This document shows, piece after piece, positions 1 to 33,753 of a DNA stretch of 33,753 bases. Position 1 is the first letter of the stretch. Each line of letters starts with the position of its first letter. Under the pieces are notes generated by a model, which was not told the origin of the DNA, ran no database searches, and saw nothing but the letters and a program-made list of their open reading frames with translations. The position numbers and the translations under genes were made by a program. This DNA is from a virus: positions 1-33,753 of IMG/VR virus record IMGVR_UViG_3300027969_003548; one strand, written 5' to 3'.

Positions 1-248
1 CGTACACTGATCAAAGTCTGTCAACAAATACCCCTTACAATCCAGCACACTTTGAGGGTCGCAAAGTTCCTGCTACCTTAATTGCTAAAAATCTAATGTT
101 GGCTCATTACTGGGGTTTAAAAACATTATACTACAGCTTGATTAATAAACAAGGATCAAAGTCTAAAACAGACGCACCACCACCAGATATGCCACTTGAA
201 CAAATTGATTTTGATGATGAAGAATCATGCGAATCCTGTAAACTCTAA
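1..248 (+). CDS. nrdA: Ribonucleoside-diphosphate reductase alpha subunit, C-terminal end (partial)
   Basis: This is the last 81 residues of a class Ia ribonucleotide reductase large subunit, read from base 3 to the TAA at 246-248; the rest lies before the window. The visible part has the family's YTDQSLSTNT segment, then KVPATLIAKNL and GLKTLYYS, and a C-terminal tail ending CESCKL. The tail cysteine pair is the shuttle that passes electrons from glutaredoxin or thioredoxin to the active site. nrdB and a glutaredoxin gene lie downstream, so the window carries most of a dNTP-synthesis set. The tail pair is CxxC here, shorter than the CxxxxC of the E. coli enzyme. Confidence 0.93.
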   Translation, partial: YTDQSLSTNTPYNPAHFEGRKVPATLIAKNLMLAHYWGLKTLYYSLINKQGSKSKTDAPPPDMPLEQIDFDDEESCESCKL

Positions 249-257
249 GGAAAGATA

Positions 258-872
258 ATGTTAGAAACAATATGTGATATTATGATAGACGCTTACAAGC
301 GTAATTGGATTACAAGTCGTGATGGCAATGTCAGCATTCGCCATCATGGGAGAGACCATTTTTATATTACTCCAACTGGAGTGCGTAAGCAAACTCTTCA
401 GCCAGATCAATTTAAAAAAATCAGTACCAATGGTTTACTTTGGAAAGAAGAACCGTACACTGATATCAGTGCTAATCTGAAACCCAGTGGTGAGTTGCCT
501 ATGCATTTGGGGCTACAGAGAAAAATTGATTCCGAGGTACGAGTAATCATGCATTTTCACCCTACCTATACCACAGCGGCAATGTACGCAGGTATTGACC
601 TACCGAATCTACTAAACGAATTTCCAGAATTAAGTCGGTATACCTCAATTGGTCCTACTGTTGGTATATTACCTCCCATCACCCAAGACTTGGCTAATGC
701 CTGTATCGAGAACATTGGATTCAATGCAGATACAGGTGAGATTAAGTATAATATAATTGGTATGGATAGACACGGTGTAGTTGCTGTTGACACAAGTCCA
801 TGGCGAGCGTATGAGCACATTGAACGATTAGAACATATTTGCAAGATAGTACTTGCATCAGGGAAATATTAA
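258..872 (+). CDS. Class II aldolase/adducin-family protein
   Basis: This 204-residue protein has the class II (zinc) aldolase fold: GNVS at 23-26, PSGE with a candidate catalytic Glu79, the zinc pair MHFHP (His99, His101) and a third candidate zinc ligand His187 in YEHIER. Known relatives are fuculose/rhamnulose-phosphate aldolases, ribulose-phosphate epimerases and methylthioribulose-phosphate dehydratase. The substrate cannot be told from sequence. It sits between nrdA and nrdB with an AAGGAAAG-type ribosome site, and its TAA overlaps the nrdB ATG (TAATG). It is therefore probably co-expressed with the reductase and may act in sugar-phosphate supply. All metal ligands appear intact, so it is probably active. 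Confidence 0.85.
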   Translation: MLETICDIMIDAYKRNWITSRDGNVSIRHHGRDHFYITPTGVRKQTLQPDQFKKISTNGLLWKEEPYTDISANLKPSGELPMHLGLQRKIDSEVRVIMHFHPTYTTAAMYAGIDLPNLLNEFPELSRYTSIGPTVGILPPITQDLANACIENIGFNADTGEIKYNIIGMDRHGVVAVDTSPWRAYEHIERLEHICKIVLASGKY

Positions 873-1981
873 TGAGCAAAGAACAATATAATTTAAGAAC
901 CAAGACAGACTATCTTAGTCGTAAGATGTTTTTAGATCCTGCTGGTCCAGTTACGGTTCAAAGATTTGAGGAAGTAAAATATAATAAACTAACAAAATTT
1001 GATGCTGAAGCCAGAGGATTCTTTTGGGTTCCGGAAGAAATTTCATTAACTAAAGATGCTGGAGATTTTAAAGACGCAAGCGATACTGTTAAGCATATCT
1101 TTACGAGTAACTTACTACGGCAGACAGCATTAGATAGTTTACAAGGTCGCGGGCCCACGCAAGTGTTTACACCTGTATGTTCTATTCCAGAACTTGAAGC
1201 ATTGATGTATAACTGGGGATTTTTTGAAACAAATATTCACAGCCGTAGTTACAGTCACATTATTCGCAACATCTACAATGTACCGAAGGATGTGTTTAAT
1301 ACTATTCATGATACAGAAGAGATCGTTGGAATGGCCAGCAGTATTGGAAAATATTATGACTACTTACATAGATTAAACTGCCGCAAGGAACTAAATGATA
1401 ATGGATATGCGGTTGATGAACGTGACCATATAAAAGCAATCTGGTTAGCACTACATGCTAGTTATGCGCTTGAGGCATTTCGTTTTATGGTATCATTTGC
1501 CACAAGTTTGGCAATGGTTGAGAATCGTATCTTTATTGGCAATGGTAATATTATTGGCTTAATTTTACAAGACGAAATCTTACACAAGGAATGGACAGCT
1601 TGGATTATCAATCAGGTCGTTAAGGAAGATTCTAGATTTGCCAGCATCAAGAGCGAGTGCGAAGCCGAAGTATATCAAATATATCAGGATGTTATTCGTG
1701 AAGAAAAAGACTGGGCGGATTATTTGTTTAATAAAGGTCCAGTGATAGGTCTTAACGCTAATATTCTTAAAGAATTTGTTGACTTTACTGCTGTGGCAGC
1801 ACTAAAGGAAATTGGCATCAAGTATCAAGGTACAGCACCAAGAACTACGCCAATCCCATGGTTTAACAAACATGTAAATGTAAGCAACAAACAAACCGCC
1901 TTACAAGAAAATGAAAGTACAAACTACGTGATTGGCGTTATGGGAGATACATTAAACTACGATGAGTTGCCTAATTTATAA
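872..1981 (+). CDS. nrdB: Ribonucleoside-diphosphate reductase beta subunit (R2)
   Basis: R2 carries the di-iron/tyrosyl radical used by NrdA to make deoxynucleotides. The start chosen is the ATG at 872, which overlaps the previous stop (TAATG) and has AGGGAA upstream; an in-frame ATG at 839 lies inside the upstream gene. Counting from 872, visible landmarks are FFWVPEE, Asp88 in ALDSLQGR, Glu119, His123 and radical Tyr127 in the ETNIHSRSYSH block, Glu201 in ALEAFRF, and Glu235/His238 in QDEILH. The tail NYVIG...LNYDELPNL matches the R2 tail that docks on NrdA. The first cluster reads E-T-N-I-H, one residue longer than the E. coli ExxH spacing. Length (369 aa) is normal. Confidence 0.95.
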   Translation: MSKEQYNLRTKTDYLSRKMFLDPAGPVTVQRFEEVKYNKLTKFDAEARGFFWVPEEISLTKDAGDFKDASDTVKHIFTSNLLRQTALDSLQGRGPTQVFTPVCSIPELEALMYNWGFFETNIHSRSYSHIIRNIYNVPKDVFNTIHDTEEIVGMASSIGKYYDYLHRLNCRKELNDNGYAVDERDHIKAIWLALHASYALEAFRFMVSFATSLAMVENRIFIGNGNIIGLILQDEILHKEWTAWIINQVVKEDSRFASIKSECEAEVYQIYQDVIREEKDWADYLFNKGPVIGLNANILKEFVDFTAVAALKEIGIKYQGTAPRTTPIPWFNKHVNVSNKQTALQENESTNYVIGVMGDTLNYDELPNL

Positions 1982-1985
1982 TTGA

Positions 1986-2855
1986 TTATGAGAAAGTCTG
2001 TTGAACTAATTTCAACGACTTTTCTTTTTCAGCACCTTTTTCTGAGCCCACTTCACCAGATTTAACAGATATCATAGATGCAAACAAACCTTTGATCCGT
2101 TCTCTACTGCGCGGATTTTTAATTTCACTATTAATTTTTGAAACTAATTCAACAAATGTAAAATTAAAATTAGTCATTTTCAACAACCAATGGACATGAA
2201 GAAATACTGTAGAAGTCCATAGTATTTCTCTACTAACTTGCTTGTATGTTCCTGGCTCGTACTGCACCCGTCTTAGCTGTAGTTCACTGCTAGATAAATT
2301 AAATTCGTACTCTTGGTCTGGGCCTAACACTCCTGGATCAGCAATCCCAAGTCTGACAAATAGATCAGTGGCAGGATTTTCTAGTACAGCAACTTTAACT
2401 AGTCCTAAAACTAGACCTTGTATTGATGCCGGCATACTTAAAAAGTTTGCTTTAAATTCAGCTTCATTATTATTTGTCGCAATAATATTATCAATCTGTA
2501 CTGAATATCCTAATTCATTATCATGGTATCTTACAGTTACAATCTCACCGGAATTGTATGTACGACGATCTAAATATTTAGGATTACTAAATGGTACAAT
2601 AACATCTTCAGGTTGACTATGGAAAAATTCAACTAATGATTTTTTAAGTGTTGTCTTAGTAAGCGTAGTGGGAATAGTTACAATTAAATCCATGTCGCCA
2701 AATGTTTTCTTGGTAGGATCTGAACGATAGCTGCCAGTTGATTGCAAACTTAGCTCAGTAATATTAAACTGTTTAATAAGATTAAAATAGTTTCTAGAAA
2801 TTTTACGATAGTCTTCTCGACTCCTGACTCTTTCTGCTCCTGCTAATCCGCTCAT
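1986..2855 (-). CDS. Nucleotidyltransferase-fold protein (second of a pair)
   Basis: This 289-residue protein shows the minimal nucleotidyltransferase signature: GSYR at 41-44, GDMDL with Asp54 and Asp56, and a third Asp122 in YSVQIDNI. The pattern is shared by the DNA polymerase X, CCA-adding, OAS/cGAS-like and MNT families, and it does not tell which substrate is used. The start ATG overlaps the stop of the upstream gene (ATGA at 2852-2855), and an AAAGGTGATG ribosome site precedes it. The two are translationally coupled and both have catalytic aspartates. It ends 5 bases from the convergent nrdB stop, with no clear terminator between. The C-terminal half is mixed helical and unrecognised. 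Confidence 0.7.
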   Translation of the reverse strand: MSGLAGAERVRSREDYRKISRNYFNLIKQFNITELSLQSTGSYRSDPTKKTFGDMDLIVTIPTTLTKTTLKKSLVEFFHSQPEDVIVPFSNPKYLDRRTYNSGEIVTVRYHDNELGYSVQIDNIIATNNNEAEFKANFLSMPASIQGLVLGLVKVAVLENPATDLFVRLGIADPGVLGPDQEYEFNLSSSELQLRRVQYEPGTYKQVSREILWTSTVFLHVHWLLKMTNFNFTFVELVSKINSEIKNPRSRERIKGLFASMISVKSGEVGSEKGAEKEKSLKLVQQTFS

Positions 2856-3799
2856 AACATCACCTTTAATTTAGAATATTCTGGTAAAAACTTTCCTGTT
2901 AATACTAACCGATCCTTGCGACCGATCCATTCTTCTTGTAAATTATCAGGAATGTCAGCTCTAGTGGAATCTAAAATCTTGAAGTATGTGTCAAGCATCT
3001 TACTGTACTTTTCAGAATCTAATTGTTTAGCTAGAGTTTCACCAAGTACATAATAGTCTGCAACGATATCCGTAGTAAGTGTGGTGCCTAGGCGTTCATT
3101 AAGAATAGCTAATGCTTGTACTGGATCTTTTGCTAACCATTCTTTAGTAGTTTTATCTCTAACGCCAATGCCATGACTAAATGATAAGTCAGCAACTTGA
3201 AACGCAGACAACATTAACTGTGTGCGATGCAGGCCTTTTACATTAGAATCATCTGGATAAGCTGCTGAATAGTAACTGAATCGTAGCCAGTCTAGGTTGC
3301 CAATCATCCAATCAATTTGAACGCATTCACCTGTATCGTTACCATTCAAGTCTTTTTGTGGATAGTATCCAAAAATGCTGCTGTCGGTAACTTTCTTTTC
3401 ATCACAATGAATATTAGAAGCATGAAGATTGATATAGCGAACAAGGTTTAGTAAAAATGCCTTCATGCGCAACTGATCATCTGATGCTGTTCTTGCTCGG
3501 CTCTTTAACAAGTTGAATGTTTCTTTAAAATCAGGAACTGTAAGATTCCACGATTTTAATTGATTTGATAAATCTTTATTATTTTGTACATCAAAAATAT
3601 AATTGCTGTTGATGCCTAAATCAATATCACCAGACACTGGCTTCTTACCAACAGAGCCTAATGTCTCAAAATAAAACATACTAAAGATTACTTGATGTGG
3701 AAATAGCTCCTCCATCTCGGCAAAGTATGCCTTTAGTGTAGGAAGAATATTTTCTTTAAGAATTGGTGCTGTTTTGTCAGCAAAAACGTTACCGCCCAT
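2852..3799 (-). CDS. Nucleotidyltransferase-fold protein (first of a pair)
   Basis: This 315-residue protein has a second, diverged nucleotidyltransferase site: LGSVGKK with Gly48-Ser49, GDIDLGI with Asp58 and Asp60, and Asp163 in CVQIDWMI. It is the promoter-proximal gene of a two-gene minus-strand operon. A consensus sigma70 promoter lies 30-58 bases upstream (3829-3857), and a GGAGT ribosome site precedes the ATG. The surrounding genes are on the plus strand, so this is an independent, probably early unit. The two proteins differ in length and outside the motifs, so a heteromeric enzyme or two separate activities are both possible. No family name can be given with confidence. Confidence 0.7.
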   Translation of the reverse strand: MGGNVFADKTAPILKENILPTLKAYFAEMEELFPHQVIFSMFYFETLGSVGKKPVSGDIDLGINSNYIFDVQNNKDLSNQLKSWNLTVPDFKETFNLLKSRARTASDDQLRMKAFLLNLVRYINLHASNIHCDEKKVTDSSIFGYYPQKDLNGNDTGECVQIDWMIGNLDWLRFSYYSAAYPDDSNVKGLHRTQLMLSAFQVADLSFSHGIGVRDKTTKEWLAKDPVQALAILNERLGTTLTTDIVADYYVLGETLAKQLDSEKYSKMLDTYFKILDSTRADIPDNLQEEWIGRKDRLVLTGKFLPEYSKLKVML

Positions 3800-3828
3800 A
3801 ATTACTCCAGATTTATTGTGCTGAAGTA

Positions 3829-3857
3829 ATTATAGTATGTATTTATTTAATTGTCAA
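3829..3857 (-). promoter_or_regulatory. Consensus sigma70 promoter for the nucleotidyltransferase operon
   Basis: Read on the minus strand: TTGACA (3852-3857), a 17-base spacer beginning ATTAAAT, and TATAAT (3829-3834). Both hexamers are perfect. The -35 is followed by ATTAAAT, the same extension seen in the right-end promoters of this window. Confidence 0.85.
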
Positions 3858-3865
3858 GAATTTGA

Positions 3866-4111
3866 TTAAACAACTATTGCGGTTACAGTATCAGCAACAG
3901 AATCATACGTTACTAGTACAAGATTGTGGTTTATTTCATTAGTATAGGCATTATAACTAAAAGTATATGATGGCGTTGATGGATTAGTTACTTCTATGAA
4001 TTTTGCCGAAACAAAAGTAATAGGTGTTCCACCTGACTGGACAATTATGTCTGAAAGTTGAGTAGTACTAAGATTTGTGAAATAAGCTAATTGTGATGAA
4101 TTGATAGGCAT
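3866..4111 (-). CDS. Small hypothetical protein
   Basis: An 81-residue protein with a GGAGA ribosome site just before its ATG. It is rich in Thr, Ser, Val and Asn with alternating hydrophobic stretches toward the C-terminus (NLVLVTYDSVADTVTAIVV), which suggests a beta-rich fold. It has no cysteines and no signal peptide. It lies upstream of the nucleotidyltransferase operon and ends just before that operon's promoter. The family is not recognised. Confidence 0.6.
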   Translation of the reverse strand: MPINSSQLAYFTNLSTTQLSDIIVQSGGTPITFVSAKFIEVTNPSTPSYTFSYNAYTNEINHNLVLVTYDSVADTVTAIVV

Positions 4112-4121
4112 GTCGTTCTCC

Positions 4122-4150
4122 GTTTAATTTACTTATTAGATAATTGTCAA
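4122..4150 (-). promoter_or_regulatory. Possible sigma70 promoter for the 81-residue gene
   Basis: On the minus strand a perfect TTGACA (4145-4150) followed by AT lies 17 bases from a weak -10, TTAAAC (4122-4127). The -35 is good and the -10 poor, so this is tentative. Confidence 0.4.
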
Positions 4151-4206
4151 GTACTACTAGTAATCCACTAAATATTGTGCTAAAATACAATATTATAAGG
4201 AATAAT

Positions 4207-4452
4207 ATGAAACTAACAGTCTATACAAAAGACGATTGCCCATTTTGCGATATGGCAAAAGCATTATTAGAAAGTAAAGGTATTGAATATACTACAGTAA
4301 ATGTAGGTGTTCTCACCGAAGCTCGTGACTATTTGGTTGAACAAGGACTGCGTAGTGTACCACAGATTTTCAATGGTACAACATTAATTCAGGGTGGCTA
4401 TCAGGGTTTAGCCGCTAAATCAGATGAATTTTGGACAGAGTTAAAAGGATAA
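4207..4452 (+). CDS. Glutaredoxin
   Basis: An 81-residue glutaredoxin: beta strand MKLTVYTK, the redox site CPFC at 12-15, a helix, the cis-proline segment SVPQIF and the GGY motif. It reduces disulfides using glutathione and is the likely electron donor for the ribonucleotide reductase encoded just upstream. The start at 4207 is chosen because it gives a full-length glutaredoxin and has TAAGGAATA before it; upstream in-frame starts would add an unrelated tail. A CTAAATA element (4168-4174), like late elements reported in some marine T4-like phages, lies upstream. The next gene begins 1 base after the stop. Confidence 0.92.
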   Translation: MKLTVYTKDDCPFCDMAKALLESKGIEYTTVNVGVLTEARDYLVEQGLRSVPQIFNGTTLIQGGYQGLAAKSDEFWTELKG

Positions 4453-4453
4453 T

Positions 4454-4753
4454 ATGAACATTAAAGACAACGAAGTATACACATTTAAAATGGCATCAGG
4501 CGAAGAAATAGTAACGAAAGTGCTAAGTTCAGATGCCGACTATATCTATATCACAGAGCCATTGGCAGTAGCACCTAGTCCACAGGGTCCGGCATTAATG
4601 CAAGGCATTTTTACTTCAGAACCTGGGACAAAAGTATCACTAAATATTAAGCATATTGCAATGTTTGCTGAAACTGAAGACAGTGTTAAACAGCGTTACA
4701 TTAAAGTTACTACCGGAATTGATGTACCCAGCAAGAAACTTATTTTAGGATAA
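4454..4753 (+). CDS. Small Sm/Hfq-like fold protein, hypothetical
   Basis: A 99-residue protein starting NIKDNEVYTFKMASGEEIVTK. This strand-turn-strand opening, with a SGEE turn, resembles Sm/LSm-like small beta-barrels found in many marine T4-like phages. The remainder has IYITEPLAV and a proline-rich PSPQGPALMQG turn. It follows the glutaredoxin gene by 1 base, shares its ribosome site region (AAGGATAAT) and precedes the PAAR gene by 3 bases, so the three form one unit. RNA binding is an inference from fold resemblance only. Confidence 0.55.
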   Translation: MNIKDNEVYTFKMASGEEIVTKVLSSDADYIYITEPLAVAPSPQGPALMQGIFTSEPGTKVSLNIKHIAMFAETEDSVKQRYIKVTTGIDVPSKKLILG

Positions 4754-4756
4754 TAT

Positions 4757-5032
4757 ATGGCAGGTGGAGTTGTAAGAATGACAGATCCGAATTCATGCGG
4801 CGGAGTTCCTATGAGTGGAGTTAGTTCAGTACGAGTTAACGGTATTCCAATTGTAGTTAATGGTGCCAGCGTTACTCCACATCCTAACAACAAACCACCA
4901 CATAAAAATGCTCGCACTGTAGCAGGATCTTCTTCCGTGCGCGCGGCTGGTCAGCCGGTAGTAAGTGCGTCAGATGTTGATAGCTGCGGACACTCTAGAG
5001 TCAATGCAAGTCCAAATGTTAGGATTGGATAA
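4757..5032 (+). CDS. PAAR-domain spike-tip protein
   Basis: A 91-residue single-domain PAAR protein. It shows repeated beta-hairpin units with PNSCGG, VNGIPIVVNG, TPHPNNKPPH, RAAGQPVVSASDVDSCGH and RVNASPNVRIG. PAAR proteins cap the gp5-type central spike of contractile tails and hold a metal through His/Cys residues; several His and two Cys are available here. It is followed directly (stop and start share an A, TAATG) by two large structural-looking genes, consistent with a baseplate/tail cluster. It is good evidence for a contractile-tailed phage. Confidence 0.88.
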   Translation: MAGGVVRMTDPNSCGGVPMSGVSSVRVNGIPIVVNGASVTPHPNNKPPHKNARTVAGSSSVRAAGQPVVSASDVDSCGHSRVNASPNVRIG

Positions 5033-6027
5033 TGGCGCAGTCTCCTAGTTTATTAACCCCATTTCAATTAACGGTTACCTCTGGGTTACTAAACAATCAA
5101 GGTATAAATGTCAATGCTGAATTTATATCTAGTGTCAATACGTTTAAAAACTTGCCTTATATGGTTGCATTAAGTGAAGCAATATCTGAAGCTAGTATTG
5201 TGCCAGAATTATCTGAACCTATATTATTAGAGTTATATACACTAGGATCAAATACATGTGCTGCCCTAGGTGATAGCATACCGCCATATACAGGTAATAT
5301 AGTTTATCCAGATAATGTATTATTCTCAAGTCTGTTATTAGACACTGGCTATTCTTACATGGGTCAAGATTCTACTGGTGCAGGCAAAGACTTAAGTATA
5401 TTTTGTCAAGGATTTGGCGCATTAGTTGGCTATAATGGAATTACTAATAGCTTTGTAAATTCAGCTGTCAACAGTCAAAATTATCTAGCAGGTACTTATA
5501 CTAATGCTGATAATATGGTTAGTGGTGGCATTACCAGTGTTAATCTGTGTACTGAACAATGGGCTAACGATCTTGCTAAGTTAGGTGGATTAATTAATCT
5601 TAAAGCTCTGCCTGAACTAGGAACACCATTGGCACTAGTACAGCAATTAGCATCCTTAGGTGGTGTTACTCCTGATCTTACTTTAGCTTTTTCAAATGCA
5701 GGAGTCAGTTTAGATGTAGTAATTAATATATCATCACCAGATGTTGTTGCGTCAGCCGCGGATCAAAAAGCCATGTATGCAGCAATGACGCAAATAACAG
5801 GCACATCACTTACCGAAATATTACAAGTATTGGGCGTTACTACTTCTAATATTACTACTATGGCTGATTTATTAAATCCATACAAACTATTTCCAACTAG
5901 TTTCCAAACATTAACATTTACAGGAACTAATGGTGTTAGTCAAAACATCTATGTAAATTCCACTGGTACAGTTAACGCTACTATGCAGCAGTACTTGCCA
6001 ACTATAGCATTGAACACAATATCATGA
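5032..6027 (+). CDS. Putative virion (baseplate or tail) protein
   Basis: A 331-residue protein overlapping the PAAR stop and itself overlapped by the next gene (ATGA at 6024-6027). The composition is typical of phage structural proteins: rich in Asn, Thr, Ser, Gly and small hydrophobics, low in charge, with few Lys/Arg. Hydrophobic patches are amphipathic rather than membrane-spanning. The position after PAAR and before a late promoter supports a baseplate-associated role. No specific family is recognised. Confidence 0.65.
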   Translation: MAQSPSLLTPFQLTVTSGLLNNQGINVNAEFISSVNTFKNLPYMVALSEAISEASIVPELSEPILLELYTLGSNTCAALGDSIPPYTGNIVYPDNVLFSSLLLDTGYSYMGQDSTGAGKDLSIFCQGFGALVGYNGITNSFVNSAVNSQNYLAGTYTNADNMVSGGITSVNLCTEQWANDLAKLGGLINLKALPELGTPLALVQQLASLGGVTPDLTLAFSNAGVSLDVVINISSPDVVASAADQKAMYAAMTQITGTSLTEILQVLGVTTSNITTMADLLNPYKLFPTSFQTLTFTGTNGVSQNIYVNSTGTVNATMQQYLPTIALNTIS

Positions 6028-6980
6028 CTGCACTAGATAAATTAAGCCAAATAATTCCGCCTGATCAAGCACTAGCTAACAAAGCATTAGCTACTGCACT
6101 TCAACAAATTACAAATATTTCTTCGTTAAATTTGCCTAGACTAGCAAACGCAGTTAGTAATGTGCAGACAAATTTTGGATTACCGTTAGTTAACGCACAA
6201 AAAACAGCGGTTGATCCTGCGGTGGCAAACAATATTTCTAATAAATTAGGCATAGGTTCAGGAGTAAACGGTACACTTACTATTAATGATTCTATGGGAA
6301 TAGCAGCGGGCATCGTTGTGACTTCTGCGTTTAACAATGTAGTTACACTTGTTAATTCAATGGATTTGTCTAATTTAGCTAATATATACACAGACATGAC
6401 AGCTACTGCAAATGGATCCTACGGACCTGCTGCGGGGCCTATTACTATTATTGCAGGTCCCGCAGCTGGAACCTATGATAATATTAATGCCGCATTTTCT
6501 GGGCAAGAAGCTAATGCTAATGGCGGAACTGGTGGAACTGGACTTATTCCGTCTGTTAATTCAAATGTTATACCAAATATTATTGCAGTATATCCAGGCC
6601 AAATTACAAGCATAAACACAAACTGGAATAGTATGATGACACAATTGAATCATGAAAAAACAGTTCAAAAAAGCGCATCAATTGACTTTGCTAATCTAAC
6701 TCCGGATAGTAATCCTCCAATTTATAGTTTTGTGCTGTCACTTCCACAATACGGACAGGACACAGCAGCAAATGGAGCGTTTCAGTATCTAGAATCAGTT
6801 GCCGATCTTACTGATCTAACCGGCCAAACTTTGGTGGCAGCATTACGACAAGGACAGTCTAATATTGCCACTACGGGAATTGCAACTACAAGTAATGTTC
6901 CCGTGAATCCAAATCCACCGCCACCAGAAGCAACTTTGACTAAATCACAATATCCATATCCGTTACCACCAACCACTTGA
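6024..6980 (+). CDS. Putative virion protein with Pro-rich tail
   Basis: A 318-residue protein translationally coupled to the previous gene by an ATGA overlap. It is again poor in charge and rich in Asn, Ala, Thr and Gly, with GPAAGPITIIAGPAAGTYD and NANGGTGGTG segments. It ends in a proline-rich stretch (NPNPPPPEA, then YPYPLPPTT). This looks like a secreted or assembled structural protein, probably part of the tail/baseplate with its neighbour. The late promoter of the next unit starts 5 bases after its stop. Confidence 0.62.
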   Translation: MTALDKLSQIIPPDQALANKALATALQQITNISSLNLPRLANAVSNVQTNFGLPLVNAQKTAVDPAVANNISNKLGIGSGVNGTLTINDSMGIAAGIVVTSAFNNVVTLVNSMDLSNLANIYTDMTATANGSYGPAAGPITIIAGPAAGTYDNINAAFSGQEANANGGTGGTGLIPSVNSNVIPNIIAVYPGQITSINTNWNSMMTQLNHEKTVQKSASIDFANLTPDSNPPIYSFVLSLPQYGQDTAANGAFQYLESVADLTDLTGQTLVAALRQGQSNIATTGIATTSNVPVNPNPPPPEATLTKSQYPYPLPPTT

Positions 6981-6985
6981 TTTTT

Positions 6986-6993
6986 TATAAATA
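6986..6993 (+). promoter_or_regulatory. T4-type late promoter octamer
   Basis: TATAAATA, the T4 late -10 consensus, lies 33 bases before the ATG at 7026, with TAGGAAAG as ribosome site between. It follows the stop of the virion gene by 5 bases. No -35 is expected for gp55-type sigma factors. Confidence 0.7.
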
Positions 6994-7025
6994 ATACTTA
7001 TACTGTTATATAGGAAAGCACTACT

Positions 7026-8060
7026 ATGGAAAATAAAAGATTTACCTCAGAAAATTTACGGACAGATAATCCTTGTTGGAAAGGTTATAAGGCTGTTGGA
7101 ACAAAGAAAAAATCAGGCAAAACTGTTCCTAATTGTGTGCCTACTGAAAGTGTAGATGAAGCTGCCAATGCAGCTCAACAAGCGGCAATTGCGATAGCCA
7201 TAAAGAAAAAGAAAGGTATGTCAGAAGGTTATGCCACAGAAGATGAGCAACTTGATGGCATGGCGTTAGGTGAACTCAAAGCAATAGCTCAAGCAGCTGA
7301 GAAGATTTACAATTCAGTTAAATCCGGCATACCATTAGAAGCATGGATGTACAAAATGATCACTAACGGTAATGAAGGACTGACATCTGTAGCACAACAA
7401 ATTGATAGTCCTGAAGTTAGCGAGTCAGAATGGGTATCGGAAGGTGAAAGAACTATGAGTCGTGCTGCCAAAGGCAATGAAAAGTACGGCAAAGATGGTA
7501 TGAAACAACTAGCAAAAGCAGGTCGTGACGGTGCAAGTGAAAAAAAGCTAGATTCTATTCGTGACAAATATGACAAATATGATGATGAAAAAGAAATAGA
7601 AGAAGATATAACTGAAAGCAATTTGTACCGTATATTAGAACTTAGTGGATTAGTTAATGAAGATGTTGAATTACAATTTGACAAAATTGAAGAGTGGGTC
7701 GAGTCGCTAGCTGAGGCACACGGAGTTGACAGTGAAGTAATATGGGAAGATTTTGAAACTGTTACAGATAGTGAACTACTATCAGAAGCAGCAGCATGGC
7801 AAAAATCATCTGGAAAAAATAAAAACGGTGGTCTCAACCAAAAAGGTGTTAACTCGTACAAAAGAGAACACCCTGGTAGTAAATTAAAAACAGCTGTAAC
7901 TACTAAACCTAGTAAATTAAAACCTGGTGGCAAAGCTGCCAAACGCCGAAAAAGCTTTTGTGCCCGTATGTCCGGTATGAAGAAATCTAGAACTTCAGCG
8001 AAGACAGCGCACGATCCAAATTCAAGAATTAACAAATCACTGCGAAAGTGGAATTGTTAG
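7026..8060 (+). CDS. Conserved marine-phage hypothetical protein, likely virion-associated
   Basis: A 344-residue protein in three parts. The N-terminus (DNPCWKGYKAVGTKKKSGKTVPNCVP) is a Cys-containing module repeated in many marine T4-like phages. The middle is acidic and helical, with Ala-rich helices and a KYDKYDDEKEIEED segment. The basic C-terminus contains AWQKSSGKNKNGGLNQKG, SYKREHPGS, KRRKSFCARMSG and DPNSRINKSLRKWNC, another widespread phage module. It lies under a TATAAATA promoter and is followed at once by the tagged 241-residue gene. A DNA-associated internal head protein is possible from the charge pattern but unproven. Confidence 0.7.
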   Translation: MENKRFTSENLRTDNPCWKGYKAVGTKKKSGKTVPNCVPTESVDEAANAAQQAAIAIAIKKKKGMSEGYATEDEQLDGMALGELKAIAQAAEKIYNSVKSGIPLEAWMYKMITNGNEGLTSVAQQIDSPEVSESEWVSEGERTMSRAAKGNEKYGKDGMKQLAKAGRDGASEKKLDSIRDKYDKYDDEKEIEEDITESNLYRILELSGLVNEDVELQFDKIEEWVESLAEAHGVDSEVIWEDFETVTDSELLSEAAAWQKSSGKNKNGGLNQKGVNSYKREHPGSKLKTAVTTKPSKLKPGGKAAKRRKSFCARMSGMKKSRTSAKTAHDPNSRINKSLRKWNC

Positions 8061-8061
8061 G

Positions 8062-8787
8062 ATGAGAGCTAGGGAATTTATTACTGAATTATACTTCATG
8101 GGCAGTCCGTGTACTAAAGATTGTAGTGGTCACAAAGCGGGATACTCATGGGGCAAAGCACACGCTGGCAAAGAAGAATTCGGTCCTAGTCCTAGCTTTA
8201 ACAAAGGCACTTATCTAGCAAAGAACTATACTCCACGAGCACAAGGTGGCGGCAAAGTTAAAGGAACATTAAGTCAGAATCCTAATGCTGTAGCAAAACG
8301 TAATCGTCGGGCTCAACTAAAACCTGAACCAGTTGCTACTCCAGTAGCACAACCAGCAGCGGAAAAAGTTGACGAAGCAACTGGTGATAAAGATTTTGAT
8401 AGCATGATGGGTAAAATTACCAATCCAAATGCTCTTGCTGCTCATGCGCGAGACGAACGTGCAAGAAACGCTGACCACGAATTTTTACAGATGGGAGATC
8501 ATATATGGGCTCATTTGGAAAAGATAGGTAAACAAATTTTGAAGTCTCCAAGTCGTCTCGCATGGTATACCAATGCAATCAAAATAGGAGACTATGCTGC
8601 TATTGAAGATTGGTTAACAGAAGTATTACAAATTACTCCAGAGGCACTAGCAAAATTTGATGAATTGTGCTATGATTGGGGTAGACCTCTAACAGAATTC
8701 GTAGAATCTGTGCAGGAAGGCACGTTCAACCAGGACTACGTTCAACATTGGAAACGTTACAAAGCACATGCTGAAGGTAGTAATTAA
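8062..8787 (+). CDS. Conserved phage protein with capsid-targeting-like N-terminus
   Basis: A 241-residue protein. It starts MRAREFITE, matching the N-terminal tag of the proteins at 27296-31706 and resembling the capsid-targeting peptide of T4 internal proteins, with a possible cut after Glu9. Next comes SPCTKDCSGHKAGYSWGKAH, a Cys/His module, then a basic stretch (KRNRRAQLKP), a Pro/Ala linker, and a helical C-terminal half with several Trp. The ATG is 1 base after the preceding stop, with only a weak GTTAGG site, so translation is probably coupled. Being in a late-promoter unit fits a packaged protein. Confidence 0.7.
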   Translation: MRAREFITELYFMGSPCTKDCSGHKAGYSWGKAHAGKEEFGPSPSFNKGTYLAKNYTPRAQGGGKVKGTLSQNPNAVAKRNRRAQLKPEPVATPVAQPAAEKVDEATGDKDFDSMMGKITNPNALAAHARDERARNADHEFLQMGDHIWAHLEKIGKQILKSPSRLAWYTNAIKIGDYAAIEDWLTEVLQITPEALAKFDELCYDWGRPLTEFVESVQEGTFNQDYVQHWKRYKAHAEGSN

Positions 8788-8790
8788 CGC

Positions 8791-8819
8791 TTGACAATTA
8801 ATTCCTTGTTAGTTATAAT
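8791..8819 (+). promoter_or_regulatory. Consensus sigma70 promoter
   Basis: TTGACA (8791-8796), a 17-base spacer and TATAAT (8814-8819): both hexamers are perfect. It drives the gene at 8850, which has AGGTGATG as its ribosome site. Confidence 0.88.
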
Positions 8820-8849
8820 AGATATATTATCAATTAACTAGGTGATGTT

Positions 8850-9560
8850 ATGTATAATTTTCTACCTCGTAATAAGCCTTTCGCATATCGCAAACCAGTG
8901 AATAAAAAAATTCCCGTTGTAGTTAATTTAGTTCCAGCCGAACAAGTATGGGCAACTGCCGTCTATGCTGACCGTGTCAATGGCGGCCTTTACTTCAAAG
9001 AAACTCAGTACAAAGATGGCGAGGTAACACATGAGCCAAATCGCACGATTATGTATCGTGAATTGGATAGTGCCAATGTTAACAAAGCTATTACCGAAGC
9101 AGACTACGAAATGGGTAAACTTGCCCGTGACTGGCACAAAGGTCGTACATTAATGACTGCTATCAAGCGTCCATTGTCTGGCTTTGAAGATAACTTGGCT
9201 AAGGCTGCTGGCATGGACGAGTTTGCGTTAGAAGTACATAAATTAGAAATTGCTACAATTGCCAGTCAAATTCGTAGTTATCGCACAGGCGTTGTACATG
9301 AAGAACGTATGTGGGGTACTGATACTAGTCCACTGGCAGAAGTTGGTTCCAAGGTACAATGCCAAATTGAAGTCGTTAAAAAAATGTTCAGTCAGCAATA
9401 TAATTGTACCTTTGTTAGTGCTATTACAACTGATACTCGTAAGGTATTATCATTTGCATACAATCATGTATTAGATACTGGATCAATAGTTACAATCAAA
9501 GGAACAGTCAAAGCACACCGCGATGACTGCACTCAACTTAATCGTGTAAAGGTGTTATAA
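8850..9560 (+). CDS. Conserved phage protein with OB-like C-terminal domain
   Basis: A 236-residue soluble protein under a perfect sigma70 promoter. The N-terminal two-thirds is unrecognised, with a basic start and mixed helices. The last 70 residues (KVQCQIEVVKKMF, TTDTRKVLSFAYN, GSIVTIKGTVKAH, QLNRVKVL) look like the small beta-barrel module with a GTVKxH...LxRVKV ending that occurs at the end of many phage DNA-metabolism proteins. Its TAA overlaps the ATG of the gene remnant at 9560, which shows that the MGLDQY-family gene originally followed directly. Confidence 0.65.
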   Translation: MYNFLPRNKPFAYRKPVNKKIPVVVNLVPAEQVWATAVYADRVNGGLYFKETQYKDGEVTHEPNRTIMYRELDSANVNKAITEADYEMGKLARDWHKGRTLMTAIKRPLSGFEDNLAKAAGMDEFALEVHKLEIATIASQIRSYRTGVVHEERMWGTDTSPLAEVGSKVQCQIEVVKKMFSQQYNCTFVSAITTDTRKVLSFAYNHVLDTGSIVTIKGTVKAHRDDCTQLNRVKVL

Positions 9561-9601
9561 TGGGATTAGATCAATATAATTCGTCCAACCATGTAAGTTA
9601 G
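9560..9601 (+). pseudogene. Abandoned 5' end of the MGLDQY-family gene, cut off by endonuclease insertion
   Basis: From the ATG at 9560 the reading is MGLDQYN..., then a TAG at 9599-9601. The first six codons encode the same peptide as the intact gene at 10363, but 5 of 18 bases differ and every difference is synonymous. The TAATG overlap with the upstream stop is what an undisturbed operon junction in this genome looks like. I read this as the original start, displaced by the insertion of the homing endonuclease. Confidence 0.7.
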
Positions 9602-9609
9602 TATAAATA
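9602..9609 (+). promoter_or_regulatory. T4-type late promoter octamer at the endonuclease start
   Basis: TATAAATA ends on the first base of the ATG at 9609. Transcription would begin about 9615, where a second in-frame ATG lies, so a late transcript would be nearly leaderless. T4 homing endonuclease genes are often under late promoters. Confidence 0.5.
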
Positions 9610-10373
9610 TGTGTATGAAAACTACACCATACACATATTTGATAGGTTGGCCAGAGTTAGATCGTTGGTATTATGGATCTAGGTATGCTATAGGATGCGA
9701 TCCTTCTGAGTTTTGGGTAAATTACTTTACTTCAAGCAAACATGTTTTATCTTTTAGAGAACAACATGGAGAGCCTACTGTTAAAGTAATTAGAAAAATA
9801 TTTAATGATACAAAATCTGTTAGAATATGGGAGCAAAGAGTGTTAATGAAGTTAAATGTAGTAAATGATGATCGTTGGATCAACAGAACAGATAATATAG
9901 CAATAGCTCCGATGCTAGGTGAATTAAATGGAATGTTCGGCAAAATTGGCAAATTATCTCCTAGGTGGGGGTCTAAACATTCACATGCAACTAAAAAAGT
10001 AATAGGTGAAAAAAGTAAGTTAAAAAAAGAAAATATGCCAGAGGATTATAGTAAAAAAATGAGCAAAATTCAGACAGGAAGAAAACGAACTCAATCTACT
10101 AAAGATAATATAAGCGCATCATTGAAAGGTAGGACTTTCACCGAAGAACATAAAAGTAATATTAGTAAAAACCATGCCAATGTTGCTGGTGAAAAGAATC
10201 CATTTTCTGGAAAAACACATAGCGATGAACAGCGAGAAAAATGGAAAAAATCTCGTACAGGAAAAATTTGGATTAATAATGGTAGTAAGTCAACATTAGT
10301 TGATAGTAAAGAAATAGATAGTTATCTTAACAACGGATGGGCTAAAGGTAGGAGTAATAAAAATGGGTCTTGA
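9609..10373 (+). CDS. GIY-YIG-type homing endonuclease with NUMOD3-like motifs
   Basis: A 254-residue mobile endonuclease. YTYLIGW and RWYYGSRY stand for the GIY and YIG motifs, with the conserved Arg in GSRY and a candidate catalytic Glu in WEQRVL. The C-terminal half has DNA-binding repeats of the NUMOD3 type (STKDNISASLKGRTFTEEHK, and HSDEQREKWKKSRTGK) and a closing KIWINNG...NNGWAKGR module. Its last codons (AAT GGG TCT TGA) overlap and supply the new start of the gene at 10363. A start at 9615 is equally possible. It is inserted at the 5' end of a conserved gene, flanked by the old start at 9560. It is AT-richer than its neighbours. Confidence 0.85.
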   Translation: MCMKTTPYTYLIGWPELDRWYYGSRYAIGCDPSEFWVNYFTSSKHVLSFREQHGEPTVKVIRKIFNDTKSVRIWEQRVLMKLNVVNDDRWINRTDNIAIAPMLGELNGMFGKIGKLSPRWGSKHSHATKKVIGEKSKLKKENMPEDYSKKMSKIQTGRKRTQSTKDNISASLKGRTFTEEHKSNISKNHANVAGEKNPFSGKTHSDEQREKWKKSRTGKIWINNGSKSTLVDSKEIDSYLNNGWAKGRSNKNGS

Positions 10374-10785
10374 CCAGTATATGTATGTCGCAGCAAAAGC
10401 TGGTGCGTATGATGAATATTACGAAGATGAAAATTACGAAAAAGCAGACGATGATCCAACAAAACTTAGTAAACCACGCGAGTTGGGATACCGAAGAAAG
10501 CACCCGAATTTGCAGGGTTGGATGGAGCGATTGTGGCTAGAAAAAAATCCAGGTGCAGACGAAGAGACTGATTACGTGTTCAACGGCGTTGAGCTAGAGC
10601 TTACATGGGATGATTTAGATAGATTAGAAGCTGATGTTAAAGCTGGCAATCTACCAAAAACTCGAGGATTCTTTTTTGGTGATGACTCTGACGAGTTTTA
10701 CAAAAAAGAAGATTTAAATTTTATTAAAGCTGCTAAGGCAGAAGTATTCCTTGGTCTTAAAGTATTTTATAACTCAAGCTGGTGA
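10363..10785 (+). CDS. MGLDQY-family conserved phage protein
   Basis: A 140-residue protein of a family widespread in phages and bacteria with an invariant MGLD(M/Q)Y start. It shows ELGYRRKHPNLQGWMERLW, a TWDDLDRLEAD helix, LPKTRGFFFG and a closing KVFYNSSW. The function is unknown. The ATG lies inside the end of the homing endonuclease gene (11-base overlap). The first six codons are synonymous with, but not identical to, the remnant at 9560, so the protein is intact after the insertion. It is acidic and has no membrane segment. Confidence 0.8.
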   Translation: MGLDQYMYVAAKAGAYDEYYEDENYEKADDDPTKLSKPRELGYRRKHPNLQGWMERLWLEKNPGADEETDYVFNGVELELTWDDLDRLEADVKAGNLPKTRGFFFGDDSDEFYKKEDLNFIKAAKAEVFLGLKVFYNSSW

Positions 10786-10788
10786 TAT

Positions 10789-11082
10789 ATGAAATATCAA
10801 TTTATTGGATGGTGTGGCGATGGTATTCATGATAAGGTCTGGGTTTGTATTCAATTATCTTATGACCGTTGGCGTGGAAAGTATATAACTATCTGGGGTC
10901 GGCGCGGCAAAAGTTTACAAAGCAAAGTTATAGATGGTGCCACTGACTACGATATTGACACGTTGATTCGCAGCAAAGAAAGTAAATATGCAGAAATTCC
11001 ACAGGACAAACTACATGAAGTATATCCAGAATTTCAAGAAGATTTAGAAAAAACTATAGCATGGGCGTTATTAAAAGTATAA
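10789..11082 (+). CDS. WGR-like domain small protein
   Basis: A 97-residue protein starting 3 bases after the preceding stop, with GGTGAT as ribosome site. The core KVWVCIQLSYDRW...KYITIWGRRGKSLQSKVI matches the pattern of WGR domains (nucleic-acid-binding modules in PARPs and some phage proteins): an aromatic strand, then WGRRGK and a Gln/Lys strand. The C-terminal half is an acidic helical stretch. It lies just before the DNA ligase gene, which fits a nucleic-acid role. This is a fold-level call only. Confidence 0.6.
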   Translation: MKYQFIGWCGDGIHDKVWVCIQLSYDRWRGKYITIWGRRGKSLQSKVIDGATDYDIDTLIRSKESKYAEIPQDKLHEVYPEFQEDLEKTIAWALLKV

Positions 11083-11114
11083 AGTTATTTCACATAAAGG
11101 ACTCAGTAAATAAT

Positions 11115-12497
11115 ATGAATACGCAAGTAGACTATAGCTCGGAACAGTTCGTAGGAATCAAATTGGCAGCAGATTGGATCAGAGATCTTGAGAGTGACAA
11201 TAGTAGACTACATAAAGAATCAGTCATTGAAAAAGCTTTCATGGCAGCAAAGTTAGGTTCATCTAACGCTCAATGTTTTCTTTTCAATTGTTACCAAGCA
11301 TACAACCCCTATTATGTTTTTAATGTTAAAAAAGTTCCAGAAACAGATGGACTAATTGACAAACCTAATCCATGGCCTAAGTTTTGGGCCATGCTAGAAG
11401 GGTTACGCACACGCAGTGTATCGGGCAATGCCGCCCGTGATGCTATTGCAGATATGAGCCAACAGTTTGATACTATTGAATGGAATCAATTGTGTCGTAG
11501 GGTATTGATCAAAGATCTGCGCTGTGGCATTACTGAACGCACACTTAATAAAATTTTAGGTAAAACTGAATGGGCTATTCCTGTATTTGAGTGTCAGCTA
11601 GCAACAGATTCAAATAAGAATGTGTCTAAAATGAAAGGCGAAAAACGTCTTGAAGTCAAGCTAGATGGTGTTCGTGTATTAGCATTAGTAACAAAAAACA
11701 GTGTGCGATTGTTCAGTCGTAATGGCAAGCCGTTTGATAACTTTCCGCACATTGTAGCTGCCATTGAATCAGTAGTATTGAGTCTACGAACAATGATAGC
11801 ACAAACCTATTCAGGAGTTGTACTGGATGGCGAAATTATTGGCGCCAGCTTTCAAGCATTAATGAAGCAAGCTCAGCGTAAAACTAACGTTGATTCTACT
11901 GACATGGTGTATAGTGTTTTTGATTTTATTCCTTTAGATGATTTTGAGCGTGGATATTGGAATGCCCAACAATATAAACGACTAGAAGCATTAGAAAAAT
12001 TACGACCTATATTTGGCAATACTAATTGTATTAATATTATGGATGGCATCAATGTTGATCTTGATACATGTGAGGGACACAATCAACTGAAGCGTTACGC
12101 TAATGATGCTGTGGTGGCAGGATTTGAAGGCATCATGATTAAAGATATTGGTGCTCCGTATGAATGTAAACGTTCAAGTTTTTGGATGAAATGGAAGCCT
12201 GTTATTACTGTAGATTTAAATATAATTGGCTTTGAAGAAGGAACTGGTCGCAATGAAGGAAGACTTGGAGCCATAATCTGTGAAGGTGTTGATGATAATA
12301 AGACTATTAAAGTTAACGTAGGTGGTGGTCTTACTGATGAGAATCGTGATGAGTATTGGCTAAACAAAGATAATCTTATGGGTCATGTAGTTGAGATTGC
12401 TGCTGATGCTGTTACACAAAATCAAGACGGCACTTACAGTCTTAGATTTCCTAGATTTGTTAGATTCCGTGGCACTGAGCCCGGTGAGAAATTATAA
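11115..12497 (+). CDS. ATP-dependent DNA ligase
   Basis: A 460-residue T4/T7-type DNA ligase that seals nicks during phage replication, repair and recombination. Adenylation motif I is EVKLDGVR with catalytic Lys182. It is followed by LFSRNGK (Ia), VLDGEIIG (III), GFEGIMIKD (IV) and SFWMKWKP (V), then an OB-fold domain with NEGRLGAIICEG and a late RFPRFVRFR. A helical N-terminal domain of about 160 residues precedes, as in T4 gp30. The ATG at 11115 is chosen; an in-frame ATG at 11061 would overlap the previous gene and add an unlike tail. An AAAGGA site lies 14 bases upstream. Length is near the T4 enzyme (487 aa). Confidence 0.93.
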   Translation: MNTQVDYSSEQFVGIKLAADWIRDLESDNSRLHKESVIEKAFMAAKLGSSNAQCFLFNCYQAYNPYYVFNVKKVPETDGLIDKPNPWPKFWAMLEGLRTRSVSGNAARDAIADMSQQFDTIEWNQLCRRVLIKDLRCGITERTLNKILGKTEWAIPVFECQLATDSNKNVSKMKGEKRLEVKLDGVRVLALVTKNSVRLFSRNGKPFDNFPHIVAAIESVVLSLRTMIAQTYSGVVLDGEIIGASFQALMKQAQRKTNVDSTDMVYSVFDFIPLDDFERGYWNAQQYKRLEALEKLRPIFGNTNCINIMDGINVDLDTCEGHNQLKRYANDAVVAGFEGIMIKDIGAPYECKRSSFWMKWKPVITVDLNIIGFEEGTGRNEGRLGAIICEGVDDNKTIKVNVGGGLTDENRDEYWLNKDNLMGHVVEIAADAVTQNQDGTYSLRFPRFVRFRGTEPGEKL

Positions 12498-12508
12498 AGG
12501 AATTATTA

Positions 12509-12775
12509 ATGAAAGTAAAACGAAGAAAGTTTAACATTTTTGAGCAACTAGAACTAGCACATACAGATGCCACCGCGTCAGGCCCGGTTGAGGAATATGT
12601 ATTGACTCCAGAGGAATTCTATGAATTTAGTCTGGATGCCAAGAATCGGCCTGGCACAAGTTTTAGGGCTGTAAAGAATCGACCCAATGATGAACTTGGG
12701 GGCGATTGGTATTACCGTGGCGCAATTATAACTGTTGGCAAGACAAATAAACGAAATGACAAATCCGGAACATGA
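12509..12775 (+). CDS. Small hypothetical protein
   Basis: An 88-residue basic-ended protein with an AAAGGA ribosome site, starting 11 bases after the ligase stop. It shows YVLTPEEFYEF and a GGDWYYRGAIITVGKTNKRN end. The ends are basic and the middle acidic. It overlaps the next gene by 20 bases. The family is not recognised. Confidence 0.6.
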   Translation: MKVKRRKFNIFEQLELAHTDATASGPVEEYVLTPEEFYEFSLDAKNRPGTSFRAVKNRPNDELGGDWYYRGAIITVGKTNKRNDKSGT

Positions 12776-13151
12776 TGACCTTATTCGCCATTTGCGTGGA
12801 ATACAATACATTGTAATTAACACAAAGTATGGCGGGTTCGGTCTAAGCAAAGAAGCAAGACTCCTTTATCTAGAACGAGCAGGAATTGCCTATACTCTTG
12901 TCTCAGGACCAGATAGGCACACAGAGTCATTATACGGTCCACAGGTCGAAGTGAATGGAAATAATTGGCGTGATAATGATATTGCCAGAGATGATCCTAT
13001 ATTAGTTGATGTAATTCGCCAATTAGGTAGACAAGCCGATGGTAGTCATGCTAAACTAAAGATTGTAGAAGTGCCTGCTGGAGTTAAATGGAATGTTGCT
13101 GAGTATGACGGTCTAGAGTGGGTAGAAGAAGTACATAGAACTTGGAACTAA
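12756..13151 (+). CDS. Conserved phage hypothetical protein (YGGFGLS family)
   Basis: A 131-residue protein of a family common in large phages: IVINTKYGGFGLSKEA, a RDDPILVDVIRQLG segment, SHAKLKIVEVPAGVKW and a closing EYDGLEWVEEVHRTW. All these blocks are recognisable but the function is unknown. I use the ATG at 12756; a TTG at 12735 would add seven residues. It overlaps the previous gene. A CTAAATA element spans its stop codon (13148-13154) and could serve the next gene. Confidence 0.72.
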   Translation: MTNPEHDDLIRHLRGIQYIVINTKYGGFGLSKEARLLYLERAGIAYTLVSGPDRHTESLYGPQVEVNGNNWRDNDIARDDPILVDVIRQLGRQADGSHAKLKIVEVPAGVKWNVAEYDGLEWVEEVHRTWN

Positions 13152-13205
13152 ATACCTAATGATATTTGAATCAATAACTTTATTAACCGTGGTAAATAAT
13201 TAACT

Positions 13206-15131
13206 ATGTTCATGACCTATCTCATGTTTGCTGTGGCGTTATGTCTTAGCGTTATTGCAGAATTTTATTCTATTGTTGGTTTAGCTGCAATATTTGCTGG
13301 TGCTCCCATATCTATTATCACTATGGGAGTAGTGCTTGGAACGTCTAAGCTATCTATAATAGTCTGGCTTCACGAATTCTGGCAGCAAGTTAAATTGCCA
13401 ATGAAGATTTATCTTGTTTCGGCTGTATTGATTCTGATGTTTCTTACCAGCATGGGTATATTTGGATTCCTGAGTAAAGCACATATTGAACAAGTGGGTG
13501 TTGGGCAAGAGAATGCCGCGCAAATACAACGCATCACAGTAGAACTTAAACGACAAGCTGAAATCGTAGCTAAAGCTGAAGAAAGAGCAAAGACATTAGA
13601 AACATCTGGTACTGGTGCAGATGCTAATGTAAACAGTCAAATTCGCACAGAGCAAGAGCGTATTGATAGCACATTGGCCAGGGTGCAACCATCTATTGAC
13701 GAACAGCAAAAGATTATCGACGGTCAAACAAAACTATATAACGATCAAGTTGCTAAAATTGACGAGCAACTAGCACAATTACAAAAGTTTATTGATGCCA
13801 AAGAAGTGCGAAAAGCACAAGCTTTAGTTGGCGCTAACGCCGATGGAGAGTGGGGTGCAGGTACTGCAAGAGCAGTTACTAATTGGAAATCTGCCCGTGA
13901 AGCAGAACGTAACACGGTAATTGCTAAGTTGGCAGAAGCAAATAAAGATTCTACTATTCGGTCGGCTCGTGAAGAGATATCACGAATACGAAAGGCAGTA
14001 GAAACACAAATAGCTGAATCAAACAAGTTAATTGATCGTCTACGTAATCAATTGGGCAAAGGCGATACTGCTTCGGTTGAGGTGCTGGTAAATGAACAGC
14101 AAGAAAAGATAAAAACAGCCAATATAGAAATTGAAACACTGACACAAAAGAAGTATATGCTAGAAGTGGAATATCGTAAACTTGAAGTTGAAGTGGGACC
14201 TATAAAATACATTGCTGAATTAATATACGGCGATAGTACAGATCACACTACGTTAGAACGTGCTGTACGTTGGGTTATCATGTTAATTGTTGTTGTATTT
14301 GACCCATTGGCTGCCATGATGCTGTTGGCTGCAACAGAGAGCATGAAGTGGATGAGACCGGTGGTATCTGTTCCAGTTGCTATATCTACTCCAGCAGAGC
14401 CAGTTAAAGAAAAAAAATTAAAATATAAGCCTGGTGTTAAAAAACATAGAAGTCGTATATGGAAAAGAAAACGTAAAGAACCAGTTGTGTCAGCGCCTGT
14501 TGTAGAAAAAGTTAGTGTATATGAGCCAGATGATGGGCCGTTAACTGATGATCAAATTGCTCAGATAAGAAAAATAGCTAGCGAAGACTTACCAGTTGGT
14601 AATTTAAATTCTAAAACAGATCTATTTGAAGATATTAAACCTTATGGAAATGAACTGCAACAATACAACATGACATTATGGAAAAATGAAAATCCTGACA
14701 AAACATTTAGGGAATACATTGAGCAATTCAACGCAGGGTTAATACCAGAACTGCCATGGCAAAACATGGATCACATTAATAAATTAAATCTAAGTGATAG
14801 AGAATTGATTACTCTTAAACTAGGTCTTGAGGCAGACAATGATCCTAACACAGGTGAATTAAAAGGATTTGGAATAGAATTTCCTAATTCAGCAATAAAG
14901 GGAGATATGTTCTTGCGAGTTGATAATTTGCCAAGTGTGCTATATAAATTTAACGGCAACAACTGGATTAAAGTAAATAAAAATCTAAGCGATAGCTATG
15001 TATATGATGATGCTTACATTAATCATCTCATTGAAAAAATTGAGTCAGGTGAATATGATCCTGATTTGTTAAGTGATATTGAAAGAGAACGTATTTTAAA
15101 TAAACTTAACAATACTAAAAATCTAGGATAG
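13206..15131 (+). CDS. Large membrane protein with coiled coil, conserved in T4-like marine phages
   Basis: A 641-residue inner-membrane protein. The N-terminus has about three hydrophobic segments (residues 3-60 and 76-100). A long Glu/Lys/Gln/Ala coiled coil follows (about 105-330), interrupted by a peptidoglycan-binding-like block (VRKAQALVGANADGEWGAGTARAVTNW). A further membrane pair (WVIMLIVVVFDPLAAMMLLAA) sits near 355. The cytoplasmic tail is basic, then acidic, and includes IKGDMFLRVDNLPSVLYKFNG and YVYDDAYINHLIEKIESGEYDPDLL, a module seen at the end of such phage proteins. It could span the envelope, for example in lysis timing or exclusion, but no role is established. It is followed directly by clpX. 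Confidence 0.7.
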   Translation: MFMTYLMFAVALCLSVIAEFYSIVGLAAIFAGAPISIITMGVVLGTSKLSIIVWLHEFWQQVKLPMKIYLVSAVLILMFLTSMGIFGFLSKAHIEQVGVGQENAAQIQRITVELKRQAEIVAKAEERAKTLETSGTGADANVNSQIRTEQERIDSTLARVQPSIDEQQKIIDGQTKLYNDQVAKIDEQLAQLQKFIDAKEVRKAQALVGANADGEWGAGTARAVTNWKSAREAERNTVIAKLAEANKDSTIRSAREEISRIRKAVETQIAESNKLIDRLRNQLGKGDTASVEVLVNEQQEKIKTANIEIETLTQKKYMLEVEYRKLEVEVGPIKYIAELIYGDSTDHTTLERAVRWVIMLIVVVFDPLAAMMLLAATESMKWMRPVVSVPVAISTPAEPVKEKKLKYKPGVKKHRSRIWKRKRKEPVVSAPVVEKVSVYEPDDGPLTDDQIAQIRKIASEDLPVGNLNSKTDLFEDIKPYGNELQQYNMTLWKNENPDKTFREYIEQFNAGLIPELPWQNMDHINKLNLSDRELITLKLGLEADNDPNTGELKGFGIEFPNSAIKGDMFLRVDNLPSVLYKFNGNNWIKVNKNLSDSYVYDDAYINHLIEKIESGEYDPDLLSDIERERILNKLNNTKNLG

Positions 15132-15132
15132 T

Positions 15133-16326
15133 ATGGCAGAGAAAAAAATTGAGCATTGTTCATTTTGTGGTAAACATAAAAATTCAATAGGAACATTTAT
15201 TGTAGGTGAAGATGTTGCTATTTGTAATACTTGCGTCGAAGGCTGTGATAAATTAATAAAAAATAAACAAGGATCAGGAAAACTTATTTCGTCAGTGGAA
15301 ATACCAGATCCACATGATATTAAAGCATATCTTGATCAGTATGTTGTAGGACAAGATAGTGCCAAAGTGGTACTATCAGTGGCTATCACTAATCATTATA
15401 AACGTATAGGCAACATTAATAATCAGATTGATAAATCCAATATCTTAATTGTCGGACCAACCGGTACAGGCAAGACACTTTTAGCTAGTACGGTGGCAAA
15501 ATACTTAAATGTTCCTTTTGTTATAGCTGATGCTACTACCCTGACTGAAGCTGGTTATGTGGGTGATGATGTTGAATCAGTTATTTTAAGACTGTATCAA
15601 AATGCTGACTCTGATGTTGAGCGAACACAAAGAGGTATTATATTTCTAGACGAAGTGGATAAAATTGCTAGAAAAGGTGAAAGTGCTACTGTTAGCAGAG
15701 ACGTATCAGGTGAAGGTGTACAACAAGCTCTATTAAAACTAATTGAAGGCACAAAGATAAAGATTAGTCCAGTTGGTGGTCGTCGTAGCGAAACCACCGT
15801 GGAAATTGACACCACTAATATCTTATTCATTGCTGGTGGTGCTTTTGTTGGATTAGAAGGAATTATAAAAAATCGTGTTCAAGGCACAGCGATGGGATTT
15901 AATGCTGGTATTGCTAAATCAAAAATTTTAGAAAATAATATGGTTTCTCCTGATGATCTGGTAAAATATGGTATGATTCCTGAGTTTATTGGCAGATTTA
16001 GTAGCCTTGTGAATCTTCATGGACTAACTAAAGAACAATTAGTCAGTATTTTAACTGATGTCAAACACAATTATGTGGAACAATATCAGTGGTTATTTAA
16101 TCAGGATGGCGTTGAGCTTAGTTTTGAAAAAGATTCACTTAACTTAATAGCAGAACGGACTCTTAAAACAAAGACTGGTGCTCGCGGCCTACATACTGAA
16201 TTAGAGCGGATATTGCTTCCGCATATGTTTGATCTATCAAAGTATCGTAAGCAAAGTATACTATCTGTGGCAATTACGTCAAATTTAGTAAATACTCCAG
16301 CGACACTCGCAAGGGAGAATGAATGA
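15133..16326 (+). CDS. clpX: ClpX, AAA+ unfoldase of ClpXP
   Basis: A 397-residue full-length ClpX. The N-terminal zinc-binding domain has C9-x2-C12 and C31-x2-C34. The AAA+ domain shows Walker A GPTGTGKT (108-115), the substrate-gripping pore loop GYVG (141-144), Walker [10 protein letters not shown] (169-177), and sensor-type segments to IPEFIGRF and [11 protein letters not shown]. The loop that docks on ClpP is MGF (254-256) instead of the usual IGF, a conservative change. Phages rarely carry complete ClpX. Two ClpP-type genes lie at 24198 and 24845, so a phage ClpXP could form. The start follows the previous stop by 1 base, and the 3' end overlaps the bS21 gene (ATGA). Confidence 0.95.
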
Positions 16327-16544
16327 AGCTTTATGGACATACAGTAATTGTCAATGATGGAAACGTTGAAAAGGCACTTAGAAAATTTAAGAAAAAGATA
16401 CAGGACTCAGGTTTATTAGACGAGCTACGGGCACGGGAGACCTATGAAAAACCTACTACCGTCCGCAAGCGTAAAGCCGGTGCCGCCAAGTCACGCTGGA
16501 AAAAGAAGCTCCGTGCCCAAGAACTTCCTAAGAAATTATATTAA
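16323..16544 (+). CDS. rpsU: Ribosomal protein bS21
   Basis: A 73-residue homologue of small-subunit ribosomal protein bS21. It has an N-terminal strand, then [25 protein letters not shown], the family hallmark [11 protein letters not shown], and a basic helix ending KKLY. bS21 binds near the 3' end of 16S rRNA, where mRNA Shine-Dalgarno pairing happens, and it exchanges on and off ribosomes. A phage copy could therefore bias initiation toward phage mRNAs; this is inference. The start overlaps the clpX stop (ATGA) with a strong AAGGGAGA site just upstream. Phage-encoded bS21 is known from Pelagibacter and freshwater phages. Confidence 0.92.
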
Positions 16545-16581
16545 TTTTACCAAATAATATTAGTAGTTAATGATTTTATAG

Positions 16582-16621
16582 TATAATAAATACTATCGTA
16601 GGTGCCGATTATCGGGCTTAC
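16582..16621 (+). promoter_or_regulatory. Promoter-like element and leader hairpin before hsp20
   Basis: TATAAT (16582-16587) overlaps AATAAATA (16585-16592), a form of the NATAAATA phage element. No good -35 is seen. The expected transcript start is followed at once by a hairpin (16598-16621: outer stem GTAGG/CTTAC with one G-U pair, inner stem CCGA/TCGG, loop TTA). The ribosome site AAAGGAGA lies downstream, outside the hairpin. Confidence 0.5.
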
Positions 16622-16655
16622 AATATGTCACTTCGTTTAATTAAAGGAGAAAACA

Positions 16656-17102
16656 ATGACAAAAATCACTACCCTGGATCTCAATCCATTCTATCGTAAC
16701 GCTATTGGCGTAGATCAACTTTTTAATCGCATCATAAATCAGATTGATCATCACGGCAATGACGGCACAAACTATCCCCCATATAACATTATTAAAACTG
16801 GAGAAAATACTTTTGAAGTTCAAGTAGCAACTGCCGGCTTTGGTGAGGGAGAAGTTGATGTTGAAGTTAAGGACAATACCCTTATCGTCAAAGGTGTAAA
16901 GGCTGACAAAGATTTGCCAGAAGGACATGAATATTCTCACAAAGGTATTAGTGCTAGAAATTTTGTTCGTACTTTTAGTCTAGCTGATTATGTAGAAGTT
17001 ACTAGTGCGTTTTCTAAAAATGGCATTTTAACTGTAAAGTTAGAACGCAACATTCCAGAAGCACTTCAACCTAAATCTATTGCTATTACCTACGAATCGT
17101 AA
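16656..17102 (+). CDS. Small heat-shock protein, Hsp20/IbpA family
   Basis: A 148-residue alpha-crystallin-type chaperone. The N-terminus (NPFYRNAIGVDQLFNRI) is IbpA-like. The core strands follow: YNIIKTGENTFEVQVATAGF, VDVEVKDNTLIVKG, YSHKGISARNFVRTFSLADYV and the signature KNGILTVKLERNIPE. A C-terminal IAI motif is used for oligomer assembly. It holds unfolding proteins in a soluble state. Genes of this family are frequent in T4-like marine phages. Its neighbours clpX, bS21 and clpS form a protein-quality block. AAAGGAGA precedes the ATG. Confidence 0.92.
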   Translation: MTKITTLDLNPFYRNAIGVDQLFNRIINQIDHHGNDGTNYPPYNIIKTGENTFEVQVATAGFGEGEVDVEVKDNTLIVKGVKADKDLPEGHEYSHKGISARNFVRTFSLADYVEVTSAFSKNGILTVKLERNIPEALQPKSIAITYES

Positions 17103-17124
17103 TATAATATAATTTAGTAAATAC

Positions 17125-17150
17125 AGTACGGGATAATAATGTCCCGTACT
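17125..17150 (+). promoter_or_regulatory. Strong hairpin between hsp20 and clpS
   Basis: A perfect 9-bp stem (AGTACGGGA / TCCCGTACT) with an 8-base loop lies 22 bases after the hsp20 stop and 20 before the clpS ATG. No T-run follows, so it is more likely an mRNA processing or stability element than an intrinsic terminator. Overlapping TATAAT boxes lie just upstream (17103 onward). Confidence 0.6.
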
Positions 17151-17169
17151 AACCAAAAAAGGAATTAGT

Positions 17170-17478
17170 ATGTCGGAACAAGATGTAGTTACAAAGATTG
17201 ATATTAATCACGATCTTAAGGAACCTTCATTATTTAAAGTTATCTATTTAAATGATAACGCAACCACTATGGAATTTGTAGTTGAGTCATTAATGAACTT
17301 TTTTGATTATACCCCAGATACCGCAGTAAAAATTACACAAGATATCCATGAAGCAGGCTCTGCTATTGTAGCAGTATTGCCATACGAAATCGCAGAACAA
17401 AAAGGAATTGAAGTTACAATTTCTGCTCGGTCAGCAAACATGCCTCTGCAGGTTAAATTAGAGCCAGAAACAGATTAA
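17170..17478 (+). CDS. clpS: ClpS, N-degron adaptor protein
   Basis: A 102-residue ClpS. LFKVIYLNDNATTMEFVVESLMNFF contains the Asn-Asp pair that binds the free N-terminus of N-end-rule substrates. IHEAGSAIV contributes the conserved pocket His, and the core ends with AEQKG and NMPLQVKLEPE. The third acidic residue of the usual NDD is Asn here. ClpS normally delivers substrates to ClpA, not ClpX, and no clpA is seen in the window. It may act on host ClpAP or compete with host ClpS; this is inference. AAAGGA precedes the ATG. The stop overlaps the convergent metallophosphoesterase stop. Confidence 0.92.
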   Translation: MSEQDVVTKIDINHDLKEPSLFKVIYLNDNATTMEFVVESLMNFFDYTPDTAVKITQDIHEAGSAIVAVLPYEIAEQKGIEVTISARSANMPLQVKLEPETD

Positions 17479-18257
17479 ACTGATACTGTGATTCTTTTTG
17501 GATAATATACAGGTTGTGAGAATTCAGTATCCCCTCGCCCGCGAGGGTTACTTATATATCTAATGCCATCTATGACAGTATCCACTGGTCTATGATAGTG
17601 ACCAAAACACCATAATTTAATTTTATTTTCGCAATCTTCTTTTATCGCATCTTGAATGCGACTGTTGCCCATATAATTAAATCGCCATGAATCTACTAAT
17701 TGTAAGTCATGTTTGATAATTTCTGGCGTTGGCACTGTATGAGTAACTATAATAATAGACTTTACATCTTGATAAGTTTGTAATTTAGCAACACTGTTTG
17801 ACAGGTAACCAGCGTCACGATACGCTGTTGCATTTATACCTATGGCAGCCATTTGACTAATTTTATCTTTGTGTTGAACCCAGTTTACTGATTGTTCTAA
17901 ATCTAAACTAGGATCAAAATCATAACTCCACCAGCCATTGGTCGCTAGTATAGCAATACCATTCATGACTACAACGTTATCATGAAGATAAATTACATTG
18001 CCCATAGGTGCAATTAATTCTGTTAGTTCATTATAGCTGGTAGTTAAATCTTCGGCATAATCTTTATGTTCATCGTTGCCATCAACATAAAAAACTCCTA
18101 GATAAACTTTACTAAGTTGTTTTAGTGTATCAAGTACAAGAGTCCTGTCTCTAGCAACATCTCCTGCTACTATACAGTATTGTGATGTCGGCTGACCTTC
18201 CCAATCAAAGTTGTCCCAAGTTTCTCTATGTATATCGCTGATAAGATCAAAATTCAT
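17475..18257 (-). CDS. Calcineurin-like metallophosphoesterase
   Basis: A 260-residue protein with the metallophosphoesterase motif series: DLISDIH, VAGDVARD, YVDGNDEH (in place of GNHE), IIIVTHTVP and CFGHYHRP. These supply the two-metal site, so it is probably an active phosphatase, phosphodiesterase or nuclease; the substrate is unknown. It is unlike the PlcP-type enzyme at 19787 in sequence. It overlaps the clpS stop tail-to-tail by 4 bases and has only a poor ribosome site. Confidence 0.82.
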   Translation of the reverse strand: MNFDLISDIHRETWDNFDWEGQPTSQYCIVAGDVARDRTLVLDTLKQLSKVYLGVFYVDGNDEHKDYAEDLTTSYNELTELIAPMGNVIYLHDNVVVMNGIAILATNGWWSYDFDPSLDLEQSVNWVQHKDKISQMAAIGINATAYRDAGYLSNSVAKLQTYQDVKSIIIVTHTVPTPEIIKHDLQLVDSWRFNYMGNSRIQDAIKEDCENKIKLWCFGHYHRPVDTVIDGIRYISNPRGRGDTEFSQPVYYPKRITVSV

Positions 18258-18320
18258 TGAGATGCATCTTTTTATATGGTGTATGTGTATTCATGATAAT
18301 TATTTAACAGGAGATACAAA

Positions 18321-18674
18321 TTGAATATTATTTTTGGAAACAATGAATTAGAGCAGTTAAGAGACAAATATATAGTACTTGAATTAGATACCGTGACTAT
18401 TAAAAGTAGTAAACCTATTACAGCATATTGCGTTATAGAAAATCTACCCATAGATGAAATGCCACGGGTTGATAACTTTAAAAAAATTCATGCTGAATTA
18501 ATGGAAAACTATCGCAATAGAAACTGGGATTTTTGTATACAGGCAATTGAACAATTAATGGGATCCTGGGGTAAACAAATTGATTCATTTTATACAGTAT
18601 TACTTACCAGAATAGCTGAATATAAACAAAATGAACCAGATGAAAACTGGACAGGCGTAATTCCTAAAAATTAA
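18321..18674 (+). CDS. Hypothetical protein, TTG start
   Basis: A 117-residue protein. The start is a TTG at 18321, supported by a good ribosome site (CAGGAGAT) 7 bases before it. It shows LRDKYIVLELDTVTI, a strand-rich first half, and a helical NYRNRNWDFCIQAIEQLMGSW second half. Similar short proteins with a KYxVLELDT start appear familiar from marine phages, but no function is known. Its stop lies 2 bases from the convergent glycosyltransferase stop. Confidence 0.6.
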   Translation: MNIIFGNNELEQLRDKYIVLELDTVTIKSSKPITAYCVIENLPIDEMPRVDNFKKIHAELMENYRNRNWDFCIQAIEQLMGSWGKQIDSFYTVLLTRIAEYKQNEPDENWTGVIPKN

Positions 18675-18676
18675 TT

Positions 18677-19678
18677 TTATTTTTTAGGAACAAGATGTGC
18701 TCTAAATATTTCCCAAGCATATTCCCAACTCCAACGTTCGCTGCCTACTGCTACGCTATCTCTGTTTAATCCAAGGCAGCGATACGTAGCTGTTGATAAT
18801 GATTCATCCATATATCCTGTAACATCTTCGTCAATTACATCTTTTGGACCTTGACATGGGTAAGCAGCAACCGGAGTACCACACGCCATTGCTTCTATCA
18901 TTACAATACCAAATGTTTCCCACTGACTTGGAAATACAAATACATCAGCATTAGCATAATAACTGGCTAATTCTATACCTGTTTTGAAGCCTACAAATTC
19001 AACATCTGGATATTGTTTACGATAAGTTGCTAACATTGGACCATCGCCTACCATTATTTTGCGACAATTAGGAAAGTCTAATTCAAAGAAATCTTTCAAA
19101 TTCTTTTCTTTGCTTACTCTGGCAACACATAGTAAAACTGTCTGTTCATTTTTGTCTATTCTGCTACTAGGATTAAAAATTTCTCTATCCATCCCACGGG
19201 TCCATGAAACAAGTTCGCCATCAAATCCGTGGTCTTGCAATTCTTCAACCATACTTTTAGTAGTAGTTAATACTTTGCCACTATGTTTGTGAAACCAACG
19301 AGCAAATCCCCATGTTAAAACTTCAGGTATTCCAAAAAGTTTTTTAAGACCTTCTGGAAATTTTGTGTGATAGGCAGTATTGTACCGATAATTATGTTTT
19401 TCAAGATATTGCCTAGCACACAAACCAATCGGACCCTCAGTGGCAATGTGAATATGATCAGGATTAATATCCTCAATTATTTTGCCAATCTTCCATGGAA
19501 AGGCAATCTTAATTTGATTGTAGCCAGGGCAGTCAACATAGCGAAAACGCATTGGATCAATATATACAATGCGATAGTTGTTCCGAATAGCACACGCCTC
19601 AATATTTTTATAGGTAGTGACTACGCCATTAATCTGATCCGGTAAATTGTCAGTTACTATTAGAATTGTTTTTTGCAT
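18677..19678 (-). CDS. GT4 glycosyltransferase, Agt-like (diacylglycerol glycosylation)
   Basis: A 333-residue GT-B glycosyltransferase. The N-terminal half shows NGVVTTYKNIE, HIATEGPIGLCARQYL and YHTKFPEGL. The C-terminal half has VARVSKEKNL, VGDGP, and the GT4 EX7E motif in WETFGIVMIEAMACGTPVAAYPCQGP. The HIATEGPxGL...YHTxFPE pattern is that of the glycosyltransferases paired with PlcP in proteobacteria, which sugar-coat diacylglycerol to replace phospholipids when phosphate is scarce. The gene lies downstream of a PlcP-like gene on the same strand, strengthening this reading. The sugar donor (glucose or glucuronate) cannot be told. It is slightly shorter than bacterial homologues. Confidence 0.85.
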   Translation of the reverse strand: MQKTILIVTDNLPDQINGVVTTYKNIEACAIRNNYRIVYIDPMRFRYVDCPGYNQIKIAFPWKIGKIIEDINPDHIHIATEGPIGLCARQYLEKHNYRYNTAYHTKFPEGLKKLFGIPEVLTWGFARWFHKHSGKVLTTTKSMVEELQDHGFDGELVSWTRGMDREIFNPSSRIDKNEQTVLLCVARVSKEKNLKDFFELDFPNCRKIMVGDGPMLATYRKQYPDVEFVGFKTGIELASYYANADVFVFPSQWETFGIVMIEAMACGTPVAAYPCQGPKDVIDEDVTGYMDESLSTATYRCLGLNRDSVAVGSERWSWEYAWEIFRAHLVPKK

Positions 19679-19833
19679 TCGCCCACTACCTTAAAATTTT
19701 CAAATTTAATCCAATATTTCATATTGGCTTTAGCATACTCACATGCAGCTTGATTTTCAAACGGAATTTGTATTTTTGCTGGTATGTCATTGGAGTTGTT
19801 GATGTGTACTGCTATCAGTAATAATATCCACAT
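19660..19833 (-). CDS. Small exported-type protein hidden between plcP-like and agt-like genes
   Basis: A 57-residue ORF in a third frame, overlapping the last 47 bases of the PlcP-like gene and the first 19 of the glycosyltransferase. It starts at an ATG with AGGAGA 7 bases before it. It opens MWILLLIAVHINNSN, a short hydrophobic signal or anchor, and continues with IPFENQAACEYAKANMKYW and FKVVGECKKQF. The paired cysteines and ENQAAC-type pattern are typical of small phage periplasmic proteins. It fills the 108-base gap between the two lipid genes, so it is likely real and co-expressed. Its function is unknown. Confidence 0.6.
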   Translation of the reverse strand: MWILLLIAVHINNSNDIPAKIQIPFENQAACEYAKANMKYWIKFENFKVVGECKKQF

Positions 19834-20587
19834 GATCTTTCTCCTGTATCCAAGTAACTATTTCCCATTGTCCATCATGATGCTCTACTAATGCGGTACA
19901 ACTTTCCACCCAATCGCCATCGTTCATGTACGTAACACCATCTATTTCTTTTATCTCTGCGTGATGTATGTGTCCGCAAATTACCCCATCGAATCCTTTT
20001 TTCTTACAATATGAAGCTAAGTTCTTTTCAAATTGAAATATAAAGTCTACTGCTCGCTTAACTCGGCGTTTGAGATATTGACTAAGACTCCAGTAACCAA
20101 ACCCCATACGATGCCTAATCCAATTAAATTTACTGTTAAGAGAAAGCACTGTATCATATGCCCTATCACCTAAGAAACTGATCCATGGCGCCAATCTAGT
20201 GATACCGTCAAATAAATCTCCGTGGGTAACTAGATATCTTTTTCCATCTATGCCGACATGTTCTGCTTGATTCATTATTTCTATTTGTCCAAAACCAATG
20301 CCATATGGTATTAATGGACGAAGAAATTCATCATGATTTCCTGCTATGTAAATTATTTTTGTACCACGCTTGGCATGTCCTAATACACGACGAATTACAT
20401 TGCTATGACTTTGATTCCATTTCCAACGATTTTGTTGAATTTTCCATGCATCAATTATGTCACCTACCATGTATAATGTATCACATGTATTGTTTTTAAG
20501 AAAATTATTTAATTGATTAGCCTTACAGTCTTTGGTTCCCAAATGAACATCGGAAATAAAAATTGTTCTGTACTTTTTTTCTGACAT
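19787..20587 (-). CDS. PlcP-like metallophosphoesterase (phospholipase C type; LpxH-related)
   Basis: A 266-residue enzyme: TIFISDVHLGTKD, YMVGDIIDAW, IYIAGNHDEFLRP, YLVTHGDLFDG, and VICGHIHHAEI...GVTYMNDGDWVESCTALVEHHDG. The metal ligands are complete. This order and the WVESCTALVEHHDG end match the manganese-dependent PlcP family, which splits phosphatidyl lipids to diacylglycerol under phosphate limitation; LpxH is the more distant alternative. The Agt-like gene follows it. Together they could convert host phospholipid to glycolipid and free phosphate. Its upstream region holds TATAAT/AATAAATA (20663-20673). Confidence 0.85.
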   Translation of the reverse strand: MSEKKYRTIFISDVHLGTKDCKANQLNNFLKNNTCDTLYMVGDIIDAWKIQQNRWKWNQSHSNVIRRVLGHAKRGTKIIYIAGNHDEFLRPLIPYGIGFGQIEIMNQAEHVGIDGKRYLVTHGDLFDGITRLAPWISFLGDRAYDTVLSLNSKFNWIRHRMGFGYWSLSQYLKRRVKRAVDFIFQFEKNLASYCKKKGFDGVICGHIHHAEIKEIDGVTYMNDGDWVESCTALVEHHDGQWEIVTWIQEKDHVDIITDSSTHQQLQ

Positions 20588-20662
20588 TTGTGATCCAAAA
20601 GTTACTGGTTACGAGTTCCAGTGATACTCTATCTTGTACCCGATTTTAAGTTACCGCACTAG

Positions 20663-20673
20663 TATTTATTATA
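20663..20673 (-). promoter_or_regulatory. Promoter-like element for the plcP-agt unit
   Basis: On the minus strand TATAAT (20668-20673) overlaps AATAAATA (20663-20670), the same overlapping arrangement as before hsp20. No strong -35 is visible. It lies 76 bases before the PlcP-like ATG. Confidence 0.4.
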
Positions 20674-20690
20674 ATAGCAGCACTTAACTG

Positions 20691-20897
20691 TTACTTTTTT
20701 GTTACTGTTCCCATAATATAATATGGCATGAAATAAACGGTTAGCATATTTAACACCATCATATTATATATTTCGTTACTCCAATACTTGTTAATATCTT
20801 GCTGTGTAGGTTTATACATTTGACTAAATGCTAATGGCAGTGGTGTCATATCTAACATATATACCCTTGATAGCAAATATTTATCTATTTTTATCAT
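20691..20897 (-). CDS. Possible small hydrophobic-ended protein
   Basis: A 68-residue ORF (MIKIDKYLLSRVYMLDMTPL start; hydrophobic MMVLNMLTVYFMPYYIMG end). It has no clear ribosome site, and it is the only ORF in the 430-base gap between the PlcP-like gene and the UvdE operon. It may be a small membrane protein, or just an open frame. The family is not recognised. Confidence 0.3.
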   Translation of the reverse strand: MIKIDKYLLSRVYMLDMTPLPLAFSQMYKPTQQDINKYWSNEIYNMMVLNMLTVYFMPYYIMGTVTKK

Positions 20898-20982
20898 AGC
20901 AATAATTGATTAGATCTGAACTAGTTTTTCTGCCAAATTTTGGTAAAGATACATTTGACAACGTTTTGGCTATATTAACCGA

Positions 20983-21011
20983 TTGACAATCCTTGCATAA
21001 CACAGTATAAT
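20983..21011 (+). promoter_or_regulatory. Consensus sigma70 promoter giving a near-leaderless transcript
   Basis: TTGACA (20983-20988), a 17-base spacer, TATAAT (21006-21011), all perfect. The ATG at 21018 is about where transcription should begin, so the mRNA should have no leader or almost none. Confidence 0.85.
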
Positions 21012-21017
21012 AGTGTT

Positions 21018-21230
21018 ATGAAAGATAGTTTACCATTAACCTCTAAACAGGTAGAATTTGCCCATGCCTCCAAAATGATACGATACTGTCGTTTAAATTT
21101 TGGTCCGCGTGGGGAACGATGGGATTTTGATGGTGTAAAATATATTAGATTTCAGTTTAAGGAGGAGAAAGACCGCACTTGGTTTTACTTTGTTTTCGCA
21201 AATGATATAAAGGATCCACATGAAAGGTAA
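21018..21230 (+). CDS. Small hypothetical protein, first gene of the uvdE unit
   Basis: A 70-residue protein whose ATG sits at the predicted transcription start. It shows SKMIRYCRLNFGPRGERWDF and YIRFQFKEEKDRTWFYFVF. The C-terminal FxF...TWFxFxF pattern is like that of the small paralogue group at 25679-27295. It overlaps the UvdE gene by 11 bases. It could be a genuine small protein or mainly a translational lead-in for uvdE. Its function is unknown. Confidence 0.6.
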   Translation: MKDSLPLTSKQVEFAHASKMIRYCRLNFGPRGERWDFDGVKYIRFQFKEEKDRTWFYFVFANDIKDPHER

Positions 21231-22257
21231 GCTGGGATTTGCTTGCAAATGGATTGATCACCCCGATCAAGTCAATGGTATTAAACCATCTGACGATGCT
21301 AAGAAGTACAATACAGGAGGCACTACCGTAGCATGGCTAAATCGCCAGACTAGGGAAGTTGCTGAACAAAAACTCTGGGACTTAATGGTACAAAATATTG
21401 AGTCCACATATCAACTTGTTAATAAGGTAGGAAATTTAGATGAACACCTTCGTATGGTTCGCATTAGTAGTGATATTTTACCAGTCTATACTCATGATAG
21501 CTGGCGTTATTTTTGGCGTTTGCCTGACGTTATCAATTACCTCGGAACGGCGTTCAATAAAGTTGGCGACAGGGCTAGGAGCAGTGGGGTGCGTCTTAGC
21601 TTCCATCCTGGTCAGTTCTGCGTTCTGGCTTCAGATTCTGACAGCATTGTTTCTAGATCAATAGAGGAGTTTGAATATCATGCGGACATGGCAAGATGGA
21701 TGGGCTACGGGAAAAAATTCCAAGACTTCAAAATCAACGTGCATATTGCTGGGCGGCAAGGGCCAGAGGGTATTAGGAAAGTCTTGGGTAGCCTCAGTGC
21801 GGAAGCCCGAAACTGCATCACTATTGAAAATGAAGAAAATGCATGGGGGTTAGATGATGCTCTTACTATTAGCGATATTGTTCCTATTGTGCTTGATATT
21901 CATCACCATTGGTGTCGTGAAGGCGAATACATTGCAGCCAATTCCGATCGGATTGCTCGTGTGGTGGATAGCTGGCGTGGTGTCAGGCCTACTTTACATT
22001 ATAGTGTTAGTAGAGAAGATTGGCTCCCAGACCATGATGTAAATGTATTGCCAGACTATAATAAGCTATTAGCAGAAGGTAAAAACAAACAAAAGTTACG
22101 AGCACATAGTAATTTTATGTGGAATACTGCTTGCAATGAATGGGCATTATCTCATTTGTCCTGGGCAGATATTATGGTAGAATCAAAAGGAAAGAATCTT
22201 TCTTCCTTTAACTTATATAGGCAGTGGAAAAATGGAATTGATTACAGTAGCCAGTAG
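21220..22257 (+). CDS. UV-damage endonuclease, UvdE/UvsE family
   Basis: A 345-residue TIM-barrel endonuclease of the UvdE family, which nicks DNA 5' of UV photoproducts in alternative excision repair. Family blocks are KLGFACKWI, HLRMVRISSDILPVYTH, VRLSFHPGQFCVLAS, FKINVHIAGRQG, CITIENEENAWGLDD, VPIVLDIHHHWC and LRAHSNFMWN. The several His, Glu and Asp of the metal centre are visible in these blocks. It is driven with the small upstream gene by a perfect sigma70 promoter, suggesting early expression for protecting phage DNA in sunlit water. Its last 26 bases overlap the next gene. Confidence 0.9.
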   Translation: MKGKLGFACKWIDHPDQVNGIKPSDDAKKYNTGGTTVAWLNRQTREVAEQKLWDLMVQNIESTYQLVNKVGNLDEHLRMVRISSDILPVYTHDSWRYFWRLPDVINYLGTAFNKVGDRARSSGVRLSFHPGQFCVLASDSDSIVSRSIEEFEYHADMARWMGYGKKFQDFKINVHIAGRQGPEGIRKVLGSLSAEARNCITIENEENAWGLDDALTISDIVPIVLDIHHHWCREGEYIAANSDRIARVVDSWRGVRPTLHYSVSREDWLPDHDVNVLPDYNKLLAEGKNKQKLRAHSNFMWNTACNEWALSHLSWADIMVESKGKNLSSFNLYRQWKNGIDYSSQ

Positions 22258-22531
22258 TAATATCTGGCAATATATTAAGCAAGATTGGCATAGCAATCGT
22301 ACCAGATTTCTAGCAGAAGTCTTTGCCTGGCTATGTTCGTTGGTAAGCGCAATTATATTTGCGGTAACGGTTCCAACCATTCCAGTAATTCCACTTTATA
22401 CTATCTTTATCAGTGGATGTATTGCTACTGCCTGGGCATGCTGGACCAGACGGAGTTTTGGACTATTAATCAACGCTGTCTGTCTGGTCGTTATTGATGC
22501 AATTGGACTGATTCGTATGCTGCTTATGTAG
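22232..22531 (+). CDS. Small inner-membrane protein
   Basis: A 99-residue protein with a short polar N-terminus (IWQYIKQDWHSNRTRF) and three hydrophobic segments: FLAEVFAWLCSLVSAIIFAV, VIPLYTIFISGCIATAWACW and FGLLINAVCLVVIDAIGLIRMLL. It starts inside the 3' end of uvdE in another frame and overlaps the convergent next gene by 8 bases at its end. The family is not recognised; a small multi-pass host membrane modifier is possible. Confidence 0.62.
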   Translation: MELITVASSNIWQYIKQDWHSNRTRFLAEVFAWLCSLVSAIIFAVTVPTIPVIPLYTIFISGCIATAWACWTRRSFGLLINAVCLVVIDAIGLIRMLLM

Positions 22532-22724
22532 CAGCAGTCTTTTTGCGTCTTCTGGTAGTTTTGACGGCTCCTGTGGCCTCTTTTTTATCTGCCACAACTG
22601 GTGCCGGTTCTTCAACTGGTGCCGCTACAACTGGTGTAGGTGCTTCCACTTTATATGGCGCTGGCTCTACTACCGCCACTGGCTTAGGTGAAAGTCCAAA
22701 TAATCTTTTTAAAAATGCTAACAT
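22524..22724 (-). CDS. Small Pro/Ala/Val-rich protein with basic C-terminus
   Basis: A 66-residue protein with an AGGAGA ribosome site. It starts MLAFLKRLFGLSP, an amphipathic helix, followed by about 40 residues of Pro-Val-Ala-Glu repeats and a basic end KTTRRRKKTAAT, similar in style to histone-H1-like or AlgP-like tails. It may bind DNA or sit at the membrane through its N-terminal helix. The opposite-strand frame over the same bases lacks a ribosome site and is rejected. Confidence 0.62.
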   Translation of the reverse strand: MLAFLKRLFGLSPKPVAVVEPAPYKVEAPTPVVAAPVEEPAPVVADKKEATGAVKTTRRRKKTAAT

Positions 22725-22771
22725 AGTAATCTCCTGATATTATATTTAACTTATTTTTAATATAGGTAGAA

Positions 22772-23371
22772 TTATTCTACAATGAATTTATTATTCTTTT
22801 TATAGTTTTCTTCTTTCGTAATAATTCTAAGATTGTTCTCTACATGAAGTCCACATACTAGTGGATGTTTAAGAGGTATGATATGATCAACTTGATATGA
22901 AATTCCAGTATCAGCAGACAGTCTCTTAGATTCTTCATAAATTTTTTTTATTTTTTCTTTATCCGCCCATTTAGGAGTAACTATTTTTAATAAATCATTA
23001 CGATCATAAAATTTTCTACGATCACCACTGATATCTATTTGTTTTCCTTTTTTTAAAGCTTTTAATAATTTCCATTGTAATATAGGACCCATGAAATCAA
23101 CAGATGTATTCTCTTGAGTTTTTTGACTAATAGCTGTGACTTTTTCTTTTTTAATTGAAGTTTTTTTATTCTCTCTCAATACTAATTTTTCTTTTTTAAT
23201 GGGAGTTTTTATCTTTTCAACTAAAACTAATTTTTTTGGTTCTATTGGTTCAACTAATTTATGTTTGCGAGACGCACTAAATTTTGCTGCATGAGATCTA
23301 CTGCAAAAGTTCCATCTCCAATTTCTAGTTGGGTTGTTACATTCAGGTAATTTACAAAGTTTAGTTTCCAT
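22772..23371 (-). CDS. HNH endonuclease with Cys-rich N-terminus
   Basis: A 199-residue mobile-type endonuclease. The N-terminus (CKLPECNNPTRNWRWNFCS) is a small zinc-binding knuckle. A Lys-rich linker holds two copies of KLVL...K(T)...IKKEK. The catalytic part is YQVDHIIPLKHP...HVENNLRIITKEEN...KKNNKF, the HNH (DHxxPL...N...N) pattern. It probably cuts phage DNA as a free-standing homing enzyme. It is very AT-rich and has no visible ribosome site, like a recent insertion. It sits alone between oppositely regulated small genes. Confidence 0.82.
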   Translation of the reverse strand: METKLCKLPECNNPTRNWRWNFCSRSHAAKFSASRKHKLVEPIEPKKLVLVEKIKTPIKKEKLVLRENKKTSIKKEKVTAISQKTQENTSVDFMGPILQWKLLKALKKGKQIDISGDRRKFYDRNDLLKIVTPKWADKEKIKKIYEESKRLSADTGISYQVDHIIPLKHPLVCGLHVENNLRIITKEENYKKNNKFIVE

Positions 23372-23470
23372 ATATTTATTTTCAAATTTGTGCGGTACAA
23401 CATAAATAACTTTATATGCTCGTTTACGATAACGGCATAATCATTAGTATACTTATAAGGAAATCACAAA

Positions 23471-23629
23471 ATGAAAACTTTTTTAAAATGGATCACAAGT
23501 CTATTCGATACACCTTCATACGGACAACGTATGGAAAAATATATTACCAGCAAAAATCCCACCAACATTGCCGATGTTGAATACTGGGCCAGTACATTTG
23601 AGCGCGGCGTACAAAAGGGGTTAATTTAA
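23471..23629 (+). CDS. Small hypothetical protein (52 residues)
   Basis: A 52-residue ORF with AAGGAAATC as ribosome site: MKTFLKWITSLFDTPSYG, then MEKYITSKNPTNIADVEYW and FERGVQKGLI. The amphipathic N-terminal helix followed by an ADVEYW segment resembles small bacterial DUF3563-type proteins, a weak match. Its TAA overlaps the next ATG (TAATG). Confidence 0.55.
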   Translation: MKTFLKWITSLFDTPSYGQRMEKYITSKNPTNIADVEYWASTFERGVQKGLI

Positions 23630-23718
23630 TGAGAAAATTTTTAAAAGCAGTTCTATCCGCAATTATTGAAGCCAGAATGCGTCAGGCTAGACTTGATATC
23701 AGATATAGATATTATTGA
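23629..23718 (+). CDS. Very small basic protein (29 residues)
   Basis: A 29-residue ORF coupled to the previous gene by TAATG: MRKFLKAVLSAIIEARMRQA, then RLDIRYRYY. It is a basic amphipathic helix with a Tyr-rich end. Coupling, and the similar style to the first gene's MKTFLKW start, suggest that both are real and co-translated. The function is unknown. Confidence 0.45.
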   Translation: MRKFLKAVLSAIIEARMRQARLDIRYRYY

Positions 23719-23735
23719 TATTTTACCAAAAATGC

Positions 23736-23773
23736 TTGACAATATTGTTGCAATGCAATATAATATATAAATA
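23736..23773 (+). promoter_or_regulatory. Dual promoter: consensus sigma70 plus T4-type late octamer
   Basis: TTGACA (23736-23741), a 17-base spacer, TATAAT (23759-23764), followed at 23766-23773 by TATAAATA. The phasin gene may thus be read both early by host polymerase and late by phage-modified polymerase. Confidence 0.75.
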
Positions 23774-23785
23774 AGATAGAGAACA

Positions 23786-23810
23786 GTTAGTGCCCAATGG
23801 TGGGGCTAAC
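23786..23810 (+). promoter_or_regulatory. Leader hairpin before the phasin gene
   Basis: GTTAG pairs with CTAAC and CCC with GGG around an AATGGTG loop, just after the late octamer. The ribosome site CCGGAGA follows at about 23827-23833, outside the stem. Confidence 0.45.
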
Positions 23811-23838
23811 ATAAAGCTCGCTTAACCGGAGATTTAAA

Positions 23839-24087
23839 ATGGAATTTATGAAAACACTAACAGAAGCAATGGATCCTGTAAAGATGATTGACCAGGCCCA
23901 AAAGAACGTATCAACAATGTTGAACTTTGTTCAACCAAAAGAATTAAGCTGGACACTAACTAAATTAGCAGAAGCTAATGCAGAATATGCTAAAGCCAGT
24001 GTAACTGCGTTCAAAACAATGGCAGATCTTGCCAAAGATTCAGCATCAAAGTTTACAGCAAATCTAGACAAATCAGCAGCTAAGTAA
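23839..24087 (+). CDS. Phasin-family protein
   Basis: An 82-residue all-helical protein: MEFMKTLTEAMDPVKMIDQAQKNVS, FVQPKELSWTLTKLAEANAEYAKASVTAF and MADLAKDSASKFTANLDKSAAK. This Ala/Lys/Phe amphipathic heptad pattern is that of phasins, proteins that coat polyhydroxyalkanoate granules in proteobacteria. It is shorter than the bacterial Phasin_2 domain (about 100-120). It has its own promoters, a structured leader and an intrinsic terminator, so it is a monocistronic, probably highly expressed gene. Possible roles are mobilising host carbon stores or chaperone-like action. A generic amphipathic helical protein is the main alternative. Confidence 0.7.
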   Translation: MEFMKTLTEAMDPVKMIDQAQKNVSTMLNFVQPKELSWTLTKLAEANAEYAKASVTAFKTMADLAKDSASKFTANLDKSAAK

Positions 24088-24098
24088 TTAGCTCATAC

Positions 24099-24124
24099 AA
24101 AGCCCCTAACGGGGCTTTTTTTTT
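24099..24124 (+). terminator. Intrinsic terminator after the phasin gene
   Basis: AAAGCCCC (24099-24106), loop TAAC, GGGGCTTT (24111-24118), with a run of nine T to 24124. It is a textbook rho-independent terminator 11 bases after the phasin stop, the clearest one in the window. Confidence 0.95.
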
Positions 24125-24148
24125 GGATAATTTTTGGCATAATAAATA

Positions 24149-24177
24149 TTGACAATCGAATAGAAACGCAGTACAAT
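24149..24177 (+). promoter_or_regulatory. Sigma70 promoter for the ClpP-like gene
   Basis: TTGACA (24149-24154), a 17-base spacer and TACAAT (24172-24177). An AATAAATA (24140-24147) precedes it. The leader to the ATG at 24198 is only about 14 bases and has no clear ribosome site. Confidence 0.8.
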
Positions 24178-24197
24178 CATAGCTTAAAAGTCAAAAC

Positions 24198-24776
24198 ATG
24201 GCATCAAATATAAACGATAACGATAATAGCAAAGAACCCGGGCAATTACTTCAAGATTCTGGTATGTATGTATTCATGGATGAAGTTGGCCATGAGACAA
24301 TTAAACCTGTAATTGAATGGATATTATGTGCCAATCATGTGGCTAAACGCAAGAAAAAAGAATTACTTCTAATGATATGTTCGGAAGGCGGCAGTGTTGA
24401 CCATGCTTTTGCTCTGATAGATGTAATGCGATCTAGTACGATCCCAATTAAAACTGTCGGTCTAGGCACAATTGCCAGTAGTGGTTTGCTAATATTTCTA
24501 GCTGGCACTAAGGGTTCCAGAATCCTCACACCCAAAACAAGTATACTAAGTCATCAATATTCTGCATACTCCGAGGGAAAACACCACGAATTGTTTTCAA
24601 TAACTAAGGAATTTAATCTGGTTAATCAACGTATGGTAGAACATTACAAAGAAACTACCGGACTAGATGAAGATACAGTTAAATCTCAACTGTTGCCCTC
24701 TAGTGATGTTTGGCTTACAGCAGAAGAAGCCTTAGCCCTAGGCATTTGCGATTACATAAGTGATCTTAAAAAATAA
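24198..24776 (+). CDS. ClpP-like serine protease (divergent)
   Basis: A 192-residue ClpP-fold peptidase. Aligning with ClpP gives Ser94 in GTIASSG, His119 in SILSHQY and Asp170 in SSDVWLTAEEA, so the catalytic triad is intact. SEGGSVDHAFALIDVM replaces the usual SPGGSVxxGxAIYDTM. The polar N-terminal extension (about 20 residues) and the changed hairpin suggest different ring contacts. It lies just before a canonical clpP, each with its own promoter, so a mixed two-subunit barrel (as in ClpP1P2 of some bacteria) or two separate rings are possible. It is a phage paralogue of unknown partner. Confidence 0.88.
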   Translation: MASNINDNDNSKEPGQLLQDSGMYVFMDEVGHETIKPVIEWILCANHVAKRKKKELLLMICSEGGSVDHAFALIDVMRSSTIPIKTVGLGTIASSGLLIFLAGTKGSRILTPKTSILSHQYSAYSEGKHHELFSITKEFNLVNQRMVEHYKETTGLDEDTVKSQLLPSSDVWLTAEEALALGICDYISDLKK

Positions 24777-24785
24777 CCATATAGC

Positions 24786-24814
24786 TTGACAATATAATGT
24801 GGACATGTTATTAT
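24786..24814 (+). promoter_or_regulatory. Sigma70 promoter for clpP
   Basis: TTGACA (24786-24791), a 17-base spacer and TATTAT (24809-24814). A GTTAT-T-ATAAC inverted repeat spans the -10. The ATG at 24845 has AAGGAAG upstream. Confidence 0.7.
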
Positions 24815-24844
24815 AACGTAACATTAACATTATAAGGAAGTTGA

Positions 24845-25438
24845 ATGCCCAGTTTAATCCCCATGGTAGTAGAACAAACCGCTAAAGGCGAACGTAGCTA
24901 CGATATCTATTCCCGTCTTCTTAAAGACCGTATCGTTATGCTAGATACAGATGTCAACGAAACTAGCTCAAGTCTAGTAGTAGCACAGATGTTATTCCTC
25001 GAAGCTGAAGATCCAGACGCAGATATCCTATTTTATATTAACTCACCAGGTGGATCGGTTACCGCCGGTATGGCCATTTATGATACCATGCAGTTTATCA
25101 AGTGTGATGTTTCCACTATTGTTATGGGCCAAGCCTGTTCCATGGGTTCATTGTTAGCACAAGCAGGCACAGCAGGCAAGCGATTGATTCTGCCTTATGC
25201 CAGACATATGATACATCAACCATCAGGCGGTGCTCGTGGACAAGCCACCGACATGTTGATTCAGGTTACCGAGATTCTCAAGATGAAAAAAGAACTCACC
25301 CAGATCTATGTCAATCATAACTCAGCAGGCAAGACATTTGATGAACTTGCTTCTGATATGGAACGTGATAACTTCATGTCAGCACAAGAAGCAGTGCAGT
25401 ATGGATTAGCCGATAAGATTATTACCAAGCGAGATTAA
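24845..25438 (+). CDS. clpP: ClpP, ATP-dependent protease proteolytic subunit
   Basis: A 197-residue canonical Clp[43 protein letters not shown], catalytic Ser99 in MGQACSMGS, His124 in ARHMIHQP, Asp175 in [12 protein letters not shown]. The N-terminal processing region is short, as in E. coli ClpP. It is expected to form a tetradecameric chamber fed by ClpX (a phage copy lies at 15133) or by host ClpX/ClpA. The base composition is less AT-rich than its small neighbours, and the sequence is close to bacterial ClpP, which suggests acquisition from a host. Confidence 0.95.
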
Positions 25439-25439
25439 A

Positions 25440-25682
25440 ATGTTACGACAATCATATGACTTATCTAGTTTTATGGAACAGGCAATAGAACGGGGAATCA
25501 ATGTACGATTTCCAGACACACTTGATGTAGATGTGTATGAAGAAAAGTTTGAACAGTTAATTCAATGGGATATTAGAACAAATTGTAATTCTATAATTTT
25601 ATATGAACACGACTATAAACCAGTTGCGTTCTATGATGTTAATACACTTGAAGGATTTATTTTGTCTCACAGTATGACATGA
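25440..25682 (+). CDS. Small hypothetical protein
   Basis: An 80-residue acidic protein starting 1 base after the clpP stop and overlapping the next gene (stop TGA within ATGACATGA). It shows SSFMEQAIERGINVRF and NCNSIILYEHDYKPVAFYDV. It is probably in the clpP transcript. The family is not recognised. Confidence 0.6.
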   Translation: MLRQSYDLSSFMEQAIERGINVRFPDTLDVDVYEEKFEQLIQWDIRTNCNSIILYEHDYKPVAFYDVNTLEGFILSHSMT

Positions 25683-25918
25683 CATTAACTATATCTGAAC
25701 TTAACAGGTTTTTTGCCAACTTGGAAAAAAAGTTTGAGGCTAATACTAAAATTTTTTCTCCAGCATATTTTATAACGGGACTTTCTGAAAAGATGCATCA
25801 GGAAATGCCTGGCAATTATATGTTAAAATTTGAAGAAGATGATCAGGGTAAACTAAGGATTACAATTGACTTCTTCACAGAGCAAGATGAACTAATGTTT
25901 ATATTAAAATATTCATGA
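25679..25918 (+). CDS. Small protein of the FxF...xMFxLKY group
   Basis: A 79-residue protein whose last third (LRITIDFFTEQDELMFILKY) has the pattern also seen at the ends of the genes at 26593, 26877 and 27086. The N-terminal helix LNRFFANLEKKFEA is unlike them. It overlaps its neighbours by 4 bases on both sides. It is probably a compact alpha/beta protein. The function is unknown. Confidence 0.6.
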   Translation: MTLTISELNRFFANLEKKFEANTKIFSPAYFITGLSEKMHQEMPGNYMLKFEEDDQGKLRITIDFFTEQDELMFILKYS

Positions 25919-26124
25919 TGTACCTATTCTTTCTTAAGCTAACACTAGTAATTCTGGTAATGACAAACATAGTATTGGTAATAGGCAAATCATTATCACT
26001 TAGACAGGTAATACTAATTACGGTATTAGTTGTGATACTGTCATTATTGCTTTCAGTGATAGATTATGCTATACTACAAATGACAATAGACAGCCTATCA
26101 AGGTCACTGAGACAATATATATGA
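25915..26124 (+). CDS. Small two-pass membrane protein
   Basis: A 69-residue protein with two hydrophobic helices (YLFFLKLTLVILVMTNIVLVI and VILITVLVVILSLLLSVIDYAIL) and a polar C-terminus (DSLSRSLRQYI). It overlaps both neighbours by 4 bases in an ATGA-coupled chain. It could be holin-like in size and topology, but nothing nearby supports lysis. Confidence 0.6.
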   Translation: MMYLFFLKLTLVILVMTNIVLVIGKSLSLRQVILITVLVVILSLLLSVIDYAILQMTIDSLSRSLRQYI

Positions 26125-26600
26125 ATAACTTAATTACCGACTTTGGCTATACTGTGGATAAAGAACTACTGTTGTCTATCGTGGACAACGAAAGAAAGAA
26201 CAGTAGCGTATACCACAGTTCCATGGAGAACTGGCGCTGGAGCAACAATGTCAAACATCCATACTTTGAAACTCTAATGCTGGATTTAAAAGTTAAAGGA
26301 TGGGTTGATTTTTACTTTCAAGAACCCAACTCCTTTCTACTACCACACATAGATCCAAAAAGTATATCAGCCATTAACTTTGTGCTAAGTTCAGAACCGG
26401 CGCCTATTACATTTTATCCTAATGCTGTTGATAGAAACAATTTAGGTGAAGCAGTTGACTATACATATACCACAGCAATAATTAATCCCACAGTGTATCA
26501 CTCGGTCCAAACAGGCGCTACAGAACGAATCCTATTTAAGATTTGTATAGCAAGCGAAAGCTATACCGATCTAGTTAAGAGATTACTGCCACATGGTTAA
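26121..26600 (+). CDS. 2-oxoglutarate/Fe(II)-dependent oxygenase-like protein
   Basis: A 159-residue protein with the double-stranded beta-helix signature: His76-x-Asp78 in LLPHIDPKS, the distal His127 in TVYHSVQ, and Arg136 in ERILFKI, which would bind 2-oxoglutarate. The spacing (49 residues between Asp and distal His) fits the superfamily. Such oxygenases are common in marine T4-like phages, where targets are unknown; protein or nucleic-acid hydroxylation is possible. It is in the small-gene chain and overlaps both neighbours. Confidence 0.72.
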   Translation: MNNLITDFGYTVDKELLLSIVDNERKNSSVYHSSMENWRWSNNVKHPYFETLMLDLKVKGWVDFYFQEPNSFLLPHIDPKSISAINFVLSSEPAPITFYPNAVDRNNLGEAVDYTYTTAIINPTVYHSVQTGATERILFKICIASESYTDLVKRLLPHG

Positions 26601-26880
26601 CATGACCCTTTTTGAAATGCCAATTACACAATATATGATTAAAAAGAAACCCTGGCAAGAATACCTACGGACTTTAAATCCACGTCCAGTCTTCTACATC
26701 AGTGAAGACGATATCAAACAATCAGAAGAACATGATGCAATTAGTCTGATGCGGATGCAAGATCATAGTCCGGGTGATTATACACTAGAGAAATACTATC
26801 ATGAATATCATGGTTATTCATATAGATTAAAGTTTGCCTCACCCCAAGAGGAAACTTTCTTTAGGTTAAAATACGAATGA
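26593..26880 (+). CDS. Small protein of the FxF...xFFxLKY group
   Basis: A 95-residue protein that ends YSYRLKFASPQEETFFRLKYE, matching the C-terminal pattern of the neighbours at 25679, 26877 and 27086. The N-terminal part has a basic MIKKKPWQEYLRTLNPRP and an acidic middle. It overlaps its neighbours by 8 and 4 bases. The function is unknown. Confidence 0.6.
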   Translation: MVNMTLFEMPITQYMIKKKPWQEYLRTLNPRPVFYISEDDIKQSEEHDAISLMRMQDHSPGDYTLEKYYHEYHGYSYRLKFASPQEETFFRLKYE

Positions 26881-27086
26881 TTGATTTTGAACTGACAAAA
26901 ATAAGATTTACAGGCGCTGAATTTATAGAAGTAGGTCTATGGTTAGAACAACATATGCCCAATCCACCCTTGCCAGAGCCACAACGCTGGACATTGGGAC
27001 AGGATAAAAACAACGGTTTTAGATATGGTATTAAGTTTGAGAATGACTATGATGCTACCATGTTCGCACTACGCTGGCAACGCTGA
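26877..27086 (+). CDS. Small protein of the FxF...TMFALRW group
   Basis: A 69-residue protein: FTGAEFIEVGLWLEQHMPNPPLP, WTLGQDKNNGFRYGIKFEND and YDATMFALRWQR. It shares its ending with the next gene (ATMFALVWNR), so the two are recent relatives. It overlaps the previous gene by 4 bases and the next by 1. The function is unknown. Confidence 0.62.
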   Translation: MIDFELTKIRFTGAEFIEVGLWLEQHMPNPPLPEPQRWTLGQDKNNGFRYGIKFENDYDATMFALRWQR

Positions 27087-27295
27087 TGATTATAGTTAAA
27101 ATACCCTATACCGATGCACGATTATATGCCACTAAACGTGCCATTGAAATGAGCAACTGGTGCAAGGAAAACGGACTAGTACACAGCCAAGACTTTGACT
27201 GGAGCTTTATGGGTAATCTAAAAGAAATCCACTTTAGATTTTATAATGATGATGAAAGTAGGGCTACTATGTTTGCCTTAGTTTGGAATAGATAA
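27086..27295 (+). CDS. Small protein of the FxF...TMFALVW group
   Basis: A 69-residue protein ending KEIHFRFYNDDESRATMFAL-VWNR, clearly related to the previous gene. It has a DARLYATKRAIEMSNWCKENG helix and a DWSFMGN turn. It is the last gene of the rightward chain; its TAA touches the convergent stop at 27296 with no terminator between. Confidence 0.62.
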   Translation: MIIVKIPYTDARLYATKRAIEMSNWCKENGLVHSQDFDWSFMGNLKEIHFRFYNDDESRATMFALVWNR

Positions 27296-28339
27296 TTACG
27301 CTTTAAAGTTATCTGTGTCAAGAGTATCTTGTATAAATTTATATACTTCTTGATATACTAATTTATGATACCTCTTATACACTGCCTGAACCTTGGGATC
27401 TGTTTTGCCTTTATATCGTTTATCTAGATATCCGTCAATTAGACGAGTTATATCCCTAAGAGCATTGTTACCTTGATTTATGTACGAACTTTTAGTCGGT
27501 CTTGGTTGTTCCAACATATACCTACGTATTATGCCTAGGGCAATGTTATGAGCATGGGCAGCTATTTCCGCAGTACTGGCAAAGTATAAATCATAATATC
27601 TTGCTTGTTCTTCCCTGGATAACTTAGGCGATGACGCAGAGTTATCACTAGGAAATACACTATTTTTTCTTGCCAACTTAGCAAATTCATTTTTTTCTTT
27701 GTCAAGATGACTGCGAAATTCAAATTTACCGCCTCTATGCTTTTGTCGTGCATGTTGAATTATATGAACTAATTCATGTATAAATGTACTGGCATATTCA
27801 TTAATAGCCTTCTTTAAATCACTGAACTCTAATAAATCTACCCCGTCATTTTCAATCATTTCCTCTACCACTGAATACAATCCCTTTAGTAATTCTCCGA
27901 TTACATATTTTTTCTCTACCTTATTTTTTATTACTTCACAGATTAAAGAAGTTATCTTTATCATGACATTTCTATTCATGACTATTTCATAACCCTGAGC
28001 ATATCCGCCTATGTTATCTTTAAGTAATTTAGATTCTACCTCCTGTAATGCGGGTTCGATTCTATGTCCTAACGCGAATAATGCATCATTTACCTCGTAT
28101 GATACATGATTTAAAAGATCTACCTCCATTAATTTATAGAATTTTTCTGTATTTCCCTTGTTGTATTCTTTTTTACTATTCTCGTATTCGTCGTCATCAG
28201 CCCAATAAGCTTCGTATGTATCGTTTAATGCCTTAACCATCCCTGTTAGGATTACTTTTTTAACTTCAGGATCATACTTTGATAGACTAATCTCTTCATC
28301 TAACTCAGAATTTTCTAAAACGAATTCGTGATATCTCAT
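27296..28339 (-). CDS. Tagged protein with HExxH zinc-protease motif
   Basis: A 347-residue protein. It starts MRYHEFVLE, the shared tag, with a possible cut after Glu9. The body is acidic and helical. FIHELVHIIQH (His188, Glu189, His192) is a zincin-type site, and ASTAEIAAHAHNIA downstream could provide the third ligand. A metalloprotease, or a zinc-dependent fold without protease activity, are both possible. It is the third gene of a late-promoter operon, coupled to the previous one by ATGA (28336-28339). If the tag works as in T4, this would be packed in the head and injected. Confidence 0.72.
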   Translation of the reverse strand: MRYHEFVLENSELDEEISLSKYDPEVKKVILTGMVKALNDTYEAYWADDDEYENSKKEYNKGNTEKFYKLMEVDLLNHVSYEVNDALFALGHRIEPALQEVESKLLKDNIGGYAQGYEIVMNRNVMIKITSLICEVIKNKVEKKYVIGELLKGLYSVVEEMIENDGVDLLEFSDLKKAINEYASTFIHELVHIIQHARQKHRGGKFEFRSHLDKEKNEFAKLARKNSVFPSDNSASSPKLSREEQARYYDLYFASTAEIAAHAHNIALGIIRRYMLEQPRPTKSSYINQGNNALRDITRLIDGYLDKRYKGKTDPKVQAVYKRYHKLVYQEVYKFIQDTLDTDNFKA

Positions 28340-29253
28340 TTAATTTCCTTCGATTGACTGTCATCAGGCCCTGACAATGGCTGTGCCATCCTAGACTTTA
28401 ATACAGTATCAAGATAATCATATGGCTCAGCCCTAGGCTCTGCTCGTTTTAAATATCTATTTGTATCGGGTATACTTCCGGTTCTGGATAACATATCACT
28501 ATGTGTGCCTACATTCTTTGTCTTAGGATTAAATATCTTATCCTCGACAAATGATAGGAATTGTTTTGAACTGTTATGTTGAATAAACTGTTTAATCACA
28601 GATGACAATGCAGTTACACATTTTATATAAGCTTCCCCATCAAACGGTATCTTTTGTTGTCCTGTTCCAAATAATCTAGCCCAGTCTGATGTAAACATTC
28701 CACCTGTGCGCTGTACATTATCCTTAAACAATCCTGGATTATCATACTGAGGAAAATCACTCCATAAAGATTGTGGCACAATACCTAGCGGTTCTGATAC
28801 AGTTACGAAGTATACAGGATACCTATTATCATTGATTAACTTATTATAACTCTTATATAAACCCTTACTAGCACCAGCCCAGGGTTTAGTCTTAGCACAT
28901 GGAACAAACGCTACCATAGAATAACGTTCTGGCACCACATACGATATAATCTCACGATGCCATGCTGAAATAACAGGATCATTGAGCAGATGTAAGGTCT
29001 CGCCAGGTGTATATGCTGTATATTTAGGATCTAAGGATGGATTACTTGCAAGACTTCTTTCGACAAGAAAGCGCCTAAATCTAGGCCAATCTTCATATGA
29101 TATGTATCCTGGTGTTCCTAGCTGTGCTAATTCAACAGCAGATAATTTTGAATAGGCCTGTTTAATTTCAGACTTAGATAATTTATCGGCAGACACAGGA
29201 ACTACCGATGCTATTGTTTTCTTTTCTTCTATTGCAAATTCACGATATCTCAT
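28336..29253 (-). CDS. Tagged protein with a CxKxKPW / SEPLGIVP domain
   Basis: A 305-residue protein starting MRYREFAIE at 29253, the start set by ATGA coupling with the upstream stop and by the tag; an earlier in-frame ATG at 29286 is rejected. The core FVPCAKTKPWAGASK, YKSYNKLI, VYFVTVSEPLGIVPQSLW and YDNPGLF resembles, by eye, the domain next to the active part of archaeosine synthase (DUF5591-like), which works in deazaguanine modification; the match is weak. The C-terminal part is unrecognised. It is in the middle of the three-gene tagged operon. Confidence 0.65.
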   Translation of the reverse strand: MRYREFAIEEKKTIASVVPVSADKLSKSEIKQAYSKLSAVELAQLGTPGYISYEDWPRFRRFLVERSLASNPSLDPKYTAYTPGETLHLLNDPVISAWHREIISYVVPERYSMVAFVPCAKTKPWAGASKGLYKSYNKLINDNRYPVYFVTVSEPLGIVPQSLWSDFPQYDNPGLFKDNVQRTGGMFTSDWARLFGTGQQKIPFDGEAYIKCVTALSSVIKQFIQHNSSKQFLSFVEDKIFNPKTKNVGTHSDMLSRTGSIPDTNRYLKRAEPRAEPYDYLDTVLKSRMAQPLSGPDDSQSKEIK

Positions 29254-30983
29254 TTTAAATCGTCCGTTGTCCAATGACCCGGCCACATGTGTAATCCCAT
29301 AGATTTCATTATTTTTACCATTTCAATAACCTTAGGAGTAGGGTTTTTTATCCATGGCATAGCATATTGATAATTATCACTAACAGCTGCAATTTGAACC
29401 GACTCTGGAGGATCAATTCCAGCATTAACAATATTTTTTATAAGACTTCCGTCAACCTTAACATATGCTACCATATCTGCATCAGAGGGTTTTACTCCAC
29501 TCTTGAGCAATTCCTCAAAACTAGGAGGCTTAGGTATACTTTGCTTTTTTTTCATTTTTGCATTATATGCATGAAAATCATATCCAGCAGCATTCTTAAC
29601 TTTCTGACTAGTCCTAATTCCCCAGTGTGATAATGTATCTACAAAATATTCTTTTTCTTCGGGGTCAGACATTGCGTTTATCGTGGCTAGTTGAACTGCC
29701 TCTGATGGAATAATTTTTTTCTGATGAAAAATCCAAATATTGCCTGGATTTCTTTTAACCGCTGCTAGTTGTAATGCTTCAGTAGGATTTTTAATAATAT
29801 TAATATCAGATTGTATGCTTGAGTGAAAAAAATCCATCTGTATTTCTTCTGGAGGATTACTAATATATTTAATTGAACGGGGTGTTGTTTTTACAGCAGC
29901 CTTCATTACAGCAATACTAGGCTTAATACCTGCCTTTATAATTGAGTCTATAGCAGTGCCATCTTTTTTAACAGTAGCAATTTGTAACTGTTCTGAGGGA
30001 TTTCTTACCCATCTAATAGCCTGTGGCTCTTTTAACAAAACTTTATCTATAAATTCTCTAGATGGGTTTGGCATAAATCTTAACTCTTTTGGATTGTCCA
30101 GTACCGCAGTCATCTGAGTCTGTAAATCCATATTTCTAAATTTATCGTAACCTCCTGCTAACCGGGCTTTCGTATTCTCTCCATCATATTTTTTACGGTC
30201 TATTTTTGATGGAAGATAATTTTCACGATTATAAACCTGCTTTATAACTGTAACAGCGCCTATGTCAAAAAACACAGCCTGTGTTGACTCATTAGAATGA
30301 ATTATACCAATACCTGCATCAACACATCCTGCTATGCCTATTGACCTAAAAAGATTATTCCATGCTAATGAATCTGCTGGAACTGTGCCTCTTGGTTTAT
30401 CTGCTGCAATCATTTTAGATACTTCCCGCGTCACATACCATAACCTTGCGCCTGGAAAAGAACTATATTTAATTGGCTCGGAGGGCATCATAAAAAGATC
30501 CACTCCTTTGAATGAATCATTTGACATAGATTTATCAATTATAGCATCAATTTCATCTGATACAGTTTTCCAATCTTTAGAAGATTTATTTTTCATATAC
30601 AGCTTTATCTTCTTGTAGTATAGATTTACCTCTGCCTCAGATATGTTTACAAGATTAATTATGTTACCCTTAGCCTTAAATATCGTGGCATATTCACTAT
30701 GACCTGCGAATGGCAATCCTTTCATGCCTCTATCACTAATATATTTTCTAATATAAGTAGCGGGGTATGAGTATATGCCTAACGGAGTATCGTAATTGCT
30801 TTGTGGATTAATGCCTAGCTTTTCTATTGAAGTGAATGTAACAAACAAATTTGTAATATCCGCTATGGTATCAGCAGTTTCACCGGCTTTATCTATTGCT
30901 TGATATATCTCGGAATTAACCGTAACCTTTGGATTTTGTTCAGGATTCTTCCTAAGCTCTGTGACGAATTCTTTATATCTCAT
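29250..30983 (-). CDS. Large tagged protein with DUF4116-like repeats
   Basis: A 577-residue protein starting MRYKEFVTE, then a spacer, and an N-terminal domain with FVTFTSIEKLGINPQSNYDTPLGIYSYP and LPFAGHSEYATIF. This is an unrecognised fold that could be an enzyme. From about 290 to the end run helical repeats of about 40 residues built around NPxExxQxAxVKxxxxxIxxIxNxG, like DUF4116 repeats. It is first in the operon, 22 bases from the bidirectional late promoter. T4 Alt is a large injected protein with a similar targeting peptide, but no ADP-ribosyltransferase motif was confirmed here. Confidence 0.7.
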   Translation of the reverse strand: MRYKEFVTELRKNPEQNPKVTVNSEIYQAIDKAGETADTIADITNLFVTFTSIEKLGINPQSNYDTPLGIYSYPATYIRKYISDRGMKGLPFAGHSEYATIFKAKGNIINLVNISEAEVNLYYKKIKLYMKNKSSKDWKTVSDEIDAIIDKSMSNDSFKGVDLFMMPSEPIKYSSFPGARLWYVTREVSKMIAADKPRGTVPADSLAWNNLFRSIGIAGCVDAGIGIIHSNESTQAVFFDIGAVTVIKQVYNRENYLPSKIDRKKYDGENTKARLAGGYDKFRNMDLQTQMTAVLDNPKELRFMPNPSREFIDKVLLKEPQAIRWVRNPSEQLQIATVKKDGTAIDSIIKAGIKPSIAVMKAAVKTTPRSIKYISNPPEEIQMDFFHSSIQSDINIIKNPTEALQLAAVKRNPGNIWIFHQKKIIPSEAVQLATINAMSDPEEKEYFVDTLSHWGIRTSQKVKNAAGYDFHAYNAKMKKKQSIPKPPSFEELLKSGVKPSDADMVAYVKVDGSLIKNIVNAGIDPPESVQIAAVSDNYQYAMPWIKNPTPKVIEMVKIMKSMGLHMWPGHWTTDDLK

Positions 30984-31002
30984 AATGTTCCATTAACTAG
31001 TA

Positions 31003-31018
31003 CTTATTTATAAATAAG
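31003..31018. promoter_or_regulatory. Palindromic bidirectional T4-type late promoter
   Basis: CTTATTTATAAATAAG is a perfect 16-base palindrome carrying TATAAATA on both strands (plus 31009-31016, minus 31005-31012). It lies between divergent genes starting at 30983 (minus) and 31035 (plus), 21 and 18 bases from each box. Confidence 0.75.
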
Positions 31019-31034
31019 CTATTGTGAGTATATT

Positions 31035-31706
31035 ATGAAAACACTAAGAGAAATGATTGACCTGATAGAAGGTATTAACGATCCTGCCATATTCAAAGTA
31101 GTATTCCTAATAGGCGGACCCGGCAGTGGCAAGGGCTATATATCAAAACAACTAGGCCTCCAAAGCCTAGGATACGTTCCCATCAACAGTGATACAGCAT
31201 TTGAATTCCTCATGACTAAGAATAACCTAGACTTTAAGATGCCAGACTCAGAAGAAGAAAAGCGTAATCAAGTCAGAGACCGTGCAAAACAAGTCACCGC
31301 ATCTAAGATAGCTCTAGCAGTCCATGGAAGATTAGGCATAGTTATAGACGGCACCGGTGATAACTTTGAAAAAGTCATCAGAATGAAAGCCAAATTTGAC
31401 GAACTAGGATATAATAACTTTGTTGTTATAGTGAATACCGACTTTGAGGTTGCAAAACAACGTAATCAACTCCGTGCCAGAACAGTACCAGACCATGTTA
31501 TCAGTGATAAATGGCATGCCGCCCATAACAATATGGGTAAGTTTGCAAACGCTTTTGAGAATGCCGCTGTCATAGATAACAGTGGAGATAATGAAACTAC
31601 CAATCAACAGATCCAAACCACGTATAAGAAACTAGTGAAATTCACAAACCAAGCACCTACCAAGAATCCTGCTAGAGCATGGATTCAAAGTAACAAGCCA
31701 GCATAG
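31035..31706 (+). CDS. P-loop kinase, zeta-toxin/polynucleotide-kinase-like
   Basis: A 223-residue kinase. It starts MKTLREMIDLIEG, a version of the tag with a possible cut after LIE. Walker A is GGPGSGKG, followed by PINSDTAFE, IVIDGTGDNFEKV (Walker B region) and RNQLRARTVPDHVI...KW, the Arg-rich lid. The order fits zeta-toxin/PNK-type kinases, which phosphorylate sugar nucleotides or nucleic-acid ends. It diverges from the tagged operon at the palindromic late promoter, so it is probably packaged with that set. The 3' end is followed by 430 bases without genes. Confidence 0.8.
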   Translation: MKTLREMIDLIEGINDPAIFKVVFLIGGPGSGKGYISKQLGLQSLGYVPINSDTAFEFLMTKNNLDFKMPDSEEEKRNQVRDRAKQVTASKIALAVHGRLGIVIDGTGDNFEKVIRMKAKFDELGYNNFVVIVNTDFEVAKQRNQLRARTVPDHVISDKWHAAHNNMGKFANAFENAAVIDNSGDNETTNQQIQTTYKKLVKFTNQAPTKNPARAWIQSNKPA

Positions 31707-31738
31707 AAACACAACAACAATAACCCTAGACCAAAAAT

Positions 31739-31877
31739 CTACCGGGATCCTAGATAAAAAATTTATTCCGGTTTTGGAAACCACCGTTTTTCTACCGTCG
31801 TCCAGCTCCGGCGTAGACAGTAACCTACCGTACATACTACCGTAATCTACCAGATATCGGAAAAATAAAACCTACCG
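31739..31877. repeat. Cluster of CTACCG hexamers in non-coding DNA
   Basis: CTACCG occurs at 31739, 31792, 31825, 31837 and 31872, with CTACCA at 31847, together with several CCGG-containing motifs (TCCGG, ATCCGG). No ORF of any length is convincing here. Spacing is irregular, so this is a cluster of binding-site-like words, possibly part of a replication or regulatory region. Confidence 0.5.
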
Positions 31878-31959
31878 GATATCCGGAAAAACAAGTTTAC
31901 GCAAACTTTATTTGGCGCGCCAGCACTAAAGTATACTTGTATTGTAGCTTAAAAACAAC

Positions 31960-31979
31960 ACTGGGGTGTCCCAGTTTTT
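31960..31979 (+). terminator. Intrinsic terminator
   Basis: ACTGGG (31960-31965), loop GTGT, CCCAGT (31970-31975), then a run of five T to 31979. It would end transcription from the kinase gene 250 bases upstream. Confidence 0.75.
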
Positions 31980-31985
31980 GGAAAT

Positions 31986-32037
31986 CGCTTGACAATTAAA
32001 TAAAACGATTTCGCTTGACAATTAAATAGAACGATTT
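31986..32037 (+). repeat. Two tandem 26-base repeats carrying TTGACAATTAAAT
   Basis: Copies at 31986-32011 and 32012-32037 differ at one base. Each has the -35-like TTGACAATTAAAT found in the right-end promoters, but in the opposite orientation and without a -10 17 bases downstream. The first copy is framed by AAATCG and CGATTT. Confidence 0.75.
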
Positions 32038-32038
32038 A

Positions 32039-32055
32039 AACGCTCTGTAAGCGTT
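32039..32055. other. Small hairpin
   Basis: AACGCT, loop CTGTA, AGCGTT. It lies directly after the tandem repeats. Its role is unknown; it may be part of the same regulatory or terminator region. Confidence 0.5.
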
Positions 32056-32088
32056 CAAAATCAAAAGTGATGCTCTGCTATCAACTGA

Positions 32089-32121
32089 CGCACTAGAGAG
32101 CGTCTGAAGCTCTCTAGTGCG
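32089..32121 (-). terminator. Long perfect hairpin, likely terminator or mRNA end for the right-end gene
   Basis: A 13-bp perfect stem (CGCACTAGAGAGC with its complement at 32109-32121) and a 7-base loop lie 16 bases beyond the stop of the minus-strand gene at 32137. There is no T-run, so termination is not certain; it may protect the 3' end. Confidence 0.55.
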
Positions 32122-32136
32122 CTTACCGCGCACGTT

Positions 32137-32733
32137 TTACGATACAGTCAGCACTTGCTTATTGACTGTCAACTTGACTAAGTTGCTCAGCGTTACAGTG
32201 CGCAGCGTTACATCGTGCGTTACGTCGTTAGTCTTGTTATAGACTAACGTGCTATCGTTCAGCAGCTTAGCTGCGTCACTCTTAGTCATAAACGATGCAG
32301 CGTACTCTTTCGTTGACTCTACATCGTCAACGAACACAATCGACTCAGCACGATTGTAGATCGCATACAAGTATTGCTTAGCAGCGTCTTTCTTGTGTTG
32401 CACGATGCTAAAGCAGTCAGTATGCTCGAAGTAAGTTTCGCTTACAACGAAGTCAGTAATCTCTGACTCGCTGAGCTTGTTAGCTGAGCGCAGCACTTGC
32501 TTACGATACAAATCGTAATCTTTAATCGAAGCGAATAACTGAGCGTTGCAGCGCACAGCTTTACGAATCTTAACAGCACGATTCGCTGCGCTAGTGTTAA
32601 GCTCAACACAGTATTCGATGTTAGCGAAGTTAGTTCCTGCTCGCAGTGCTGCGCTGATTTGCGCTGCGCTGATTTTGTTCTTTGATGCGTCTTGCTTTGC
32701 TTTCACTGCTACTGCGTCAGATGATGTAAACAT
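32137..32733 (-). CDS. Right-end early-type hypothetical protein
   Basis: A 198-residue protein behind two tandem promoters and the conserved leader, with GAGAG as ribosome site. It is rich in Ala, Lys, Val, Thr and Asp, with a helical N-terminal half (KAKQDASKNKISAAQISAALRAG) and a more strand-like end (VTLRTVTLSNLVKLTVNKQVLTVS). There is no membrane segment and the family is not recognised. The DNA is visibly richer in GCG/CGC words than the rest of the window. Confidence 0.68.
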   Translation of the reverse strand: MFTSSDAVAVKAKQDASKNKISAAQISAALRAGTNFANIEYCVELNTSAANRAVKIRKAVRCNAQLFASIKDYDLYRKQVLRSANKLSESEITDFVVSETYFEHTDCFSIVQHKKDAAKQYLYAIYNRAESIVFVDDVESTKEYAASFMTKSDAAKLLNDSTLVYNKTNDVTHDVTLRTVTLSNLVKLTVNKQVLTVS

Positions 32734-32780
32734 ATTCGCTCTCGCTTGTTAAGAACACTTCGTTTGACTTCAGAAACTAC
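32734..32780 (-). promoter_or_regulatory. Conserved 5' leader, copy 1
   Basis: On the minus strand GTTTCTGAAG (32768-32777), a CAAACGAAGTG stretch, CTTAACAAG (32745-32753), then GAGAG and the ATG. The same blocks in the same order precede the genes starting at 33265 and 33587. Confidence 0.75.
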
Positions 32781-32809
32781 ATTTTACAGATTGACGATTT
32801 AATTGTCAA
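32781..32809 (-). promoter_or_regulatory. Right-end promoter P1
   Basis: On the minus strand TTGACA (32804-32809), a 17-base spacer starting ATTAAATCG, and TAAAAT (32781-32786). It serves the gene starting at 32733. Confidence 0.82.
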
Positions 32810-32864
32810 GCTGACTTCACTTCGCTGCGCTGCTCTGCACTTCGTTTGCTGCGTCAACAACTGC

Positions 32865-32903
32865 ATTATGAACGATGACGATTTAATTGTCAAATCGTCA
32901 TCG
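32865..32903 (-). promoter_or_regulatory. Right-end promoter P2 inside a perfect inverted repeat
   Basis: On the minus strand TTGACA (32888-32893), a 17-base spacer and CATAAT (32865-32870). The -35 sits in a 12-base perfect inverted repeat: CGATGACGATTT (32873-32884) and AAATCGTCATCG (32892-32903) around AATTGTC. This could be an operator. It is the second promoter upstream of the gene starting at 32733. Confidence 0.78.
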
Positions 32904-32914
32904 CTTGCTACTCG

Positions 32915-33265
32915 CTACGCTACGACAATCAGCGTTTGCAGCGCAGCAATTGCTGCTAAGTCTTTCTTGAATCGTGCTTCAGTCACGACTCGCTCTCGTG
33001 CTTTGTACTGAGCTTTGCTCAGCACTGTCACACTAGACGATAAGCACTCATTATCGTCATAATCGTCAGCGTCAACGTCAACGATTGCTTCGATCACTCG
33101 CACTTCAACGAACGCATCAGCGCACTCGAACAAGAAAATGTTCGTTCGTTCGTTCGTCAGCAGATTGTCGAGCTTGATATCTGCTTCAGTGTTTTCTAAG
33201 CAATACATTGCATAGTAAGACTCAGCACAATCACGCACGACTGACAAAGTGTAGCTTGTTTTCAT
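32915..33265 (-). CDS. Right-end early-type small protein
   Basis: A 116-residue protein behind promoter P3 and the conserved leader (CTTAACAAGAGAG then ATG). It has an acidic centre (VDVDADDYDDNECLSS) and many short Ala/Val stretches; three cysteines. It has no recognised family. It ends just before promoter P2 of the next gene. Its GC-richer composition is shared with its neighbours. Confidence 0.65.
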   Translation of the reverse strand: MKTSYTLSVVRDCAESYYAMYCLENTEADIKLDNLLTNERTNIFLFECADAFVEVRVIEAIVDVDADDYDDNECLSSSVTVLSKAQYKARERVVTEARFKKDLAAIAALQTLIVVA

Positions 33266-33304
33266 GTTTCACTCTCTTGTTAAGTGTTTTGCTTCAGAAA
33301 CTCT
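33266..33304 (-). promoter_or_regulatory. Conserved 5' leader, copy 2
   Basis: On the minus strand GTTTCTGAAG, CAAAACA, CTTAACAAG and GAGAG in the same order as the leader at 32734-32780. It is slightly shorter because the CGAAGTG stretch is missing. Confidence 0.75.
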
Positions 33305-33343
33305 ATTATGAACGAAGTCGATTTAATTGTCAAATCGACTTCG
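33305..33343 (-). promoter_or_regulatory. Right-end promoter P3 inside a perfect inverted repeat
   Basis: On the minus strand TTGACA (33328-33333), a 17-base spacer and CATAAT (33305-33310). The -35 lies in a 12-base perfect inverted repeat, CGAAGTCGATTT (33313-33324) and AAATCGACTTCG (33332-33343), around AATTGTC. The arms differ from P2 yet still pair perfectly. Confidence 0.78.
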
Positions 33344-33353
33344 CTTGCTGCTA

Positions 33354-33587
33354 CTAGAATCGCTCAACGATCACGCTGATTGAAACATGATCGTAAGTAT
33401 TACGCTCATCATCTTCGACAATCTTGATTGTCACTTCTGCGTCATCACTAGACTGCAAAAACCATACTGATACTTCAGTATTATCACGACGATAATTTTC
33501 GTCTGCGTCATCAAACGTCATACAAGTTGCAATGTGTTGCTGAGCAATTTTAACAATTTCAGCAGCAGTCTGAGATACTTTACGCAT
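33354..33587 (-). CDS. Right-end early-type small protein
   Basis: A 77-residue protein. The ATG at 33587 is preferred over an in-frame GTG at 33599, because the GTG lies within the GAGAG ribosome site that all three right-end genes share. It starts MRKVSQTAAEIVKIAQQHIATC and has an acidic FDDADENYRRDN segment. The second half alternates polar and hydrophobic residues like a beta sheet (EVTIKIVEDDE, HVSISVIVERF). The family is not recognised. Confidence 0.65.
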   Translation of the reverse strand: MRKVSQTAAEIVKIAQQHIATCMTFDDADENYRRDNTEVSVWFLQSSDDAEVTIKIVEDDERNTYDHVSISVIVERF

Positions 33588-33632
33588 AGTCGCTCTCACT
33601 TGTTAAGAACTTCGTTTAACTTCAGAAACTGA
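33588..33632 (-). promoter_or_regulatory. Conserved 5' leader, copy 3
   Basis: On the minus strand GTTTCTGAAG, TTAAACGAAGTT, CTTAACAAG and TGAGAG before the ATG. It is close to copy 1 over its whole length. Confidence 0.75.
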
Positions 33633-33661
33633 ATTATTGCACACTACGATTTAATTGTCAA
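33633..33661 (-). promoter_or_regulatory. Right-end promoter P4
   Basis: On the minus strand TTGACA (33656-33661), a 17-base spacer starting ATTAAATCG, and AATAAT (33633-33638). It serves the gene starting at 33587. Confidence 0.8.
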
Positions 33662-33678
33662 CTAGTCGCTTTCGCTTT
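33645..33678. repeat. 34-base exact direct repeat, copy 1
   Basis: The 34 bases at 33645-33678 recur exactly at 33720-33753. The unit holds the -35 of P4 or P5 plus about 17 upstream bases ending in CGCTTTCGCTTT, so upstream promoter DNA is conserved too. Confidence 0.85.
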
Positions 33679-33707
33679 GCGATACAGTTTTCGCTGACAA
33701 CAACGAT

Positions 33708-33736
33708 ATATTAACTGAGTACGATTTAATTGTCAA
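33708..33736 (-). promoter_or_regulatory. Right-end promoter P5
   Basis: On the minus strand TTGACA (33731-33736), a 17-base spacer and TAATAT (33708-33713). It is a second, upstream promoter for the gene starting at 33587. Confidence 0.72.
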
Positions 33737-33753
33737 CTAGTCGCTTTCGCTTT
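33720..33753. repeat. 34-base exact direct repeat, copy 2 (runs to the window end)
   Basis: Identical to 33645-33678. The repeat may continue past the window, since it is cut by the last base. Confidence 0.85.

Follow-up and report, generated by a model that had tools for sequence, protein, structure and literature searches.

The window, by which we mean the whole stretch of DNA analysed here, is the 33,753-base virus record IMGVR_UViG_3300027969_003548, which is probably a fragment. No capsid, portal or terminase genes were identified in the window. The nrdB gene at its left end has Xanthomonas phage X1 as best isolate match (61% identity), and the annotated genes of X1 look T4-like. In IMG/VR there are at least 600 stretches with nrdB relatives, the best 80 of them at 80-95% identity. 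The source looks to be a large freshwater tailed phage with relatives that are T4-like in appearance.

The right end of the window has three small genes, here called ORFs A, B and C, all on the minus strand. Read along that strand, the region runs P5, P4, leader, ORF A, hairpin/P3, leader, ORF B, hairpin/P2, P1, leader, ORF C, hairpin, with P1 to P5 being promoters. The features are as follows, from the contig end inwards.

33720-33753, minus strand: outer copy of a 34-bp exact repeat, AAAGCGAAAGCGACTAGTTGACAATTAAATCGTA
33708-33736, minus strand: promoter P5, TTGACA-17-TAATAT, the outer of a tandem pair
33645-33678, minus strand: inner copy of the 34-bp repeat
33633-33661, minus strand: promoter P4, TTGACA-17-AATAAT, predicted driver of ORF A
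33588-33632, minus strand: leader A, with GTTTCTGAAG, CTTAACAAG and GAGAG
33354-33587, minus strand: ORF A, an orphan of 77 aa with no Gly or Pro and one Trp
33311-33345, minus strand: hairpin with a 16-bp stem overlapping the -35 of P3, a candidate terminator (-19.8 kcal/mol, z -5.8)
33305-33333, minus strand: promoter P3, TTGACA-17-CATAAT, predicted driver of ORF B
33266-33304, minus strand: leader B
32915-33265, minus strand: ORF B, an orphan of 116 aa with no Gly, Pro or Trp
32871-32905, minus strand: hairpin with a 16-bp stem overlapping the -35 of P2 (-21.8 kcal/mol, z -6.1)
32865-32893, minus strand: promoter P2, TTGACA-17-CATAAT, without the common leader and upstream of P1
32781-32809, minus strand: promoter P1, TTGACA-17-TAAAAT, predicted driver of ORF C
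32734-32780, minus strand: leader C
32137-32733, minus strand: ORF C, an orphan of 198 aa with one Gly and no Pro or Trp
32088-32122, minus strand: hairpin with a 14-bp stem after ORF C, without a T run, a candidate transcript end
31982-33753, no strand assigned: island of 1,772 bp almost free of GG and CC, reaching the contig end and thus at least this long
31985-32036, plus strand: two tandem 26-bp copies of TCGCTTGACAATTAAATARAACGATT, without a -10, at the left edge of the island
31960-31980, no strand assigned: ACTGGGGTGTCCCAGT, a hairpin with a T run, terminator-like, between convergent genes and the final GG-containing element ahead of the island

The initial annotation had reported five minus-strand promoters with 17-base spacers in under 1 kb, and this is borne out: exact TTGACAATTAAATCG occurs five times on the minus strand, with the -35 elements starting at 33736, 33661, 33333, 32893 and 32809, so that P5 to P1 together cover 956 bp. 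The 17-nt spacer is present in 5 of 5, and each has a -10 with two mismatches or fewer. At up to three mismatches TTGACAATTAAATCG has 12 sites in the window against 2.8 expected, a number reached in none of 100 shuffles, and in 32134-33753 there are five promoters against 0.26 expected from Markov shuffles. The 34-base exact repeat that had also been reported is real, and as its outer copy finishes exactly at base 33753, the last of the contig, it is probably owing to this repeat that the contig stops there. The TTGACAAT form of the -35 with a 17-nt spacer is found as well at all six strong promoters elsewhere in the window, at 3857 (minus strand) and at 8791, 20983, 23736, 24149 and 24786 (plus strand), with an exact occurrence of TTGACAATTAAAT at 3857. 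The TTGACAAT extension is thus a phage-wide trait and not specific to the right end. Given the host-sigma70 type of the promoters, it is reasonable to expect that the genes behind them would be expressed early.

Three of the promoters (P4, P3 and P1) are followed by a leader of about 40 nt, in which GTTTCTGAAG, a gap of 7-14 nt, CTTAACAAG and then GAGAG follow each other in the same order, each time ahead of an ORF, as the initial annotation had described. The GAGAG precedes the ATG by 5-6 nt in all three genes, and a ribosome-binding site is its best reading. It had also been suggested that the leader may be an RNA element, and with three ordered blocks conserved across the three leaders, and weak stems that could mask GAGAG in each, a regulatory RNA such as a riboswitch, thermosensor or protein-binding leader might be considered. 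However the leaders fold no better than shuffled sequences (z -0.15, 0.25 and 0.64), have no Rfam match, and in related phages are replaced at the same position by different leaders of similar length, so that we regard this reading as very improbable. With regard to matches elsewhere, the five in viral contigs were read as one conserved, DNA-polymerase-like coding stretch of other phages and were set aside, and none of the 17 in bacterial genomes has TTGACA or GAGAG nearby.

The genes themselves had been called unrelated, and blastp indeed finds no similarity among the three products. Neither did we find convincing relatives for ORFs A to C in phages, viral contigs, Pfam, PHROGs, NCBIfam, PADLOC or PDB, nor for ORF C, the only one also searched there, in plasmids and bacterial genomes. 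An Erythrobacter plasmid protein that aligns with ORF C (27% over 94 residues) is too weak a match for use, and the predicted structure of ORF C, with pLDDT 31, is unusable.

The hairpins at P3 and P2 start 8-9 nt past the stop codons of ORF A and ORF B respectively, and have the -35 in the loop and flanks. Their arms, as read from the sequence, differ by matched changes, CGATGAC/GTCATCG in the one and CGAAGTC/GACTTCG in the other. There are no comparable hairpins at P1 and P4, nor at most of the promoters of relatives, and all three hairpins, that after ORF C included, lack a long T run downstream. They may act as terminators, which would make these units composite promoter-terminators.

Such composites are known from T4-type phages as promoter-early stem-loops, or PeSLs (Arbiol et al. 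2010 and Comeau et al. 2014, as cited in PMC4503421). The array in the window resembles them in that strong sigma70-like units, all intergenic, are repeated between small genes of non-essential appearance in a region of orphan genes, with a stem-loop attached at two of the sites (P2 and P3). As with PeSLs, near-identical copies stand amid variable small genes: five promoters and three leaders in the window, and likewise the arrays in two related contigs, G001 and G006. There are also differences from PeSLs, as the repeat in the window includes a fixed leader and ribosome-binding site, its two hairpins, which have no T run, extend over the -35 itself, and its DNA is without GG and CC.

For comparison we took whole or near-whole contigs of about 20 nrdB relatives, together with contigs carrying relatives of the gene at 31035-31706, for which G001 has a relative at 69%. 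Several of these contigs have the same arrangement of a sigma70-type promoter, 17-nt spacer, fixed leader, GGAG and small gene. In G006 the leader ACTTGTATAGAAACTAAAAAGGAG is ahead of about eight genes, in G001 AGAATCTTAGACAGTTAGATAA.GGA is ahead of about six, and G020 and G021 have the leader ATACACATAAACAGCAAACAGGAG in common. The relatives' cassettes mostly finish in GGAG, where those of the window finish in GAGAG. A promoter scan of Xanthomonas phage X1 found no such promoters. As related contigs carry the same arrangement, the cassette is, on the sequences compared, a normal device of this group of freshwater phages. The initial annotation had called for a search of the rest of the genome and of relatives; the design was found in relatives with leaders of their own, and no cassette with the leader sequence of the window turned up among the matches elsewhere.

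Genes behind one leader in the same genome have no blastp match to each other. There are two gene pairs that could be matched between G001 and G006, one with 54.8% identity over 93 aa and the other with 28.6% over 84 aa, and in both pairs each copy carries the leader of its own genome. The pair at 55% identity is that of L326:10872 in G001 and L300:4632 in G006, with different genome-specific leaders. The leader thus appears to be a property of the genome rather than of the gene, which suggests concerted evolution of the promoter-leader cassettes inside each phage, and homogenisation of leaders within a genome seems the simplest reading of the data. With regard to the modular cassette proposed in the initial annotation, the repeated promoter and leader ahead of unrelated small genes stands, and extends to the relatives; slotting in of new genes is plausible, but the two pairs have the leaders of their own genomes. 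The cassettes could instead be mobile modules of PeSL type that travel with their genes, with recombination shuffling small genes in and out. Repeated promoter units before unrelated genes, some with a stem-loop, would fit this, as would the 34-bp repeat as a recombination substrate, and a classical terminator hairpin is directly before some related promoters (G013 L314:19033 and G025 L323:3792), giving terminator-plus-promoter composites. Given the two related gene pairs with different genome-specific leaders we think this somewhat unlikely, but mobile modules and within-genome homogenisation are compatible and not mutually exclusive. The cassettes show a group of uncultured freshwater phages standardising the expression of small orphan genes through a genome-specific start module, and this module can be used to find such genes.

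A second property of the right end was overlooked in the initial annotation and is very unusual. The island has 3 GG or CC where 122 (based on the rest of the contig) to 162 (based on composition) are expected, a deficit with Poisson log10 p of -48 to -65. On the plus strand there are three CC (at 32126, 32636 and 33462) and no GG. The O/E for GG is 0.02 in the island and 1.03 in the rest of the contig. GNG, in which the two G are separated, is at a normal level in the island (O/E 1.03), which places the constraint on the dinucleotide itself. Two runs without any GG or CC, of 826 and 510 bp, go far beyond any in the other sequence compared. Other loci totalling about 4.6 Mb, with overlaps counted twice, showed no comparable stretch, the lowest O/E for 1 kb being 0.395 against 0.01-0.02 in the island, and there is no depletion like that of the island in the relatives, in X1, in the SPO1 host-takeover region or in the early regions of RB49 and T4. 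The promoter string is present in 91 viral-contig stretches, and among those inspected none besides the window is GG/CC-poor. A milder shortage, with O/E of about 0.34-0.5 in many 500-bp windows, was seen in G017 (L337:8201-12000), a contig of 344 kb that carries an nrdB relative.

The coding DNA of the island has 2 GG or CC, whereas the codon usage of the phage would give 34.5 for these proteins (minimum 15 in 1,000 draws), and 35 are expected if its own synonymous codons are shuffled among positions. Gly, Pro and Trp number 1, 0 and 1 in the 395 residues of ORFs A to C, for expectations of 25, 15.4 and 5.7. The island is thus under an extreme local constraint that overrides both codon choice and amino-acid content. 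The non-coding part has one GG or CC in 578 bases, and the scarcity runs through promoters, leaders, hairpins and coding DNA alike. As both strands and the 578 non-coding bases are affected, the data point to a constraint acting on DNA and not on RNA, and avoidance at the RNA level was rejected on the same grounds. Two other causes were considered and rejected: cytosine deamination (CC to TC or CT), as AG and GA are not clearly in excess while GC and CG are, and a sequencing artefact in which GG is reduced to G, as AA and TT are normal and the ORFs intact.

The island begins where the terminator-like hairpin between convergent genes ends, at two opposite-strand copies of TTGACAATTAAAT. The boundary at 31980 is abrupt, GC rises to 0.43-0.45 and the CpG O/E goes from 0.74 to 1.54, as might be expected if the island were foreign, acquired recently from an element that avoids GG and CC or misassembled, with the avoidance belonging to another replicon. 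None of the contigs compared shares the island, and no relative has it by the same neighbour, as the nearest relative (69%) of the gene at 31035 has different genes in this place. However the promoter style fits the contig, in both the TTGACAAT of the six outside promoters and the exact TTGACAATTAAAT at 3857; the edge, as a terminator between convergent genes, is a natural module border; and CpG is already high in 31707-32133, most of which is ahead of the GG/CC-free part. On balance we consider a foreign origin unlikely.

Our best explanation of the whole is a sigma70 cassette array in an island that selection has cleared of GG and CC. We put the chances of this at about even, which is a compromise among separate judgements on its parts: that the array is real and PeSL-like in kind is very probable, that GG and CC are selected against at the DNA level in the source phage is likely, and that the selecting agent is a PAM-dependent defence is a tentative proposal. 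Each unit, with its TTGACAAT -35, 17-nt spacer, -10, fixed leader of about 40 nt and ribosome-binding site, would be transcribed by host sigma70 and express one small orphan gene. The hairpin at the gene end would probably limit read-through, and recombination would keep the leaders alike inside a genome, where they would supply standard translation initiation. GG and CC would have been removed by something that reads the dinucleotide, most likely a host defence, for which a candidate is CRISPR with a GG/CC PAM (type I-F, or type II with NGG). Island genes could then be expressed ahead of an attack on the remaining genome, or from the fragments that it leaves. It is conceivable, if somewhat less than an even chance, that genes without GG or CC, down to a ribosome-binding site that lacks GG, are invisible to such a defence, the rest of the genome being protected otherwise or expendable.

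Against this, T4-type phages package permuted ends, and a fixed first-entering end is therefore not expected. The remaining 32 kb or so of the contig is undepleted, so CRISPR could target it, and the PAM account thus needs special timing, expression from a cut genome or a special origin for the island. In favour of a PAM, type I-F systems have GG, a two-base word, as their canonical one (PMC7056967), and PAM depletion has been documented in phages and attributed to selection (Kupczok and Bollback 2014, PMC4246573). The published depletion is likewise a loss of a short motif needed by CRISPR. In the island the motif falls short of expectation also when composition (3 against 162) and codons (2 against 34.5) are controlled for. 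The published depletion is however an under-representation over phage genomes, whereas in the window the loss is about 98%, is confined to one island, and the rest is at a normal O/E of 1.03.

The absence of GG and CC might alternatively keep the region free of a phage or host DNA modification, or of a nuclease or restriction system that targets GG/CC, leaving it readable or uncut. The avoidance is strand-symmetric and includes non-coding DNA, which would fit, and X1 is annotated with genes of a 7-deazaguanine pathway (queuine tRNA-ribosyltransferase, a QueE-like protein, GTP cyclohydrolase and 6-pyruvoyl tetrahydrobiopterin synthase). However no stretch free of GG and CC is present in X1. Known restriction systems target longer words, the avoidance of which would spare some lone GG, and the island is enriched in GCGC and TCGA, so there is no general avoidance of restriction sites. 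We think such protection improbable. Returning to a selecting defence, if the island marks protection from one that reads GG/CC, it would give a direct readout of the defence faced and of the genes protected first, and GG/CC-free islands could, if this is true, be used as a guide in looking for counter-defence genes.

Clustered small early genes with many promoters are also known from Bacillus phage SPO1, in the host-takeover module of its terminal redundancy. The first 14 kb of SPO1 hold about 32 genes, and differ from the island in having no GG/CC depletion, with a lowest 1-kb O/E of 0.86. The cassette is of a known kind, but the missing letter pairs are very unusual.

Some other features of the window may be noted. 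The gene at 31035-31706 is a Zeta-toxin/AAA_33-type kinase, and its 69% relative in L208 extends into an extra domain, HAD-like by eye, that is absent in the window. The non-coding DNA at 31707-31981, between this kinase-like gene and the island, has about six CTACCG-type words, possibly protein-binding repeats, and then the terminator-like hairpin; the CpG O/E over 31707-32133 is 1.45. Within 15133-25438 there are proteostasis genes identified by Pfam, for ClpX (15133), ClpS (17170) and two ClpP-type proteases (24198 and 24845), and Hsp20-like and phasin-like ORFs are suggested there by eye only.
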